Of a stretch of DNA of 64,000 nt, positions 1-64,000 are shown one piece after another. Source of the stretch: Nitrosospira multiformis (GTDB taxonomy: Bacteria > Pseudomonadota > Gammaproteobacteria > Burkholderiales > Nitrosomonadaceae); NCBI RefSeq assembly GCF_003050865.1, contig NZ_QAOK01000020.1, positions 1 to 64,000 on the forward strand, read 5' to 3'. The notes below the pieces were generated by a model that was not told where the DNA came from, made no database searches, and was given only the letters and a program-made list of their open reading frames with translations. A program made the translations under genes and the position numbers. Each line of letters begins with the position of its first letter. The first letter of the stretch is position 1.

Positions 1-30
1 GGATATATCTCTTTGTGCTTGTAGATTCAT
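1..30 (-). CDS. Start of an unidentified gene, cut by the left edge
   Basis: An ATG on the minus strand at 30-28 is preceded by AGGAG six bases upstream, a good ribosome binding site, and ten codons (MNLQAQRDIS) run open to the edge. A TTGACA hexamer lies at 72-67 on the same strand, but I see no convincing -10. Too little of the protein is present to name a family. The hairpin cluster at 75-300 lies directly upstream. Confidence 0.4.
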   Translation of the reverse strand, partial: MNLQAQRDIS

Positions 31-74
31 GAACAACTCCTGAAAACAGTTTGAATGTATCAAAACTGTCAACC

Positions 75-292
75 GAAGTCGTGATATTCATAATTGAAGA
101 TGAACGTTTAAACGTCCATCTTCAGCTGGCACGACTTTCAAGTTTATTTCTATAAATTTGGTAAAAACCACCGTCTTTAGACGGTGACTTTGACTTTAAA
201 TGTGTTGACTCATGCGCGCTAGCTTGGTGCGGATAGGCGACTTTAGTCGTCTGCACCCAAGCTGCGCTAACCCACCTACTTCTAGTAGGTGG
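75..292. repeat. Cluster of DNA hairpins, IS200/IS605-like end or structured RNA
   Basis: Several inverted repeats follow one another. A nested cruciform has outer arms AAGTCGTG (76-83) and CACGACTT (130-137) enclosing TGAAGATG (95-102), the palindrome ACGTTTAAACGT (104-115) and CATCTTCA (117-124). Next come CCGTCTTTAGACGG (171-184), a long-range pair AGCTTGGTGC / GCACCCAAGCT flanking CGACTTTAGTCG (238-249), and CCACCTACT-TCT-AGTAGGTGG (272-292). Strings of short imperfect hairpins like these occur at the ends of IS200/IS605 elements and in the RNA made at the tnpB end. No tnpA or tnpB is in the window, so this would be a solo end. The last hairpin could also end transcription of the gene at 301-1080, but it has no T-run. 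Confidence 0.5.
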
Positions 293-300
293 TAGTTTAG

Positions 301-1080
301 TCAAAGAACGGGAATGTATTCTGCGATACCTTCAAGATTCACGGTTTCGTAGGTGAGTTGGGCTCCGGTGTGATCTACAACAAAGCCACGGCCGTGAATC
401 AGGATGCCCATTGTCTTGAAGATCTGCCGCAACTCTTCTCCCAGTTCGACCGGCGGCAGAACCAGCGCGAAATCCAAAGAAGGTTCATCCGTAGCGCCGG
501 ACCTGAAATTTACTGAGACAAGCGTCCCCACTACTGTTTGCTGCTGAGTAATCTGTGCTCCGCGAAATACGAAGTGGCCTTCCGGGCCGGTATATTCGAA
601 GGAAGCTTCTTGTGGCTTTTCTTTCGCACCCAACGGGTCCAGTGCTTGAGGAAAAAAAACGACGCGTTTTACACCTTCCTGATCAACAAATGTAAAACGA
701 CTGGGATTTCTCTTCGGGTGTTCCGAATTGCCCAGGCTGGGATTTCTCTCCGAATGTTCGGAATTGCCCAGCAATGCCTTTTTTGAATCGTGTTTGACGT
801 GTATCCGAACTCCCCTGGCATCGGGAGGCAGGGGGTCCCAGAGGTGAACGACACCGATAGGCATAATTGCGTCTGTGGCAGGTTCCTGATGCGGTGGATC
901 AGCGACAAAATCAAAATCATAAATGCCGTCTGGCGGCGGCTGAATGAAGACAAAAGGTTCTAACCGCGGATTTGTCCAACCCTCGCCAGATATATTTCCT
1001 GAGGCGCTAATTCGTAATTTAGGCGGATGATTTTCCAGAACAAATAACTCAACATCAAGAACTTCCAGAATTTTTTCCAT
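301..1080 (-). CDS. Hypothetical protein with an internal 12-residue duplication
   Basis: A 259-residue protein I do not recognise. It has no signal peptide or membrane segment. The N-terminal half is rich in proline and acidic residues. Residues around 103-127 contain two near-identical copies of a 12-residue unit (core GNSEHxxRNPSL), encoded by a 36-bp tandem duplication at 701-772. The C-terminal 80 residues look like a folded domain of alternating strands and a helix. It lies on the same strand as the efflux operon upstream, but a 218-bp gap separates them, so it may have its own promoter. No function is assigned. Confidence 0.6.
   Translation of the reverse strand: MEKILEVLDVELFVLENHPPKLRISASGNISGEGWTNPRLEPFVFIQPPPDGIYDFDFVADPPHQEPATDAIMPIGVVHLWDPLPPDARGVRIHVKHDSKKALLGNSEHSERNPSLGNSEHPKRNPSRFTFVDQEGVKRVVFFPQALDPLGAKEKPQEASFEYTGPEGHFVFRGAQITQQQTVVGTLVSVNFRSGATDEPSLDFALVLPPVELGEELRQIFKTMGILIHGRGFVVDHTGAQLTYETVNLEGIAEYIPVL
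701..772. repeat. 36-bp tandem duplication inside a coding region
   Basis: Units 701-736 and 737-772 are both 36 bp and differ at only a few positions. The length is a multiple of three, so the reading frame of the gene at 301-1080 is kept and a 12-residue unit is doubled. Confidence 0.85.
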
Positions 1081-1298
1081 TTTTGACTTCCCCCGTCATT
1101 TGAAATGAGTGGAGCGCTCTGCGGCAGCAATGCCTCGGTTTGTGCTACTGCCATTCTTTATAGCCAAGGAAAGTAAAATAACAACCACATTCGCATTGTC
1201 CGTATAACCTTTCACAGAACAATGGTCATCGGAAGGAACCATACTGGAAGAGGAAAAGGTGTTCTGCTCACAGCGCCTGCAGCGCACTTGATTTCGGG

Positions 1299-2408
1299 TT
1301 ACAGCAACCGGTTGCGAAACAGCCATGCGGCGAAAGGCAGCGTAACTGTCGACATGATCAGGAGCGGAATCAGATCATAGCCGACCATCATCAAGTCAGC
1401 CCCTTCCAGATATACGCGCTGCATCAGGTCAACAGCAAAGCGGAGGGGATTGGCCAGAGTAATAACCTGAAGAAATTCCGGCATGTTGCGCACCGGCGTC
1501 GCCAGGCCTGAAAGCATTATGAGCGGCATCACCAGCATGAAAGTATAGAGCATGGCCTGCTGCATAGTGGTACAAACTGCTGAAATTGCCAGACCCACCC
1601 CTACGCTGGCAATCGTGAACAAAGTCAAACCGGTATAGAGTGTTATCAACGAGCCGGCAAGCGGCACCTCGAACCAGTAGAGCGACACCAGGAGGACGAT
1701 GGTGGATTGCAGCAGGCCTATTGCAACGATTGGAATCACCTTGCCTACCATGATTTCCATGGGTGAAAACGGTGTTACCAGTAACTGATCGAATGTACCA
1801 TTCTCGCGCTCACGGGCGACAGTGAGCGCGGCCAGCAACATTGTCTGTATCATGCTGAGCGAGGCGATCAAGCCCGGCATCAGATTCCAGCGGGTCTCCA
1901 GATTGGGGTTGTACCAGGCGCGTGCCTCAACCGTAAGGGGCTGCCTTGCGTTGCCACCTAACGTCGTGTTATATGATTCGATAATTGAGGCGACATACCC
2001 TGCAGCAGAGCCGGCGCTGTTGGAGTTCCGCGCATCGAGAATCAGTTGTACCGGGGCAAGCTCGCCCGCATTCACTTGCTGCTCGAAGCGTGGTCCGATC
2101 TGTATCACCATTAGGACCTGCTGCGAATCGATCACTCCCGCGATATCCCGCTGTGTTTGCAAGGTTGCGACACGCTGAAAAACACCCGTTCCATCCAGAC
2201 GCGCTATCAATTCAACGGAGGCAGCACCGCGGCTCTGATCAAGCAAGGCATAGGGCACGTTGATGAGATCAAAAGTGGCAGCGTAGCCGAATAAAAAGCT
2301 TTCCACCAGCGACGGGACGACAAGAATGACCCGATTGGCAGGATCCTTCAGGATCGCCAGAAACTCCTTGCGGCACAGACTGATAATGCGGCGCACGAGG
2401 TCGAGCAT
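1299..2408 (-). CDS. ABC-2 type permease (second permease of efflux system)
   Basis: A 369-residue inner-membrane permease of the ABC-2 family (YhhJ/YbhR type). It has one N-terminal membrane helix (about residues 25-45), a large periplasmic region to about 170, then five hydrophobic helices to the end. The conserved segment with ERENGTFDQLLVTP just after the second helix is the typical ABC-2 cytoplasmic loop. It starts 3 bases after the end of the first permease, so the two are probably translated together. With the other permease and the double ATPase it would form an exporter fed by the HlyD-type adaptor, likely for drugs or other hydrophobic compounds; the substrate cannot be read from sequence. 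Confidence 0.88.
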   Translation of the reverse strand: MLDLVRRIISLCRKEFLAILKDPANRVILVVPSLVESFLFGYAATFDLINVPYALLDQSRGAASVELIARLDGTGVFQRVATLQTQRDIAGVIDSQQVLMVIQIGPRFEQQVNAGELAPVQLILDARNSNSAGSAAGYVASIIESYNTTLGGNARQPLTVEARAWYNPNLETRWNLMPGLIASLSMIQTMLLAALTVARERENGTFDQLLVTPFSPMEIMVGKVIPIVAIGLLQSTIVLLVSLYWFEVPLAGSLITLYTGLTLFTIASVGVGLAISAVCTTMQQAMLYTFMLVMPLIMLSGLATPVRNMPEFLQVITLANPLRFAVDLMQRVYLEGADLMMVGYDLIPLLIMSTVTLPFAAWLFRNRLL

Positions 2409-2411
2409 GGG

Positions 2412-3575
2412 TCAATCCAGTTTCTTGCGGGTAACAAAGCGCGCGAGGCCGAGCAGCAACGCTGCATAGCCCGTGAGAATCGCATAATTTCGTATTATCA
2501 CCGGCCATACATCGCCGGCGAGATACAGCGTCCTGATCAGTTCCATGAAATAAGTGGCCGGTAGAATCTTTCCAACCAGCTGAATGACAACAGGCACGTT
2601 GCGCAAGTCAAAGAGAAAACCGGAAAGCATGAGCGCCGGCATGAAGCTGGTAATAATTGCGATTTGACTGGCAGTGAACTGGTTTTTGGTTATGGAGGAG
2701 ATGACCAGGCCGAAACCCAGCGCCACCAATAGATAGAGCATCGAACCGCCCAGCAGGATCAGCAGTGAACCACGCATGGGCACCTCGAACAGAAAATGCG
2801 CCGCAGCCAGGCATACCCCCAGCGCGGCCATGCCTACCAGAAAATAGGGAATAATTTTCGCCAGCAGGATTTCTGTCGGGCGCACGGGCGAGACGAACAA
2901 TGCTTCCAGGGTACCGCGTTCCCACTCGCGCGCCATCACCATTGCGGTGAGAAAGGCCCCGATGAGTGTCATGATCAGAACGATCAAGCCTGGAACCAGA
3001 TACCATGTGCTGGAGTTGGCAGAGTTGAACCACAAACGTTCCACCAATGTGATTCCACCCCCGGTCGGGGCTTGCAAAGCTGCTTTTCGCTCCGCCTGCC
3101 GCAACGTCCACTGGCCAACAATACTGTTGATGTATTTTCGAATGATTGTTGCGCGGGTGGAATCTGTTCCATAGGCCAGAAACTGGACTTGTGCTTTGCC
3201 TTCTCCCAATCGCCGGGAAAAATCGCTTGGTATCCGGAAGATTCCCTCTACTTCGCGCGCCCGCATCAAACGTTCTGCCTCCTGCATGGATGGAACTCTT
3301 ACAGGTGAAATATACGGGGAGAGTTCCAGGCCTGAGACAACGTCGACCGAAGTGGGGGACGCATCTTCCAGTACGATTGCAATGTGCGCATTCCTCACAT
3401 CGAGTGACAGGCCATAACCGAAAATGAGGATCAATATCATGGGGAGACCAATTCCAACTGCAAGATTGCTTTTGTCTCGCGACAGCTGACGTATTTCCTT
3501 TCGGATCAGGGAAATGAGCCGTAGTTGAAAGCCTGAATAACCCCGCTGGCCTGATTGGCTGTTTTTTCCACTCAT
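2412..3575 (-). CDS. ABC-2 type permease (first permease of efflux system)
   Basis: A 387-residue ABC-2 permease, paralogous to its downstream neighbour, with the same plan: N-terminal membrane helix (about 35-55), long extracytoplasmic loop, then five or six helices. The loop motif EWERGTLEALFVSPV matches the one in the partner, where ABC-2 permeases contact their ATPase. Its ATG overlaps the last codons of the ATPase gene by 4 bases, a sign of translational coupling. Paired permeases beside a fused ATPase are typical of the YhiI/RbbA/YhhJ and YbhGFSR exporters of enterobacteria. Confidence 0.88.
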   Translation of the reverse strand: MSGKNSQSGQRGYSGFQLRLISLIRKEIRQLSRDKSNLAVGIGLPMILILIFGYGLSLDVRNAHIAIVLEDASPTSVDVVSGLELSPYISPVRVPSMQEAERLMRAREVEGIFRIPSDFSRRLGEGKAQVQFLAYGTDSTRATIIRKYINSIVGQWTLRQAERKAALQAPTGGGITLVERLWFNSANSSTWYLVPGLIVLIMTLIGAFLTAMVMAREWERGTLEALFVSPVRPTEILLAKIIPYFLVGMAALGVCLAAAHFLFEVPMRGSLLILLGGSMLYLLVALGFGLVISSITKNQFTASQIAIITSFMPALMLSGFLFDLRNVPVVIQLVGKILPATYFMELIRTLYLAGDVWPVIIRNYAILTGYAALLLGLARFVTRKKLD

Positions 3576-5374
3576 AAGCTCGGCGCTCTTTCAGTCGATT
3601 TATCTCGTTCCCGCTCGCGGGCAACGATACGAATGAATGCCTCTTCCATCGTCAGCGTGGCATCCTTCCCCCCGGCTTGTCCGCGAACCTCCTGTGGCGT
3701 CCCCATGGCCACTAACCTGCCGTTGTCCTGGATTACAATACGATCGCAGTACTCAGCCTCTTCCATGAAATGGGTTGTGATGATGATTGTCGTTCCCATT
3801 TCCGACAGTGCGGTGATGTGACGCCAGAATCCCCTTCGTCTGAGCGGATCGATTCCGCTGGTAGGCTCGTCCAGAAACAGGATTTCAGGTTCATGCAGCA
3901 GGCCAACTGCCATTGCGAGCCTCTGCCGGAAGCCACCGGGTAATTGCCCGCTCGGAGATTGTTCCCTCCCTGCAAGATCGAATTGCTGGATGACAACCTG
4001 AATACGCTCATGTAACCGTTCGCCGAACAGACCATAGGCATTGCCGAAAAACTCCAGGTTTTCCCTCACGGTCAAATCGCCGTAAAGTGCAAACTTCTGC
4101 GCAACATATCCTATCCTTCGGCGCGCCGGAGCCCGTGCATGCCGAAGGTTGACCCCCGCCACCTGGAGAAAACCGCTGCTTGCAGGTAGAAGGCCGCAAA
4201 GTATGCGAAAGGTCGTGGTCTTGCCTGCCCCATTCGGCCCCAGTAACCCGAAGATTTCACCGCGCCGCACCCAGAAGGACACATGATCGACAGCGATAAA
4301 ATCTCCGAATTTTCGTACCAGATCACGTACCTCAATGATCTTTTCATCGGACTGCCGATTTTCTCCCGAGGTAGTTGCAGACAGTGCCGGCCTCTCGAAT
4401 GGGAGAGTATCTGGCGGAATCATCTGGTGCTGTTCACGCAGCAGTACCATAAACCCGTCTTCAAGACGTGCTTCCACCGGAATGACTTCAATACCGCTCA
4501 ACAGCGCATCAATATCCTGCTGCCGTGCATGAGGGCGACGGATAAAACGCACTGCCCCACTTTGGGGCACAGCATCTATGATGTTTTTGGAATCATCCAG
4601 AAGTTGTGCCTGCAGAACTCGTGAAGGCTGACCCTGGTGTGGGGCAGTGACAAAGCAAAGATCGCCTGCGTACTGCCGTATCTCGTCAGGTGGGCCTTCG
4701 GCAAGCAGTTTGCCCTCCTCCAGCACATGAATCCTGGTGCAACGCTCTGCTTCATCGAGGTAGGCTGTGGTAATCAACACCGTCAGTTGCTCCTCATCGA
4801 TCAATTGCCCGATGATCTCCCATAGCTCCCGTCGCGACAACGGATCGACACCCACTGTTGGCTCATCAAGCAGCAGCAGCTCGGGAGAACGCACGAGCGT
4901 ACAGGCCAAACCCAGCTTCTGTTTCATGCCTCCTGACAGTTTTCCCGCAGGGCGCTGGGTGAAGCGGATGAGATCGGTCATTTCCAGCAGTCGACGATAA
5001 CGTTGCCCGCGTACCTCCTGCGGCACTCCATGCAGGTCTGCATAAAGATCGAGATTCTCCTGAACGCTCAAGTCCTCATACAGGCCGAAGCGCTGCGGCA
5101 TATAACTTATGCGATCCTGCACTGTCTGCGGGTCGGTTACAACATTCACATTCAATACCTGGAGGTGTCCGTCATCCGGCTTTATCAAACCCGCGAACAT
5201 GCGCAAGAGAGTAGTCTTGCCTGCTCCATCCGGCCCGACCAGCGCAGTAAGCGAACCTGCGGACACTTCCATGGAAACGCCTGCGACAGCCTCCACGATC
5301 TGGCCGGTTTTTTTGACCGGAAAGCGCTTGTAAATATCATTTGCTACCAGTGCGGGCTGCGTTTGCTCCATCAA
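3572..5374 (-). CDS. ABC transporter ATPase with two fused nucleotide-binding domains
   Basis: A 600-residue cytoplasmic ATPase made of two ABC domains. Domain 1 (about 10-245) has Walker A GPDGAGKTT, signature LSGGMKQ and Walker B LLLLDEPTVG. Domain 2 (about 345-580) has Walker A GPNGAGKTTT and Walker B EILFLDEPTSG, but its signature reads LPGGFRQ instead of LSGGxxQ, so the two composite ATP sites may not be equivalent. A linker of about 100 residues joins them. This is the RbbA/YhiH arrangement without the permease domain, which is encoded separately downstream. It overlaps both the adaptor gene upstream and the permease gene downstream by 4 bases. Confidence 0.92.
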   Translation of the reverse strand: MMEQTQPALVANDIYKRFPVKKTGQIVEAVAGVSMEVSAGSLTALVGPDGAGKTTLLRMFAGLIKPDDGHLQVLNVNVVTDPQTVQDRISYMPQRFGLYEDLSVQENLDLYADLHGVPQEVRGQRYRRLLEMTDLIRFTQRPAGKLSGGMKQKLGLACTLVRSPELLLLDEPTVGVDPLSRRELWEIIGQLIDEEQLTVLITTAYLDEAERCTRIHVLEEGKLLAEGPPDEIRQYAGDLCFVTAPHQGQPSRVLQAQLLDDSKNIIDAVPQSGAVRFIRRPHARQQDIDALLSGIEVIPVEARLEDGFMVLLREQHQMIPPDTLPFERPALSATTSGENRQSDEKIIEVRDLVRKFGDFIAVDHVSFWVRRGEIFGLLGPNGAGKTTTFRILCGLLPASSGFLQVAGVNLRHARAPARRRIGYVAQKFALYGDLTVRENLEFFGNAYGLFGERLHERIQVVIQQFDLAGREQSPSGQLPGGFRQRLAMAVGLLHEPEILFLDEPTSGIDPLRRRGFWRHITALSEMGTTIIITTHFMEEAEYCDRIVIQDNGRLVAMGTPQEVRGQAGGKDATLTMEEAFIRIVARERERDKSTERAPSL

Positions 5375-6399
5375 TGCTTCACTTCACGGGAATTTCCATT
5401 ATTTCCGAGAGCGATATGCACGGTGGCGGGCATGCCCAGACGCAGTCTGTCTCCCGCGTCTTCCACATACACCCGTACCTCATAAACGAGGCTGGTGCGC
5501 AGCTCCTCGGTTTGTACAGGCTTTGGGGTAAACTCGGCAACCGACGAGATATAGCCGATACGACCATGAATGGGCTCCTCCGGATGACTGTCAGTAACAA
5601 CCTCTGCACCCATGCCGGGCTGGATGCGGCCCAGATCAGTCTCGGATACGTAGGCTCGAACCCATTTCGGATCGGTTATTGCAAGCGCATAAACCGGACG
5701 TTGTGGCGAAGCCATATCTCCCGGTTCGAGCAGACGTGAGCGTATGACAGCATTAATAGGAGATTTCAGTTCGGCCAGATCAAGCTGGTGCAGCAGCAAG
5801 GCCAGCTCAGCACGAAAAACATTCAACTGCGCCTCCGCCTGCGCAATATCTTCCTTGCGCGGTCCGATTAATGCCAGTTGCAGTGCCTTTTTGCGATTTT
5901 CGAGTTGCGCCACAGCCACTCGATGGCGAGACCTGGCATTGTCGAGATCCTGCTTGCTGACGGCAGCACCCGAGTCACTTTCAATCTCTATCAAGCGGCC
6001 GAGAAACTGTTTGGCGAGATCGGCATCGGCCTGAGCGGAAGCAACCTCAGTCCGGGCCTGTGCTATTTCCTCGGGGCGGGTGCCATTCTCAAGCCGCAAC
6101 AGCGCCTGCTTCTGGGTGGCGACCTGAGCTTCGGCTTGCGCGATTTGCAACGTAAGAATCCGGGTATCCAACGTTGCGAGAACCTGTCCTGTCTGGACCC
6201 GATCTCCCTCCTCCACGCGCATTTCAGCGATCCGATCGTTTCCGTTGAAGGCGAGAGAAACCTGGCGGATATCCACATTGCCAAAGAGTGTCAGAAACTC
6301 GCCATTGCTTTCCTTATGGGTTAAAAACCAGTTTGCCGTTCCCACCAAAATCAGGGCAAGCACTGCTGCTATTCCTATAAGGACGAATTTTTTATTCAC
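5371..6399 (-). CDS. HlyD-family periplasmic adaptor (membrane fusion protein)
   Basis: A 342-residue adaptor anchored by one N-terminal membrane helix (about 5-27). The barrel-sandwich half motif around VEEGDRVQTGQVLATLD (residues 61-77) is followed by a long alpha-helical hairpin rich in Ala, Gln, Glu and Arg (about 80-205), and by a beta-barrel domain with SPINAVIRSRLLEPGD. This is the YhiI/YbhG type of membrane fusion protein, which links an ABC exporter to an outer-membrane channel. No outer-membrane factor of the TolC family is encoded here, so one from elsewhere would be needed. It overlaps the ATPase gene. Confidence 0.9.
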   Translation of the reverse strand: MNKKFVLIGIAAVLALILVGTANWFLTHKESNGEFLTLFGNVDIRQVSLAFNGNDRIAEMRVEEGDRVQTGQVLATLDTRILTLQIAQAEAQVATQKQALLRLENGTRPEEIAQARTEVASAQADADLAKQFLGRLIEIESDSGAAVSKQDLDNARSRHRVAVAQLENRKKALQLALIGPRKEDIAQAEAQLNVFRAELALLLHQLDLAELKSPINAVIRSRLLEPGDMASPQRPVYALAITDPKWVRAYVSETDLGRIQPGMGAEVVTDSHPEEPIHGRIGYISSVAEFTPKPVQTEELRTSLVYEVRVYVEDAGDRLRLGMPATVHIALGNNGNSREVKH

Positions 6400-6492
6400 C
6401 GATGATGTCAGATGCGGTTACGCTACTTTACTGAAGCGGATGACTGCATGGAAACCGCGCGGTTGCCGACGCAAAAACTCCTGTTTGGACGA

Positions 6493-6915
6493 TCAGCCGG
6501 TCCGCGAATCAGTACCGTCAACGATAGCTTCAGCCGCATCTTCCAGGGCAACGATTGCGGAAGGAAGTGACGCCGCGTTGCCTGAATAAACTGCGCCAGC
6601 CAGAAGAACCAGTGCGGATGCCAGATCAAGTGCCTGCTTCAGGGTGGTGATATGCTTTACTGCTGCTTTTGCCTCCTTGACGCTCGACTGCAGTCGCTCA
6701 AACGCTAGCTGGCTATCTGCCAATACCAGCCCTATTGCACTGGTATAAAGGCTGGAGGCGGTATTCAGAAGTAAAATCTCCTGACTATCGAGCTCATCCC
6801 ACTCTGCCTTGCTCAAGCTGGCACGATGCTGGATGCGCCAGTCCCCGAGCGCAATTGCTGCATCCCGGAACTGGTTGCCCAATTCGAAAGCGTCATCGGA
6901 CGAAAGCTTGTCCAT
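6493..6915 (-). CDS. Small helical protein in efflux operon, unknown function
   Basis: A 140-residue, mostly alpha-helical protein that I do not recognise. It has no signal peptide. A hydrophobic alanine- and leucine-rich stretch (about 95-125) could be a membrane helix or a packed amphipathic helix. It sits between the lipoprotein gene (31 bp upstream) and the adaptor gene (94 bp downstream) on the same strand, which suggests co-transcription with the exporter. Such accessory genes are not part of the standard YhiI/RbbA/YhhJ set. Confidence 0.6.
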   Translation of the reverse strand: MDKLSSDDAFELGNQFRDAAIALGDWRIQHRASLSKAEWDELDSQEILLLNTASSLYTSAIGLVLADSQLAFERLQSSVKEAKAAVKHITTLKQALDLASALVLLAGAVYSGNAASLPSAIVALEDAAEAIVDGTDSRTG

Positions 6916-6945
6916 GCGTTTATTCTCTTTCTTCGTTAGTCGCTT

Positions 6946-7824
6946 TTAATGCGAAACATCGAGTAAACCCCGGTAAGCCATGCGAAGATCTGCGACATAG
7001 GGTTTGAATTGCTTGTCCAACTCGTTACTGCCGATCTTTTTGTGGTGCTCATACAGATACTGATGCGCATTAGCGATTTTATCCAGCACGGCAATATAAC
7101 CCTGCGCACTCCTGATCCGGGTATTTACACGGCCCAGCGATTCGGCCTTCGCCTCTCTTGCAAGCGCCATTGCCACAGGTTCCATGGGATTACCGGGCAT
7201 ATACATGAAATTGTCATAATATCTGCCGAGCAGCGCCGTTTCTACCTGTAAATCGGCAATCATGCCCTTCTCCACGATTTTTCGCGTAGCCTGAATTACA
7301 TGCTGAAGCGGCTGATTTGCATCACGGACCAGTTTCCTGAGTTCATGGAGCCGATAACCCGCAGTTACGGCGCGTGCGAGCAGCGTAGATAGTGCTCCCA
7401 CCGCCTCTTTCTCTTCGGAAGTCAGCAGTGTTGCCCTGCTGAGATTTGTACTCAATTCTTTTAGTGATTTATCATAGGCATGAGTGTTACCGGCGGCCAG
7501 GTTGCCTAAACCTTGCATATAGTCTGTCACGGTTTGCTGGAGCAGATCCAGGCTGGCTCGCTGCGCCTCCCGTCGTATTTTCTGTGCTTCCAGCTCGCCG
7601 TGGAATTTCTCTGGCTGGTATTGTTTGCGGCGATCAAGTGCGGCCACATAGTCCCTCGTAAGCGCGTCATAACTTGCCGCATCTGAAGAAAGAGCGGCAA
7701 AAACTTTCACTTCCCTGAAACTGACGCATCCGGAAACAAAAGATACAAGCAGGAATATGCCGAATGCTTTCCAGAAGCTTCCGCGTATACCAATCACGTT
7801 GACATCAAGAGAACGGTTCATCAC
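6946..7824 (-). CDS. Lipoprotein, first gene of efflux operon
   Basis: A 292-residue protein with a lipoprotein signal: positive N-terminus, hydrophobic core FGIFLLVSFV and lipobox VSGC, with Cys near residue 33. The mature part is largely helical with long charged helices and no recognised domain. The residue after the Cys is Val, not Asp, so outer-membrane sorting is likely under the usual Lol rule. It is the promoter-proximal gene of the efflux locus and faces the esterase gene across 176 bp. A role as the periplasmic or outer-membrane part of the exporter is an inference from position only. Confidence 0.65.
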   Translation of the reverse strand: MMNRSLDVNVIGIRGSFWKAFGIFLLVSFVSGCVSFREVKVFAALSSDAASYDALTRDYVAALDRRKQYQPEKFHGELEAQKIRREAQRASLDLLQQTVTDYMQGLGNLAAGNTHAYDKSLKELSTNLSRATLLTSEEKEAVGALSTLLARAVTAGYRLHELRKLVRDANQPLQHVIQATRKIVEKGMIADLQVETALLGRYYDNFMYMPGNPMEPVAMALAREAKAESLGRVNTRIRSAQGYIAVLDKIANAHQYLYEHHKKIGSNELDKQFKPYVADLRMAYRGLLDVSH

Positions 7825-8000
7825 ATATTCTGTAGCTCTATCGGGAGCGATGTGTTATTCCTTTATCTTAGCTGGGAAAACAGAGAGTTTTGTATATTTC
7901 GAGACTTGGCGACAAAAAGCAGTTATGCCATGGTTAACGCATTTTTGCGGGCTGCGCATAATATGCGCTTTCCCCGATCTTCCTCAAGTATCTGATACTC

Positions 8001-9197
8001 ATGAGAATAACCCTCCTGGCTGCCCTTGCCGTCCTGCAAATAAGCTTTACCCCTCCACTTCGCGCCGCTGACTCCGCAAGTTTTGTTCTCAATTATATTG
8101 GTCAGCAAATCGTACCCCATCAGACAAAATTCAAAGGGACGACCGTCGGCGGGTTGTCGTCTCTGGACTACAACGCAAGCACTGCCCGTTACCTGTCCAT
8201 TAGCGATGATCGCAGCAGAACCAATCCAGCGCGATTTTACGAATTATCCCTGGATCTCGCCAAATTCCAGCGCTCGGCCGAGCCCGGTATGGCAGGCGTG
8301 ACCTTTCATGCCGTAACCACGATCCAGCAATCCGGTGGGGGGGCGTTCGAGAAAAACTCCGTGGATCCGGAAGGTCTCCGCTTTGACCGCAGGCGTAACA
8401 CGATTTATTGGAGCGAAGAAGGCCACCGGGAGATATCGGGTTTCCGCAGCCCTGCGGTACGCGAAATGAATGCTGATGGCAGCCATTCTCGCGATTTCAT
8501 TGTTCCCCTTTACTACTCTCCCAGCGGCTCCCGTGTGTGGACATTTACCGGTAGTAAGGGCGTTTACGACAATTTGGGGTTTGAGAGCCTGGCAATCTCC
8601 ACCGACGGTACAACTCTGTATACGGCTACCGAAAATGGCTTGGTTCAGGATTCTCCCCCTGCCAATGCCTATAGAGGCTCACGCGCACGTATCCTTGCCT
8701 TCGACATTGCCACCGGAAAACCAGTTGCGGAGTATGCTTACGATGTTGAGCCTGTTACGTCCGCACCGTCCTTGCTCGGCAGTTTCGCTATCATCGGACT
8801 GAGCGACTTCCTCGCCATCGGTGACCGCCAATTCATTACTATCGAGCGCACTTTATCCCTTGGTACAATCACGCCGGGCCGTATTAACACAGGATATACC
8901 GTCCGGCTTTATTATGCCGATGCAAGGAACGCCACCAACATTTCCGGAATGGAATCGATCGCGGGCAAAAGCATCTCTCCATTAAGAAAAGTTCTCCTGT
9001 TCGATATGTCAGACCTGAAAAATACGGATGGCTCGGCTCTGGCTATTGGTAACATAGAAGGCATCACCTTTGGTCCCGAATTCAAGGGCAAACGCACTAT
9101 CTTGCTGGTAGCTGACAACAATTTCTCCAGAATGCAATTCACCCAATTCGTCGCATTGGAAATTGCCTTTGAATCGGAACTGGAGCGGTTACAATAA
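8001..9197 (+). CDS. Phytase-like esterase, exported
   Basis: A 398-residue secreted protein with a signal peptide (about residues 1-22, ending PPLRAAD). The rest matches the esterase-like activity of phytase family (Pfam Phytase-like): a beta-propeller-type sequence with GGLSSLDYN near the start, SVDPEGLRFD, GFESLAIS, ISGMESIAG and NIEGITFGPE, each an acidic loop of one blade. Members are periplasmic or secreted and some cleave phosphate or carboxyl esters; the substrate is unknown here. It is transcribed away from the efflux locus and stands alone. Confidence 0.82.
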   Translation: MRITLLAALAVLQISFTPPLRAADSASFVLNYIGQQIVPHQTKFKGTTVGGLSSLDYNASTARYLSISDDRSRTNPARFYELSLDLAKFQRSAEPGMAGVTFHAVTTIQQSGGGAFEKNSVDPEGLRFDRRRNTIYWSEEGHREISGFRSPAVREMNADGSHSRDFIVPLYYSPSGSRVWTFTGSKGVYDNLGFESLAISTDGTTLYTATENGLVQDSPPANAYRGSRARILAFDIATGKPVAEYAYDVEPVTSAPSLLGSFAIIGLSDFLAIGDRQFITIERTLSLGTITPGRINTGYTVRLYYADARNATNISGMESIAGKSISPLRKVLLFDMSDLKNTDGSALAIGNIEGITFGPEFKGKRTILLVADNNFSRMQFTQFVALEIAFESELERLQ

Positions 9198-9235
9198 AAA
9201 TATGAATTCTGAAAGGAATATGAAAGGAATACTGC

Positions 9236-10048
9236 CTATTGATTTTTTTCTTGAGCCTTGTTGTCGATTACACCGGGTATATCCTTCGTCGGCCGAGCAA
9301 ACCGGCCTTTAAGGTCATCAACGCCCGACTGGGGTTTAGCAAGTTGTTTTAAATCTGCACGCTGTCTGCGCTTTTCCCCGCTGTCTATTTTCATATTCTT
9401 GTCTCGCTTTTCGACCAATCCAGGCGCTGCTTCTCCTTCATGATTAAAAGACCAGCCCAGCATCGGCTGACCGAGGGGTAGCGCATCCCCAAGCTTACCT
9501 TCGTAGCCCGTGTTCCAGACGTGCCAAGTCTTGCCATAGCTATTCATCTTCCCTTTCATCAACTCTTTTTCCGCAATGCCGGGGATGTTGGGAGCTACAA
9601 GCTGCCCGGAAAGAATTTCGCCGTTATGCGGATGCCAGTACTTTTTTTCCCCTTCGGGTAGCGTGCTGAAAAGCTTTTCCGAGATGATGAATTCAATGCC
9701 GTTCAGATTTGCATCCTCCGTGTTGCCATCGAATAACGCGCACTGCGCAAAATCCTCGTTTACCTGCTGGCAATAGTGATGAGCCTCCATCTGATCTTCC
9801 GGAGAATCCTTCATTGGATGGAAACCGACCAGATAGATGTCGAATGATTTCAAGGGAGAACCGCTCTGCAACAGCCTTGCGCCTGCTTCCAGAATTTTCG
9901 TTTTGGGCGTTTTTGCCTCACCTCCTGGGTTGGCATGGGGTCCCGAAGACTCCTGGGCGAACACCTCTTGCACAGGGTTAAGCAGCCCGGTGCTTGCCAG
10001 TAAAGCAAAACCCGAAATAATTAAAAAATGCCCGCTCAATCTCTTCAT
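9236..10048 (-). CDS. DUF1264 (OBAP-like) exported protein
   Basis: I chose the ATG at 10048 because AAAGGGA lies just upstream and it gives a clean signal peptide (MKRLSGHFLIISGFALLAS). The 270-residue product matches DUF1264: HHYCQQVNEDFAQCALFDG, GIEFIISEKLFSTLPEGEK, YWHPHNGEILSG and the WHVWNTG segment are family hallmarks. In plants this family is the oil-body-associated proteins; bacterial members have no settled function. The conserved His and Cys residues are kept. A basic tail of about 45 residues follows the domain. Confidence 0.85.
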   Translation of the reverse strand: MKRLSGHFLIISGFALLASTGLLNPVQEVFAQESSGPHANPGGEAKTPKTKILEAGARLLQSGSPLKSFDIYLVGFHPMKDSPEDQMEAHHYCQQVNEDFAQCALFDGNTEDANLNGIEFIISEKLFSTLPEGEKKYWHPHNGEILSGQLVAPNIPGIAEKELMKGKMNSYGKTWHVWNTGYEGKLGDALPLGQPMLGWSFNHEGEAAPGLVEKRDKNMKIDSGEKRRQRADLKQLAKPQSGVDDLKGRFARPTKDIPGVIDNKAQEKNQ

Positions 10049-10280
10049 ACCGTCCCTTTCGAATGGAATATATCCATTTAAGAATATTGCATATTCCTCC
10101 CACTCGTCCGTACGGTGGCACACAGCAATGAGCTATAGCAATATGCCAAAAATGCTACTGAATATACTTCTCCAAGGATCCCTCAAGGAAATAACGTAGA
10201 AATAGCGGTTATTTGCTTTCCATCATAATGCCTGCTGAATAGAACAATTCATTCCTGCACCGCCTCTTCCTCCGTCTATC

Positions 10281-12485
10281 CTAGAACACATAACTTGCAT
10301 TCAAGCCCACTATTACGTTCCGCCCCGGCGATGGTTCGTAAAAACGCCCGTTGCCTTCATTCACAATTACCGCACCGACATATTTTGCGCCACTTACATT
10401 GTCTATTCGGATGAATTCGCTGAGTTTCAAACAGCCCAACTGATGTGAATAGGCGAAGCGGATGTTTGCCATGGCGTACTGTTTTGCAGCTTCCGTATTG
10501 GTATCGTTGGCGTAAACCCTATCACGATAGATTGCCTCGATCACTGCCGAAAATCCTGGCAGGCTGCGCCGCCAGGCCAACTCGGCATAGGCGGTATTGC
10601 GCGGTATACCGGGAACGAAGTTGCCGTCCGCTACAGTTACGAAAGGAATGCCAGCTCGTGGTTGATAGGTATAGGAATCGCGAAACCTGGCATCAAGAAA
10701 GGTATAAGACAAATATGCAGAAAGATCCCCACCGAAGCGGTGGACCGCGGCAAGCTCTATGCCTCGCCTCCTGGTATCGCTCGCATTCTGAAAAGTAGCT
10801 CTACCCCCAATATTGGTCGCCGGCAGAATCTCATCGGTAACCACACTCTCAAAGAGCGCGAGATTGATGCGTGTATTATCCGTAGCCAGCCACTTGACCC
10901 CCGCCTCGATATTGCGACTCACGCTGGGCCGAAGGGAGAAATTGAGGCCGGAGGCACCATCCGGCCGATAGGCAAGCTCTGTAAAGGTGGGTGTCTCGAA
11001 ACCCCATCCGCCGCTGGCGTACAGGTTGAGCGTCGGTGTCGCCTTGTATAGCAAGCCCAGCACTGGATTCACATTACGAAAAGTCAAACTGCCGCTATCA
11101 TCGCCATTGCCGGAGCGGACAAAAAAATCCTCGGACTTGAATTTCACATGAGTGTAACGCACTGCGGCCGAAAGCGCCCATGACTGCGTAAAATGCCACT
11201 CGGCCTGCCCGTATTGACTAAGACTGCTGACCGTATTATTTTCATTACGGCGCAAATCTCCGCGCACGCCAAGGATTGCGCCAAAGAAATTCTCGAACCC
11301 CTTGCGGCGCTCCTTGAAAATTTCGTACTCGATACCTGCGGTCAACGTGAACGGACGTTCTCCCGTGCTCCGATAAGTCCATCGCAAGCCTGCTCCCCCG
11401 AATTGCCGATCGAGATCGACCACCCCTCCCGAACTGGTTGCAGGAATCTGCGCGCCGCGTGGCACAGCAAGAAACTGCTCTATCTGCCGGGTTCCTGCAT
11501 AACCAATCAGCTTGATCTTGTTCGAAGCAGAGAACCTATGTTCATAAACCGCGCCGCCCTGGGTATTGTCGATGCTTTTGCGGGTGTTGAAGGTATGGGC
11601 GCTGATATCTGCCTGGCGGGGATTCTCGATAACCTGAGCATGCGTGAGCCCGAGCGGATCCTTCGTGTTGCCCTGATGCAGTTCATTAGCTACGAGAGTG
11701 AGCGTCGCGTCGTGGTCAAACCTGTACGTAGCCTTTGCGCTGGCCTGGTAGCGCGTTGCCCCACTGTGGTCGCGGTAGCCGCTTGTCTGAAAGCGGGAAA
11801 GATCGACCACGTAATTGAATGGACCAGCTGTAACATTCGTTCCACCCAATGTACCTCCCAGCTTGATCTCGCCGCGAGAGGTGCCATAACTGCCACCCAG
11901 GAGGGTTCCGGATAACGTGGTTGTGTTTGGGCCATCCTCCGTAAATGCCTGTATTACCCCACCTGAGGCATTGCCGTAGATGGCAGAGAAAGGGCCCCGC
12001 AATACCTCGATGCGTTTAGTTGAACCGAGGTTGATATTCGCCGCCTGGCCTTGACCATCCGGCATGGTGGCAGGAATATCATCGACGAATATGCGTATGC
12101 CACGAATGCCGAAAGTGGAGCGCGCGCCAAAGCCACGGCTGGATACTTGCAGATCCTGTGCGTAATTCTGACGATTCTGAATGACGAGACCTGGAATGCG
12201 AGAGAGAGCCTCAGAAAGATTAACCCGGGGCTGAGCCTCCTGAATAACCTTTGTCTCCACTACGTCAATGGACATCGGCAAGGAGAAACTCGATTGTTCA
12301 GTGCGGGTGCCGGTAATAACGACTGGATTGAGAACTGGCAAAGACTTCCCTGATGATTCGACTGGCTGTGCCTCGGCCGCGGTATTAGTCGGAGTCTTGG
12401 ATTGTACAGAGGAAGAATCCGAGGCAAGTACGAGGTTCGGCAAGCCGATCCCGATGGCGACGAGCACAAGGTCCAGGATTTTCAA
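10281..12485 (-). CDS. TonB-dependent outer-membrane receptor
   Basis: A 734-residue outer-membrane receptor. The signal peptide covers residues 1-21. A TonB box-like PVVITGTR lies at about 54-61, the plug domain runs to about 180 (GLVIQNRQNYAQD, SRGFG, RIEVLRGPFSAIYGNASGG), and a 22-strand barrel fills the rest, ending in the aromatic residue expected of barrel proteins (SYVF). Size and plug motifs fit siderophore, heme or cobalamin receptors; the large loops resemble the FecA/FhuE-type siderophore group, but the ligand cannot be fixed. No FecIR-type regulators or transport genes are adjacent. Confidence 0.92.
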   Translation of the reverse strand: MKILDLVLVAIGIGLPNLVLASDSSSVQSKTPTNTAAEAQPVESSGKSLPVLNPVVITGTRTEQSSFSLPMSIDVVETKVIQEAQPRVNLSEALSRIPGLVIQNRQNYAQDLQVSSRGFGARSTFGIRGIRIFVDDIPATMPDGQGQAANINLGSTKRIEVLRGPFSAIYGNASGGVIQAFTEDGPNTTTLSGTLLGGSYGTSRGEIKLGGTLGGTNVTAGPFNYVVDLSRFQTSGYRDHSGATRYQASAKATYRFDHDATLTLVANELHQGNTKDPLGLTHAQVIENPRQADISAHTFNTRKSIDNTQGGAVYEHRFSASNKIKLIGYAGTRQIEQFLAVPRGAQIPATSSGGVVDLDRQFGGAGLRWTYRSTGERPFTLTAGIEYEIFKERRKGFENFFGAILGVRGDLRRNENNTVSSLSQYGQAEWHFTQSWALSAAVRYTHVKFKSEDFFVRSGNGDDSGSLTFRNVNPVLGLLYKATPTLNLYASGGWGFETPTFTELAYRPDGASGLNFSLRPSVSRNIEAGVKWLATDNTRINLALFESVVTDEILPATNIGGRATFQNASDTRRRGIELAAVHRFGGDLSAYLSYTFLDARFRDSYTYQPRAGIPFVTVADGNFVPGIPRNTAYAELAWRRSLPGFSAVIEAIYRDRVYANDTNTEAAKQYAMANIRFAYSHQLGCLKLSEFIRIDNVSGAKYVGAVIVNEGNGRFYEPSPGRNVIVGLNASYVF

Positions 12486-12595
12486 CGGTTTTTGCTTTCC
12501 GCCGGAACATCGAGCAACTGAAGAAGCAGCGAGAGGCTAACTAAGCTTCTCCTGCTAATCAACAAATCCAGATCAAACGGGAACCATCTTTATTT

Positions 12596-13027
12596 TTAAT
12601 AGCCCGGCTGACCACCCATGCCACCCCCAGGAGGGGGAACTAAAGAGGGAAAAGAAGAACCTGACGATGAACGGGGGGAAACCTGTTCCACCTTCTGCTT
12701 TCCCGCCGCTGCTTCTTTATTAATTTTTTCTACCGCCTCATTTATACGGGACTGCTCGGAAGTGGCTGACCTGTTGATGGCGGCGTTATCGGCATTAGCC
12801 TCCTTGATCATACAGTCATGATAAGTCTGTATCTGTTTCTGCCATTCATTGATCTTCCCCACACTCCGGTTAAAGGTCTCAACACTGCTTGAATCCACCA
12901 CTGGCGTTTCAGGCATCACGCCGCACCCGCTGGCGGACCACGCACCTTTTTCGAAGGTCCCCGCGTTTGCGGCAAACGCGGTAATGAGTAGTGCAACTGA
13001 TACTGAAATATAAATGACTCGACTCAT
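12596..13027 (-). CDS. Small exported protein with helical core and Gly/Pro tail
   Basis: I place the start at 13027, where GGGAGG lies seven bases upstream, giving a 143-residue protein with a signal peptide (MSRVIYISVSVALLITAFAANA). The mature part has two cysteines (CGVMPET and YHDCM) that may pair, an amphipathic helical region with alternating Lys and Glu (about 70-110), and a tail rich in Pro, Gly and Ser ending GGQPGY. I do not recognise the family. It faces the polysaccharide genes across about 220 bp. Confidence 0.65.
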   Translation of the reverse strand: MSRVIYISVSVALLITAFAANAGTFEKGAWSASGCGVMPETPVVDSSSVETFNRSVGKINEWQKQIQTYHDCMIKEANADNAAINRSATSEQSRINEAVEKINKEAAAGKQKVEQVSPRSSSGSSFPSLVPPPGGGMGGQPGY

Positions 13028-13246
13028 ATAGCGCCTCCCGTGATTGACAGAATGTGATTGCACCGGCTCAGCCATAATTCCTTCTTTCGCCCGAACGAAT
13101 CGGAAAGGTTGCGCCAAATCAGAGAAATGTGTAAAGCGAGCGACTTATATTCCTGCTGATATCGCTGCAGTCAATTGACAATTGAAGAACATACGCCAGT
13201 ATCTTATAGGCTAATATAGCCAGTTTGCAAACGGCAAGTACGAGTC

Positions 13247-14494
13247 GTGTCAACATCCGCCCATCCCCTCAACCTTATGCAATCCACTGCAAACGCTTGG
13301 CGCGATGTGCTGGCAAAGTCCGTGCTATTCTTTTTTGGCATAGCGCTCTGGTACAAGGGATTAAGCTTTTATGCCTATTATCTGCTGCCGCTCGCCTGGG
13401 TGATAGATGGAGGACTGGGCCGCTTTGGAAAAACAGCCAGGGAACCTCTGGTAATGGGCATGCTTCTGTTATGCTTTGTCCTCGCCCTTGGCATACTTTG
13501 GAGCGATCGCCCTGATCTTGGCTTCAAGGTCTGGCGAAGATACTTTGCCTTTCTCGTTTTTATCCCCTATCTGGGTCTTTTAAATAAAGAACGTCTACCT
13601 TGGGCAATCAGTGGAGCGCTTGTGGGTTATTTTGGTGCACTGGTTATCGGTTTATATCAGTGGATGGTGATGGGTGTACAAGGTATCCCGGCTTTGGGGA
13701 TGCCTTACACTAGTTTTTCTTCAATACTGGGAATTGGAGTATTACTGACTCTCTATACTATAAAAACAAGCAGAAATAATGGAGCCCGACTATTTTTGTG
13801 GTTTCTCTCTGCCTTTCTATTGTTCATTCAGTTTAATCAAGACGCCAGGGGGGCACTTTTAGCAACGCTTTTTTCATCGTTGCTTCTGCTGTTTGTGCTG
13901 TATAAGACAAAGACTAAAACCCTTCTGATCGTGATGGCGCTGGGGATCACAGTAATCACGTTGTTCGCTTCTAATAGTACGAGTTTTCAAGAAAGATTAA
14001 TGCGAGCGAAGAGTGATATTCAATTATCCTGGGCAGGAAAATATACGACCAGCTTGGGATATCGCCTGGCTATGTGGGATGTCGGCCTCCATGGGATAGC
14101 CGAACATCCCTTTGTCGGTCACGGCACGGGAACGGCAGCAAGGTATTTCGAGAAAACTGTTGAGACGTATAAAGGAGGTATTTACCGGGATTTGCCAGAA
14201 TTTCAAGATACTTATCATTATCACAACGATTGGATTGAAATTGGAATGCAGTTAGGATTGCTTGGGGTAGTGACTTATGCTTTCTTTTTATGGAGTTGGT
14301 TTCAAACGCTAAAGAGACGTCAACTGGTAGTTCTTGCAGCGGCTTTACTTTGTTTTATTTTTCTGTCCGGCTTAACAGACACTCTGGTTTTTTTTCGACA
14401 AACTTTTTACCTGCTTCTTGTAATCACCGCTATTGGTATTACCTGTCACAAAACATCGGAGCGGCTGTACTCTACAAAATATATTACCCCTTGA
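13247..14494 (+). CDS. O-antigen ligase/polymerase-like membrane protein (Wzy_C)
   Basis: A 415-residue polytopic inner-membrane protein with about ten helices and one large periplasmic loop holding the Wzy_C signature: GHGTGTAARYFEK followed by YHYHNDWIEIGMQLG, with the conserved Arg and His-Asn residues. This family includes WaaL O-antigen ligases and Wzy/PglL polymerases, which move undecaprenyl-linked glycans to lipid A or protein. The start is GTG at 13247; an ATG ten codons on (13277) is also possible, and neither has a strong ribosome site. Next to it are two glycosyltransferase-type genes, which suggests lipopolysaccharide work. Confidence 0.82.
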   Translation: MSTSAHPLNLMQSTANAWRDVLAKSVLFFFGIALWYKGLSFYAYYLLPLAWVIDGGLGRFGKTAREPLVMGMLLLCFVLALGILWSDRPDLGFKVWRRYFAFLVFIPYLGLLNKERLPWAISGALVGYFGALVIGLYQWMVMGVQGIPALGMPYTSFSSILGIGVLLTLYTIKTSRNNGARLFLWFLSAFLLFIQFNQDARGALLATLFSSLLLLFVLYKTKTKTLLIVMALGITVITLFASNSTSFQERLMRAKSDIQLSWAGKYTTSLGYRLAMWDVGLHGIAEHPFVGHGTGTAARYFEKTVETYKGGIYRDLPEFQDTYHYHNDWIEIGMQLGLLGVVTYAFFLWSWFQTLKRRQLVVLAAALLCFIFLSGLTDTLVFFRQTFYLLLVITAIGITCHKTSERLYSTKYITP

Positions 14495-14555
14495 GTGATA
14501 CTGGCAGTTATGGGGGTGGATGATGCGACACTAACCTGGGATAAATTTCAAGGGA

Positions 14556-15515
14556 ATGAAAGGACCGTCGCTACTGTCTGTCGCGTTAACAAGCTTTAAC
14601 GGAGAACACTATATTGCTGGGCAACTGGAAAGTATAGCTCAGCAGCGTAGACTACCTGATGAACTCGTCATTTCGGATGATGCCTCCACTGATAGCACCA
14701 TCGATATCGTATCGAAATTTGCACGTCACGCACCATTCCCCGTGCGACTCCTCCAGAATCCTGAACGTCTTGGTTCCACACGTAACTTTCAAGCGGCTAT
14801 AGGCGCCTGTAATGGTGGCATTATATTTTTATGTGATCAGGACGATGTTTGGTATCCAAATAAGATTGCACTTATTGAAGCGCGTTTTATCGATAATCCT
14901 GACGCAGGTGCCGTTTTTACCGATGCAGATGTAGTTGACGAAAACTTAAATCCATCTGGACTACGAATTTGGGAAGCTTTTAAATTCAATTCAAAAGAAC
15001 AGGCACAAGTTAATGATTGCGATGCATTGGAAGTTCTGTTCAGGCATCCGGTAGTAACAGGTGCGACAATGGCCTTTCGTTCCATTTATCGGGACCTTAT
15101 TCTGCCTTTACCCGATACATGGCACGATGCCTGGATTGCTCTACTTATTGGAGCAACTTCATGCCTTGTGGCATTGCCAACACCGTTGATCGCCTACCGG
15201 CAGCATAACTCTAACCAACTCGGAATTCCGCGTAGAGGTAGAAATCGCAGCAAGACTTGCGCAGAAATATACGGACCACAAGTTCTCTGCTATGAATTAA
15301 CCCGAGTGCGTCTCCTCACGCACGTGAAGCACTTTCCAGTCGCTAAGCAGAAACTAGAAAAGATTGAGGAATTGCTTATTTTTTTGCGAAACCGCGCCGC
15401 TTTACCTCAAAGTCCCTGGCAGAGATTACCCATAGCTCTAAGTGAACTTGCTGCCTTCCGTTATCATCGATACGCATTCGGGGCCGTCAGTTTTTGGAAA
15501 GATTTGTTACGCTAA
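14556..15515 (+). CDS. Family 2 glycosyltransferase
   Basis: A 319-residue GT-A glycosyltransferase. The N-terminus has SVALTSFNGEHYIAGQL, then ELVISDDASTD and the acidic catalytic motif FLCDQDDVW at about residues 91-99. The DQDD form is typical of rhamnosyl- and related transferases of O-antigen clusters. No membrane helix. It lies 61 bp downstream of the ligase-like gene on the same strand and probably adds a sugar to the same surface glycan. The donor sugar is not predictable. Confidence 0.88.
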   Translation: MKGPSLLSVALTSFNGEHYIAGQLESIAQQRRLPDELVISDDASTDSTIDIVSKFARHAPFPVRLLQNPERLGSTRNFQAAIGACNGGIIFLCDQDDVWYPNKIALIEARFIDNPDAGAVFTDADVVDENLNPSGLRIWEAFKFNSKEQAQVNDCDALEVLFRHPVVTGATMAFRSIYRDLILPLPDTWHDAWIALLIGATSCLVALPTPLIAYRQHNSNQLGIPRRGRNRSKTCAEIYGPQVLCYELTRVRLLTHVKHFPVAKQKLEKIEELLIFLRNRAALPQSPWQRLPIALSELAAFRYHRYAFGAVSFWKDLLR

Positions 15516-15606
15516 CTCTACCCTGAAGAAGCCCCAGCAATGTCAAAACGGGACTAAACACTTAGGGAGTTTGAGAGTTTTTAAGGCGTACCCCCAGCAG
15601 CAACAC

Positions 15607-17181
15607 TTAGCGGGATCCAAAATGCTTTGATTGGGTTGTCTTCTTGACCGTATATATTTGATAGGCAGGGTTTGGCGAATCGGGCAGCATTTCGAAGTTA
15701 TCCAAGATGTATCTATGAATTAGGGCATGTGTATTGTGGAAACGTAACTCCTCCCGTCCATCAAGGGGGAAATCGAATATCAGGATAAAACCCGGGTTTG
15801 CCACCTTGATCCGTTCAATTTCTAGCTGTTGAAAGCTTTCACTTCGCGAGAACAAGGCGTATATCTCCCACATAGGAGACTTTCTTTCGAACAGCGGATA
15901 AGCCCCCGGCCAGAAAGGAGTTGTGATGAAACTTTGACCATCGGGTGCATGTTTAGCAACCAGCTTCTTTAATAGAGCGATCTCACTTGCTGTGCGAGCA
16001 TCAACGCTCACTTCGGTGTCCGAAATTACGATGTTCACACATTGTTTGCTAGCCCGGCATTGCCAAGCGGGATGAAAATGCACCATCACTAACAAACTTG
16101 AACCACATAACACAAGTGCCAGCGGCCATTTGATCTTCGCTGGTTTTGTGGCCAGTAGCACCAGGCAACCGATTAATAGAGGAAAAATGCTTTTAGCAAG
16201 GTGACTTACATCGGCTCTGGAATAAGCATAATGTGCATAGGGCAGTGCCAAGAACGCAGCTGCAACCAACGCCGATGGAACAGCTCTCTTGTGAAACTTC
16301 TGCTGAGTAACCCATATGGTAGCAAGTATGCCAAAAACGACTATAGCAATGAAAAACAAACCAGCCAGCACCCCACGAATCGTCTTGCCCACAGATATGG
16401 AATCAAAATCCAAACGCCAAGGCCAAGGAACTGGTAGAGTAAGATTAGTTGCTTTAATTTCAAGGAAAAAGAGCAAACTTTCCCAGAAGGCGGAAGCAAA
16501 GCCTGGTACCAGCAATACCATGAGAAGTATCGGGACATAACCAATTGCTACCCCTATTGCCCACAGCATAGCTCGCTTGATAAATTCAGGCTTATCCGCT
16601 TGCCTGATGGTCAGCCATATCATAACCCCCAGGCTGCCCAAGACACCATACACACCATGGTTACGGCCAAAAACAGCTACCAAACCTACACATAGACCGG
16701 TGAAAAAGTAACGTCTCCTTGTAGGGTTCTGCACGAGGAAGGCCAATACTCCGACCAGCAGAATAGATAAGGAAATATCAAATAATTTGTGGCGCGGATA
16801 CATCCAGGCCACCAATGTGATGGTTGAAAGAAGTAAATAAGGAAAATTTGGCGTTCTTGCATTTCGAGCAATTAACAGTAGAGCGACGAATAATCCCATC
16901 ACCTGAAAAATTGCCACGCTGCCCCTTAAGGCCACTATGCCATTGTCTCCCCACAGACTCATAAGTGTAGCGGACCAGTAGTAACGGCCGGGGTCGTAGG
17001 ACATGAAATCGCGTATGGGCACCTCACCTAGCATCACACGTTGAACCCCATACCAAAGAAAACCTTCATCCCATAGTGAGAATCCTTTATGCCCCTGCCA
17101 TAGAAAAAGTGCGAACACAACAAGGCTGGAAAAAACCAGTATTTGAAAAACTGAAAGCTTATTTTCTTGGGGCTGATGCAT
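15607..17181 (-). CDS. Polytopic membrane protein, GT39/ArnT-like glycosyltransferase
   Basis: A 524-residue inner-membrane protein with about eleven helices in the first 370 residues and a soluble periplasmic C-terminal domain. The first periplasmic loop has LWDEGFLWYGVQRV and RDFMSYDPGRYYW, where GT-C enzymes such as ArnT and protein mannosyltransferases keep their catalytic Asp-Glu. Convergent to the GT2 gene, with 91 bp between stop codons. A lipid-linked sugar donor is likely, but the acceptor is unknown. Confidence 0.68.
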   Translation of the reverse strand: MHQPQENKLSVFQILVFSSLVVFALFLWQGHKGFSLWDEGFLWYGVQRVMLGEVPIRDFMSYDPGRYYWSATLMSLWGDNGIVALRGSVAIFQVMGLFVALLLIARNARTPNFPYLLLSTITLVAWMYPRHKLFDISLSILLVGVLAFLVQNPTRRRYFFTGLCVGLVAVFGRNHGVYGVLGSLGVMIWLTIRQADKPEFIKRAMLWAIGVAIGYVPILLMVLLVPGFASAFWESLLFFLEIKATNLTLPVPWPWRLDFDSISVGKTIRGVLAGLFFIAIVVFGILATIWVTQQKFHKRAVPSALVAAAFLALPYAHYAYSRADVSHLAKSIFPLLIGCLVLLATKPAKIKWPLALVLCGSSLLVMVHFHPAWQCRASKQCVNIVISDTEVSVDARTASEIALLKKLVAKHAPDGQSFITTPFWPGAYPLFERKSPMWEIYALFSRSESFQQLEIERIKVANPGFILIFDFPLDGREELRFHNTHALIHRYILDNFEMLPDSPNPAYQIYTVKKTTQSKHFGSR

Positions 17182-17247
17182 TTGGGATTATTGTAGCGAT
17201 GATGTTCAGACGAGAGTATGCAGACTGTAATTCCAACCCATAGACTT

Positions 17248-17991
17248 TTATCGGGATCGCTGTTGAGTTGCTGGAGGAAGTATTGACGAAGGAAAAAACC
17301 TTCTCGCAAATTCCCTCAGATCGATTTCCGTCTCGCCGCCATCCATGAATCGGAATCTCCACACGTTCTGTTGCTCGTCTGAACCCAGTTGCAAAGGGTC
17401 ATCTGCAAGCGCCAATCCACCTTTTTCAAGGATTTCCCTGGCTTTACTCGCGTTCCCTGTTAACAGGGAGTTCAGGGCATCAGGAATTCCCCTTTTCTTC
17501 GCTGCATAAGCTTTGTTCATCCAGGGCGCCATTTCTTCTAGAAGGCCATATTTCTTGTAAATGTTCGCCATGCGCGTCAGTTCATCCGCATCTTCAAGCA
17601 GGTTGCCAGTCAACATGCGCTTGGCGATCATTTCATCCGATGGAATCTGTATTGCGGGTTTGCTCAGACTGGAAAGTCCCCCAACACCAGTTTCTACGAC
17701 AGCAGGTACTTTCGCCACTTCCGCACTCAGGCCGGGCACCGCGTAACCAGGAGTAGATGGCTTCTGCTTATCCTGCTGCCATGGAATCGCTATCTCATCG
17801 TTGGCGGCACGAAGTCGCTCACGTTTTTCCCTGTTGAAATCTGCCTTGTCGATCCTCGCCTGATGCAGCTCCGCCTCGCGCTCCTCCGCCTTTTTCAGCC
17901 GGTTGGCATCCTGCTGCCGCAGCTTCATATCCTGCCCTGTGCGCACACCTTGTGCAAGGCCGCCAGCAAATGCACCCAAACTTTCAAGCAT
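17248..17991 (-). CDS. Prophage virion-associated protein, coiled coil
   Basis: A 247-residue protein, last gene of the late operon. Residues about 5-65 form a charged helix (RLKKAEEREAELHQARIDK) likely to be a coiled coil; the rest is mixed helix. The start has GGGAGG seven bases upstream and overlaps the preceding gene by 8 bases. Position after a probable internal virion protein suggests an ejection or internal head protein of a short-tailed phage. No family recognised. Confidence 0.65.
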   Translation of the reverse strand: MLESLGAFAGGLAQGVRTGQDMKLRQQDANRLKKAEEREAELHQARIDKADFNREKRERLRAANDEIAIPWQQDKQKPSTPGYAVPGLSAEVAKVPAVVETGVGGLSSLSKPAIQIPSDEMIAKRMLTGNLLEDADELTRMANIYKKYGLLEEMAPWMNKAYAAKKRGIPDALNSLLTGNASKAREILEKGGLALADDPLQLGSDEQQNVWRFRFMDGGETEIDLREFARRFFPSSILPPATQQRSR

Positions 17992-19108
17992 GATCTCCCT
18001 CCCTGTTGCGTTTATTCACTGTCGCCTTGCGCTTCGCCAACTCTGATGCACCATTGAGCCGGTGAATGAAATCCTCTCCTACCAGTTCCACCGCTTTCCT
18101 GTTGAGCACCGCTTCGCCGTTGGATAACCGGATGGGTTGCATACCCTCAATCGAAGCTGGAATGGAATCGCTGGTGCCGGTACCGGGGCCTTGTACTGTG
18201 CCACCCTCCGCATAGCCTTCGCGCTTCAATGCGGATAAACCATAGGCATTGTAGTTCCTGATAACACCGCCCCTTCGCAAGCCGGGTGTCCTCATGAGAT
18301 AAGCTCCGCCTACAGTGCCAATCAGATTGCCTAACCCGCTGAGTCCTCCCGCTTTATTCTGCTGCTGTTGCTGCCATGCATTCAGTTGGCCCTGATACTG
18401 GTTCAGCATCAGGTTGCCGGCTGAGCTATTCGCGCCGAGAGCGCCGTCATACCAGTGTTGCGCTGCATTCATGCCATTGGTATGCAAGCCGGCTTTCGTT
18501 GCCAGATTGTCAGTGGCGGCGTTACCTGCATTGAGCGCTGCCGCATCGGTAGCTATTCCCGTAGTGGGCATATTACGTCCAAATTGGGCCATGCCTTGCC
18601 GCATGGCCATGCCTTGCAATTCCGCCTCGCGTCGGGCCTTATTCATTGCTCCCGCTGTGTCTTTGGCAAGCCCAAGGCTGATCTCGTGGGCCAGGCCTTG
18701 AAACTTGCCTGAATTGGGATTGACCCCCATACGGGCCATTGCTCGCTGGCTCGAATCCAGGGCGCTCTCATAATTTTTTGTGATATCCGCTCCCGCCTCG
18801 GCCGCCATCCGCTCTTTACGTTCGGTTGAGTCGAATTCGCTGGCCTCTCTTACCATGCGCTCTTCTATCGGCGCAAACAGGGTGCGGTAGGCTTGCCATT
18901 GCGATTCGGCCCTCGCTGCATTGGCTTCGCCTGCCGCAATCTGCTGATCAACAATTTTCTGGATCAGCGGGTCCTGCACTCTGGCTCTCTCCTTCTCCCA
19001 TTCAAGCTGCTGTTTTGCTACATCCAGTTGTTGTTGCGCGATATCAGCCTGTTGTTTTGCCGCCTGCCCAATGAGCGGATCCGGTCTTGGTGGCTTCGAA
19101 CTACACAT
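17984..19108 (-). CDS. Probable phage internal virion / DNA ejection protein
   Basis: A 374-residue protein starting at the ATG at 19108, preceded by GGAG at seven bases. It opens MCSSKPPRPDPLIG, an N-terminus shared by many podophage internal virion proteins, then a Gln/Ala-rich coiled coil (about 15-75), a mostly helical middle, a Gln run (about 250) and a C-terminal domain with LSNGEAVLNRKAVELVG. The C-terminal motif occurs in phage proteins near tail tips. Likely released with DNA into the host. It overlaps the GNAT gene upstream by 8 bases. Confidence 0.65.
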   Translation of the reverse strand: MCSSKPPRPDPLIGQAAKQQADIAQQQLDVAKQQLEWEKERARVQDPLIQKIVDQQIAAGEANAARAESQWQAYRTLFAPIEERMVREASEFDSTERKERMAAEAGADITKNYESALDSSQRAMARMGVNPNSGKFQGLAHEISLGLAKDTAGAMNKARREAELQGMAMRQGMAQFGRNMPTTGIATDAAALNAGNAATDNLATKAGLHTNGMNAAQHWYDGALGANSSAGNLMLNQYQGQLNAWQQQQQNKAGGLSGLGNLIGTVGGAYLMRTPGLRRGGVIRNYNAYGLSALKREGYAEGGTVQGPGTGTSDSIPASIEGMQPIRLSNGEAVLNRKAVELVGEDFIHRLNGASELAKRKATVNKRNREGDHA

Positions 19109-19712
19109 TTTCAATCTCCAATATTTTGGTCAATCCATTTTCTACGTGCCTGTAGCCTAGCAATCGGAAAAATCGTCCGGCCTTATTAACAGTCTTTACG
19201 GTAATATTGATTTCTCGAACCCCAAGCAATTTCATGGCATTCTCGACATACCTTACAAAACGCTTGGCAATAGTACCGCGTCGTGCCTCGGGCAAAAGAT
19301 ACAGCGTGTCTTCCGTGGCAATAAGTGTTTGCGTGTGAGCGCTCTTGTCCAGATACATGGCGCAATTGCCCAATAACCTCCCTTCGCTCCTTACAGTAAA
19401 AAGAAGGTAGCGGCCTGCCTGCTCATACCGGATAAAAGTCTCGTAATCCGGCTGAAACGGTAGCCGATGTCTGTGTCCCTCGGTTTCATTCCAATGGGCG
19501 CGATGCAAATGCTTTATTTCTTCTGTAATGTTCTCAATACGCTCTACAGCAAATACCAGGTGGCCGTTATATCGAGGCTTGATCTGTGCAATATCTCTCA
19601 GCTGCGCAAGTGTCTCCATGTGGTTGGCGGCAACGCAGATATCAGCGGCCAGATCAGATGTCAGGGTCGAGCCTACATTTGCCTTGAGCAGCGAAATCAG
19701 TTCAATATTCAT
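19101..19712 (-). CDS. Prophage GNAT-family N-acetyltransferase
   Basis: A 203-residue protein starting at 19712 or 19715 (ATGATG, overlapping the stop of the tail gene upstream). The C-terminal 130 residues have the GNAT layout: FTVRSEGRLLGNCAMYLD, then EDTLYLLPEARRGTIAKR, matching the beta4 and acetyl-CoA loop (R/Q-x-x-G-x-G/A region, here RRGTIAKR), and INITVKTVNKAGRFFRLLGYR at the end. It lies between tail and virion genes, so it may modify a virion or host protein. The target is unknown. Confidence 0.7.
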   Translation of the reverse strand: MNIELISLLKANVGSTLTSDLAADICVAANHMETLAQLRDIAQIKPRYNGHLVFAVERIENITEEIKHLHRAHWNETEGHRHRLPFQPDYETFIRYEQAGRYLLFTVRSEGRLLGNCAMYLDKSAHTQTLIATEDTLYLLPEARRGTIAKRFVRYVENAMKLLGVREINITVKTVNKAGRFFRLLGYRHVENGLTKILEIENV

Positions 19713-21232
19713 CATCCATCCATACGTGAAATAAGCTGTTCGAGAGAATCGCGAACAGAATTTATGTACGCATACAACGCCTCGCATTCAGCCTGGGTAG
19801 GAGGAGCTGAGAATGTAAGTGTGCGAAAGGCGGGAAGCGTTATTCGGTTTCCACGCCGCCCGGTCAGTATCTCAAGCATGATTTTCAGCCAGGGAGGTGT
19901 TCCAACCGGGATGCCGGGCTTCTTGATATGGATCGCTTCGGCAGGTTTGCTGAGAAGCGCGGATTCAATCACAACCCCATCACTTATCGCTTTGGCGCTT
20001 GCTTTATTGATCTGGCTGCAAAAGGTAGCGATAAGAAGGTGTATCTGGGTAACAATGCCCGTTGCACCAGCATTGGCTTGGGCGGAGGGCGTGCCGCCAA
20101 GCGTGCCACTGCCAACGGATATGGGGAGGACGCTACCCGCATTAAACTGCCCCAGGCTGGCTTCAACCAGGGTGTGAGTTTGCGCGATTGCCGCGCGTGG
20201 GAGGGTCTTCCCCTGTATCCACCCCTTTCCACCGGGTATATGCGCCTGACTTACTTCCCCCGAGCTCAATGTTCTGCCTGGCGCAATTACGGCACTCGCC
20301 AGGGCAATACTTCTGGTAATGCCAGCCGCGCTACCAAGGTTGGATTGAACGGGAGCAGCCGTCGCAAGGATTTGATTCTGTTCGACCTTGCCCGTATTGA
20401 CGCCACCTGCCTGTGTTGATCCCGCAACAGCAAGCGCGTGATGTTGAGCAATTTCTACCGCGCTGCCGCTATTTACCTGTATTGCAGCTACACCGCTTAA
20501 TCCAAGCGTTGTATCGCCAGGCCACAGCTTTCTTGCAGGCGCCTTGAATAGTTGCCATGGGTTCTCATGAAAAGCCCGTGATTCAGCCGCTCCCCAGACT
20601 GCATCGGAAAAACCGGCTATCAATATGGCGCCATCAAACTCCCATAGATTTCCACCTACGTACCGTCCAAGGTTGAAATTCTTGTTTCCCGGTCCCCACG
20701 CTTTTGGCGGATCTGTCCAGGTCAGCCCGGTTTCCTTCCCATCAAGAAAAACTTTACAGGTCGCTGCAGTACCCCCGGATACAAAAACAATACTGCGGTT
20801 TTTTGTGTTGAACCAGGAAGCAAGGGCGCCGGTACTTGGGCTGTTGGACCCAATAGCCACCTTTAGATCAGGGTAAATCTGGTATCCGCAAATGTTGGGA
20901 GAAGAAACTCCGAAGGAAACGTGGCCATATGTATCAGGGCGACCTACAATCGGACACCACATAAAGAAGGTGCCGACATTGCCTGTCAGCTCCGGGTAGC
21001 CGGTATAGGCGTAATAGTCGTCAATGCCATCGAACGAAAATACCTTGCCATTTTGTGCCGGAACAATTGCCGCATCGCCGCCTGCTGTCCAGATTCGCCC
21101 GGTAACCAGATCGACCGGCCCAACGGCGGGATTCCATAATATTCGTATCCCTTTGGCAAGGCCGGCATAATCAATGGGCGCAGCGTGCTGAGGTTGCCTT
21201 ACAAACCTGTTTCGCAGGATAATCGAGGACAT
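19712..21232 (-). CDS. Phage tail/spike protein with LamG domain and tandem repeats
   Basis: A 506-residue protein. Residues about 30-235 form a concanavalin/LamG-like jelly roll (VFSFDGIDDYYAY, GTFFMWCPIV, NFNLGRYVGG) ending in the AESRAFHENPWQLFKAP segment common in phage LamG proteins. Residues about 245-430 hold seven or eight loose repeats of 20-26 residues with the pattern I-x-Q-x-H-x-L and a Gln-x-Asn-x-Gly turn. The C-terminal 75 residues end in a helix (ECEALYAYINSVRDSLEQL). Probably a receptor-binding or carbohydrate-binding tail protein. Confidence 0.75.
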   Translation of the reverse strand: MSSIILRNRFVRQPQHAAPIDYAGLAKGIRILWNPAVGPVDLVTGRIWTAGGDAAIVPAQNGKVFSFDGIDDYYAYTGYPELTGNVGTFFMWCPIVGRPDTYGHVSFGVSSPNICGYQIYPDLKVAIGSNSPSTGALASWFNTKNRSIVFVSGGTAATCKVFLDGKETGLTWTDPPKAWGPGNKNFNLGRYVGGNLWEFDGAILIAGFSDAVWGAAESRAFHENPWQLFKAPARKLWPGDTTLGLSGVAAIQVNSGSAVEIAQHHALAVAGSTQAGGVNTGKVEQNQILATAAPVQSNLGSAAGITRSIALASAVIAPGRTLSSGEVSQAHIPGGKGWIQGKTLPRAAIAQTHTLVEASLGQFNAGSVLPISVGSGTLGGTPSAQANAGATGIVTQIHLLIATFCSQINKASAKAISDGVVIESALLSKPAEAIHIKKPGIPVGTPPWLKIMLEILTGRRGNRITLPAFRTLTFSAPPTQAECEALYAYINSVRDSLEQLISRMDG

Positions 21233-21246
21233 GTCAGCGGATCAGG

Positions 21247-21684
21247 TCAGGTGGAAAGGCCGGTAATATCTGCCCTGTAAACGCTCCCTGAACTGAGCGC
21301 TACACCCATCTCATTTTTTACGACCAGCTTCAGGTAACGGCTGACAGGCAGCCCTTGCAGGCTGAAAAATTTTCGGTGCACGTTTGTGTCATTGCACGCC
21401 AATGTGCCGATCCAATGCAGGTCAGCCTCATTGGTGGCGTCGGTTCCGCTTTCCGGGCCACTCCCAAAATTCACATTATCGAGCGATAATTTTGCGAATA
21501 ATATGAGTTGGCGGCTACCGGTTGGAGTTCCGTTAGGATCGCATTCAACCTCTAAAGTAACGTCCAGCGGAATGGCAGATCCGAGATCAATGGCTGACGA
21601 AGTTATGTAGGCGCCGCTTGCCAGCGTTCCCAGACTGAGCACGGACGCGCTGCGCGCACCCTGCGCTTGGGTAAATGTTGCCAT
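21247..21684 (-). CDS. Phage structural protein, beta-rich, unknown
   Basis: A 145-residue soluble protein rich in Ser, Thr, Gly and Asn and predicted to be all beta. It has no signal peptide. The composition and its place between the tail genes suggest a minor virion or tail-attached protein. The start has GGAA upstream. No family recognised. Confidence 0.6.
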   Translation of the reverse strand: MATFTQAQGARSASVLSLGTLASGAYITSSAIDLGSAIPLDVTLEVECDPNGTPTGSRQLILFAKLSLDNVNFGSGPESGTDATNEADLHWIGTLACNDTNVHRKFFSLQGLPVSRYLKLVVKNEMGVALSSGSVYRADITGLST

Positions 21685-21717
21685 AGTTTAATTTCCGGAA
21701 TATCGCCAGTTGGCTGG

Positions 21718-22101
21718 TTAGGTGGGCTGGGAACTCGTGTAAGTCAGGCTCGGGAAATTGACTGTATTGCCGCTCGTTACCACCTGGTCGGTGGTTTCAT
21801 CAGTCACCAGCAAAACTTTGCTCGCGTTGTCCGTGAAGGCAATATGAAGATCGGGAGCGGTGCCAGAATTGGCTGAGGCTGTTCCACTGCGGGCCGCGAC
21901 AGTCAGAATGCGAGCTGCGCCGTCAGCGCCTGACAGCGCATAATCTCCGGGCGCCATTGCAACCGCACAAATTGCATTAGCATTAACGGTTGCATAGCTG
22001 TCAGCAAAGGAATATGCCTTCAACAGCAGCATGCGGCTCGCATTGTTCTTTATCGAATTCAATCCACCATCCAGAACGTCGGAATGAACGTATTTCGCCA
22101 T
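21718..22101 (-). CDS. Small phage structural protein
   Basis: The ATG at 22101 is preferred because AAAAAGGA lies just upstream; an in-frame upstream extension would run into a terminator hairpin. The 127-residue product begins MAKYVHSDVLDGGLN and is rich in Ala, Ser and Thr. Similar short proteins with this opening are common in podophage tail regions, but no function is known. It follows a terminator at 22121-22148. Confidence 0.65.
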   Translation of the reverse strand: MAKYVHSDVLDGGLNSIKNNASRMLLLKAYSFADSYATVNANAICAVAMAPGDYALSGADGAARILTVAARSGTASANSGTAPDLHIAFTDNASKVLLVTDETTDQVVTSGNTVNFPSLTYTSSQPT

Positions 22102-22120
22102 ACAAAATTCCTTTTTAAAG

Positions 22121-22148
22121 TAAAAAAGCCGCCCGAATAGGAGCGGCT
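22121..22148 (-). terminator. Rho-independent terminator inside prophage late operon
   Basis: On the minus strand AGCCGC and GCGGCT (22148-22143 and 22132-22127) can pair around a loop that also holds a CC/GG pair, followed by TTTTTT. It lies between the genes at 22261-24297 and 21718-22101. Confidence 0.7.
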
Positions 22149-22260
22149 CACGTTTGAGTGACAAAAATCAGGAAGAAGAAAGCTGCTTGAAATACCTTGA
22201 GCGGTTCGGGAGATCTAATCGAGAGTGCCAATCCGGCCGTTCAATTGGGACTTATGGCAG

Positions 22261-24297
22261 TTATGCCTGCTTCAATCCATCCATTGTTTCAGCCAGGACG
22301 ACGCTGTTTACCTTCACATTGCCAGATAGCACAAACTCGACGTTATCAGCCTTATAGCCGCCGGGGAGTCGAAACGCACGGCTATTCCTGACCTGTTTGA
22401 TAAACTTCAGCGCGCCATCGCTCCATAGTTGAAATTGCAGGGAATCCATGGATAAGAGAGGAATATCCTGTGTCGCATCGCCCCCAATCTCGTATTCACC
22501 AAGGCATGTATCTGCCAGTCCGTCGTTCATGGAATAAGAACTGATCAGTGTCTGGTTGGCAGCGATAGTCTCGTTATAGGAGGATTGTGCCGCTGCTCTT
22601 TCTTCTTCCGTCATTTCAAAATCGGCATCAATCTTCCCTGCACCATAATTAACTGGTGGCGCAGTAACGAACCATTTACTTTTCCACTCATAGAGAAGCT
22701 TGGTCCCCGTATCCCCTTCCCATTCGTAGATTTTCTTGTTTGTGGCGACGTAAAGCTTGCCGGTTATGGGATCTGTCCAGATGCAACTGATGTTCTGGTT
22801 GATTTTTGAAAAGGATGCGTTCTCCGCCTTATCGATCACGAACATGAGGGAGCTATCTCCAGCCGAATAGCCGCAGTAGTAGCGGTTATCGGCAGAGGTA
22901 GCGATAAAGGTGTCAGGATTCAGTTCGGACCACTCCTTCTGGGTAAACAGGTCTTTTGTGACAATATCGCTACTTGTCCCAATCATTACCATTCCCTGTG
23001 GAGCAGGATATCCAACGCCAAATGCAAAATTCGCCACCCCCCGCTTCGACATGCAAGGCCACGCTACCCCCAGCTTCTCCATTCCTCCACCCATGGTCGC
23101 AGGCTCAACCCCGGTAATGGTGAAAGGATTCCCCTTGGTCATGCCAACCAGTGTGGTACCCATGGCAGCGATCGCTACAATTTCCTGATCGTATGTCTGG
23201 CGATACGAGGTGGGCCAAGCATAAGGTTTGAACGGTTCTGAGAAAAGTACCTCATTACCCGTGAATCCTGCGGCAATTCCATTCGCAAGCATAACAATGC
23301 CTCTCATGTTGGCCGGGGACATTTCCCAGTTCGTGGAGGGCAATACTTCTCCTAATGCAACTACCGTATCAGGAACAGTATCACTGTAACTTTTCGTAAC
23401 CGCTGAAAGTGTTGCGACGTAGCGATACTCGCTCCCTGACGAAGTCGCGAGCGTCCGATAGATGCGCTTGTTCATCCCCCCGGTATTGTGTGGGGCCTGG
23501 CGCTTCCACTTCCCACCCCCAGCGTAGATCTGGTCTGTAGAAAGGGATATGACAACCTTTTTCGTTATCGGGTCTACGCTTATCAGGGTAAATAGACCGT
23601 TCAAGTCGGTCATGCCTGATACTGATTCAAACCTGATTTCCTCATGCGCTCTTAAGCCGAAGACGGTATCAAGGCTGATTTCCGCCTGGCCGGCAGCTGG
23701 AGAATTCTTGAAAACAGCAATAATTGCCCCGGAGTTGGGGGGGGCTGCGTCCAGATTTGAAATCATCCAGGTTGCGTCTATCTTTCCAGTGGTTACTATG
23801 GAAACGGGGGAAGGCTGCGACTCCTCCCCCCACCGCGTGACAAATGTGTAAACATAGGCCCGGGAAGTCACTACTCCGCTTCCACCTGACGCCATTACCA
23901 GTGGTTCGCTGACTGGGGGTGTAACGCCAAGTACGTAGCAGGTGGATGGATAAATCCCCGACCCGGTGGTCGCCATTTCAAAGTCAGAGGTGCGAGGCTC
24001 TCCGTCCCCTGTGTAGTAAAATTGCTGCGGTATATTCCCCGCAACAGGCGAGCGGGCTACATCTACATCCCGGCTCCAGGCCAGCCACTTCTCGTTTCCA
24101 TCCTTTTCGATCCTGAACATCGACCGGATCTCGCCATCTATCTGTGGAGAAAACACAAGTAGCGCCGCGTTTCTGGGTCGCAAATCTCCACCGGCAAGAT
24201 TACAATTGGTCGCTGTTTGCGCCTGATTCGAGCTGAGCAAATGCTTTGCCAGTCGTGGCACAAGGCCGGAAAATCCGGAAATCCTGAATGCGCTCAT
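22261..24297 (-). CDS. Large podophage tail/neck protein
   Basis: A 678-residue protein without membrane segments. It opens MSAFRISGFSGLVPRLAKHLL, an N-terminus seen in large structural proteins of BcepC6B/BPP-1-type podophages. The middle is a beta-rich, propeller-like region (TGVEPATMGGGM, YCGYSAGDSSLMFVID, ISCIWTDPITGKLYVATNKK) and the end is a beta domain. Probably a tail-tube or stabilisation protein joining the head to the receptor-binding proteins. Its ATG overlaps the stop of the lysozyme gene. Confidence 0.68.
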   Translation of the reverse strand: MSAFRISGFSGLVPRLAKHLLSSNQAQTATNCNLAGGDLRPRNAALLVFSPQIDGEIRSMFRIEKDGNEKWLAWSRDVDVARSPVAGNIPQQFYYTGDGEPRTSDFEMATTGSGIYPSTCYVLGVTPPVSEPLVMASGGSGVVTSRAYVYTFVTRWGEESQPSPVSIVTTGKIDATWMISNLDAAPPNSGAIIAVFKNSPAAGQAEISLDTVFGLRAHEEIRFESVSGMTDLNGLFTLISVDPITKKVVISLSTDQIYAGGGKWKRQAPHNTGGMNKRIYRTLATSSGSEYRYVATLSAVTKSYSDTVPDTVVALGEVLPSTNWEMSPANMRGIVMLANGIAAGFTGNEVLFSEPFKPYAWPTSYRQTYDQEIVAIAAMGTTLVGMTKGNPFTITGVEPATMGGGMEKLGVAWPCMSKRGVANFAFGVGYPAPQGMVMIGTSSDIVTKDLFTQKEWSELNPDTFIATSADNRYYCGYSAGDSSLMFVIDKAENASFSKINQNISCIWTDPITGKLYVATNKKIYEWEGDTGTKLLYEWKSKWFVTAPPVNYGAGKIDADFEMTEEERAAAQSSYNETIAANQTLISSYSMNDGLADTCLGEYEIGGDATQDIPLLSMDSLQFQLWSDGALKFIKQVRNSRAFRLPGGYKADNVEFVLSGNVKVNSVVLAETMDGLKQA

Positions 24298-24848
24298 TTC
24301 GCCAGATCTCCCATTCCGGAAGAACTATCATGCCTTAAACCAGTTCTTCGGCCCTCGCATAATGCCCGTTCCTCAGCACGCCTCTTCACGAGGCCTGGTA
24401 ATATTTTTTTGCGAGGGCCATATTTGAATGCCTCTATGCGCGCACACGCTTCCACATACCGTCCTGCATTGATCAGGTCGATAAGATTAGGGGGTTTTCC
24501 AGGTAATGCCCTTCGACAGAAAGCACCGACACCGATGTTATAAGCCAGGCTCACATACGCTTCATACTCGTGCTGATAGAGAGGCACGGTCACACAACGC
24601 CTGACTCCAGCGGCATAAACGCCCTCTATTTCGTCCAGCAGCCTGACCAAAGACCGCTCTGGCGTTGTCTTGTCTCCCATTTTCACACCCGCGGTCGTAC
24701 CAAACCCGATGGTGGGGACATCCCCGCGCACAGGGATATACGCCTCATCCTTATACCCCTCGTGCACCGCGATCCCAACCAGCGTTGATGCTGCCAACAC
24801 TAATAGCGCTACAGCGGACCTTCCCTGGTTAAACAATGGCTTGCTCAT
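24294..24848 (-). CDS. Phage lysozyme (GH24 endolysin), probable SAR type
   Basis: A 184-residue muramidase. Residues 12-28 form a weakly hydrophobic helix rich in Ala, Leu, Val and Thr, as in signal-arrest-release endolysins that reach the periplasm through Sec. The catalytic Glu is E30 (VHEGYKDEAY), with the RGDVPTIGFG motif (Asp43, Thr46) next and VSLAYNIGVGAFC further on. It cleaves the glycan strands of peptidoglycan at the end of the phage cycle. AAGGGA lies upstream of the start. The lipoprotein and membrane genes just upstream complete a lysis cassette. Confidence 0.88.
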   Translation of the reverse strand: MSKPLFNQGRSAVALLVLAASTLVGIAVHEGYKDEAYIPVRGDVPTIGFGTTAGVKMGDKTTPERSLVRLLDEIEGVYAAGVRRCVTVPLYQHEYEAYVSLAYNIGVGAFCRRALPGKPPNLIDLINAGRYVEACARIEAFKYGPRKKILPGLVKRRAEERALCEGRRTGLRHDSSSGMGDLAK

Positions 24849-24898
24849 CTCATGATCCCTTGTGTTCCATGCTTATTTATCCGTATCGGGTACATGTG

Positions 24899-25174
24899 TC
24901 AGGGAGTATTTTCTGTGATGCAATCCAGCTTCGCCTTTATGGTCTCCTTCAGATCGCCTGCATCCAGTGTGGCGCAGGAGGATATTTCCGAAACGGGAGA
25001 TGCTGTCTTGGACTTTGGCTTCGGAATTTCTGCAGTGCTCATCGACGTTTGCGGTTGTACAGTTGAAACAGGTGACTCCATTGCGGTTTCGTTCGTCACC
25101 AGTGGTTCATTCGTCACCAGGGGGGTAAGCATGGTGCATGACGCCAGAAACAAAGCTCCCAGCAGATACCTCAT
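24899..25174 (-). CDS. Small phage lipoprotein, o-spanin-like
   Basis: I start it at 25174, where ATG overlaps the stop of the upstream gene as ATGA. The 91-residue product has a short signal (MRYLLGALFLASC) with lipobox LASC, so the mature protein is a lipoprotein of about 78 residues. It is rich in Thr, Ser, Val and Pro near the N-terminus and ends in a short helix with two Cys (SSCATLDAG, DCITENTP). Position after a membrane coiled-coil protein and before the lysozyme suggests an outer-membrane spanin or lysis accessory. A second o-spanin-like gene lies at 37638-37997. Confidence 0.6.
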   Translation of the reverse strand: MRYLLGALFLASCTMLTPLVTNEPLVTNETAMESPVSTVQPQTSMSTAEIPKPKSKTASPVSEISSCATLDAGDLKETIKAKLDCITENTP

Positions 25175-25482
25175 GGCTTTCTCCCTCTCGTCCATTTCTC
25201 GATGATTCTGTCAAGCTTGTCGTTGAATTCCTTCAACGTTTCACGCTGCTCGGCTCTCATTGACTTGATTTCATCATCAAGACGTTCATTGGTTCTTTCC
25301 TGATACAACTCACCCCGTTTCAGGGTCGCAATATCATTTTGCAGTGTGTTGTACGTAGCTACGCCCGACGCAACGAGGCCAGCCACTGCAATAATTCCAC
25401 CGAAGGATAATGTGTAGGTGGACGGCCCCCGCCGCCTTTCTGTGCTCCTCGCAACCTTATGATCGCCGTCATCATCTGACAT
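25171..25482 (-). CDS. Membrane-anchored coiled-coil protein of lysis cassette
   Basis: With the start at 25482, two bases after the stop of the small membrane gene, the product is 103 residues. Residues 1-25 are charged and cytoplasmic, 26-46 form one membrane helix, and 47-98 form a charged coiled coil (RTNERLDDEIKSMRAEQRE). This is the plan of an inner-membrane spanin, though coiled-coil holin partners look alike. The ATGA overlap with the lipoprotein gene supports a spanin-type pair. Confidence 0.62.
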   Translation of the reverse strand: MSDDDGDHKVARSTERRRGPSTYTLSFGGIIAVAGLVASGVATYNTLQNDIATLKRGELYQERTNERLDDEIKSMRAEQRETLKEFNDKLDRIIEKWTRGRKP

Positions 25483-25484
25483 GA

Positions 25485-25664
25485 TCAGGACAAACTCCAC
25501 AAAACCATGATTGCAAATACGACCGCACCCAGCAATATTGCGGCCGTCCATTTCGACCCCTTCAATTTTTCCAACAAACCGTCTGCGCGGCCTTCGACTG
25601 CGGCATGTTGTCTTTCCACCTCTTCCTGAATGGCTTTAATGCGTTTGCGTTGAAACATGGTCAC
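25485..25664 (-). CDS. Small single-pass membrane protein, holin candidate
   Basis: A 59-residue reading frame. The start is GTG at 25664, seven bases after a perfect AGGAGG; the nearby ATG at 25658 is too far from it. Residues 1-38 are charged and helical (RIKAIQEEVERQHAAVEGR) and about 40-58 form a membrane helix (WTAAILLGAVVFAIMVLW). The stop is two bases before the next start. A single C-terminal membrane helix fits a type III-like holin or a lysis regulator, but there is no family match to confirm it. Confidence 0.6.
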   Translation of the reverse strand: MTMFQRKRIKAIQEEVERQHAAVEGRADGLLEKLKGSKWTAAILLGAVVFAIMVLWSLS

Positions 25665-25690
25665 AATAATTCCTCCTGGGTATTGAATAA

Positions 25691-25711
25691 AAAAGCCCGT
25701 TCGGGCAAAAA
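25691..25711. terminator. Bidirectional-looking terminator before lysis cassette
   Basis: GCCCG-TT-CGGGC at 25695-25706 is flanked by A-runs on the left and right of the plus strand, so on the minus strand the stem is followed by TTTTTT. It separates the tail-chaperone-like gene from the lysis genes. Confidence 0.7.
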
Positions 25712-25762
25712 AAGCGGCTACGCGCGTCTTGCTGTCTTGTTCAAAAAGTTTCGATCATGTGT

Positions 25763-26353
25763 TTACCATTTGATGTCATCCAATTGCTGTGGGGTGGGAA
25801 AATCGCCAAGGGCAACAATCATGTCCTGTAATCTCTGCCTCTTGCCCGTCAGTTGACCATGCACCCCTGCAAATGCAGCAGCCTTGGTGGTAATTTTGGC
25901 TGCCAGATCTGCCTTACTTATACTTCGCGCCTCAGCAGCGCTATCCAGCCAGGGAGTATGGGCTTGAGGATTCGAAAACCATGTCTTTGCTTCCGCTTCC
26001 TGTAACGCCCAGCTCTTCACTTCTTCCTCTGGATAAACTGCTGTCAATTCCCTTACCTTGGACTGATAAGCAGTGTTAATACGAGCCAGGGCCGCTGCTT
26101 TCATTTGATCCGGACTCGGTGCAGTCAACGAGGTGATCTGTTCTGACGCCGCGGATTTCCATAGATCCACAAATGACTGAAACTCTGCTATGTTTGTGAA
26201 CAGCGTATTTGCAGTATCGTCATATTCTATGTGACCGCTTGTACCGTTCCACTGCACAGCGCGCACATTGGCCCTCAACGACGACAAATCGATTCGCCTG
26301 AATACGCCATCTACTCCAACCGCGCTGTCGTCCCGAATGATTGTCAATCGCAT
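25763..26353 (-). CDS. Phage protein, possible tail-fibre assembly chaperone
   Basis: A 196-residue protein opening MRLTIIRDDSAVGVDG, a short N-terminal domain with RAVQWNGTSGHIEYDD found in many phage accessory proteins, then a helical region (about 85-196) ending FPTPQQLDDIKW. Genes of this kind usually sit just after the tail fibre and many act as fibre assembly chaperones. It overlaps the gene upstream by 10 bases. The role is inferred from position. Confidence 0.6.
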   Translation of the reverse strand: MRLTIIRDDSAVGVDGVFRRIDLSSLRANVRAVQWNGTSGHIEYDDTANTLFTNIAEFQSFVDLWKSAASEQITSLTAPSPDQMKAAALARINTAYQSKVRELTAVYPEEEVKSWALQEAEAKTWFSNPQAHTPWLDSAAEARSISKADLAAKITTKAAAFAGVHGQLTGKRQRLQDMIVALGDFPTPQQLDDIKW

Positions 26354-26694
26354 ATCTCACCCTGCTCCGATAAACTGTTACCCTGGACCTTCCTGTTCGC
26401 CATGTGCGCTGCCACAAGCAGCACTCGTTGGGTTTTCTCGCTGTGCTTCACCATCTCATTACGGAAGGATTCTGTAGCTGCGGTGCCCTTGCGGGATTCG
26501 TTGGCTGCGTTGATCATCAGTGTGGGCAGCCAGCCTATAGCGCATCCCCATGAATCGGTTTCCTGTCCCGTGTTGACATTTACGCCGCGAACCTGCACAT
26601 ACCATGGACATCGATAGAGGACAGGTTTGCCGTCTTCGAGCTTAAGCTCTTCACACTTTGCTCCCAGGGGACAATTCGCTGTACGTATTTCCAT
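26344..26694 (-). CDS. Conserved phage protein with cysteine motifs
   Basis: A 116-residue protein. The ATG at 26694 overlaps the stop of the tail-fibre gene. It has four cysteines in CPLGAKC, YRCPWYV and SWGCAIGWLP, which could bind a metal, and a helical C-terminal half with TAATESFRNEM. The same pattern recurs in podophage tail regions. Function unknown. Confidence 0.62.
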   Translation of the reverse strand: MEIRTANCPLGAKCEELKLEDGKPVLYRCPWYVQVRGVNVNTGQETDSWGCAIGWLPTLMINAANESRKGTAATESFRNEMVKHSEKTQRVLLVAAHMANRKVQGNSLSEQGEICD

Positions 26695-27590
26695 CAATCC
26701 TTACTCGCTATGATTATGTCGATGTATTGCACGGCAAGGTTGATGGCCGTGCCGGTAAAAATATGACTATGTGAGCCGCCGCCGCCTGTGCCGGCATCCG
26801 TAATTGGCATTCCGGTAATAACTCCCCCCCCTCCACCGCTGGGGTTGGCTCCTCCACCTGATGTTCCATACACACTCAAACTATGGGTATGCGCCGGTAT
26901 CTGCGCCGAGGTCAATGTCGTCGCGCTGTTCCAGCCGGAAACCGCCTGCGACGTGAAGGCTGACGTGAAGGCGGCTGAACCGCCCGAACCACCACCGGTG
27001 CTTCCAACAACACGCAGTGCCTTATTATGGTGTGTCGTGACCTGAGTCCAGCCTGACGGTGCCGTCGCCTGAAAAAATGACATAACAGTTCCGGGAGGAA
27101 TGAGGCTGGCGGGCGCAGCGCCCAGTGTCGCTCTCGCAACCGCCGCATTATCATCATCCAGTAAGCCCCGGATATAGGAGCTCATATTCGCCAATGCGAC
27201 TGTGCCCGGGCCAGTGAAATACGCCATCTTATCGGCTGACGTTTCCAGGGCGCCAAGCGCCTGGAGATTTGGATTTGCAAGGGATTCCTGCAAGGCGATG
27301 CTGGTTACACCGGCAACGAAGTAATCGCCTGCTGCCCAGGTACGGGGAGCCGTACCATCCAGTCCTCGTCCTCCTTGCGCGATGATTAAGCTGTCGGTCG
27401 TACGTGCCTCGATTTTCACAATTTCCCGGTTGCCGGAAGCATTCTTGAATATGCCATAGAAATAATCGCCGATGCCTGGCGATGGAAAGAGAACGCCCTT
27501 TCCGGCCTCCACTGTGAAGCTCAATCCCGTTGTCCCACTGGGAGCGGAACTGATGATGGCCTTGCCAAAATTCGAGAACTTGAGTCCCAT
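26694..27590 (-). CDS. Phage tail fibre / collar protein
   Basis: A 298-residue tail fibre protein. The N-terminal 100 residues are beta-rich (RIDS-type connector). The C-terminal part has the tail-collar signature: PPGTVMSFFQATAPSGWTQV at about 164-183, ALRVVGSTGGGSGG, then the QIPAHTHSL motif and a Gly-rich loop (GGGANPSGGGGG), followed by GGSHSHIF and AVQYIDIIIA at the end. The histidine-rich tip of this family binds metal and contacts receptors. It is the likely host-recognition protein along with the LamG protein. Confidence 0.85.
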   Translation of the reverse strand: MGLKFSNFGKAIISSAPSGTTGLSFTVEAGKGVLFPSPGIGDYFYGIFKNASGNREIVKIEARTTDSLIIAQGGRGLDGTAPRTWAAGDYFVAGVTSIALQESLANPNLQALGALETSADKMAYFTGPGTVALANMSSYIRGLLDDDNAAVARATLGAAPASLIPPGTVMSFFQATAPSGWTQVTTHHNKALRVVGSTGGGSGGSAAFTSAFTSQAVSGWNSATTLTSAQIPAHTHSLSVYGTSGGGANPSGGGGGVITGMPITDAGTGGGGSHSHIFTGTAINLAVQYIDIIIASKD

Positions 27591-27593
27591 GTT

Positions 27594-28217
27594 TTATCCT
27601 CGTCTCAGGATTGCTGTCTGGAATGGCGCTCTGGTATAGCCTCGGGCTACTCTCATGCCTGCTGCCGCCGTCTTGATAATGAACTGTTGCTGGTGATAGG
27701 CGGCTAGCTGGATATTGGTATAGGGCTTTTTAGGTGACAGCATTAGCCGCGCCATAGCGCCGTGAATGATGGCTTCGCGGTATTCGTGGAATAGCGCGTC
27801 ATCAATCCCTGTACTGAGGGCCGAAGGTTTTAGCGCAACCGTTACTGCTAATACCCCGTTACTATCCGGAGTTGGAACCAGGGTCAGCGAAAATGGACCG
27901 CCAAGAACATATCGTGGCTTGCCAGTTTGGCGGCGCAAGTTTTTGATCTTGATGTTCTTCTCGCAGGCAAAAGACTCTATTTCTTCTCCATCCAGCACTG
28001 CATGTATGATGGCATGAACTGCCGCGCCTTCAGGGGGGGAGTAGGCATATTCCGCAATGCCTCCCATTACGAAGACAGGCAGATGCTCGGTTTGCCAGGC
28101 CAGGGATTGCTCACAGAACGCTATAGAGGATTGACGCAATGCACTGTCGGCTGCAGCAGCTGGGCATCCAGGCAGGTCTGGCATAAGCAGATCATAAAAA
28201 TCGCTCCAGAATTTCAT
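27594..28217 (-). CDS. Phage head-tail connector-like protein
   Basis: A 207-residue soluble protein opening MKFWSDFYDLLMPDLPGCP. Mixed alpha and beta with no recognised catalytic motif. It overlaps its upstream neighbour by 4 bases. The place between the capsid genes and the tail fibre, and the size, fit a connector or tail adaptor protein; I cannot name the family with certainty. Confidence 0.58.
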   Translation of the reverse strand: MKFWSDFYDLLMPDLPGCPAAAADSALRQSSIAFCEQSLAWQTEHLPVFVMGGIAEYAYSPPEGAAVHAIIHAVLDGEEIESFACEKNIKIKNLRRQTGKPRYVLGGPFSLTLVPTPDSNGVLAVTVALKPSALSTGIDDALFHEYREAIIHGAMARLMLSPKKPYTNIQLAAYHQQQFIIKTAAAGMRVARGYTRAPFQTAILRRG

Positions 28218-28546
28218 GGTTGCGCCTCGGAGCCGAACAACTGCATGAACAGAGCCGCACGCCCGGAATTGACATGCTCATCGTCAGACATTTCTGCTCT
28301 GGCCGTGACATAATCTGCTACTGTCTGGAGGCATATAGGCGGTAGCGGAAAAACATCATCCAAGGCCCGTTCCCCATCGGGCAGGTTGTTGAACTCACCT
28401 ATGAACAGATCCGGCCGCCGTCTGAGAATCTGCAGCATCCCCTGATTGGCAAAGGACAGCAACACAGTATCCGAGTAACGTGTTTTGTCTTCATCATTCA
28501 GCGGAATACGAGCCAGCTCGACGATTGACTGATATGAGAATGACAT
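28214..28546 (-). CDS. Phage adaptor-like protein
   Basis: A 110-residue helical protein (VELARIPLNDEDKTRYSDTV, then LLSFANQGMLQILRRRPDLF). Helical proteins of this size with an NDxxxxRYSDxxLL motif directly downstream of capsid genes are often head-tail adaptors that bind the portal. It shares its first base region with the stop of the gene upstream. Confidence 0.6.
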   Translation of the reverse strand: MSFSYQSIVELARIPLNDEDKTRYSDTVLLSFANQGMLQILRRRPDLFIGEFNNLPDGERALDDVFPLPPICLQTVADYVTARAEMSDDEHVNSGRAALFMQLFGSEAQP

Positions 28547-28914
28547 CAGTCCGGCATCTCGTTCCTGGAAAACAGGGCAATCACTTTATGCCGTATGGTT
28601 CCCTCGTTTTGACGCTTGTCCAGCCGTTCGTTGTATTTGCGCTCGGCAAACTCAAGCAGAGCTTTTTTTCTCATGGAATGAAAGTCGATCACCGGCAGCG
28701 GTTCTTCAACCGGTTTCTCTGCTTGAGCCAGCCCGATCGGCACGACGTTATCCAGCGTCTCATCGTAGACCCGCATCCAGGTATCGGAGTAGACGAGCAG
28801 TCTCTCAGCAACTTCAGCGCTTACATTCCGCACTTGATCCGGTTCCCAGCGCAACCCCACGCCATTGATGCTGTCAATCTTGATGCCGGTGGCAATATAT
28901 TTGACTTTGGGCAT
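28546..28914 (-). CDS. Small phage head-completion-like protein
   Basis: A 122-residue protein. The N-terminal half (YIATGIKIDSINGVGLRWEP, QVRNVSAEVAERLLVYSDTW) resembles small head proteins that bind near the capsid; the C-terminal half is a charged helix (MRKKALLEFAERKYNERL). It is the first gene after the strong terminator at 28931-28965. Function not established. Confidence 0.58.
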   Translation of the reverse strand: MPKVKYIATGIKIDSINGVGLRWEPDQVRNVSAEVAERLLVYSDTWMRVYDETLDNVVPIGLAQAEKPVEEPLPVIDFHSMRKKALLEFAERKYNERLDKRQNEGTIRHKVIALFSRNEMPD

Positions 28915-28930
28915 ATGAAATCCTCAATAA

Positions 28931-28965
28931 AAAGGCGATCCCCAGAGTTTCTGGGGATCGCCTTT
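28931..28965 (-). terminator. Perfect 15-bp terminator stem between head genes
   Basis: AAAGGCGATCCCCAG (28931-28945) and CTGGGGATCGCCTTT (28951-28965) form a perfect 15-bp stem with a 5-base loop, followed on the minus strand by TTTTTATTG. It lies between the genes at 28989-29429 and 28546-28914. Confidence 0.88.
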
Positions 28966-28988
28966 GACTTCCTGATTACTGCTTGCTT

Positions 28989-29429
28989 TTACTTGACGCC
29001 TGCCGCCTCGCCCGCAACGATTGCAGTGATATTGCCCGAAACAAACGCAGTGGCAGGTACAGTTACCGTCAGGATGACGTACACATCTTTTTCGAATTTG
29101 ATGGGTTGAAATCTCAGGTCGGTAAGAGCCACGCCGGATAAAATCGTTGTAGCCGCGGAAAAGTAATCATCATCCTCGACAGGACCTTGACCGGAATCGA
29201 CTGGGGTATAGCCGATTTTTACAGCAAATGTAGTGCCGCCTGTATCCATATCGTCATTTACTATCCGTAACGCTGTAACACTCATGCCAGCCGGGATTCT
29301 GACCGGACGGTAGATGCTTCCAACTACTCCGGATAAGGGCGTTGCTGTCCCATAAACCACCGCGGCGTTGCCATAGTTGCCCATGGGCAGCGCTTTGCTG
29401 TTCAGGTCTGGTGCGCTAAAAGTGGCCAT
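28989..29429 (-). CDS. Probable capsid decoration protein
   Basis: A 146-residue beta-rich protein (MATFSAPDLNSKALPMGNYG) directly downstream of the major capsid gene. Position, size and Gly/Thr/Val-rich composition fit a capsid decoration or stabilising protein. No family was recognised. A strong terminator follows, so capsid and this protein may be made in larger amounts than the genes beyond. Confidence 0.6.
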   Translation of the reverse strand: MATFSAPDLNSKALPMGNYGNAAVVYGTATPLSGVVGSIYRPVRIPAGMSVTALRIVNDDMDTGGTTFAVKIGYTPVDSGQGPVEDDDYFSAATTILSGVALTDLRFQPIKFEKDVYVILTVTVPATAFVSGNITAIVAGEAAGVK

Positions 29430-29510
29430 TTATCTATATCTCTCGAAAAGTGATGGGTGAAAGCAGAACATTAAAGCCCCGCTTTCATGTATCAAACGGG
29501 TTAAAACGGA

Positions 29511-30782
29511 TTAAAGTGGTACAACCGAGTCAACCGCAATCACACCAAAGTCGGTGGGTACCTTGAAACCTGTTCCATCGTCGATAGAGAAACGGGTTTT
29601 CGCTTTGCCACAAACCTTCTCACCCATTACTTCCAGGTTACTTTCAAAGTTATACCAATGCTCCTTCCATCCGAACTGCATCCCGCTGACCCTGGTTTTG
29701 CCATAAGCGACACCCAATGCTTGTGCGCCCAATAATAATCCGCGCTCGATCGCATAGCCGGCTGTCAATGCTCCATTGACAGCTTGATCGGTTTCTGCCG
29801 CAGTTGCCGCGTTTGCTGCGGTAACTATCTTCGTGTTTTCGCCAGGCATAAAGCGGATTGCACGCTCATTCTTGATCACCAGAATGCCATTCCACATTCC
29901 AACCTCCCCGGCAAACAACGGATGGCGCTCGTCAAAATATGCCGCCCGATTGATGGCGTTCTGCTGGAATGCACGTAACGAACCTTCGGTCAAAAGGAGC
30001 GAGTACTGATTGGGGGTGGCGAGAAATACCCACATCTTGGAAGTCTGCGCAGCCCGATCCCCTGCCAGTTTGACGGATTGCAGCGGCTGATCCATGTCAT
30101 CGAGCCTCTTGCGCAGCAGATCCAGATGCGACACGCGCAGGGCGTCCGTTGAAACGATGGATCCCAACTGCTGCCCTCCTGAGGTCAGATTGGCGCCATT
30201 CACTACAAAATGGCGATTAAAGGTAGGCGCCTTCACGGGGTTCACCATTATGGAACCGAAGTTCGGGGCGCTTTGAAGCGGTACTGTCCAGTCCGAACCG
30301 GTTTGCGATCCGCGCGCCCCAGCGAGATGTACCAGTGTTTCCTGGGCGTCGAGACGGGGGAAATAACCTGATAATTGCGCCAGGGCAATTTCACGCAACT
30401 GATGTTTGGTGCGCTGCTGCGACATGCTGCCACCTGCATCGATGACCTTACTGGATAGATCGATCTTGATCTCCATCGAGGAAAACGAAAGCGCACTGCC
30501 CCGTCCTTCACGATTGACATCACCCATCAGCGGTTCGCCACCCACGGTATCGACCAGATCGAGCGATACGACATCGCCCGCACTCTTCATCAAATTATCG
30601 ATTCGCACAATGGGCATCCCCGGATTTGTTTGACCGGCAATTTTCTGCATTGCTACCGAAGGCTCGACCGGACCGACAAGGCTGTCAATCGCTGTGGATC
30701 CTTTGAGCGTGTTGGCGAAGAGCGCCGCGCTATAATGTTTGACTGCCAGTGAACTTCCGCTTGCTACGTTTGTTTCAGCCAT
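29511..30782 (-). CDS. Major capsid protein, N4-gp56 family
   Basis: A 423-residue capsid protein of the N4-gp56 family. Marks are the N-terminal AVKHYSAALFANTLKGS, QTNPGMPIVRIDNL, VSLDLVDTVGGEPLMGD and GMQFGWKEHWYNFES near the C-terminus. It forms the head shell with the HK97 fold, assembled on the scaffold encoded just upstream. Length is usual for the family. Confidence 0.88.
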   Translation of the reverse strand: MAETNVASGSSLAVKHYSAALFANTLKGSTAIDSLVGPVEPSVAMQKIAGQTNPGMPIVRIDNLMKSAGDVVSLDLVDTVGGEPLMGDVNREGRGSALSFSSMEIKIDLSSKVIDAGGSMSQQRTKHQLREIALAQLSGYFPRLDAQETLVHLAGARGSQTGSDWTVPLQSAPNFGSIMVNPVKAPTFNRHFVVNGANLTSGGQQLGSIVSTDALRVSHLDLLRKRLDDMDQPLQSVKLAGDRAAQTSKMWVFLATPNQYSLLLTEGSLRAFQQNAINRAAYFDERHPLFAGEVGMWNGILVIKNERAIRFMPGENTKIVTAANAATAAETDQAVNGALTAGYAIERGLLLGAQALGVAYGKTRVSGMQFGWKEHWYNFESNLEVMGEKVCGKAKTRFSIDDGTGFKVPTDFGVIAVDSVVPL

Positions 30783-30796
30783 TTAATCAATAATCC

Positions 30797-31759
30797 TTAA
30801 TCAAGTTCGGCTCTCAAGGCTGCCGCCTGATGCGTGGGCATCTTCATCAACTTCTGAGCAAGTTCAAAAGGACTCAGATTCTCAAGCTGCTCACGTTCAG
30901 AGGCTGGATTTGCTCCACCCTGAATATCCGATAGAGTTACAGGCTTCCTCACCGGGGCTGCCTCAAGCTTGGCTTGCACATCCGCTTTCATCATTCCCGG
31001 ATCGGACTTCTTTTTTGGAGTAGAGGCTTCCGGTATAATCGCCCTGACACGCCGGACAACCTCCTGGAAACGTTCCGCATAAGGCTTTCCCGCCCACTTC
31101 GTATTGGTTCTCAGAATTTCGTCCTGCTTCAGCGCTTCTTCCCAGGCGTCAGCGTCATTACTTTCCCAATGCACGAGATCAGGGTTATTGTCTTTTGCCT
31201 CAGCGACTTGCTCTGCAGTACTCTGCTGGCTTATGCGCTCGGATTCCTCCTTTTCACGCTCCAGTTCCCGCAGCGTTTGCTCCAGCCTTTCGCCTTGCTT
31301 CCGACTCCCCTCGAGCAGCGCACTGAGTACCTGATGAAGTTGAGGCATCTCTTCCTTCAGAGCCTCAAGGTGCGTCTTGAATTTTTCATCCAGCACAACG
31401 GGCTCTGCTTCCTTTGCTTCCTCTTTCCGCATCAGGAATTCGTCGAGTTTGCCTTGCGTGGACTTTAGCTGCTCGCGCAGCGCTGAGTTCTCTACCCGCA
31501 GTTCCTTGTGCTTCTTGTAGGGAATAGTTCCCTTGCCGCTCTTGTTCAAAACGACAGGCTCATCTTCACCTTCATCGTCACTCACTTTGCTGAACGCATC
31601 GTCTTTCACATCAGAGCTGGATTTCTCCGTTCCTTCTTCCTCAGGTACTTCCTGTCCGCCTAGAATTTCCGCAAGCTTGCCCGGATCGCTTTCCAATATC
31701 TCGATTTGTTCCGGTGTAAGATTTGCGATTTGCTCATCCGTAAGCTGATCCACTTCCAT
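30797..31759 (-). CDS. Capsid scaffolding-like protein
   Basis: A 320-residue acidic, mostly coiled-coil protein. It starts MEVDQLTDEQIANLTPEQIE, has a long heptad region (about 85-200, including RKQGERLEQTLRELEREKEE) and a basic stretch (TPKKKSD) before the C-terminus. Position directly before the major capsid gene and this composition are typical of scaffolds that guide capsid assembly and then leave. GGAG lies upstream of the start, which follows two terminators. Confidence 0.78.
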   Translation of the reverse strand: MEVDQLTDEQIANLTPEQIEILESDPGKLAEILGGQEVPEEEGTEKSSSDVKDDAFSKVSDDEGEDEPVVLNKSGKGTIPYKKHKELRVENSALREQLKSTQGKLDEFLMRKEEAKEAEPVVLDEKFKTHLEALKEEMPQLHQVLSALLEGSRKQGERLEQTLRELEREKEESERISQQSTAEQVAEAKDNNPDLVHWESNDADAWEEALKQDEILRTNTKWAGKPYAERFQEVVRRVRAIIPEASTPKKKSDPGMMKADVQAKLEAAPVRKPVTLSDIQGGANPASEREQLENLSPFELAQKLMKMPTHQAAALRAELD

Positions 31760-31811
31760 TTTTTCTCCAAACTACTTAACCCAGTGAGCGGGCCTGTCCT
31801 TAGCAGGGTTC

Positions 31812-31860
31812 AAAAAAGAAATCCCTGGACAAGCACAAGAATCGTGTTATCCAGGGATTT
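31812..31860 (-). terminator. Terminator upstream of scaffold gene
   Basis: AAATCCCTGGA (31819-31829) pairs with TCCAGGGATTT (31850-31860), an 11-bp perfect stem with a 20-base loop that can itself pair CAC/GTG. On the minus strand the stem is followed by CTTTTTTG. Confidence 0.78.
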
Positions 31861-31913
31861 CGGGGGCTACCACTACAATATTGCCGCGAGTGCGTGCGTA
31901 TGAGCGAAAGCCA

Positions 31914-31937
31914 ATAAAAAGCCGCTCGAAGCGGCTT
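31914..31937 (-). terminator. Terminator after the prophage glycosidase gene
   Basis: AAGCCGCTTCGAGCGGCTT on the minus strand forms a compact hairpin (7-bp stem) followed by TTTTATTGG. It lies 23 bases after the stop of the glycosidase gene and 54 bases before the second terminator. Confidence 0.85.
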
Positions 31938-31959
31938 GTGTTTTACAACTAAACGAACA

Positions 31960-33186
31960 TCAAATAGTCTTTAACCCCGTACGTGTGTAGTATCCAACTC
32001 GACCATCAGTAAAAATGCAAGCGGACAAAATCTCCCCACTCTGGAGTAAATTACAAATACGGTTCCGATATGTGACAACTGATCTGTCTTTAATGCCCAT
32101 TGATGCAATATCATATTGATAGTAAATTGTTCGAGCAATACCCTTGGCCGCTTGGATAAGCAGGCTGCGTCCGATAAATAGGTCCCCCGCTGTGCCGCTC
32201 ATCAGGGCTATGTCAGGACTGATAGGTGCACTTTCCGTATCCCAAGTTTCTTTCCCGGCAATTCCTGCAGTCGCTTTCGCCGCGTCGATCCGATCTATCA
32301 TTCCGGGCAACTTTGTTATATCGTTTCCTCCGATGTACAAGTGTACGCCAACGATGTCGATCCAGTCTTTCATGGTTGTTGAACCGTCACCCGTTGGCGC
32401 AGCCATCATTCCGAGGAAATACGTTTCAGCGCTGCTACCTGCTGTTGCAGACCACACTGTTAAAGCCGGGCTGATAATCTTCGCTGTCGGATCAACCGCC
32501 TTGATTGCTTGATTCGCTCGCCGCGTCATTTCCGCTAACTTAGCAAACGTACCTGAGAAGAAGAAGGCCTTATTTGACAAACCCTCCGCGGTGAGCCCGG
32601 TTCCATCGTTGTAATAGTTCGGCTCGTTCCAGACCTCGTAATACTTGATCTTGCCCTTGTAACGCTCTGCAATCTTGGAGCAAAACCTGTCCCACCTGGA
32701 CATATCTGCCGGTTCAGCCTGCAAACCTAGATTGTACGGGCCGTAAGCTCCCTGTTCATTCGGCCTTGCTGATGCCCATTGTGGCGTCCCGTATAACGTA
32801 AAAAGAATATCCCGTCCTGCAGCATGATGGATATTTACCCAATCGTCGAGATCGCTGAAATCCCATACGTTGTCGTATGGTTCAATTTTTTGCCACCGGG
32901 CTTTACCACCCGCCATATCATGCGAGCGAACAGTATAGAATGAAGCGTCCGTTGCAATATCATTGGATCGCTTATATACATGCATGCCAAAGAACCGATC
33001 GCTCACTGATACCGGAGATGTCGATAAAAGCTTGATCGGCAGATTAGGTATTGCCAGCGCGTTCGAGTCAGGATTAGTGAAATCCTTATCCAGAAAAAAT
33101 GTAGCCCGATTGCCGATAAAATGTCCGCCATGATGTATAGCAGGGTAGACAGCTGATCTGCCAGAAGTCACTATATAATTTGCCAT
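31960..33186 (-). CDS. Phage-borne clan-A glycoside hydrolase (GH39/GH5-like)
   Basis: A 408-residue glycosidase with a TIM-barrel fold. Residues 1-65 look like a virion-attachment segment. The catalytic acid/base is Glu188 in YYEVWNEPN, and the likely nucleophile is Glu318 in ETWDTESAP; LYGTPQWAS and VHLYIGG are further clan-A marks. Enzymes of this type cut beta-glycans such as xylan or surface polysaccharides. It lies between portal and scaffold genes, after a small beta-rich protein, and is bounded downstream by a double terminator, so the pair looks like an inserted cargo unit. It may be a capsule depolymerase on the virion; the substrate is unknown. Confidence 0.78.
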   Translation of the reverse strand: MANYIVTSGRSAVYPAIHHGGHFIGNRATFFLDKDFTNPDSNALAIPNLPIKLLSTSPVSVSDRFFGMHVYKRSNDIATDASFYTVRSHDMAGGKARWQKIEPYDNVWDFSDLDDWVNIHHAAGRDILFTLYGTPQWASARPNEQGAYGPYNLGLQAEPADMSRWDRFCSKIAERYKGKIKYYEVWNEPNYYNDGTGLTAEGLSNKAFFFSGTFAKLAEMTRRANQAIKAVDPTAKIISPALTVWSATAGSSAETYFLGMMAAPTGDGSTTMKDWIDIVGVHLYIGGNDITKLPGMIDRIDAAKATAGIAGKETWDTESAPISPDIALMSGTAGDLFIGRSLLIQAAKGIARTIYYQYDIASMGIKDRSVVTYRNRICNLLQSGEILSACIFTDGRVGYYTRTGLKTI

Positions 33187-33189
33187 TGA

Positions 33190-33789
33190 TTAATTGCTCC
33201 CGGGGTAGTACCAGATTGAATATCCAAGCAGAGTGATGCTTTCGCCCAATACATTTGCTGACCACCTGCATCTGTGATCGATAACCACATCATTGGCCGT
33301 GTTCGCGAAACCGTTCGGGTCTCCCGCTGCTAAACCGAATGTGGTATTCCCAAAAATACTCTGAGAGGACAGGCTGTTCAGATTTTTGATGGATATCCGA
33401 TAATTCGACCTTACAGTCGTCGTAGCTGTTGGTCCGCTAACGTTGATCCCATTCCAGTCCATCGCCAGCGTTTTAACGGTTGGCGAATTTGTGTATTTCC
33501 AATCCTGGGTTACCACCAGCTCTCCATTCATGTTCATTGTTCCCCCAGGAACTGTTATAGAAGCAAGGGTTACATATGATGTGTCGGTAGCGTTATCAGA
33601 CGTCCGGGTCACAGGTGTATACCTTTGCAAAACCAATGTTGGAAGTAGGCCAGCAGATAAAAAGTCTATATTTCGGTCTGCGTCCCCCTCGGATAAAAGG
33701 TTGCTTTCGGTAACTGAATCAAGAGCTAGGATAGAGCCCTTGCCGAACCGCAAACCATTAATCGTTGTGTCATATAATAAGCGAATCAT
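33190..33789 (-). CDS. Beta-rich phage protein beside the glycosidase
   Basis: A 199-residue protein opening MIRLLYDTTINGLRFGKGS, rich in Thr, Ser, Asn and Val and predicted beta. It ends 3 bases before the glycosidase start, so the two are probably translated together. It could be the virion-binding or capsid-fibre partner of the enzyme. No known family recognised. Confidence 0.58.
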   Translation of the reverse strand: MIRLLYDTTINGLRFGKGSILALDSVTESNLLSEGDADRNIDFLSAGLLPTLVLQRYTPVTRTSDNATDTSYVTLASITVPGGTMNMNGELVVTQDWKYTNSPTVKTLAMDWNGINVSGPTATTTVRSNYRISIKNLNSLSSQSIFGNTTFGLAAGDPNGFANTANDVVIDHRCRWSANVLGESITLLGYSIWYYPGSN

Positions 33790-34018
33790 CTTGTTTCTTT
33801 TCCCACGTGAAGAGTTATCTAATAACCCCAGATATTTAACAACTTTCAGGGTTGTGAATATCGGCGAGTTCCTTTCCCTTCAGTTCCAGACCTCTCGCCT
33901 GATCAAATTCGCACATCGTGCGTACTCCACCTTCGTTTTAGAAGCACTTAGGCTGCTTCATCAGCTATCCAGCCTCAACTGGCTCTATCGTTGCTGGAAC
34001 TGCTGTTAATGCTTATAG

Positions 34019-35788
34019 CTATGCATTACCACCGGTACTACTCATCCGCCGCAACTGCTCAGCCAGTTCGTAACGATTAGGCACGTCAGATAGCTCCAGC
34101 ATTACAGGGTATAAAATCGCTTGATACGTGGGTGGTGCTGCTTGCACAATCTGGCTGAACGCTTGCAACTGCTGTGCCCGGAAGCTGGGTGTGGCGGGGA
34201 CATCTTCCAGTACAACCTTAACCTGAGCCGTGGCAATGTCGTTCTCTACGATCGGGCCACCGGCAGTCATCACCGAATGATTAAAATAAATGAGTTTTTG
34301 CTTTGCGCCTTGTCTGATTGTGACGACCTTCTGACTGCCCAACATATCCTGTTTGATCAGCGCAAGAAGTTGTTGACCAACAAGTCGGCGAGCATGGCGA
34401 AAATTATCATTGGGCTCCGCCAACACGGTCGAGCCCTGTTCCACCAGACTGTTGATCGCCACACCGCTGCTTGCTGAGGTATGTGCTCCCAGCATAGTAC
34501 GATAGATTCCCCCCACTTCTTCAATCCTGCGTTTGCGTTCCTGCACGAGCTGAAATACCTGGGTAGCAAGCTGATGCTCACGTATCACCCTGAAGCCGCT
34601 GGCATTTCTTCGCTGAGAGTTGAGGATGGTCATCGAGCGCAGACTGCTTATATTATTGGCAACCTCCTGATAAGAATTCTGGCTGAGATCGAGCGCATCA
34701 TTGTCCACTTCAACTTTTACCGAATTGAGGACTTCGTAGAGAAGAATATCCAGATCGATTATCTGATCCTGGGGTCCCCGCATATCACGAATCAATCCAT
34801 AGGGAGCTCGACTCCTATCCTTGCGAAAGCACCAGAATGGAATATATGGAAAATCTGAATGAGGTAATGGGCTCGGAACATCCATGAGCTTATGCGGCCC
34901 AAGCCAAATTGAAACCCGCATCCGGCTGAGAACCGACTTCTGGACCTGCACGAGACCTTGGGCAACCGCTGCCTGATGATAGGGATTATCCTCGCTGTAT
35001 TCGATTACCTTCCCATCAGGCAATACCAGGACGTAGGCATCCTCGAAATGCCGATACCATAATTCGGAAAGCCTGACCATACCCGAGTTTCGGTTCAGGT
35101 AATCTTCCTGGTTGCGGCTCCATGCCTGCTCGATTTCATAAGCTCTCGCCAAGCCGTTGTCATACCCCTCGTATACATCCGTGTCGTTCCACCCCTTCCA
35201 GCTATTTGCAATGATTTCCGCCCTGTCCGGGAACATAAGTGCAGCCTGAAGCTGGTCTATCCACTTATCGCGTCGCAAATATCGAGCATCGGACAGATCC
35301 GGCTCTCTTGAACTCCAGTCCCAGTAAATTTCGTTACGATGCACCTCCCGGACACGATACGGATATTTGAGCGCATCAAATTCCCGGGATATTTCCACCC
35401 ACCCGATACCTGCACGGATCATGCTGGAATACGCATCTGACATGGCCCGGTCTGCCCGTGACTCGGTCTCGGCCTCCTTGATTTTTGCGGAAAGACCTTC
35501 CGCAATCTCTGCCTGGCTCTCATCATCCGCCGTCACCCTGTAATCCGTTCGGCTACGCGCTTCCAACCCCAATACTGCATTGATCGTCGGCTTGATCAGA
35601 TTGGAGTCCTGGGGAGGAATACCTGCCATCTTCAGGCGCTCGATCACCTCCGCGCTGGTCTGCGCGCCGTCGTAATAATCACAGTCCGTGTCCGAGTCCG
35701 CTCGCCACTTCGGTTGATCCCGAATATCGCGGCATATTTTGTCGTAAGCTTCAATCGAAATATCTGCCGTAACACCTGCCTCAGTCAT
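34019..35788 (-). CDS. Portal protein, P22-like
   Basis: I take the ATG at 35788 (ATGA overlap with the terminase stop); a TTG nine bases upstream is the other option. The 589-residue product matches P22-type portals: YYDGAQTSAEVIERLKMAG near the start, LEARSRTDYRVTADDE, a central wing with VREVHRNEIYWDWSSREPD, FWCFRKDRSRAPYGLIRDM and a helical C-terminal stem. The portal forms the twelve-subunit channel through which DNA is packed and ejected. Confidence 0.9.
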   Translation of the reverse strand: MTEAGVTADISIEAYDKICRDIRDQPKWRADSDTDCDYYDGAQTSAEVIERLKMAGIPPQDSNLIKPTINAVLGLEARSRTDYRVTADDESQAEIAEGLSAKIKEAETESRADRAMSDAYSSMIRAGIGWVEISREFDALKYPYRVREVHRNEIYWDWSSREPDLSDARYLRRDKWIDQLQAALMFPDRAEIIANSWKGWNDTDVYEGYDNGLARAYEIEQAWSRNQEDYLNRNSGMVRLSELWYRHFEDAYVLVLPDGKVIEYSEDNPYHQAAVAQGLVQVQKSVLSRMRVSIWLGPHKLMDVPSPLPHSDFPYIPFWCFRKDRSRAPYGLIRDMRGPQDQIIDLDILLYEVLNSVKVEVDNDALDLSQNSYQEVANNISSLRSMTILNSQRRNASGFRVIREHQLATQVFQLVQERKRRIEEVGGIYRTMLGAHTSASSGVAINSLVEQGSTVLAEPNDNFRHARRLVGQQLLALIKQDMLGSQKVVTIRQGAKQKLIYFNHSVMTAGGPIVENDIATAQVKVVLEDVPATPSFRAQQLQAFSQIVQAAPPTYQAILYPVMLELSDVPNRYELAEQLRRMSSTGGNA

Positions 35789-37038
35789 GCCCGCCAACCT
35801 TTCATATTAATGCCTCTCGCACTCACAGCCGGTTTATCCTCCTCGATTGCCACAGCAAAATAGCGAAAGGCATCGGCTGCATGGCTGTGATAATCATGTA
35901 AGGGTCTTGCGCTGAATTGACCGGAATCGGGATCGACATCAAATCGATAATGCCTCAGGCTTTGCAGGCCTTCTGCACAATTCAGCTCATCAAAATAGCA
36001 ACGTGGAAAGATAGTTCTCGCCGCGTTGATACCATCATGAATGGAGAGATTTGGCACGATTCTTACTTGTCGCCCCGCTGCAAGCATAATTTCCTCCACG
36101 CTACGTCCGGTTGCCAACGTCCGAGCCCTGGCATCGTGTGGTAACCAATCTGTACTGTACATATACCTTTTGTTTTGCAGCACTCCGATATAATGCTGAA
36201 TTGGCATCTGACTATTACTGTAGTAATCGATCAACCTGAGTTCGTTACCAACGGTCTGCGCAAACCAGATGCTGGTGTTGTCGGCCCAGCCGAGATCAAA
36301 GAAAGTGTGTACCGGCTTTGCCTCATCATATGGCACACTCCGTATCCTTCCTTCTTCCTGTGCCAATCGCAGCTCCTTCGAATAAACCGCTCCGTCCAAC
36401 GTTACCCTACAATTCCCTTCCCATACGTTCTGGTAAGTATCCGGGTCACGCGCTTTCAGTTCATCCTTTTCCCGTCGCAGGGTCTCCGGAAACCATGGAT
36501 TGTCATTCCAATTGATTTTTACTACGACAGCGCCAACAGGGGGATTGACTGCAAACCGCTGATGAGTCTCATCGGTATTGAGCTCAGGGTTGTAAGTCAC
36601 CCAGATTTCCGACCCCTCTTTACGAATAGTCGGAATAAGCGTATCCCAACTTGTCTTGCTCACTGTCTGTGCTTCTTCCACCCAGACCCTGTCCACACCC
36701 TCGAACGACTTGATCCTGGTTACGTTGCTACGCAGACCGGCAAAGATAAACTCGGAACCGTTTGCTCCATGGATAACGCTGTTTTGCACTTCGTAAAATG
36801 AGCTTAAACCGATGGCCTCTATCTGAGCTTTCAATAAATGATGCACAGATTCGACGATAGAATTCTGAAATTCTCTCGCACACAAGATGCGCAATGGGGT
36901 TGCAGCCGCCTGAATCAATAATGCCCTGCCAACACTCCAGCTTTTTGCACCCCCTCTTCCTCCATATAAGATCTTGTAGCGTGCCGGTTTAAACAGAAAT
37001 CTGAGCTTTGACGGAAATTCAGCTCTATGGGGAGTCAT
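35785..37038 (-). CDS. terL: Terminase large subunit
   Basis: A 417-residue packaging motor. The ATPase half has Walker A GGRGGAKS (residues 26-33) and Walker B VWVEEA (118-123). The nuclease half starts with FFDLGWADN (Asp248) and ends with the metal-binding HDYHSHAADAFRY. The PBSX-type family fits. It pumps the genome into the head with the small subunit and portal. Length is usual. Both ends touch neighbouring genes. Confidence 0.94.
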   Translation of the reverse strand: MTPHRAEFPSKLRFLFKPARYKILYGGRGGAKSWSVGRALLIQAAATPLRILCAREFQNSIVESVHHLLKAQIEAIGLSSFYEVQNSVIHGANGSEFIFAGLRSNVTRIKSFEGVDRVWVEEAQTVSKTSWDTLIPTIRKEGSEIWVTYNPELNTDETHQRFAVNPPVGAVVVKINWNDNPWFPETLRREKDELKARDPDTYQNVWEGNCRVTLDGAVYSKELRLAQEEGRIRSVPYDEAKPVHTFFDLGWADNTSIWFAQTVGNELRLIDYYSNSQMPIQHYIGVLQNKRYMYSTDWLPHDARARTLATGRSVEEIMLAAGRQVRIVPNLSIHDGINAARTIFPRCYFDELNCAEGLQSLRHYRFDVDPDSGQFSARPLHDYHSHAADAFRYFAVAIEEDKPAVSARGINMKGWRA

Positions 37039-37055
37039 AGCACTCGAGCCGCCAT

Positions 37056-37631
37056 TTACGATGATACATTTGGCTCATTACCTCTATCTTCCGGAGCGAC
37101 AAAAGCTATCGTGATGTTATGCACTACGGATTTTCTGGCATCACCGCCTTCGTGTGTGACAGGTAATTTATCGCCATATTTTCTTGGCGCCAGTCGTGCG
37201 GCATACCACTTGCGCGCATCGATGCGCAATTGCGCGCGCGCAATAACCTCCCGGTTTATGACCTCCCGTCCCTTCTCATCGACATACGTATCTCTTGATC
37301 CCTCATCCGAAATTTCGATGATTTCCTCCGCGTAGGCATCCACGCAAAGCTCCTTGGCGCGTTGATATTGGCGCATAAGTTCTTCGTCACTCGCCAGCCA
37401 GTTCCATAAAACCCTCTGACTGATACCAACCTCCACGCACATCGCGCGAGCCGACTTTCCAAGTGAAATGCCAGCAAAGATCGCGTCAACTACCTCACGC
37501 TTCTTTATGGCTCGACTGCTCTTTTTCGGACTCGCAGGCTCTACGCTTATTGCACCCTTTTCTGTTTCCTCGCTGGATATTTCACTCTCGAATTTCCACA
37601 TGTCCGGCTTTATCAGCGCTTCCCTTTCCAT
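37056..37631 (-). CDS. Terminase small subunit
   Basis: A 191-residue DNA-binding protein. Residues about 45-100 hold a helix-turn-helix (EVVDAIFAGISLGKSARAM, VGISQRVLWNWLASD) of the phage terminase small subunit type, followed by the long helix AIxARAQLRIDARKWYA seen in this family. It recognises the packaging site on phage DNA. It lies 17 bp upstream of the large subunit. Confidence 0.85.
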   Translation of the reverse strand: MEREALIKPDMWKFESEISSEETEKGAISVEPASPKKSSRAIKKREVVDAIFAGISLGKSARAMCVEVGISQRVLWNWLASDEELMRQYQRAKELCVDAYAEEIIEISDEGSRDTYVDEKGREVINREVIARAQLRIDARKWYAARLAPRKYGDKLPVTHEGGDARKSVVHNITIAFVAPEDRGNEPNVSS

Positions 37632-37637
37632 TTCCTT

Positions 37638-37997
37638 TTACAGACTCCTCATACCCTTCTTGCATCCTCTCAATGCAGCAAGTAATTTGACCTCACATGC
37701 CGATCTTTCTTCTATTTCCGTACGCAGCGCTCTATTGATCGTCAGAGGGTCGTCCTTGATTGACACGCGATCAATCGCATAGGCCGACTTGCACTCGGAT
37801 GGAGTATCAACGAGACAAGGGACAGCAACAGGTTTCTCGATCACCTGAGTCTGAATCACCGGCTTCCCCGCACAACCGGCCAATAAGGTCGCAAAAACCA
37901 GCGCCAAGTGGGCTAGCAAGCAGCGATTGAATCGCGAGGAGGCGCTATGGGGATACACGGAGTTGAATCTAATCGGTCTGATGGCGGCTCTGCACAT
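37638..37997 (-). CDS. Outer-membrane spanin (Rz1-like lipoprotein)
   Basis: A 119-residue product whose lipobox LLAGC puts the lipidated Cys at about residue 42; the mature part is about 78 residues (CAGKPVIQTQVIEKPVAVPC). The open frame begins inside the Rz-like gene, overlapping by 28 bases in another frame, the classic Rz/Rz1 arrangement. A GTG at 37958 would give a shorter signal. Together with the inner-membrane partner it would fuse the two membranes at lysis. Confidence 0.72.
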   Translation of the reverse strand: MCRAAIRPIRFNSVYPHSASSRFNRCLLAHLALVFATLLAGCAGKPVIQTQVIEKPVAVPCLVDTPSECKSAYAIDRVSIKDDPLTINRALRTEIEERSACEVKLLAALRGCKKGMRSL

Positions 37998-38403
37998 ACT
38001 CTATCTGCTCTCTCGTGATTGCCTCATACTGATGCTCGGGTGCTACTGATGGAAGGGTGCGTATTTTCTTTGCATGACTCGTGTGCTTTGCTGCAGCAGC
38101 AGTCGCATGACGCATCGCCTCGGCTGCCGTTTTTTCTCTCTCAGCCGCCACTTCTGTCAACGTGCTCATCGCTGTCCTCACCGACTGGATATCCAATGCG
38201 CACTTTTCGTTTGCTGCCGACAATACTGCATTCTGGGAACTCAAGCGCTGCATCTGCGATTCAGCTCGCCAATCACTGACAAAGTATCCACCGGTAAAAG
38301 CAAGCGCTGCAAAAATGGCAACCAGGATTACTGTAATCCTTGGTCTGATTGCCTCAATTACTGGCTTGATGGCACCAATCATTGATTTGATTGCCGTAAT
38401 CAT
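37969..38403 (-). CDS. Inner-membrane spanin (Rz-like)
   Basis: The ATG at 38403 gives a 144-residue product (MITAIKSMIGAIKPVIEAI). One membrane helix (about 25-45, ITVILVAIFAALAFTGG) is followed by a periplasmic coiled coil (MQRLSSQNAVLSAANEKCA, then a Thr/Glu/Ala-rich helix). Together with the overlapping Rz1-like lipoprotein gene this fits an i-spanin/o-spanin pair. It is the first gene of the prophage late transcript. Confidence 0.7.
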   Translation of the reverse strand: MITAIKSMIGAIKPVIEAIRPRITVILVAIFAALAFTGGYFVSDWRAESQMQRLSSQNAVLSAANEKCALDIQSVRTAMSTLTEVAAEREKTAAEAMRHATAAAAKHTSHAKKIRTLPSVAPEHQYEAITREQIEYVQSRHQTD

Positions 38404-38456
38404 TTTCTCGTAAACATTTGTGTTGTTGCCTCGAAAAATCCGCGAGAAGCGGACAT

Positions 38457-38480
38457 AAAAAAACCCGCTCGAGGCGGGTT
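38457..38480 (-). terminator. Terminator just upstream of prophage Rz-like gene
   Basis: AACCCGC (38462-38468) pairs with GCGGGTT (38474-38480) around TCGAG; on the minus strand the stem is followed by a run of seven T. It lies about 55 bases before the start of the Rz-like gene and downstream of the leader. Confidence 0.85.
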
Positions 38481-38890
38481 GGCTATTACTGCAAATACCG
38501 GATACGGGCTTAGAATTAACTGAACGTGTGAACAGCTGATCTAGAGCTGCCCTCCATCCTTTGTCTTCCATTCGCTCCGATCTGAGTTGCAGGATCGAGG
38601 TGATGAACGAGACAGATGATGAGCGAGACTTAAGGGATGCTTATCGAAGCACCGCGTCTATCGACTGTTTCAGCTCCGTCTTCTGACATCAATAACGAAA
38701 CTGTAAGATGCTAAGCAGGCATCGCACACCGGTTCAATTATTTTCTGACACCATAGAAGGTACAGTTTCTTGCAAACATTTTTATCTTCCGCCAAAGTTT
38801 TATTACCTCTGCTATTACAAGTAAAAAATAGCTTACTTGCCGATCTTTCTTATTTGATACTATGCGTGGGTATCAGGCTTCAACAGACAA

Positions 38891-38913
38891 TAAAAAACCC
38901 GCACTAGACGGGT
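38891..38913 (-). terminator. Terminator at the end of the late leader
   Basis: On the minus strand ACCCG (38913-38909) pairs with CGGGT (38901-38897) around a 7-base loop, followed by TTTTTTATTG. It lies about 65-85 bases after the predicted start of transcription. Confidence 0.72.
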
Positions 38914-38977
38914 GGATGTACAACCGCTACAGCGGAGTTTTTAGTTTTGTGATCGTGCACGACAATCCACAATATGG
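38891..38977 (-). ncRNA. Predicted short leader RNA or sRNA upstream of late genes
   Basis: A transcript from the consensus promoter at 39011-38984 to the terminator at 38891-38913 would be about 87 nt. It carries the palindrome TCGTGCACGA (38953-38962), a small hairpin CCGCT-AC-AGCGG (38924-38935) and the terminator stem. It contains no reading frame of useful length. It could be a free sRNA or the attenuated leader of the late operon. Confidence 0.45.
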
Positions 38978-38983
38978 AGATGA

Positions 38984-39011
38984 ATTATACACCGTTACCG
39001 GCTATTGTCAA
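38984..39011 (-). promoter_or_regulatory. Consensus sigma70 promoter of prophage late module
   Basis: TTGACA (39011-39006) and TATAAT (38989-38984) on the minus strand are both perfect matches to consensus, with a 16-bp spacer. It points toward the Rz-like gene and the terminase. Confidence 0.82.
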
Positions 39012-39084
39012 GCTATTTGTTGTCCTCAACTTGATCTTTAAGAGAAAGGGATTTTTTCCCCTGAATTATCCAATCACAGCAAAA

Positions 39085-39112
39085 TTGATTTTTCTCCCGT
39101 CAGTGTTATAAA
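39085..39112 (+). promoter_or_regulatory. Sigma70-type promoter of exported-protein gene
   Basis: TTGATT (39085-39090) and TATAAA (39107-39112) are spaced by 16 bp, so transcription would begin near 39119, about 75 bases before the GTG start. Confidence 0.6.
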
Positions 39113-39194
39113 TTAAAGGTTGTTGGGTCGTCCACTAAATACCATCCTATCTCCTGCTTCCAAAGTCTTATCCATACTTTTTAAGCGAAATTCT

Positions 39195-39791
39195 GTGATA
39201 AAAAAACTCGTAACGCTTCTTATATTTGGTCTGCCATATTCAAATAACGCAACAGCACAAGAGTTGGGGTCGGGAGAGATGGATGCACCAGAAGGCGCTG
39301 TTCTGATAGCCGGACCCACAGCGGAATTGACGCAAAGTGTCCCTGGCAGCTCTTTTTACCCGTCCTTTTATTCCCCAACACCCGTAAATCAGCCTGGCGT
39401 ATTCGCACAAGCTCATGGTGGCACCCCGCTCAACACGCATTTGTTTGGCCGGTCAATCATTGTGCTGCCCATGCAGCCTTATATTGATCCGGTATCCGGC
39501 TTTCAATACCCCGGCAGCTACATGCCGCCCGGGACACCTCTTCACGGATTCAACGGCTATATCATTTGTAATCCCCCCAATCTGAACAGAGATGCAGTTG
39601 CAGAAGCAGCGGCAGGAACAGGTGCCCAACGAGTAATCAAGATCACCTCAACGCGATCCCCCTCCATACCGGGGTATTCAGGACCATGCCCTATCTACAC
39701 GATAAATGGCGAGCTTCCATCCCAGAAAAGTCATAGCACAATTTTGCCTCGTAGAACGCCACCTACGCGACAACAAGGGGAGCATCAATGA
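39195..39791 (+). CDS. Exported proline/glycine-rich protein
   Basis: I choose the GTG at 39195 because it gives a proper signal peptide (MIKKLVTLLIFGLPYSNNATAQ) and AAGCGA stands upstream; the open frame extends further up to a TTG. The 198-residue product is rich in Pro, Gly, Ser and Tyr in the middle (SFYPSFYSPTPVNQPG), has two Cys (YIICNPP, GPCPIYTING) and a basic end. Unknown family; possibly a periplasmic or surface protein. It directly adjoins the prophage boundary and has its own promoter. Confidence 0.6.
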   Translation: MIKKLVTLLIFGLPYSNNATAQELGSGEMDAPEGAVLIAGPTAELTQSVPGSSFYPSFYSPTPVNQPGVFAQAHGGTPLNTHLFGRSIIVLPMQPYIDPVSGFQYPGSYMPPGTPLHGFNGYIICNPPNLNRDAVAEAAAGTGAQRVIKITSTRSPSIPGYSGPCPIYTINGELPSQKSHSTILPRRTPPTRQQGEHQ

Positions 39792-40027
39792 TTTAACACG
39801 ATAGCAGCACTCAATGACTATCTCTTTGCAGCCGGCCTGTCCATCAAAGGGAGCGTGTGTGCCAAATCGTGTGCGCAATCGTTACAGGGACGGAACGGTG
39901 AATGGACTTACCAGCCGGGCGGCTCTACTCGAAAACGAAGCAGTGTGTCAAATTTTCTACAACGAATTCACCGCCAAACTGGGATTGCGAACTGAATTAT
40001 CCATGCTGTCCCATCATACGAAATTGA

Positions 40028-41794
40028 TCAGGCAAAAATCTGCTTTACTGTCTCTCTGAAGATTTCCCTCGAGTCTGAATCACCTTGCATGATTGCTGAG
40101 GTATAGGCTCTCGCCTGTTTGAAAGTGACATGGGGTGGCAACGGTGGCACGTTCGGATCGGTACATGCCTCGAACACCACCGGTCGATCTGCGGTCAAGG
40201 CCCAATCCCACGCGCTGGCGATATTTTCCGGGCGATCGACGCGTATACCGTGCAGACCAATCAATTTTGCATAACTTGCGTATGGGACATCCGGAAGATC
40301 CTGAGCAGCATCGAATTTCGGATCACCCTCAGTGGCCCTCTGCTCCCAGGTTACCAGGTTCAGATCGCGATTATTCAAAACCAGTACCACTAGCCGTGGA
40401 TCGCTCCAATGCCGCCAGTATTTGACGATGGTAATGAGCTCGTTCATGCCATTCATTTGCATGGCGCCATCTCCTGTCACGGCTATTACCACCCTGTCAG
40501 GGTACGCAAATTTAGCCGCGATCGCATAGGGCACGGCTGATCCCATCGTAGCAAGACCGCCAGAGAGCGAAGCCATCATGCCTTTACGGATTCGAATATC
40601 TCGCGCATACCAGAAAGTTGAAGAACCTGAATCGCCTGTGAGAATGCAATTATCCGGAAGCCGTGGCGATAACTCGTAGAATACGCGCTGGGGATTGATG
40701 GGGTTTGCCGGCTCCATCGCTCTTGCCTCGATTTTCTTCCACCACTCCTCGACATTGCTCTCGATACGATTGCGCCACGTACGGTATTCCTTCCTTTTAA
40801 GTAACGGTATCAACAGCTTTAGCGTATCCTCACTATTCCCGACGAGGTTTACCTCCATCGGGTACCGCATGCTCATCATTCGTCCATCGATATCGATCTG
40901 GACGCCGCGCGCCTGCCCCTCCTCAGGCAGAAATTCGGAATAGGGAAAGCTGGAACCGATCATCAGAAGTGTGTCGCACTCCGTCATCATGCTGTAGCTC
41001 GGCTTTGTGCCCAGCATGCCGATTGTCCCTGTCACATAAGGCAGATCGTCAGGGACCGCGGTTTTTCCCAGGAGCGCCTTGGCAATTCCCGCGCCGAGCA
41101 GATCAGCCACCTGGAGAATTTCACTTGCTGCGTTCAATGCTCCCGCGCCAACCAGAATCGCTACCTTCGACCCATCGTTCAGCACATCCGCTGCCCGTTG
41201 CACGTCCTCAATCTCTGGAACCACGTGGGGAGGCTGATATCCTACTCCCGAATAAATCGTGCCATGTTCGTGAGGGGGTTTCACAAACTCCATGTCCTGG
41301 ATGTCATTGGGAACGATAACGCAGCATACGTTATGCTCGGCCTTTGCAATACGCATAGCCCGATCGAGCACATGGCGCGCTTGCCCTGGCGTTGTCACAA
41401 TATGAACATACTCATGCGCCACATCCTTGAAGAGTGAAACGAGATCGACTTCCTGCTGGTAGCTGCCCCCCAGAGCGGTACGTTTCTGCTGACCCACTAT
41501 CGCCACCACCGGCTGATGATCAAGCTTGGCATCATATAAACCGTTGAGCAGGTGGATGGCTCCTGGGCCCGAGGTAGCCAGACAAACACCCACCTCCCCG
41601 GTAAACTTGGCGTGCGCGCACGCCATGAACGCCGACATCTCTTCATGCCTGACCTGGATAAATTCGAGCTTATCTGAAGCTCGATTGATTGCCCCCATAA
41701 TGCCGTTGATGCCGTCACCAGGAAGGCCAAAGATACGTTTTACTCCCCATTCGGACAAACGCCGAACCAGGAAATCGCTGACCGTTTCTTTCAT
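40028..41794 (-). CDS. TPP-dependent pyruvate oxidase / PoxB-like enzyme
   Basis: A 588-residue enzyme with the three TPP-enzyme domains. The catalytic Glu lies in FIQVRHEEMSAFMACAHAKF (about residue 52), the central FAD/nucleotide-type domain at about 190-340, and the TPP motif is GDGAMQMNGMNELITIVKYW...NN at about 435-470. Closest types are pyruvate:quinone oxidoreductase (PoxB), which makes acetate and CO2 from pyruvate, and acetolactate synthase-like enzymes; the sequence alone does not fix which. It is the last gene of the probable pirin operon. Confidence 0.82.
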   Translation of the reverse strand: MKETVSDFLVRRLSEWGVKRIFGLPGDGINGIMGAINRASDKLEFIQVRHEEMSAFMACAHAKFTGEVGVCLATSGPGAIHLLNGLYDAKLDHQPVVAIVGQQKRTALGGSYQQEVDLVSLFKDVAHEYVHIVTTPGQARHVLDRAMRIAKAEHNVCCVIVPNDIQDMEFVKPPHEHGTIYSGVGYQPPHVVPEIEDVQRAADVLNDGSKVAILVGAGALNAASEILQVADLLGAGIAKALLGKTAVPDDLPYVTGTIGMLGTKPSYSMMTECDTLLMIGSSFPYSEFLPEEGQARGVQIDIDGRMMSMRYPMEVNLVGNSEDTLKLLIPLLKRKEYRTWRNRIESNVEEWWKKIEARAMEPANPINPQRVFYELSPRLPDNCILTGDSGSSTFWYARDIRIRKGMMASLSGGLATMGSAVPYAIAAKFAYPDRVVIAVTGDGAMQMNGMNELITIVKYWRHWSDPRLVVLVLNNRDLNLVTWEQRATEGDPKFDAAQDLPDVPYASYAKLIGLHGIRVDRPENIASAWDWALTADRPVVFEACTDPNVPPLPPHVTFKQARAYTSAIMQGDSDSREIFRETVKQIFA

Positions 41795-41949
41795 GATCGA
41801 ACTCTGTTGGGAATATTATTGCTCCGAAACATCGCATAAATATGCATGAAACATTGTGCGGTAGCTCACGGTAGCAACATAAACCCGGACTTTTGTCAGC
41901 ATTTTCCCCTGCTATCCGGATCGGAGTGCCAAATGCCATTGCAGGGCTG

Positions 41950-42560
41950 TCATACAGGCCTCACTCTTATCACATCGGGATCATCCGCAAACTCCAATAG
42001 CAGGCGGCGTACACGTTCCTGCCATGCCTGGGCAAACGCCCCGCGTTGCAGGTCGTTGGCATGACCCTCCAGGATGGCCATCAACCGCTCTCCTTGAGCG
42101 GGATCCGCCGGCACCGGCGAGACGTTGAGATGCACTGCCACGCTTGCACCCGTATCGAGGCGTTTGAAGTTAATCGCCTCCCCTTCCCGTTGCTCCGCGA
42201 AAGTGAGCAGACCCTGGCGTCGGAATTGTCCGCGAATGCCATGAAAACCGTTGCTAGACGCAGCGCCGTGAGCAAAGTCAGTACTTGCGCCATGACACCC
42301 GTCACACCTTCCTGCTCTGGCGCCGGCATATACACGGCAATATTACCGCGTTCCGCAGGCTCATCAGGGTACAGAGCGGCCAATGCAGCACGCCCCACCA
42401 GGAACGCACCCGCAACTGTAGGGCAGGAATGTCCAGCGAGGCGTACGGCATCAACATAACGGTATTCCAGCACGCCGTCGCGCGCCGCCCCGAGCATAGC
42501 GGCGAATGGATCGCGAGTGCGTATCACAGGCGCTTTTTCATAGAAATCGGGAAAATGCAT
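41950..42560 (-). pseudogene. FmdE-like protein gene, broken by a frameshift
   Basis: A good start (ATG at 42560, AAGGAG seven bases upstream) opens MHFPDFYEKAPVIRTRDP and continues with RLAGHSCPTVAGAFLVGR, marks of the FmdE domain of formylmethanofuran dehydrogenase subunit E-like proteins, which bind metal through the His-Cys pair. Near 42260-42270 the frame is lost by one base: the next frame continues sensibly as SNGFHGIRGQFRRQG, then INFKRLDTGASVAVHLNVSP and ends DDPDVIRVRPV at 41950. Restoring one G at about 42265 gives a full protein of about 203 residues. It is either a recent pseudogene or a sequencing error. Confidence 0.8.
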
Positions 42561-42614
42561 ACGTCTCCTTTTGACTAACAGATTTTCTGGAAAAACGTGA
42601 GCGGTCTGCACAGG

Positions 42615-43016
42615 CTATACATCCGCATTGATAATGCATAAATGCGATTGCAACTGCGGAAAAGCGATTCGTTCCTCGTAACGCACGTGCGAGCCAAGAA
42701 GCTCGCCGAACCGGCGTAACCGGTCTATCGGGGTGAGATCGCAGGTATTGCAGGCCAGCCTCCGCAACTCTTCGTGTTCTGCGCGAATTCGTGCTGCCAC
42801 TTCTGCAGCGAACGCGCCCCCCACAGTTTCCAGCAGCCGTTCCTCCACCTCGAAATGCCGGACTAGAAGCGTAGCCCAATGGCTCTCGATATCCCTGATA
42901 GCTGCGGATAATACGACGGGGTCGCCGGTACTGGCTGCACGTCGCGCATCCCGCGCCACTACCAGTGAAGTATGGTGTTCACGGGATAACGAGAGCAAGG
43001 CGCCAATCCGGGGCAT
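42615..43016 (-). CDS. Hemerythrin-like (HHE) domain protein
   Basis: A 133-residue four-helix protein. Iron-ligand candidates are His14-His15 (SREHHTSL), HWATLLVRHFEVEERLL (His, Glu in helix 2), AEHEELRR, and GSHVRYEERIAFPQL at the end. Hemerythrin-like proteins bind a di-iron centre and handle O2, NO or iron. It sits between the FMN reductase and the FmdE-like gene on the same strand. The ribosome site is weak, which suggests coupled translation. Confidence 0.82.
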   Translation of the reverse strand: MPRIGALLSLSREHHTSLVVARDARRAASTGDPVVLSAAIRDIESHWATLLVRHFEVEERLLETVGGAFAAEVAARIRAEHEELRRLACNTCDLTPIDRLRRFGELLGSHVRYEERIAFPQLQSHLCIINADV

Positions 43017-43061
43017 TTCAAGGGTGATAATGAGGTTGCCGACGACAAGCCAGGGTTAAAG

Positions 43062-43628
43062 TCATTGCCGCATTGTTTTCAACGCCACTGCCCACTTATG
43101 CAGTTCATTGAGCAGCGATGTACCCGAACTTATATGATGTTCGTTCGGCACAAAATTCTCGATATCGTCCAGATGTGCCGACACATTCTGGATCGCAACC
43201 GCCTCCACCATAGGCATCACTTTCAGTGTCGTAAGGGTAAGTTTTTCAACCAGTGCTGCGCGCATGCCACCTGAGATTCCGCCGTAGCTTACCAATGCCG
43301 CAGGCTTATAATTCCATTCCTTGTAAACATAATTGAGCGCATTCAGGAGAGAAGGTGGAGCTCCGAAATTATATTCCGGCGTCACAAATACATAGGCATC
43401 TGCCGAACTCACGCTCGCCGCCCACTTCTTCGTATGCTCATGCTGGTAGTGCTGACGGACCGGATGTTCGGGTTCATCATATATCGGCAGATTGAATTCC
43501 TCCAGATCGATCAGCACCGCCTCAAATTTTCCGTGCTGTACGGCAAATTCATGAAACCATCTGGCAACGGAGGGTCCCACCCGGCCGGGCCGTGTACTGC
43601 AGATAATGATGTGAAGTCTAAGAGTCAT
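43062..43628 (-). CDS. NAD(P)H-dependent FMN reductase
   Basis: The start at 43628 has AAAGGA seven bases upstream; an ATG six codons earlier is less well placed. The 188-residue product has the flavodoxin-like fold of the NADPH-dependent FMN reductase family: HIIICSTRPGRVGPSVARW binds the flavin phosphate, and VFVTPEYNFGAPPSLLNALN is the second flavin loop. It reduces flavins, quinones or chromate-like oxidants with NAD(P)H. It is in the pirin operon, so a role in redox stress is likely. Confidence 0.88.
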   Translation of the reverse strand: MTLRLHIIICSTRPGRVGPSVARWFHEFAVQHGKFEAVLIDLEEFNLPIYDEPEHPVRQHYQHEHTKKWAASVSSADAYVFVTPEYNFGAPPSLLNALNYVYKEWNYKPAALVSYGGISGGMRAALVEKLTLTTLKVMPMVEAVAIQNVSAHLDDIENFVPNEHHISSGTSLLNELHKWAVALKTMRQ

Positions 43629-43712
43629 GTTTTTCCTTTCGTTCATTGTGATAGCTAAAAGCGAAGGAACGAATTCCTGCTATCCGCTCCCGCCGGAAAC
43701 AGCAAACTGGGA

Positions 43713-44579
43713 CTAATGGGTTATTTGCCCGAAGCGACCACTGTTGAAATCATTCATGGCCTGGATAATTTCCTGCTGGCTGTTCATCACGAAGGGGCCG
43801 TGACCAACAATGGGCTCGTCAATGGGTTCGCCGCTTAGCAGCAATACTACAGCGTCGTTGTTGGCTTCAATCGAGAGGTCTTGACCCGCCCGATCCAATA
43901 CCACCATCTGCGCCTCAAGAGCAACTGTTTCGCTATTCACGAGCACGGTCCCATGCAGAACAATCACTGCCGTGTTCCATCCTTCAGGAAGTGTCAATTC
44001 TGTGATCCCTCCCTGTTTCAGTCGCATGTCCCAGACGTGCATTGGCGTGAAGGTTCTGGCTGGACCCGCATGACCGGCATACTCGCCTGCAATTACGCGA
44101 ACCGTTCCCGTCTCGTCAGGGAGTGCTACCCTTGGGATATCACGGTCGAGGATGGCTTGATAGCCAGGCGCAGTCATTTTGTCCCTGGCTGGCAGATTCA
44201 CCCACAACTGTACCATTTCCAGTATGCCTCCGGATTCAATGAATGCTGGGGAATGGAACTCCTCATGCAGGATGCCTCCGCCCGCCGTCATCCACTGCAC
44301 ATCACCTGGACCGATAGTTCCACCTTGACCGGTCGAGTCGCGGTGCGCCACCTCACCTTTGTAAACGATGGTGACTGTCTCAAAACCACGGTGCGGATGT
44401 TTGCCCACACCGCGAGGCCTGTCAGCAGGTGAAAAATCGGCTGGTCCTGCATAATCGAGCAACAGGAAAGGACTGAGTTGCTTGCCGTGACTTTGGTACG
44501 AGAACATGGAACGCACAGGGAAGCCATCTCCCACCCAATGGGAAGGAGGTGCATTATAAATACCGAGAATTCTTTTCAT
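43713..44579 (-). CDS. Pirin family protein
   Basis: A 288-residue bicupin. The metal site is in GKHPHRGFETVTIVYKGEV (two His) with ILHEEFHS (His and Glu) in the N-terminal cupin, as in quercetinase-like pirins. Pirins act as quercetin dioxygenases or redox-sensing partners of regulators. It is the first gene of the operon and faces the LysR gene across 112 bp that holds a palindromic operator. Confidence 0.92.
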   Translation of the reverse strand: MKRILGIYNAPPSHWVGDGFPVRSMFSYQSHGKQLSPFLLLDYAGPADFSPADRPRGVGKHPHRGFETVTIVYKGEVAHRDSTGQGGTIGPGDVQWMTAGGGILHEEFHSPAFIESGGILEMVQLWVNLPARDKMTAPGYQAILDRDIPRVALPDETGTVRVIAGEYAGHAGPARTFTPMHVWDMRLKQGGITELTLPEGWNTAVIVLHGTVLVNSETVALEAQMVVLDRAGQDLSIEANNDAVVLLLSGEPIDEPIVGHGPFVMNSQQEIIQAMNDFNSGRFGQITH

Positions 44580-44653
44580 GTCGAACTCCTGATTAATAGG
44601 ATGTAATGAAAGTATAGATTCGAAACCAGTAAGTGTGTAGGCTGCTAAAATAG

Positions 44654-44682
44654 CTATCAGAGTCCTATTTTTAGGACGATAG
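44654..44682. promoter_or_regulatory. Palindromic operator between pirin and LysR genes
   Basis: GTCCTA-TTTT-TAGGAC (44662-44677) is a perfect palindrome, flanked by CTATC (44654-44658) and GATAG (44678-44682), which extend the dyad with a 3-base bulge. LysR-type regulators bind such sites between divergent genes. Confidence 0.68.
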
Positions 44683-44691
44683 GCAACTGCT

Positions 44692-45597
44692 GTGCAAGAT
44701 TTGAATGACCTTTACTACTATGTTCAGGCAGTCGATCACGGCGGCTTTGCACAGGCGGGCCGGGCACTGGGAGTGCCCAAATCAAAGCTCAGCCGTCGCA
44801 TCGCAATGCTGGAAGAGCGGCTTGGAGTTCGCCTGATCCAGCGTTCGTCACGGCGCTTTGCGGTTACTGAAGTCGGGCAGAGCTATTACGAGCACTGCAA
44901 AGCGATGCTCGTGGAAGCGGAGGCTGCCCAGGAAGCAATAGACGCAATGCAAGCTGAACCTCGGGGTGTCATCCGTCTGACATGTCCCGTGGCGTTGCTG
45001 CATGTGAATGTCGGGGTGATGCTGGCCGACTTTATGGTGCGTTATCCGCGCATCACGCTCTATCTTGAGGCCACCAACCGGCGTGTGGATGTGCTGAGCG
45101 AAGCAGTGGATGTAGCCATTCGCGTGCGACCCCCACCCTTGCAGGATAGTGATCTGGTCATGCGGGTTCTGGCTGATCGGGGACAGTGTCTGGTGGGCAG
45201 TCCGGCGCTTGTACGGCACTTCGGTTTTCCTCGCACACCTGGCGAGTTGAGCAGTTGGCCTAGCCTCGGACTGGGGACGCCTCAGCAAATCCACAACTGG
45301 GTGCTGCATGGCCCGGATGGCTCCCAGGCAACGCTTCATCACATGCCGCGTTTAATCACCACCGATATGATTACCTTAAGAAATGCGGCATTGGCTGGTG
45401 TGGGAATAGTACAACTACCTGTGCTGATGGTACGTGATCATTTGGCAGCAGGTTCGCTGGTCAGACTCGTACCAGATTGGACCCCTCACCGGGAAATTGT
45501 CCACGTTGTATTTCCATCTCGACGCGGACTTCTGCCATCGGTGCGAACGCTCATTGACTTTCTCGCACAGCGTTTTCGCTTACTGCATGAGGATTAA
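44692..45597 (+). CDS. LysR-family transcriptional regulator
   Basis: A 301-residue regulator starting with GTG. The winged helix-turn-helix is at residues 1-60 (YYVQAVDHGGFAQAGRAL, KSKLSRRIAMLEERLG), followed by the periplasmic-binding-like effector domain (GVIRLTCPVALLHVNVG, IRVRPPPLQDSDLVMRVL). Relatives regulate quinone reductases and pirin-like genes in response to electrophiles or quinones. It is divergent to the pirin operon, and is likely to control it through the palindrome between them. Confidence 0.9.
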   Translation: MQDLNDLYYYVQAVDHGGFAQAGRALGVPKSKLSRRIAMLEERLGVRLIQRSSRRFAVTEVGQSYYEHCKAMLVEAEAAQEAIDAMQAEPRGVIRLTCPVALLHVNVGVMLADFMVRYPRITLYLEATNRRVDVLSEAVDVAIRVRPPPLQDSDLVMRVLADRGQCLVGSPALVRHFGFPRTPGELSSWPSLGLGTPQQIHNWVLHGPDGSQATLHHMPRLITTDMITLRNAALAGVGIVQLPVLMVRDHLAAGSLVRLVPDWTPHREIVHVVFPSRRGLLPSVRTLIDFLAQRFRLLHED

Positions 45598-45668
45598 GTG
45601 CAATATTCGCGGAAAGCGGTTTCCTTCCTGCCCTTTCCGCATACGCAAGAAGTGGGGCTATAGAGTTC

Positions 45669-46772
45669 TTATAATGCCAACCTGATAATCGGCTTGATGG
45701 TGATACCCTTCTCGCTATCCTCTGCCGCCTCATTGATCCTGTCAAAAGGGTAAAACTTTACAAGCTTGTCGAATGGAAAGCGTCCCTGCATATAAAGCTC
45801 GACAAGGGTTGGTATGAAGAGGTCCGGCGTGCTATCGCCTTCGATGATCCCGATGATGCGCTTGCCGGTGGTCATTACGCCATTCACGTCAAAGCTGGCC
45901 TCTGTTCCGAGAGCAGGTGCGCCGACAATCCCGCAGGTGCCGCGGATAGCCAGTGCATCGATGGCCTGGCGCAATACCTCGGGGCGGCCGCTGGATTCAA
46001 GAGTGTACTCTACGCCGCCGCCACTGATCTTGCGCACCGCCGCGACAGGATCGGTTTCGCGACTATTCACCGTGTGGGTTGCCCCGAGCTCTCTCGCCAG
46101 CTCCAGCCGGGACGGAACGACATCCACAGCAATAATCGTTGTGGCGCCCGCGACGCGAGCCGCCATCACCGCACTCAGCCCTACCGCTCCCCCGCCGAAA
46201 GCTGCAAAACTGGCGCCTGGATCGACTTTAAGCGCATTCATCACTGCACCGGCGCCAGTTTGAATGCCGCAGCCAAGCGGACCAAGAAGTTCCAGCGGAG
46301 CTTCCCTCGGCACCTTGATCGCATTGCGTTCGTGGGTAAGAGCAAAAGTGCCGAACGACGACTGGCCGAAGAAATGGTCATGAAGCGAACCATGCGCATC
46401 GCGAGTGGAGCTGCTGCCGTCTTCCCTGGCGCCGCCAAAATTCAGCGCATAGAAATTCTGGCAATAGGTCAAATCACCCTGGAGACACGGTCTGCAGTGG
46501 CCGCACCACATATAGGTCAGCACTACGTGATCTCCTGCTGCCACTTTCTTCACGTTGCTGCCTACCCGCTCGACAACACCCGCCCCTTCATGCCCAAGCA
46601 CGATCGGCAGGGGAACATCATAAAGCTGATCGCGCGCTACCATGTCGGTATGGCACATGCCAGTGGCCACAATACGAATCAGCACCTCTTCTGGCCTTGG
46701 CTCATCCAGAGTCAAATTCTCGATCCTGAAAGGTCCGCCCTTCTGTCGAATCGTCGCTGCCCGGATTTCCAT
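45669..46772 (-). CDS. Zinc-dependent alcohol dehydrogenase (MDR family, aryl-alcohol type)
   Basis: A 367-residue enzyme of the medium-chain dehydrogenase family. It has the catalytic-zinc segment ([20 protein letters not shown]), the structural-zinc cysteines in [16 protein letters not shown], and the Rossmann motif [17 protein letters not shown], with Asp in [13 protein letters not shown] indicating NAD. Length and the [14 protein letters not shown] segment resemble XylB/AreB aryl-alcohol dehydrogenases. It may oxidise 4-hydroxybenzyl or related alcohols made by the cresol enzyme encoded nearby; this is inferred. AGGAGG lies upstream of the start. Confidence 0.88.
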
Positions 46773-46967
46773 CTATACAGCCTCCTCTATTTATCTATCA
46801 CAAGCTCCGTTCATTCTTTTGCATAGAAGCGCGGGAGAAATTTCCACCCATATAAAAAATTACCTCATCTTCAATTTTAGCTATAGAATTAAATTCCAAG
46901 TGCCACATTCACAAAATGTTTTAGCTGATTCGTAACTCTCTAACATAAATAATACAAGGAGCGAAAG

Positions 46968-47594
46968 ATGAAAAAGCTTGTTCTGACAACAACTCTCCTG
47001 TTAACCATGCCCGCCTATGCGGGGTTGAACGGCGCCGAGGTCACCCTTCGAACAGTCGTGCAGGATACATCATCCAGTTCCCCAGTCATCACCTCTCTTG
47101 AAAAGACGGTGACGATTGGACCGGGAATCGAATATCCTCACGTGGCAAACCTTTTCAATGCGGGAGCAGCAACAGAAGCACGGCCTGGAGTCGTGCCAAA
47201 TCTTATTGATGTTGCTATCGATATCGCCAACGACTACATCACCATCGACTTTGCCAACTCCGCCCCTTTTTCACATTTTGGCTCCGGATTTCAAAATACG
47301 TATGTTTTTCAGTTTGATCCCGACATCGCGAGAAGCATTGCCGCAGCAAAAATTGACAACAGCGTGACAACATTGGGACTGCAGTCATCCGACGTGCGTC
47401 TGGTGGGGAATGAACTGCTTATTAATGCCGAGAACCTTCAGTTCAATCCTTCCACTTTTGCCCGCGTGAATCTTGCCATCGAAGAAGGGCCCGTGTCCCC
47501 TGCTCCGGAACCCGCTACCTACGCCATGATGCTCGCCGGTCTTACATTGATCGGGTGGATCGGAACAAGAAGGAGTCGTCGCGGACTATCCTGA
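46968..47594 (+). CDS. PEP-CTERM sorting-domain protein
   Basis: A 208-residue exported protein with signal peptide MKKLVLTTTLLLTMPAYA and a C-terminal PEP-CTERM signal: APEPATYAMMLAGLTLIGWI followed by a basic tail. The exosortase (EpsH/XrtA) cuts such signals and links the protein to the surface or releases it with exopolysaccharide. The middle is a beta-rich domain (TIGPGIEYPHVANLF). No exosortase is in this window. AAGGAG lies upstream. Confidence 0.9.
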   Translation: MKKLVLTTTLLLTMPAYAGLNGAEVTLRTVVQDTSSSSPVITSLEKTVTIGPGIEYPHVANLFNAGAATEARPGVVPNLIDVAIDIANDYITIDFANSAPFSHFGSGFQNTYVFQFDPDIARSIAAAKIDNSVTTLGLQSSDVRLVGNELLINAENLQFNPSTFARVNLAIEEGPVSPAPEPATYAMMLAGLTLIGWIGTRRSRRGLS

Positions 47595-47603
47595 TTAAGA
47601 AGC

Positions 47604-47635
47604 GCCTCCCCTCAGTGAGGAGGCCTTCACTGAGG
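47604..47635 (+). terminator. Overlapping alternative hairpins after PEP-CTERM gene
   Basis: GCCTCC (47604-47609) can pair with GGAGGC (47619-47624), or CCTCAGTGA (47610-47618) with TCACTGAGG (47627-47635), but not both at once. No T-run follows, so stopping transcription is uncertain. Confidence 0.55.
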
Positions 47636-47680
47636 ATATACTATCTTGCTGGCCGATTTAGTTTATCGGCCAGCCAAGGG

Positions 47681-49225
47681 TCAGCGAATACCGGATTTTC
47701 CCGGAGCCAGGATACCGTTCGGGTCCAGCGCCTTCTTTAGCGTCTTGTGGACTTGACGCTGTACCGGTCCGTATGTTTCCGCCACCTTATCCATAAACGC
47801 CGTATTGACGCGGTAGGTTCCATACCCCTGCGCAGAAAAGATTGTCAGCAATTCATCGAAGCACTGGTATGCCGCCTTGACCTGACCCGGATCGGTCTTG
47901 TCATAGAGCACGTCTACGATATGATGCATATCGCGCATTCCGACGATGAATTCTCCGGAATAATCCAGACCATACTTGGCAAGGATTTCCTTGGTTAACG
48001 CCATCTGTTTCAGCGTCTCGCTTCCTCTTGCCTGAGACACCGGCGCGAACCACATGGAGCCGCCGCCCCCGCGCCAGTTGTACAATGAAAACTCCTGAAG
48101 TGTCATGTCGCCGCGCATGAGAGATGCGCGATATTTAAAGGCAGGATCGTCGCCCGCCTCCCGCTCGGTCAGAATCTTCGCTTTGCCGGACTTGCCGAAT
48201 GCCTGGGTCACAATCTTCCAGTTCACCTCGTTCTGTTCCGGCGTACCATACAGTGCGGCATACAGGTTCCAGATACCCAGATGATGGTCCTTCGCGAGCT
48301 TGCGCACTGCCGCATCCGGAATAGACCCTGGGCCGGTCACATAGTCACTGCGGCGGGCCTTGACGGGCGCTTCATATAACGCGTGGGCAATGACAACTGC
48401 ATTTGGAATCACCCCGCTGATGCGTAGCGGACGAATGATTTCCACGATCTCCACGATATCTTCCTCATTCTCGTACTGAATGACGAAAGGCTTGAAAGCA
48501 GGTGGGGCGGGCATAAGCCAGAAGCCGAACTTGGTGACAATGCCATAATTGGACTGAGTAAAAATCCCGTCCAGATAGGGTCCGTACCCCCACTTGAACA
48601 CCTGCCAGGTATTGGAATTCGGCATCGACCCCATTCCGGTGCGCAGCACTTCGCCATTTGCCAGGACCACCTCCATACCGCAGGCAAACAGGAAATGTTC
48701 TCCGTAGGGGGTATAGCCCACTCCACGGTCAAGCGTATTGCCAACCGGTCCTGCAATTGCGGAAGGAGCAGGCATGGATAGCCACAGTCCCAGCTTGTGC
48801 TCGGCGATATGGTCATAGAGCTGCTTGTAAGTCACTCCCGGCTCAACCAAGGCATAAGCCAGATCTTTGTCGACTTCCAGGATGCGGTTCATTCGCTTGA
48901 GATCGAGGACCACCTGTCCGCGCTCAACCGGTGCCGCCGAGCCGTAGCCCAGATTTTTTCCAGTGGAAATGGTCCAGATGGGAACCTTGTACCGGTTACA
49001 TATGCCGACAATTTTCTGGATCTCCTCCACCGTCGTCGCCATCAACGCGGCGGATGGAGTGTGATCCGAATCAGGCACGGGCATCATCGTTTTGATGTAA
49101 GGGGCAAGCTGCTGTGCGCTGGTAAGCACGGCTGCGTCGCCGAGCACACTGCGAAAATCCCCTATGGCAGAATCGAAAGTCTTTTCGGATATTCCTTTCG
49201 GCAATGCGATATATTTATTTGACAT
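47681..49225 (-). CDS. 4-cresol dehydrogenase-like flavoprotein (PchF/VAO family)
   Basis: A 514-residue FAD enzyme of the vanillyl-alcohol oxidase family. The PP-loop region includes PIWTISTGKNLGYGSAAPVE, the FAD-binding segment GPVGNTLDRGVGYTPYGEHF, and the C-terminal cap has YNWRGGGGSMWFAPVSQARG, close to p-cresol methylhydroxylase (PchF). That enzyme oxidises 4-cresol to 4-hydroxybenzyl alcohol and aldehyde and passes electrons to a bound cytochrome c, which is encoded two genes upstream. The covalent flavin-linked Tyr is not proven by eye. It could also be eugenol hydroxylase. AAGGGA upstream. Confidence 0.85.
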   Translation of the reverse strand: MSNKYIALPKGISEKTFDSAIGDFRSVLGDAAVLTSAQQLAPYIKTMMPVPDSDHTPSAALMATTVEEIQKIVGICNRYKVPIWTISTGKNLGYGSAAPVERGQVVLDLKRMNRILEVDKDLAYALVEPGVTYKQLYDHIAEHKLGLWLSMPAPSAIAGPVGNTLDRGVGYTPYGEHFLFACGMEVVLANGEVLRTGMGSMPNSNTWQVFKWGYGPYLDGIFTQSNYGIVTKFGFWLMPAPPAFKPFVIQYENEEDIVEIVEIIRPLRISGVIPNAVVIAHALYEAPVKARRSDYVTGPGSIPDAAVRKLAKDHHLGIWNLYAALYGTPEQNEVNWKIVTQAFGKSGKAKILTEREAGDDPAFKYRASLMRGDMTLQEFSLYNWRGGGGSMWFAPVSQARGSETLKQMALTKEILAKYGLDYSGEFIVGMRDMHHIVDVLYDKTDPGQVKAAYQCFDELLTIFSAQGYGTYRVNTAFMDKVAETYGPVQRQVHKTLKKALDPNGILAPGKSGIR

Positions 49226-49250
49226 TTTGAGTCCCTTGCTCCTATCCGGG

Positions 49251-50270
49251 TTAGGTCTCTATTACGAATGAGGCGAATCGTTCGGTGCGCACATTCCGTC
49301 GAGGATGTGGCCCGAGCGGTAGCTGGTGTACGAATGCCCGTTGGGAGCACGGGATTTGATATGAATGCAATCCCATCGCGGCAGTCATGGCGGCATATCC
49401 TACGGATTCAATCCAGCCGGTCAATTGCATCTGCGCAGGCCTCGGTCGCGTTGAACCCTCGTCGGATTCCAATTCCTGCCCTTTGAGGGGCACCCATGTG
49501 CCTGCCTTGCTCCAACCCACCGATTCACAGCCGTCTGCTGCCGAAAGACCGGAACAGTGAAGATGAATATCATCAAATCCATCCAAGCGGTAACTGAGGA
49601 AGCCCGGTTTAGGCTTATTTAATCTCCGAGGGTACATTCTGGCAGCGAAATGTTCGCTCGAAAGAAAATCCTCTACGATAGAAAAACTGTTGTAACCCGG
49701 AAGGAGTTTCTCCGCAAGAACATCACCCGCACTGAATTCTGGCGATGCGGCGGTCCACACATGCCGAAGCTCGGGAACCTCTTGGGAGAAGCTGGAGCCG
49801 CCGGAGGCGCCATGACGGGAGAATGCGTGTGAACCCCGAAGAATCAGTCCTGCACCGGCATTGCGCATCAATTCCATGAAAACCGCCGCACTGCCATCAT
49901 CCATCACAGCAATCCAGCGCACTCCACGGGCACCTTCGAGCAGTTTCCCCACTACCTCATACTCGGTAAGCAATCCGCCTTTCAGTTTTATCATGCGGGG
50001 TGGAGAGAACCAGGCTTTCCCAATCGACCCCGCTCGCCCTGCTGCCTCACTTTCAGCAACTCCGTTTAGCCTTGCATTACTGCTGAGAGCGTAAGCAGTG
50101 CGAACTCCTGCTGCGAATGCCGCGTCTACTGGAGTATTTCCCAGGAGTAATCCAAATTTCCGCACGCTTCCAGCCGTTGTACTTGCAAACACTCGTGGAG
50201 GGATTCCAAGCGCCAATAGCGTTCCTCCCGTCACCAGGCCTTTCATGAGATTACGTCTGCGTACGTCCAC
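49251..50270 (-). CDS. Exported protein with Tat-type signal in cresol operon
   Basis: A 339-residue protein starting with GTG, six bases after AGGAGG. The N-terminus VRRRNLMKGLVTGGTLLAL is a twin-arginine signal, implying folding in the cytoplasm before export, perhaps with a cofactor. The mature protein matches no family I recognise; there is a KFGLLLGNTPVDAAFAAGV region. It lies between the cytochrome and flavoprotein genes on the same strand, so a maturation or accessory role for the cresol enzyme is possible, but this is inference. Confidence 0.65.
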   Translation of the reverse strand: MDVRRRNLMKGLVTGGTLLALGIPPRVFASTTAGSVRKFGLLLGNTPVDAAFAAGVRTAYALSSNARLNGVAESEAAGRAGSIGKAWFSPPRMIKLKGGLLTEYEVVGKLLEGARGVRWIAVMDDGSAAVFMELMRNAGAGLILRGSHAFSRHGASGGSSFSQEVPELRHVWTAASPEFSAGDVLAEKLLPGYNSFSIVEDFLSSEHFAARMYPRRLNKPKPGFLSYRLDGFDDIHLHCSGLSAADGCESVGWSKAGTWVPLKGQELESDEGSTRPRPAQMQLTGWIESVGYAAMTAAMGLHSYQIPCSQRAFVHQLPLGPHPRRNVRTERFASFVIET

Positions 50271-50300
50271 GATTTCCCTCCTCAGCTCGCACCTTGCCGA

Positions 50301-50630
50301 TTAATTGCGCTGGATATATTCGGCCAATTTCGCCAGCGACTCATCGTCGATTTCCGACGTACGGAATGGAGGCATTGCCCTGTTCCCGTTTCGTACTACG
50401 GCACGAGTATATTCCGGCGGAAGTTCTCGACCGAAAAGGCGAGGTCCTACCTGACCTTCATGGCAATAGCTACAAACCTTGGAATAGACTTCAGCGCCAT
50501 TTCTCCACCGGAACCCTTTATCCGCGTTTGTTTCCGCAGCGGCGCGCGCGATATCCGCCATCATCGCCGCGGCGACTGATATTGAGAGCATGAGCGCGGT
50601 CACAGTCCTTACGGATTTCTTCTTTCTCAT
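50301..50630 (-). CDS. Class I cytochrome c, probable PchC-type subunit
   Basis: A 109-residue periplasmic cytochrome with signal peptide (to about residue 31, ARAAAE). Haem attaches at CSYCH (residues 53-57) and the axial Met is in AMPPF (about 86). The small size and the partner flavoprotein gene suggest the electron-accepting subunit of a p-cresol methylhydroxylase-type flavocytochrome. GGAGG lies upstream of the ATG. It is the first gene of the cresol set. Confidence 0.85.
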   Translation of the reverse strand: MRKKKSVRTVTALMLSISVAAAMMADIARAAAETNADKGFRWRNGAEVYSKVCSYCHEGQVGPRLFGRELPPEYTRAVVRNGNRAMPPFRTSEIDDESLAKLAEYIQRN

Positions 50631-50995
50631 ATTATTCCTCCAGGCAGAATCTTAGCCGAAAAGACATTTCATTGCTTTATCGGGGGGTTACAGATAAACC
50701 TTTATGTTTGCGTGGATAAAATGTGGAGTTTACCTTGTTCCGCCGTCAGTTCTTATTATAGGTTGCATCGCCCTCTTCCGTGCCGATTTTGAGTTGGGAA
50801 AACACTATAACAGACGTCCATGACATTAGAAAAACCATTCAATGATTAAGGTTGAGTTTGCTTGACAACGTGCATTTCCTGACATATCCCCTGCATCGCC
50901 AGATAGCTTTGCGGGGAGAGGAGGACAGAAATATAAACTACCTGGAAAAGTAGAGCGTGAAGGAATAGCCGATTGAAAAAATGCAGGCATCAAAC
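50631..50995. other. Gene-free interval upstream of cytochrome gene
   Basis: About 365 bp with no convincing reading frame. It lies between the cytochrome gene and the 3' end of the autotransporter gene, both on the minus strand, so it must hold the promoter of the cresol set. A TATAAT hexamer is visible on the minus strand near 50760, but its -35 is poor. No repeat seen. Confidence 0.5.
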
Positions 50996-52951
50996 TCAGA
51001 ATTTCCAACTGAGGTTTGCCCGAATACCATGATCGGCAATGTTGTGAAGAATTTGTCCCTGGTAATAAATACCCAGGGTCGCTGCTCCGAGGACATGCGC
51101 ATCCACTCCTCCGGCGAGGACTATTCCATTGCGGGCAATAGGCACACCGGCTGTAGCAAAGGATGAGCCATTGGCAAAAGCAAAAGTCGAAACAGGCGTC
51201 ATCTCACCGAAGGCATGCCGCCATCCGACGCTTCCACGAAGCGTAGTAACCATCTTTTCCAGTCGGGATAGCGTCTTCGCCACATTGAGGCCCAGAGTGG
51301 TATATGCAGTATCCTGCTGACTGCTATCACTGCGCAGACTCGATATCCCTCCACGCTCCTGAAAACCTTTTGTCCGCAGGTTTACGTAAGCGAGCCGGGC
51401 AAATGGTTCGAGTGAAATGACATCCAGGGGCAAACCATAGCCAACCTCGCCGAACGCCTGCACTCCGTGCGCATTGTATTCAGCGTTGAGGTGATTTGAA
51501 AAACCTCGAAAGATTACATCCCGGCCTGTTTCCAGATCGTGCCAGATATGCGCGGCACCAAGGCGCAAGCCAAGCGGTCCCCACTGTCCACCACCATAAA
51601 CGGAAACGTGATAGCTGTCGCTTGAGGCGGTGAAAAGGCGTGCTCCTTCATAGGATCCCTGCGTGTATCCTCCAGCAATGCCGAGAAGAAATTTATCGGC
51701 AATCTGCATATCTCCGCCCACAAAAATTCCAGCAAGCGCGCGCCCGATACGGGCGGCATTAAGGCTTCCATCCCGATGACCGAACGACCCCAGGACACGT
51801 CCCCACAATGCCCCATCGGCAGCAGAGTCCTGTTGAAGAATATGTCCAGGAGTATCAGAGGACTGCGCACCCGCCAGATGGAAAGCTTGCCTGACCCGGT
51901 CTGAAACCGCTTCCCGTATAAAACGGCTGTCTTCAATGATCATGCCCTGAATACTCGCGTGTCCTTCGCCGGAAAGACTGTTAAAAGCCTGGCGCACGCT
52001 CTCCTGATCTGGCTGATGGACAATCGCTTTATAGATGGGATTGCTGGCGCCTAGCCGCTCGGCTGCGCTTCCTGTAGCACACTGATTAGGCGTCTCGCCG
52101 ATATCGCAAAAACGCAAAACATCGAGGTAGATGTGAGTAGGATCATAGGAGATACCCAGGTTGACCAGGCTATGCGTGAGTGAATCGAATTTTCCGGTCA
52201 AGCCACTATTCGCTGTCAGGATCGTGAAGCGGCTGCCTGGGGTGAATTCCTCACCCGCGGGAATAACAGAAACTGTCCCCCCTTGTATATCAGCAAGATC
52301 TGTAACAATGACCTGGTCACTGGCACCACCCGGATCAATTTCTACCTCATAAGTGGAACCATGAAGCTGGACATAATTACCGTGAACCGTAAGCGTGCCA
52401 ATCGAATTTCCCGGGGACACAGTCCCTTCGACCGTCGTGGCTCCTATATGCCCAGTACCGTGAAGGGAAGCATGGGGCAATACGTGGAGCGTTCCACCCA
52501 GCATTCCATTTACCGCCAGGATGCCGCTTTGGGCAGTGATATGCTCGCCGAATGCTCCCGAATCTCCTGATAATATCGGTATACCCAAGCCGGCTTTATT
52601 CAGGAAGCCCGAACCCAAAATCGTACTGTCATGGTGGACGCTGTTCTGCTGATTGAATACCAGGTGGGAGGAGTCATTCACATTATTCGTATTATTCTGA
52701 AATGTACCTTCGGCGTTACTGCTAAACCACGTTTTGTAGGCCCATGGCTGAAAACTTATGCCATTATGCCAAGTGGTAGAAGTTGTGCTCTGGATATCGT
52801 TACTACGGCTCATTCCCATCTCGATGCTGCTTACATCCAACATAAGACCTTCCTGAGCCCGAGAAGGTACCGGCGCAACCGCAATCACCAACAAGGCAAT
52901 GATGAATTTCGCACCCAGAGAAAGAGAAACTGATTTTTTTCTTTTGGCCAT
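50996..52951 (-). CDS. Autotransporter outer-membrane protein
   Basis: A 651-residue protein with signal peptide (MAKRKKSVSLSLGAKFIIAL, cleavage near SRAQ). The passenger (about 35-350) has SGILAVNGMLGGTLHVLPHA and GTVSPGNSIGTLTVHGNYV, the pectin-lyase-type beta-helix end typical of autotransporters. A linker runs to about 380 and the 12-strand barrel covers about 380-651, ending LSWKF. The passenger is short, so it may act as an adhesin or coat protein rather than an enzyme. No protease motif is seen. Confidence 0.88.
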   Translation of the reverse strand: MAKRKKSVSLSLGAKFIIALLVIAVAPVPSRAQEGLMLDVSSIEMGMSRSNDIQSTTSTTWHNGISFQPWAYKTWFSSNAEGTFQNNTNNVNDSSHLVFNQQNSVHHDSTILGSGFLNKAGLGIPILSGDSGAFGEHITAQSGILAVNGMLGGTLHVLPHASLHGTGHIGATTVEGTVSPGNSIGTLTVHGNYVQLHGSTYEVEIDPGGASDQVIVTDLADIQGGTVSVIPAGEEFTPGSRFTILTANSGLTGKFDSLTHSLVNLGISYDPTHIYLDVLRFCDIGETPNQCATGSAAERLGASNPIYKAIVHQPDQESVRQAFNSLSGEGHASIQGMIIEDSRFIREAVSDRVRQAFHLAGAQSSDTPGHILQQDSAADGALWGRVLGSFGHRDGSLNAARIGRALAGIFVGGDMQIADKFLLGIAGGYTQGSYEGARLFTASSDSYHVSVYGGGQWGPLGLRLGAAHIWHDLETGRDVIFRGFSNHLNAEYNAHGVQAFGEVGYGLPLDVISLEPFARLAYVNLRTKGFQERGGISSLRSDSSQQDTAYTTLGLNVAKTLSRLEKMVTTLRGSVGWRHAFGEMTPVSTFAFANGSSFATAGVPIARNGIVLAGGVDAHVLGAATLGIYYQGQILHNIADHGIRANLSWKF

Positions 52952-53492
52952 GCTCTACAGAAATAACCCAGCTCTGGCTCCCGCTCCTCTTTCGGGGAGC
53001 CGTCCAGATTGACGGTAGTGACGGTAGTAGAAGTGCTTTACCGCAGCCGGAAATGCGGTTCACGGCAGGAGTAAATTTGAACTGAGGCAACTACCGGCTC
53101 TGCAGCTTTTCAAAGATCGAAAGCTGAAGTTATGACGGTGTTGAAGTTATGACGGCGGGGCGTTACACCCGGATTGAGGTAATTCTTGAAAAGATGCGGA
53201 AACGTACTCAGGCAGACAATGAGGTGAACCTATCGGAAAGTTTTCCTGATATTTGACGGGCAAATGACAACGGCACATGATGGAACCAGAGTAAGCTACA
53301 GGCGGATTCAAATAGAATCCGTTGTTAATCCATGAGCATATGACAGAGCGGCACTTAAAGCAACCCCTTGGACCCTTTATCCTTAGTACTCTTGGTAGCC
53401 CCGTGCTTCGGCCCGTTGAGAACGGGCACTTTGGAGAGAATTGCCAAGCGGAAAGTAGTATGTGCGGTTCTACCGAACAAAAGGGATGAAAA
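52952..53492. other. Gene-free interval, possible group II intron relic
   Basis: About 540 bp without a gene. Part of it, 53160-53480, carries stretches reminiscent of bacterial group II introns, such as GGAACCAGAGTAAGC, paired segments GGCGGATTC / GAATCCGTT (near 53300) and a 3' segment ending TGTGCGGTTCT, where GAATTGC and GCGGTTC could pair. The usual domain V triad is not clear and no maturase gene is present. Treat it as a weak call. Confidence 0.35.
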
Positions 53493-53753
53493 TTAATATC
53501 GTTTCAGAGGAGCCGGACCGGAATCGGGATGCTCGTTTCTCGGATCGTGGTGCGCTTCAGTTCCGGTAATTGATTTTTTCGCTTCCTCCTGAGTTTCCTG
53601 TTTCTTGGTTCCACGGTTGCCTATCTTTTCCTGAACTCTGTTTCCGTGGGTTTCTTCATCGACGGCCACCCCCTCATCCGCTTCATTCGGCATTTGAGCC
53701 ATTGCATCGTCTTCCCTCAATTCCTCATCGTTGGTTTCCCGTGGATCTTCCAT
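53493..53753 (-). CDS. Small acidic hydrophilic protein
   Basis: Starting at 53753 (AGGAG six bases upstream), the product has 86 residues, nearly all charged or polar (MEDPRETNDEELREDDAMAQ). It has no signal or membrane helix and is probably disordered. Similar small hydrophilic proteins occur in stress regulons of soil bacteria. Unknown function. Confidence 0.5.
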   Translation of the reverse strand: MEDPRETNDEELREDDAMAQMPNEADEGVAVDEETHGNRVQEKIGNRGTKKQETQEEAKKSITGTEAHHDPRNEHPDSGPAPLKRY

Positions 53754-54020
53754 GATAGCTCCTGCAAGTTTATGGGTCAATTACATCTATATATGTCCTA
53801 TTCTCCCATCACTGGCGACCAAAACTCGGTGCGATAGCGCACAACATCCACACTACATATAGTTGTGTCTGGTAGCGCACAGAAACTTTCCTAGCTCAGC
53901 CCCATCATTGTCAAGTAGCAGTTCCTGCTACTACATGTGGCTCCCGCTACATGTCCCTTATCAAGTCTACGTTTTTATTAACGCAAGCATTCCAAACACA
54001 TCATACTTAGGAGAAGAATT

Positions 54021-54551
54021 ATGAAAAAATCGGTCATACTGGCAATGGCTCTGATGCTTCCTGCGTTTATCGTCAGCGCACAAGCGGCAGATACCCAAGG
54101 TGCTCTCACTGACGCGGAAATTGCACACATTGTGGTAACTGCGAACACCGCTGATATTGAAAATGGAAACCTGGCCAAGAAAAAGGCCTCGAACGAAGAC
54201 GTTCACGGGTACGCGCATCGAATGATCGCGGACCATACGGACAGCAACCAGCAAGCAACTGAGCTTGCGAAAAAACTCAATGTAACCCCCAAGGACAACG
54301 CCATCAGTCAGAGCTTGAAGGATGACGCCAAAGCTGGTCTCGAAAAACTTAAGGGATTGAGCGGGAAGGAATTCGACAAAGCATACATTGACGGCGAAAT
54401 CGCGCTTCATAAGAAGGTGATCGAAGTTGCCGACAGCAAACTCGTGCCCAACGTCAAGAACGAGGAACTGAAGGCATTGCTGGTTAAAACACGTCCAACA
54501 CTCGTCTCGCACCTCGAGCACGCAGAAAAAATCAAGGCTACTCTCAAGTGA
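54021..54551 (+). CDS. DUF4142 periplasmic protein
   Basis: A 176-residue exported protein with signal peptide MKKSVILAMALMLPAFIVSAQA. The mature part is a helical ferritin-like DUF4142 domain: IVVTANTADIENGNLAKKKA, VHGYAHRMIADHTDSNQQ, then IALHKKVIEVADSKLVP. The His residues sit where related proteins bind metal. Such proteins are often induced under stress. TTAGGAG lies upstream, and a hairpin at 54619-54647 follows. Confidence 0.9.
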   Translation: MKKSVILAMALMLPAFIVSAQAADTQGALTDAEIAHIVVTANTADIENGNLAKKKASNEDVHGYAHRMIADHTDSNQQATELAKKLNVTPKDNAISQSLKDDAKAGLEKLKGLSGKEFDKAYIDGEIALHKKVIEVADSKLVPNVKNEELKALLVKTRPTLVSHLEHAEKIKATLK

Positions 54552-54618
54552 CAGAAAATCCCGCCGGAATACTTCCTCATCGTTCTGGCACTTTCCTGTG
54601 GAAGCTATGAGAGAAGTA

Positions 54619-54647
54619 GAATGTTGCGTCACCGCGACGCAACATTC
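54619..54647 (+). terminator. 12-bp perfect hairpin after DUF4142 gene
   Basis: GAATGTTGCGTC (54619-54630) and GACGCAACATTC (54636-54647) pair perfectly around ACCGC. A short T-poor tail follows, so termination strength is uncertain. Confidence 0.65.
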
Positions 54648-54691
54648 ATTTGCCAAAACCAGATCCAATAGCCATATCCCTTGTCCTTATC

Positions 54692-54841
54692 GTGCGTAAA
54701 CCCAAAACTATTGTCATCGGCAGCGGCTTGGCGGGTTTGTCTGCAGTGCTTGAACTGTCCGGTAACGGATTTGAGGTGCTGTTGCTGGAAGCTGCTCCCT
54801 ACATAGGTGGGAGAACCGCATCCTTCGGTGATTACGGGTAA
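54692..54841 (+). pseudogene. Truncated FAD-dependent oxidoreductase fragment
   Basis: The GTG at 54692 opens 49 codons reading VRKPKTIVIGSGLAGLSAVL then EVLLLEAAPYIGGRTASFG, the ADP-binding fold of phytoene-desaturase/amine-oxidase-type enzymes (GxGxxG plus the Glu that binds ribose). The frame stops at TAA at 54839-54841, where family members continue for about 400 residues, and no other frame continues the match. So this is the beginning of a lost gene. Confidence 0.72.
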
Positions 54842-55050
54842 CAATGCTGCGTGCGAAGTGATCAACGCAGCAAAATCAGTATAGATGAGCCTCACCGTAA
54901 TACGGGACGATATGAAGAAGAGGACTCTATGACAAAGGATAGGGACCCAGCGAATAGCAGCGAGATACTTCTAAAGGAATATCGAGAAAAGGCGGGCTCA
55001 GCGTTATATCACTGGCCACTGGCCCCGCCTTATGCATAATGTCAAAGAAG

Positions 55051-55395
55051 CTAGTATCCTCCGCCGCCAGACTGGCCGGAGGATCCTCCCCCCTGTGATC
55101 CTCCACTTTGTCCGGAGCGTTTTTCATAGGATTTATCGTGCATATCATGCCGTTTGTCATGCGGCTTGTCATAGCCTGGCTGGCCGGAGCCCTGCCCCGA
55201 TGTAGTGTCGCCGGATTGTTGATAGCCCCGCGGTTCGGGCGCATTGCTTCCTTTCCCATGCTTGGACATATCTCCATATTCTCCGGTCTGCTCCCCGGCA
55301 CCTGCCGCCTGGGCTACACCTGTGGCGCTAAAAGCGATTACGCCGGCAAGCACGACAGACTGTGCCACTTTTTTCAGTATTAAAATATTTTCCAT
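55051..55395 (-). CDS. Exported Gly/Ser-rich low-complexity protein
   Basis: A 114-residue protein with a signal peptide (about residues 1-30, GVAQAAGAG). The rest is low in complexity and rich in Gly, Ser, Gln, Lys and His, with repeats such as KPHDKRHDMHDKSYEKR, then a Gly-rich end (GGSQGGGSSGQSGGGGY). AAGGA lies upstream of the ATG. Perhaps a surface or metal-binding protein; no known function. Confidence 0.65.
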   Translation of the reverse strand: MENILILKKVAQSVVLAGVIAFSATGVAQAAGAGEQTGEYGDMSKHGKGSNAPEPRGYQQSGDTTSGQGSGQPGYDKPHDKRHDMHDKSYEKRSGQSGGSQGGGSSGQSGGGGY

Positions 55396-56000
55396 GGTAG
55401 TTCCTTGAGATTAATCCAGCAAAATTGCTGAACTTAAATGCTACTCAAATCGTGAGGGCTTTCCGTACGTTTACGCACACACCACATTAGGAAGGAAAAG
55501 AGTGGTTGTATCGGAGAAGCCCTGTGTTCCTGGCACTGTCATACTCCATCTCAATTCTCTGCAGCTGAGTGGTTAGGGCAAGGGCTCGGGCACCTCATAA
55601 TGGTTTGAAAACCTCGAACGAGAGCAGTTATTTCTAATGGGACCTCGCCGGGGCTTAAAAATGGGGAACTGCGTTCAAGCGACGTATCTCGCTTGGACCT
55701 GATCGTGCGATGGGGAGGCGGACGTCGCTTAAGTGGATGCCTCCCTGTGCAATCAGTCTACGCGGACTTTTATATACGGGATGAATTCTGGCCGGATTTT
55801 GAACCCCGGCATTTTCCCGTGTAGTGAATAGACGATTATCCTAGTGGATTGTTTCCGTACCCCCGCTGTTGCTCGAGGACAGTATCAGTACAAACACGTT
55901 TCCGGGATTAAAATGAAAAAACTGAGGAAGCTTCCCCTGCTAAAGCAGGGAAAGGCTAATCTCAGGTTCGGGTGGACTCAAGCATGTGTCGCGAATCTAC
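55396..56000. other. Gene-free interval of about 600 bp
   Basis: No reading frame here is convincing on either strand. A hairpin at 55931-55954 and the inverted repeat TCAAGCGA / TCGCTTGGA near 55680-55700 are the only structures I see. It follows a low-complexity protein gene and precedes another, both on the minus strand. Confidence 0.5.
55931..55954 (-). terminator. Hairpin after second Gly-rich gene
   Basis: CTTCCCCTGC and GCAGGGAAAG pair with one mismatch around TAAA; TTTTTT comes about 15 bases further on the minus strand, so termination is possible but not strong. Confidence 0.5.
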
Positions 56001-56498
56001 TTACTTGGCAATACCTTCGCTGCTCCCATCCGCGGGGGCGCTCGTGTCAAGCTTCGACTTGTCGCTCTTTCCGGTACCGCCACTGCCTATGCTTTCTCCG
56101 GCATGGCCTGCTTTTGTATCGGTGCTGCCGCCCATGATGCCACGCGCACCCTTACCTCCTTTATTTTCCCTCAGGTTGCTGAATCCTTTATCCCCAGTTG
56201 ATCCACCCAATGCACTTCCCTCCGGGGACTTTGAACCCCCGGAACCGCTCCCCCCGCTTCCCGAACTGTCAGGCTCGTCGCTGCCCAAGGTGTCTTTCGT
56301 GCCTCTTGTTGGGTTGTCCTTCTTGTTGTAACTACCCTCGCCCTTCTTGCCTGCATTATCTTGGCCGGTGGAGGCTCCGCCTGTCGCGCCGATCGACATT
56401 GAACTGCTTTGAGCATACAAACCTCCGGCAAATCCAAACGCCAGCACAGCCACTGCCGTAATGCAGGTTTTCTTGTTCACAATTGATGAGCGCATCAT
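56001..56498 (-). CDS. Exported Gly/Ser/Lys-rich low-complexity protein
   Basis: A 165-residue protein with a signal peptide (to about residue 30, GGLYAQ). The rest is made of Gly, Ser, Lys, Thr and Asp (PDSSGSGGSGSGGSKSPEGS). It has no Cys after the signal. AAGGAG stands upstream of the ATG. It lacks a known domain; a surface-exposed disordered role is plausible. It diverges from the hemerythrin-like gene to its right. Confidence 0.68.
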   Translation of the reverse strand: MMRSSIVNKKTCITAVAVLAFGFAGGLYAQSSSMSIGATGGASTGQDNAGKKGEGSYNKKDNPTRGTKDTLGSDEPDSSGSGGSGSGGSKSPEGSALGGSTGDKGFSNLRENKGGKGARGIMGGSTDTKAGHAGESIGSGGTGKSDKSKLDTSAPADGSSEGIAK

Positions 56499-56968
56499 TT
56501 TTCTCTCCTTGAATGCATATTGAACTTAAAGACACGTAATAGTATTTCCTTGAACTCTTGCTCCTCATTAAGCCCTGAATTTTGAATCCCCCGGCTTTCC
56601 TCATCCCCCTTACAGCAGTTTTTCAGTTTTCATACTGCTCACACTTTCAATTGAATCTTCCCGATTCCATCTCAAGCGTGATTCCTGTCTTCAATTTGGG
56701 GGAGAATGACTACATCATAAAGCGACAAAACGGCTCACTCTGTGCGGGAGGATACATAGCCCGGTACCGGCCTGCCATTCCTCGTTCCTGGCCGCTTCCT
56801 CCGTTTTCTATTTCTGCGAATCAGAAAACGGAGAAAGCGGGGAAAGAACAGTGTTGGCTGCCGAACAGAACTCGGGAATCCTTAGGATTATCTTTTGGTC
56901 ATGCAGATGCGTTCATGAGTGACATACAACAGCAAACCGTTCAACCCTACATTCCATTGGAGATCATC
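56499..56968. other. Divergent intergenic region with a large hairpin
   Basis: This 470-bp interval separates two divergent genes. The open plus-strand extension of the hemerythrin-like gene has no protein-like quality and no ribosome site. The main structure is the hairpin at 56792-56840. Confidence 0.5.
56792..56840. repeat. 18-bp hairpin in leader of hemerythrin-like gene
   Basis: CCGCTTCCTCCGTTTTCT (56792-56809) and AGAAAACGGAGAAAGCGG (56823-56840) pair at 17 of 18 positions around 13 bases. It lies 129 bases before the ATG of the gene at 56969. Confidence 0.75.
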
Positions 56969-57475
56969 ATGCCAACTACGCAAACCACTTCACATAAAAC
57001 TACAGAGCACAAAACCACGAGAAGGTCCAAACATGACGCAATCAAATTGCTGACCGACGATCACAACAAGGTCAAGAAGATGTTTAAGGAGTTCGAAAGG
57101 CTGCACAAAAAGCAGGAAGAAGGAAAGGAAGAGATTGCACAGCAAATTTGCATGGAATTAACGATCCACGCGCAACTGGAGGAGGAAATATTCTATCCCG
57201 CTGCCCGTGAAGCCATTGATGATGATGATCTGATGAACGAAGCAGCCGTGGAGCATCAAGCCGCCAAGGATCTCATCGAAAAAATTCAATCAATGAACAG
57301 TTCAGACCCAATGTATGACGCTATGGTAAGCGTCCTTGGAGAATACGTTAATCACCATATAGAGGAAGAACAGAACGAGATATTTCCCAAGGTGGAAAAA
57401 GCGAAAGTCGATCTTGAAGAAATTGGCGCTGAAATAGCTGCCCGCAAGGAAGAACTTACTGAAGAGCAGGAATAA
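56969..57475 (+). CDS. Hemerythrin-like (HHE) domain protein
   Basis: I choose the ATG at 56969, seven bases after GGAG; the open frame upstream does not look coding. The 168-residue product has a basic Thr-rich N-terminus, then DAIKLLTDDHNKVKKMFKEF (His ligand), ELTIHAQLEEEIFYPAAREA (His, Glu) and VEHQAAKDLIEKIQ, and EYVNHHIEEEQNEIFPKVE. This is the full ligand set of a di-iron HHE protein, of the stress-linked type. It probably binds or senses oxygen, NO or iron. Confidence 0.88.
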   Translation: MPTTQTTSHKTTEHKTTRRSKHDAIKLLTDDHNKVKKMFKEFERLHKKQEEGKEEIAQQICMELTIHAQLEEEIFYPAAREAIDDDDLMNEAAVEHQAAKDLIEKIQSMNSSDPMYDAMVSVLGEYVNHHIEEEQNEIFPKVEKAKVDLEEIGAEIAARKEELTEEQE

Positions 57476-57642
57476 CGGAAGGGAAACTGACACGTTGACC
57501 CGGTCCAGGTTGCCGATTGGTTACCAACTGCCCAATTCGCTTCTGGAGGATAAGATCAACTACTGTCGGTTCGGTACACGAATAGCCGACCAAAAGAAGA
57601 ATAGTGCAGACGTAGTCGTACCTTTATTGACAGGGGACGCGC

Positions 57643-57723
57643 ATGGATAACCTTCTTTCTTGGGTTGCTTATATAGTGATAATGGTTGCTGGCTTGGGTG
57701 TACTGGGAATAGGCTGGCTATAG
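57643..57723 (+). CDS. 26-residue single-pass membrane miniprotein
   Basis: AGGGGA lies six bases before the ATG. The 26 residues form one hydrophobic helix (MDNLLSWVAYIVIMVAG). Very short membrane proteins of this kind often regulate transporters or sensors. Its stop codon falls at the join to an IstB-like relic on the other strand. Evidence is limited to the ribosome site and composition. Confidence 0.45.
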   Translation: MDNLLSWVAYIVIMVAGLGVLGIGWL

Positions 57724-57870
57724 ACCAGCAGCACCATATTCTCACTGCGTTCGATGAAGGCAAGGCCTGCCAACTCCTGGATCTGTGCCTTGGGCACGCC
57801 TGCAGCATTGAAGTCGAAGCCATCCATGATTTGCATATTGGAGCATGCTCGAGCTTCAGAAAAACTAAAG
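57721..57870 (-). pseudogene. Relic of IS21-family istB
   Basis: On the minus strand the segment IMDGFDFNAAGVPKAQIQEL followed by AGLAFIERSENMVLL matches the N-terminal region of IstB ATPases, just before their Walker A motif (LLGPxGxGKTH). The match stops at LL, and the next bases read VYSQPIP. Only about 35-50 codons remain; no istA or end repeats are visible nearby. It is an old, truncated insertion sequence. Confidence 0.62.
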
Positions 57871-57963
57871 GTTAAGAAGCTTGAGCCGGCCGTGCTGCTC
57901 GCGCAGGATGTCGCAGGATGTATATATTCCGTTGAACCTATTGAACCTGAGGATGTGCAAGAT

Positions 57964-60822
57964 TCATTGGCAAAGCGTTATGGCTGGGCGCGGCTCTTCA
58001 ATCGCATACCCCTGGGCATAGTCGACACCTATCCTTCGCAGCACCTCGAGAAAAGATTGGTCCTCTACCCATTCCGCTATCGTCTCTATTTTCATTACGT
58101 GGCCTATATGATTAATGGCCTCAACCATGGCATGGTCAATAGGATCATTGATTATGCCCTTGATGAATGCCCCATCGATTTTTAGATAGTCCACAAGTAA
58201 ATGCTTCAGATAGGCAAACGAGGACATTCCGCTGCCAAAATCGTCCAGGGAGAAGCGGCAGCCTAGCTCCTTTAGCTTGCGGATCAACGCAGCAGCCTGA
58301 GTAAGGTTTGCGATTGCCACGGTTTCCGTTATCTCGAAACAGATCCCGGCAGGATCAGCCCGAGACTGCTTGAATTGATCCACCACGAAATCGTATAAAT
58401 GCTCATCGCAAATGGATGCGCCTGAGAGATTGATAGTGCAGGTGTCTTTTGTGCCTCGTGAGCGATATGAAGCGTATTGGGCAAAGGCATTGGTGATTAC
58501 CCATCTATCGATTTGAGGCATGAGACCGTAGCGCTCCGCGGCAGGGATGAAGGCCATGGGAGGTATGAGCTCTTCATTTTCTCCTTTCATTCGCAACAAT
58601 ATTTCGTAGTGGTTAGAGTGTGTTGAGCTGTCAGAAAGCGGCATTATTTTCTGTGAATACAGGACGAACTGCTGCTTATCAAGCGCTTTGTGCAGACGCT
58701 CCACCCATCCCATCTCACCACGGCGTTTCTCGAGGTTCTTGTCATCAGAAGCATAGAGTTGAACGCGATTGCGGCCATTATCCTTGGCAAGAAAGCAAGC
58801 CGTGTCTGCCATGCGTAAAACGTCCGAGAAAGTTTGCCCGCCACTGGAGAAGGTGGCCAGTCCGATGCTTATACCGAGTGAGAACAACCGCTCTTCCCAG
58901 ACAAAACGAAACTCCTGTACGGTTTGCCGCAGCACTTCAGCTATGCGAAGGGCGGGTCCCCTTGAACATTTCTCAAGCAATAAGCCGAATTCATCTCCTC
59001 CAAGGCGCGCCAGAGTATCATTCTTCCGCAGCTTTGCTTGCAGGAGGCTGGTGAGCTGTTTCAACAACTCGTCCCCTGCCAGGTGACCACAAGTGTCATT
59101 TACAATCTTGAATTGATCAAGATCAAGATAAAGCAAAGCATGCTCGTCAGTCTGTTCATCGCTCTCCAGTGCCTGTTTCAGGCGCCGCTCGAATTCGTGC
59201 CTGTTGATCAGACCAGTCAGTGCGTCGTGCGTCGCCTGATGTCGCATTTCCATCGCCAATTTCTGCGCATGGCTAACGTCACGAAACACTAGCACGACGC
59301 CGATGATTGCGCCGTTTTGATCTCGAATGGGCGCGGCCGAGTCCTCGATGGGGAAGGTTTGACCATCTCGCCGTATAAGAAGCGCATGCGAATTAAGGTT
59401 TACAGTCTCCTTATTCCTTAAAACCCTTTCGGCCGGGTTAGATGCTGGTTCATTAGTTTCCGCATGGATGATTTGAAATACATCTTGAAGAGGCAAACCC
59501 TTTGCGTCCTCGGGACTACACCCAGCCATGGCTTCTGCAACCGGATTCAGATAGGTGACCCTTCCTTCCGTATCGGTTGTGATAACGGCGTCACCAATAC
59601 AGCTCAGCGTGACGCGAAGGAGTTCCTTTTCTTCAAAAAGCGCCTTTTCCGCTATTTCGCGCTCAGTGAGATCGCGTCTGAGTTGAGTTTGGATTTCCTT
59701 GGTACGCTTGCGCTCAGTGATATCGCGGATGGCACTGGATACCAGGACCCCTTCTTCAGTTTCAATGGGGCTAAGACTGATTTCAACAGGAAATTCAGTG
59801 CCATCACGCCGCAGGCCATAGAGCTCGAGTCCAACCCCCATTGGGCGCGTACGGGGCGCACGGAAAAAATCTTCCCTAAACCCGGGATGTTTTGAACGAT
59901 AACGGGGCGGAATAAGAATCTCCATCTTTTTACCGAGCAACTGTTCTCGCTGGTATTCAAACAATTTCTCGGTTTGGGAATTCACCAGCACAATTTCACC
60001 ATTGCGATTCACAATGACGATTGCATCCGGCGCGGCTTCCAGCAGTCCACGGAATTTCTGCTCCGCTTTTTTTCGATCGCTAATATCGCGAATTGCACTC
60101 ACGCTAAATCTGCCCTCATCCATTTCAATGGGACTCAAGCTCATTTCCACTGGAAATTCGGTACCGTCCTTGCGAAACCCGCATAGCTCCCACTCGGCGC
60201 CCACCGTCCGGATGTGGGGGTAGGCAAAGTAAGCTGCGCGTTCTCCCGGATGGAGGTCGCGCTTGCGCGGTGGCTGCAGCATTTCCACGGGCTGGCCGCA
60301 AAGTTCATCTGCATTATATCCAAACAGTTTCTCCGCTTGCGCGTTGACCAGGACTATCCGCCCTGACGAATTCACTATGACTATTCCATCTGGTGCTGAA
60401 TCGAGTAAATTGCCGAATTTGGTGCCGATCAGCTTGGCGTCGCGTAATGCCTTGATATGCGTGATATCTGTACTGGTAATCAGGACGTAGCCATGCTGTC
60501 GCTGTTCCTGCGACAGGACCTTGCATGAAAGGTTTACATGGATCAGCAGGCCGTCTTTTTTGCGACATAACATCTCGCCTACTGAAGCCCTTGCCTCGAG
60601 CGCATCTTTCAGGCTCTGGCCGATCTTCCACTGATGATCGGAAGCGCCAATAAGTTCACTAAGCTTGCTTTGCAAGGCTTCCGCCACTGTATAGCCAAAT
60701 ATAGATTGCGCGCCCTTGTTCCAGTAAACGACAACGCCATCGGCAGTGGTAACAATTGCGCCACCGGGCATTTCATCAAGAACAAGCTTGCCAAAATCTG
60801 TTGGTATTACCTTCGATTCCAT
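57964..60822 (-). CDS. PAS-PAS-PAS-PAS-GGDEF-EAL cyclic-di-GMP protein
   Basis: A 952-residue cytoplasmic protein without membrane helices. Four PAS domains lie at about 10-130, 135-250, 255-380 and 395-515 (repeated [20 protein letters not shown] style joins). The GGDEF domain (about 530-690) has [14 protein letters not shown] intact and the inhibitory RxxD site (RKND) five residues before it. The EAL domain reads EILLR instead of EALLR but keeps the catalytic residues ([22 protein letters not shown]). It may both make and break cyclic di-GMP in response to redox or ligand signals. Confidence 0.92.
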
Positions 60823-61903
60823 TCAGATTTACGAAAAATAGGAAAGACTTCGAAATTGGAGATGTTAATAGCCGAAGTTACAGCGTCTGCAACACTTACT
60901 TTGGAGCTGTTAACCGTTCGCTGGGTCGTGGATGCCTTGTTCATTGAATAAATTGCATAGTGCTCTCTCATCAGGCAGTCATCTACGCCGATTTATAATA
61001 TGGGCAATGACCTCGATTAACACTTTAAATGGGGCGGATTTGGGATTTGGATTTATTATCCCTCGCAAAGGGGTTAATTTACGTACTGGTCATAATTTCA
61101 TTACTCGTTCCTGGCTGTTGATTTTCTTCGATTCGATCGAACTAATTCGTTTTAGCAAAGCCTTGTGATTTCGAAGAGCGGTATGCAATATTGGAACAGA
61201 ACAGCATGGATAAAAACTTAGCTTGATCTGCTTGATCTGCGATACTGGAAGCGCAGGATTCTTATATACGTCAATCTCCCAACTACAAGTTTTCACGCAA
61301 ATCGTTCAGTTGTCGGAGGTTCTTCTATGACTCTACCATATGGCCTAATGGTCGTTTGCTCAGCTGAAGATGCTTCTCTATGTTTATTGCGATCTCCAGG
61401 TAGAGTGGGCGCAAGTCAACACGTATGTTGCTGATCGTTTTTCCGACATTCATCATCGAGGGGACCCGAAGGCCATGATGATCGACGGGGCCACCGATAA
61501 ATTTCTGGTCGAAACCGAGCTTGGCGAAGTGATGTGCGAGCCGTTCCTCAGTGAGAACGAATACGGTATCAATCTTTCAATCGCGCCATTGCAAAAGTAG
61601 CGAGATAAAGACTGATTGGAATGTACGGAAAGCGCCGCGATCGGGAGGTTTTAAAATCACCCTCTGAAATGACAAGCAGTCTGCCAGCTTCGCCTTTACG
61701 CCTTCTGTAGCTGGAGATTACAGCAAGACGCGATACTTCTGCGCTGCGCTACCGGCCTCCCTTAAAAATTTCACCCCTTACAAATTTGAAATATAAATAG
61801 CTCGTCTGCAAACTTTTCCTGCAGCTGAGCATTTCCAGATTTCGCTCAAAATCGCATTGCTGCCGCATCTCGATGGAGGGCCGGCTGCTATCAGGTTTTA
61901 AAT
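60823..61903. other. Gene-poor interval upstream of XRE gene
   Basis: Apart from the doubtful frame at 61370-61600, I see no gene in these 1.08 kb. There are short direct repeats (CTTGATCTG twice near 61225). The base composition is varied, and nothing points to a mobile element. Confidence 0.45.
61370..61600 (+). CDS. Doubtful ORF, possible gene remnant
   Basis: A 76-codon frame whose second half (HRGDPKAMMIDGATDKFLVE and LGEVMCEPFLSENEYGI) looks like real protein with an even mix of residues, while the first part does not. There is no good ribosome site. It may be a remnant or a small unknown protein. Confidence 0.3.
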   Translation: MLLYVYCDLQVEWAQVNTYVADRFSDIHHRGDPKAMMIDGATDKFLVETELGEVMCEPFLSENEYGINLSIAPLQK

Positions 61904-62185
61904 CTACTCTACCCTATCGATTAAGCGACGTTCCCATTGACGTCTGCTGCCTTGTCGCCTGTCCACTAGGAGCAATGGCGTAATTGGCTCTTCTCCGGTG
62001 ATTAACCAATCTAGTGAAAAGACAAGTGCAGAACGCAATTTCTTTAGTTTGGCTATGTCAGGCATCGTACTTCCCGTCTCCCATTGGGATATGGCTGCCT
62101 TCGTCACTCCACACAATTTTCCTAATTGGGTTTGATTCAAGTTATATCTATGCCGTAGCTGTATAAGCCTCGGTCCCATGCCCAC
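61904..62185 (-). CDS. XRE-family transcriptional regulator
   Basis: A 93-residue regulator starting at GTG 62185, six bases after GGGAG. The helix-turn-helix of the Cro/CI type is at residues 5-60 (RLIQLRHRYNLNQTQLGKLC, VTKAAISQWETGSTMPD). The C-terminal 30 residues are charged. Its own promoter and an inverted repeat lie just upstream, so it is likely to repress itself and perhaps the divergent GGDEF gene. Confidence 0.85.
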   Translation of the reverse strand: MGMGPRLIQLRHRYNLNQTQLGKLCGVTKAAISQWETGSTMPDIAKLKKLRSALVFSLDWLITGEEPITPLLLVDRRQGSRRQWERRLIDRVE

Positions 62186-62222
62186 GCTGTACTCCCCGTC
62201 TTAGATGTATTGCTTGTCCCCA

Positions 62223-62251
62223 AGATTAGTAAAGCTTGATTATGATGTCAA
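62223..62251 (-). promoter_or_regulatory. Promoter of XRE gene
   Basis: TTGACA (62251-62246) and TAATCT (62228-62223) on the minus strand have a 17-bp spacer, with transcription starting near 62216. Confidence 0.75.
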
Positions 62252-62261
62252 GTTTTACTAA
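62226..62261. promoter_or_regulatory. Inverted-repeat operator of the XRE regulator
   Basis: TTAGTAAAGCTTGA (62226-62239) and TCAAGTTTTACTAA (62248-62261) match at 13 of 14 positions with an 8-bp spacer. The site covers the -35 and spacer of the XRE promoter, which fits autorepression, and lies between two divergent genes. Confidence 0.8.
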
Positions 62262-62335
62262 ACATAATAGAGGCAGGAAGCGATTAGATACGTTAATATG
62301 TTTAGACCTACTTAACGTTAAGAGGTGAACTGCTT

Positions 62336-64000
62336 ATGGATAATGAGGAGAAGATTAGAAAAGAAATCGGGCCTGTGGATAAAAAGGTAAGTTTACTTTC
62401 TGTTGAGTTCCTGCTTTCTCCTTGGACTATCGCTACTTTAACATTTACGATTTTTATATCGCTCACCTTGATAGGCTGCTCTTTTGCTCAGGATTTACAG
62501 GAGCAAAGCGCAGCGATTGAGCCGTCTTCACGCCCTCTATTTGAAAAGGCTGTAAAAGGTTATGAGCCGTTTCTCGTCCTACTAGGGAGTGTCCTGGTCA
62601 GTATTCTGACTGCGCTGCTTTCTTTTGTTCTTGCATCGAACAAAGAGAAAGCAGCGGCACTGGTGCGTGTCAATAAAAAACTGCTTTCGGCCATAGAAGA
62701 ACAGCAGGCAACAGCACGCGAACTTTCAGATGCAAGGCTTCGCACCGAGAGAATCCTAGAGAGCATTACCGAGGCTTTTTACACTCTGAACCGGGAATGG
62801 CGCTTTACCTATGTAAATAAGGAAGCAGAAAATCTGTTATGTCGCGGACGTAGCAATCTTTTGGGCAAAGTGGTCTGGGAGGAATTTGAGGAGACTATCG
62901 GAACCACCTTTGATCATAAATTCCATCGAGCGCTCAGGGAAAATACGGCAGTGACGTTTGACGAGTTCTATCCTCCCCTTGGCAAATGGTTCGAGGTACA
63001 TGTTTATCCATCGGAAGAGGGCTTGGCTATTTATTTTCACGATATTACCGCACGCAAGGAGTCTGAGCGGGCGCGCCAGGAAGCCGATAGGCGCATTCGC
63101 CAGCAGGCTTCCTTGCTCAACAAGGCGAGGGACGCAATCATTGTGCGCGACCTTCATCATCGCATCCATTTCTGGAATCAGGGGGCTGAGCGGCTTTACG
63201 GATGGGCTTCCGAGGAGATATCCAGCAGATCGGTAGAGGTGTTGTACGAGGACCTCTCGCCGCTCAATGAAGCAACGAACCTGTTACTGGACTCGGGGGA
63301 ATGGAGAGGTGAAATCACGCAGCGCAGGAAGGATGGAAGCATATTGCCCGTGGAAGCGCATTGGACTTTGGTTAGAGACGACGAGGGACACCCAGAGTTT
63401 GTCTTTGCGATCAATACCGACATTACCCAGCGCAAGGCAGCGGAGAAGAAGATTCAATATCTCGCCTTCTACGATCCCTTGACCGGGTTACCCAATAAGC
63501 AACTCCTACTGGACCGGCTCCGGCAGGTGGTGGCGGCGAGGGCCCGCAATCGGCAGATGGGGGCCCTACTGTTCATTGATCTTGATAATTTTAAATTGCT
63601 CAATGATACGTTTGGCCATCATTTCGGCGACCAGTTGCTGCAAGAAGTCGCTCCGCGCCTGACCTCATGCGTGCGTGAAAGTGACACGGTAGCCAGATTG
63701 GGCGGCGACGAATTCGTGGTAATACTGATAACAGATTCGAGTGATGACGAAGCTGTTGCTGAGGGTGAGGTAAAAAAGGTCTGCGGGAGGATTCGCAGTG
63801 CTTTCAATCGACCTTTTAATCTTGGTGCATACAGGCACCACATAACGACGAGTATTGGCGTTGCGCTGTTTGATGGTGGGGCAGCTACAACAGATGAGTT
63901 ACTCAAGCATGCGGATCTGGCGATGCATCAGGCAAAAGCTTCTGGCCGCAACGCCGTATGTTTTTTCAATCCGAACATGCAAGCAGAAATGAATACTCGT
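62336..64000 (+). CDS. Membrane PAS-PAS-GGDEF protein, cut by right edge
   Basis: Open from ATG 62336 to the window edge (555 codons). Two membrane segments (about residues 35-55 and 85-110) enclose a short periplasmic region of about 30 residues. They are followed by a short coiled coil, a PAS domain (about 140-245), a second PAS (about 255-375) and GGDEF (about 385-550). The GGDEF motif is intact ([13 protein letters not shown]), with the RxxD site (RESD) in front. A C-terminal EAL domain may lie beyond the edge. GAGG lies upstream of the start. It is divergent from the XRE gene. Confidence 0.88.
   Translation, partial: MDNEEKIRKEIGPVDKKVSLLSVEFLLSPWTIATLTFTIFISLTLIGCSFAQDLQEQSAAIEPSSRPLFEKAVKGYEPFLVLLGSVLVSILTALLSFVLASNKEKAAALVRVNKKLLSAIEEQQATARELSDARLRTERILESITEAFYTLNREWRFTYVNKEAENLLCRGRSNLLGKVVWEEFEETIGTTFDHKFHRALRENTAVTFDEFYPPLGKWFEVHVYPSEEGLAIYFHDITARKESERARQEADRRIRQQASLLNKARDAIIVRDLHHRIHFWNQGAERLYGWASEEISSRSVEVLYEDLSPLNEATNLLLDSGEWRGEITQRRKDGSILPVEAHWTLVRDDEGHPEFVFAINTDITQRKAAEKKIQYLAFYDPLTGLPNKQLLLDRLRQVVAARARNRQMGALLFIDLDNFKLLNDTFGHHFGDQLLQEVAPRLTSCVRESDTVARLGGDEFVVILITDSSDDEAVAEGEVKKVCGRIRSAFNRPFNLGAYRHHITTSIGVALFDGGAATTDELLKHADLAMHQAKASGRNAVCFFNPNMQAEMNTR

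Follow-up and report, generated by a model that had tools for sequence, protein, structure and literature searches.

A likely on-switch for P22-like capsid genes in Nitrosospira, apparently thrown by a lambda-Q-like protein encoded elsewhere

The stretch analyzed here (the window, 64,000 nucleotides of Nitrosospira multiformis, genome G000) carries a cluster of phage structural and lysis genes on the minus strand. The conserved cluster, as defined by the order of 18 core genes, extends from 17248 to 38403. Its first late gene encodes an Rz-like spanin (37969-38403; phrog_739, E 3e-5; start at 38403 chosen by inspection). This gene is overlapped by a small gene (37638-37997; phrog_3580) whose product is probably Rz1-like, judging by its position. 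The genes that follow on the same strand encode the terminase small subunit (37056-37631; phrog_1482, E 5e-36), the terminase large subunit TerL (35785-37038; PF04466), a P22-like portal (34019-35797; PF16510), a phrog_479 protein that by its position may be the scaffold (30797-31759), the major capsid protein (29511-30782; PF13252, E 7e-157), an endolysin (24294-24848; PF00959) and an internal virion protein (22261-24297; phrog_511). Upstream of the spanin gene lies the region under study (38457-39011), and beyond it a divergent plus-strand gene (39120-39791), encoding a secreted protein by its sequence, marks the chromosomal site. Non-phage genes flank the cluster on both sides, namely those for a TPP enzyme, a hemerythrin-like protein, an FMN reductase and a pirin on one side and for a glycosyltransferase and an O-antigen ligase on the other. 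No match to integrase or replication genes was found among the subset of cluster ORFs that was scanned.

The cluster was compared across 23 genomes of Nitrosospira and Nitrosovibrio, together called the genus here. A portal homologue is present in all 23, and portals in Nitrosospira and Nitrosovibrio records are 76-90% identical. The capsid gene is present in 22 and absent from G002. Outside the genus, a capsid relative was found in one of 102 family genomes (G118, 41% identity). A stretch of this genome (G118:C1:297011-337010; L119, L120) is the sole one among the other family genomes searched with relatives of both portal (43%) and capsid (41%), and the window's large terminase has no match in G118. 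The order of the 18 core genes is the same in 21 of 21 copies, a count that leaves out G002 and G012, where the contig ends inside the cluster. The divergent gene lies 109-841 nt from the -35 element in 20 of the 21 site copies, counting partial matches in G016 and G004 and a form with one stop in G006; none was found in G017 or in three second copies elsewhere. Three genes are patchy. The last gene of the cluster (15607-17181) is present in 3 of 21 copies, which reflects variability at the end of the operon, and 21247-21684 is present in 11. Between the portal and phrog_479 genes, 31960-33186 has a weak glycosyl-hydrolase match below Pfam's cut-off and is found in only 5 of the 21 copies, which marks a swap-in site in a cluster that is fixed elsewhere.

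The reading frames of the cluster are well preserved. Those for the portal, both terminases, the capsid, the phrog_479 protein and the endolysin are uninterrupted and at least 80% as long as in the window in all 21 copies, and three genes on the tail side have shorter frames in three or four of the copies. In ten pairs, dN/dS was 0.00-0.07 for the capsid and 0.04-0.14 for TerL, apart from G015/G022, a pair that gave 0.59 for TerL and differs too little to judge. In the rpoB tree, G000 groups with G003, G007 and G008. Comparisons of G000 with its group gave values of 0.03-0.04 for the capsid (3 pairs), 0.07-0.14 for TerL (4 pairs), 0.03-0.12 for the gene of the Q-like protein described below (4 pairs) and 0.03-0.05 for rpoB. 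Selection is uneven along the cluster. Values reach 0.34 for 27594-28217 and 0.37 for 26694-27590, the latter giving 0.43 in the near-identical pair G015/G022, and the phrog_479 gene reached 0.49 in one pair that includes a fragment at a contig end. A tree of four late genes shared 14 of 18 splits with that of rpoB for 21 genomes (label-shuffle maximum 3; r 0.94). The late genes have the pattern of a vertically inherited, host-fixed and domesticated cluster and not of a recent prophage. As would be expected of a gene transfer agent (GTA), a capsid and terminase cluster appears to have become fixed in a clade, where it is passed on with the chromosome, and its structural genes appear intact and under purifying selection.

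Related modules also exist outside the conserved site. Second structural modules were observed in G009 (C24:347469-387468; L111, L112), in G020 (C2:1058477-1098476; L117, L118) and in G005 (C38; L103). The G009 and G020 copies carry early-type genes by inspection (helicase- or methyltransferase-like and repressor-like) and look like fuller prophages, as the G005 copy perhaps is. In a portal tree built by a quick method, the site copies do not form one clean clade, and the prophage copies (G005b, G009b, and G020b) and viral contigs interleave with them near the base. Deep exchange between phages and the cluster may have occurred. The portal of G002 groups with G005b and L268/L269, so the G002 copy may be a prophage. 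A search of IMG/VR by portal yielded 43 loci. Many of the clusters are present there as viral contigs, and the DNA is thus already catalogued, as virus.

The late promoter (38984-39011, minus strand) consists of a -35 TTGACA (39011-39006), a 16-nt spacer and a -10 TATAAT (38989-38984), with a predicted start at about 38977. It is the sole promoter-like site of at least 9/12 within 37-41 kb. Scans of the single sequence did not clearly exceed chance for promoters (1 found; shuffle mean 5.7, sd 2.4) or for terminators (5 found; shuffle mean 3.2, sd 1.9). It is conservation that settles the reality of the promoter-terminator region. The promoter is legible in 21 of the 23 genomes, in each of which the cluster was located first; the contig stops short in G002 and G018. 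The -35 is TTGACA in all 21 copies, a count that holds partly by construction since the locating pattern demands TTGACA-16-TA(T/C)AAT, and the -10 is TATAAT in 19 and TACAAT in 2. This pattern occurs once in the 20-40 kb stretch of each copy (64 kb for the window). An independent scan (at least 10/12) recovered the same promoter in 20 of 21 copies, the G014 site lying beyond the 2.6 kb scanned, and picked a different 10/12 site in G018. In a nucleotide search, 20 of 101 related genomes matched, of which 17 belong to the genus and the other three match over 24-33 bases only; promoter and leader alone were detected in 15 of 23 genus genomes at the BLAST threshold. No DNA match to the promoter-terminator region was found among 50,697 phage records.

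When the copies were aligned without gaps on the -35, a conserved block was found to begin about 10 nt ahead of the -35 and to fade about 20 nt past the predicted start, with the consensus TTGACA-N6-(N)GTAACGcTg-TATAAT-N-CG-NN-TCCATATtGTGgATT. Within the spacer, the positions at offsets 13, 16 and 17 from the -35 are invariant in 21 of 21 copies, and the spacer core GTAACG (38993-38998, minus strand) is a candidate binding element for a Q-class antiterminator. Shortly after the start lies a -10-like hexamer, TATTGT (38969-38974, minus strand; about +4 to +9), a candidate sigma-dependent pause element. Its positions 1, 2, 5 and 6 (T, A, G, and T) are invariant in all 21 copies and positions 3 and 4 vary, as might be expected of the -10-like pause elements used by Q-class antiterminators. 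A pattern that joins promoter and hexamer (at most one mismatch) has exactly one site in each of 20 of the 23 genomes, always the late promoter; its reversed control gave 3 matches altogether. The possibility of a genome-wide regulon was also considered and rejected: the palindromic motif ATNCATATNGTGNAT has 22 matches in 13 of 23 genomes, some of them at the late promoter, and the longer pattern matches the late promoter only.

Two intrinsic terminators separate the promoter from the first late gene. The first, tR'-like, lies at 38897-38913 (minus strand; ACCCGTCTAGTGCGGGT+TTTTTATT) with its stem beginning at about +65, and the second lies directly before the spanin gene at 38462-38480 (minus strand; AACCCGCCTCGAGCGGGTT+TTTTTATG). 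In every copy but that of G017 (20 of 21), at least one terminator is predicted in the first 200 nt (+1 to +200); in shuffled sequences (200 per copy), this was the case for a mean of 0.445 copies and a maximum of 3. Two to four are predicted in this interval in 15 of 21 copies. Their sequences differ between groups, and both sequence and position have turned over between copies, often in tandem arrangements. As in the lambda-type systems, a terminator thus appears to stand between promoter and first gene in nearly every copy. The first-pass annotation of this DNA had described a TTGACA/TATAAT promoter, terminators at 38891-38913 and 38457-38480 and a hairpin-rich leader, and had suggested late control by an antiterminator or by an RNA that acts itself. 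Both terminators are seen in the sequence, and the promoter and a terminator close behind it were borne out by the comparison across copies. Of the hairpin-rich leader, the terminators remain and a long structured RNA does not, as conservation nears background about 20 nt past the start. This fading implies that the conserved element is promoter DNA with the first transcribed bases, and the self-acting RNA found no support. Rfam has no match anywhere in the window.

The second prophage of G009 offered a candidate for the factor. Directly before its late promoter and two terminators, it encodes a 165-aa protein, and 22 of the 23 genus genomes have a counterpart with 61-73% identity to it; the sole genome lacking the gene is G002, which is 80% complete. 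The copy belonging to the window's own genome (G000:C9:56567-57088; 174 aa) is on another contig than the window. Outside the genus, the gene was found in one of 102 family genomes (29% identity). In all 15 genomes in which both loci share one contig, the Q-like gene is upstream of the late cluster and on the same strand, at a distance of 49.6-133.7 kb. For 21 genomes, its tree shares 15 of 18 splits with the rpoB tree (shuffle maximum 2; r 0.90) and 13 of 18 with the late-gene tree (r 0.93), and there are no strongly supported conflicts of either the late-gene or the Q tree with rpoB.

The Q-like protein is unnamed in Pfam and PHROGs, where one PHROG of unknown function was matched at E 0.17, and has no protein match among the 50,697 phage records. 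A profile search of the PDB (E<=1) returned two unrelated chains only, neither Q nor AlpA. The fold was more informative. An AlphaFold2 model of a close homologue of the G000 protein (pLDDT 83.8) has only two PDB matches in Foldseek at E<=0.001, both of them AlpA complexes. The top eight in VIA-align were AlpA (15.5 and 14.6), lambda Q (9.9) and Q21 (6.9-5.4). The protein is thus predicted to have the fold shared by AlpA, Q21 and lambda Q, a ring with a helix-turn-helix. As it has no detectable sequence homology to AlpA, it was not filed as a member of the AlpA family. Because of its position, distribution, co-inheritance and fold, it is regarded as the candidate factor.

Viral relatives of the Q-like gene were also inspected. 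Among 12 loci listed of the 19 found, a promoter, a -10-like hexamer and a terminator follow the Q gene in 7, as judged by eye, and a scoring script placed the late promoter among its top three for 6 of those 7. The other 5 listed loci have no adjoining late promoter. In L184 and L185, the two closest prophage relatives, GGTA stands in the late promoter after Q at the same offset from the -35 (by eye in L185). In phages, the Q gene accordingly seems to belong beside the late promoter, as is typical of the Q class, and the domesticated Q copies are not adjacent to the late operon. Shortened Q-like proteins without the PIVKxSSVNxM segment were observed in two viral contigs (L188 and L189) and at G004:C24:345633 (L166). 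No late promoter follows the gene in L188 or L189, and the shortened proteins are perhaps inactive or have another role.

The surroundings of the Q-like gene were examined in eight contexts (L173-L175, L178-L182) from the 22 genomes that carry it. A divergent repressor gene is near Q in all eight, its G006 form matching HTH_3. The repressor has helix-turn-helix matches only; as no self-cleaving peptidase domain was matched, nothing points to a direct SOS link. Beside the repressor start lie three tandem ACAAG-N5-CTTG repeats in all eight contexts, spaced by 24 and 19-20 bases. They overlap a rightward promoter-like sequence in each, TTGAC(A/T/G) followed by a -10 that is AATAAT in six, AACAAT in G000 and TAATAT in G017. 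We take this triple repeat over a promoter to resemble lambda OR. One or two more matches to the repeat occur outside the triple in each context. Genes with DUF1376 and DUF6475 stand between repressor and Q in six of the eight contexts; in G000 and G012 they are missing, with repressor and Q retained. In G003, G007 and G008, from the same group as G000, the repressor start is likewise no more than 1.5 kb from Q. In six of the eight contexts, Q is preceded by a small cysteine-rich ORF, whose stop in G000 (C9, locus L173, about 9765-10002) overlaps the start of the Q-like gene. In the prophage G020b, the DUF6475 gene has a homologue (74%), as does the C-terminal third of the DUF1376 gene (70%), and the remote locus thus resembles what would have been an ancestral phage's early region.

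Taken together, 38457-39011 is likely the on-switch of the virus-shell genes, which Nitrosospira and its nearest relatives apparently received from a shared ancestor, and it is apparently thrown by a lambda-Q-like protein encoded elsewhere. With good confidence, it can be read as the region that controls the late promoter of a P22-like phage cluster, one domesticated and fixed in Nitrosospira and run by a remote Q-class antiterminator. RNA polymerase would start at about 38977 and pause at the -10-like TATTGT. By default, it would stop at the promoter-proximal terminators, leaving the capsid and lysis genes off. The Q-class antiterminator would recognize the conserved element in the spacer and join the polymerase at the pause, constricting its RNA exit channel in the manner of AlpA and Q21. 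The modified polymerase would then pass the terminators into the 21-kb operon. The divergent CI-type repressor would hold the antiterminator operon off at the three tandem operator-like repeats. We infer the action of the Q-like protein at the late promoter, this order of events, an inducing signal and a GTA as the product; on the genomic evidence, a gene-transfer-agent function is plausible. The first-pass proposal of lambda pR'-tR'-like antiterminator control is upheld by the predicted fold, the viral linkage of Q, promoter and terminator and the -10-like element, as is its suggestion of a factor "elsewhere or new", which corresponds to a Q-fold family encoded at a genus-wide locus of its own. 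The best account is a lambda-like circuit, split in two, that governs the domesticated capsid genes. The chances appear evenly balanced for the fuller claim that all Nitrosospira carry a P22-derived GTA, of a lineage absent from the literature searched, with a complete lambda-style circuit, in which a three-operator repressor governs a new AlpA-fold Q family and this in turn a paused, terminated late promoter, the whole being broken into two loci and maintained ever since the genus arose. Two findings speak against so simple a story: the interleaving of prophage and site copies in the portal tree and the persistence of early-type genes at the remote locus.

Could the cluster be an ordinary or decaying prophage, with Q and early genes merely encoded elsewhere and no host function? 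The fuller prophages of G009, G020 and perhaps G005 have the same structural module and interleave with site copies, and the DUF1376 and DUF6475 genes persist in six of the eight remote contexts. The reading is nevertheless unlikely, given the same neighboring gene in 20 of 21 copies, the agreement of the trees with rpoB, the intact core frames, the failure to find an integrase among the ORFs scanned and the 47 kb between the Q and late loci of G012, which have no match to the proteins of the two fuller prophages. The low dN/dS also points away from decay, but an active phage would show it too.

Other readings concern the control region itself. The imperfect palindrome at the start site, TCCATATTGTGGA, could be the operator of a repressor, with the terminators as mere insulation against leaky starts. 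The palindrome is highly conserved, and in G010 both arms carry paired changes (TTCATATTGTGAA). Its symmetry is broken in G005, G004 and G011, where hexamer positions 1, 2, 5 and 6 stay, and the repeats of the remote repressor differ from it in sequence. No regulon emerged from either motif search, and an operator would leave the terminators in 20 of 21 copies and the genus-wide Q-fold gene unexplained; this reading is quite unlikely. The region could also encode a small RNA, about 80-100 nt long, with no tie to the late genes beyond their proximity. The compact promoter and terminator fit such a gene, which would be a new RNA as no Rfam family covers it. That it is one is very improbable, for conservation fades too soon after the start, the often tandem terminators have changed in sequence and position, and the pattern precedes the capsid cluster in the 20 genomes where it was found and occurs nowhere else.

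The split-circuit account can be compared with known systems. According to the available parts of two sources, AlpA needs an element between -35 and -10, a -10-like initial sequence, of which the conserved A and T matter, and a downstream terminator, and it forms a nozzle in the RNA exit channel (PMC7969949, PMC9371919). Both AlpA and lambda Q have binding elements between -35 and -10, the position of the Nitrosospira spacer core. The Pseudomonas aeruginosa alp system, as far as the accessible text describes it, is likewise chromosomal and phage-derived, with a repressor that holds off an antiterminator, and its target promoters have a spacer element, a -10-like pause sequence and promoter-proximal terminators. 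AlpA is also the best fold match to the Nitrosospira protein, but the PDB profile search found no sequence similarity between them. The alp system differs in its characterized role, which concerns lysis genes and not a capsid cluster, in its spacer element and in its repressor, as AlpR cleaves itself whereas the Nitrosospira repressor has helix-turn-helix matches only. Lambda with its pR'-tR' region and phage 21 differ from Nitrosospira in three respects: the Q-like gene is 50-134 kb from the late operon (15 genomes), no replicating phage surrounds the late genes, and the PDB search found no sequence similarity to either Q. The Caulobacter GTA (GafY/GafZ), in the portion of the source at hand, depends on a regulator encoded apart from it. 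This protein has a sigma-like HTH, its proposed binding site lies between -35 and -10 of a single target, the GTA promoter, and it enables polymerase to pass a terminator; the repressor RogA stands above it (PMC11150451). The circuit proposed for Nitrosospira is alike in these points. The Caulobacter terminator follows the first gene, whereas those of Nitrosospira precede it, and Nitrosospira has a P22-like cluster and an AlpA-like factor. The cluster resembles P22-like podoviruses in its portal and in having a capsid and terminase of phage families, but it is inherited like a host gene and has no integrase among the ORFs scanned.

The literature searched on Nitrosospira GTAs, prophages and virus-like particles and on betaproteobacterial GTAs, which included few subscription journals, yielded no title on this cluster among those listed (30 of 38 for prophages). 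In its accessible text, a work on viruses of soil nitrifiers mentions proviruses of AOB and does not mention gene transfer (PMC11849493). Stress-induced prophage induction followed by lysis has been described in N. multiformis (Choi et al., 2010, as cited in the available part of PMC6728921), which is a lead, as the particles of that study may derive from this cluster. The present analysis would add a Q-like family that is unnamed in Pfam and PHROGs. It would extend GTA-like domestication to a P22-type phage in a nitrifier, and it would suggest that elements of this kind have acquired antitermination not only through GafZ but also through an AlpA-like factor. Nitrosospira are major ammonia oxidizers in soil. 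A conserved capsid cluster that can be switched on would offer them a way to exchange genes and to lyse a subset of cells, one not considered for them in the literature searched.
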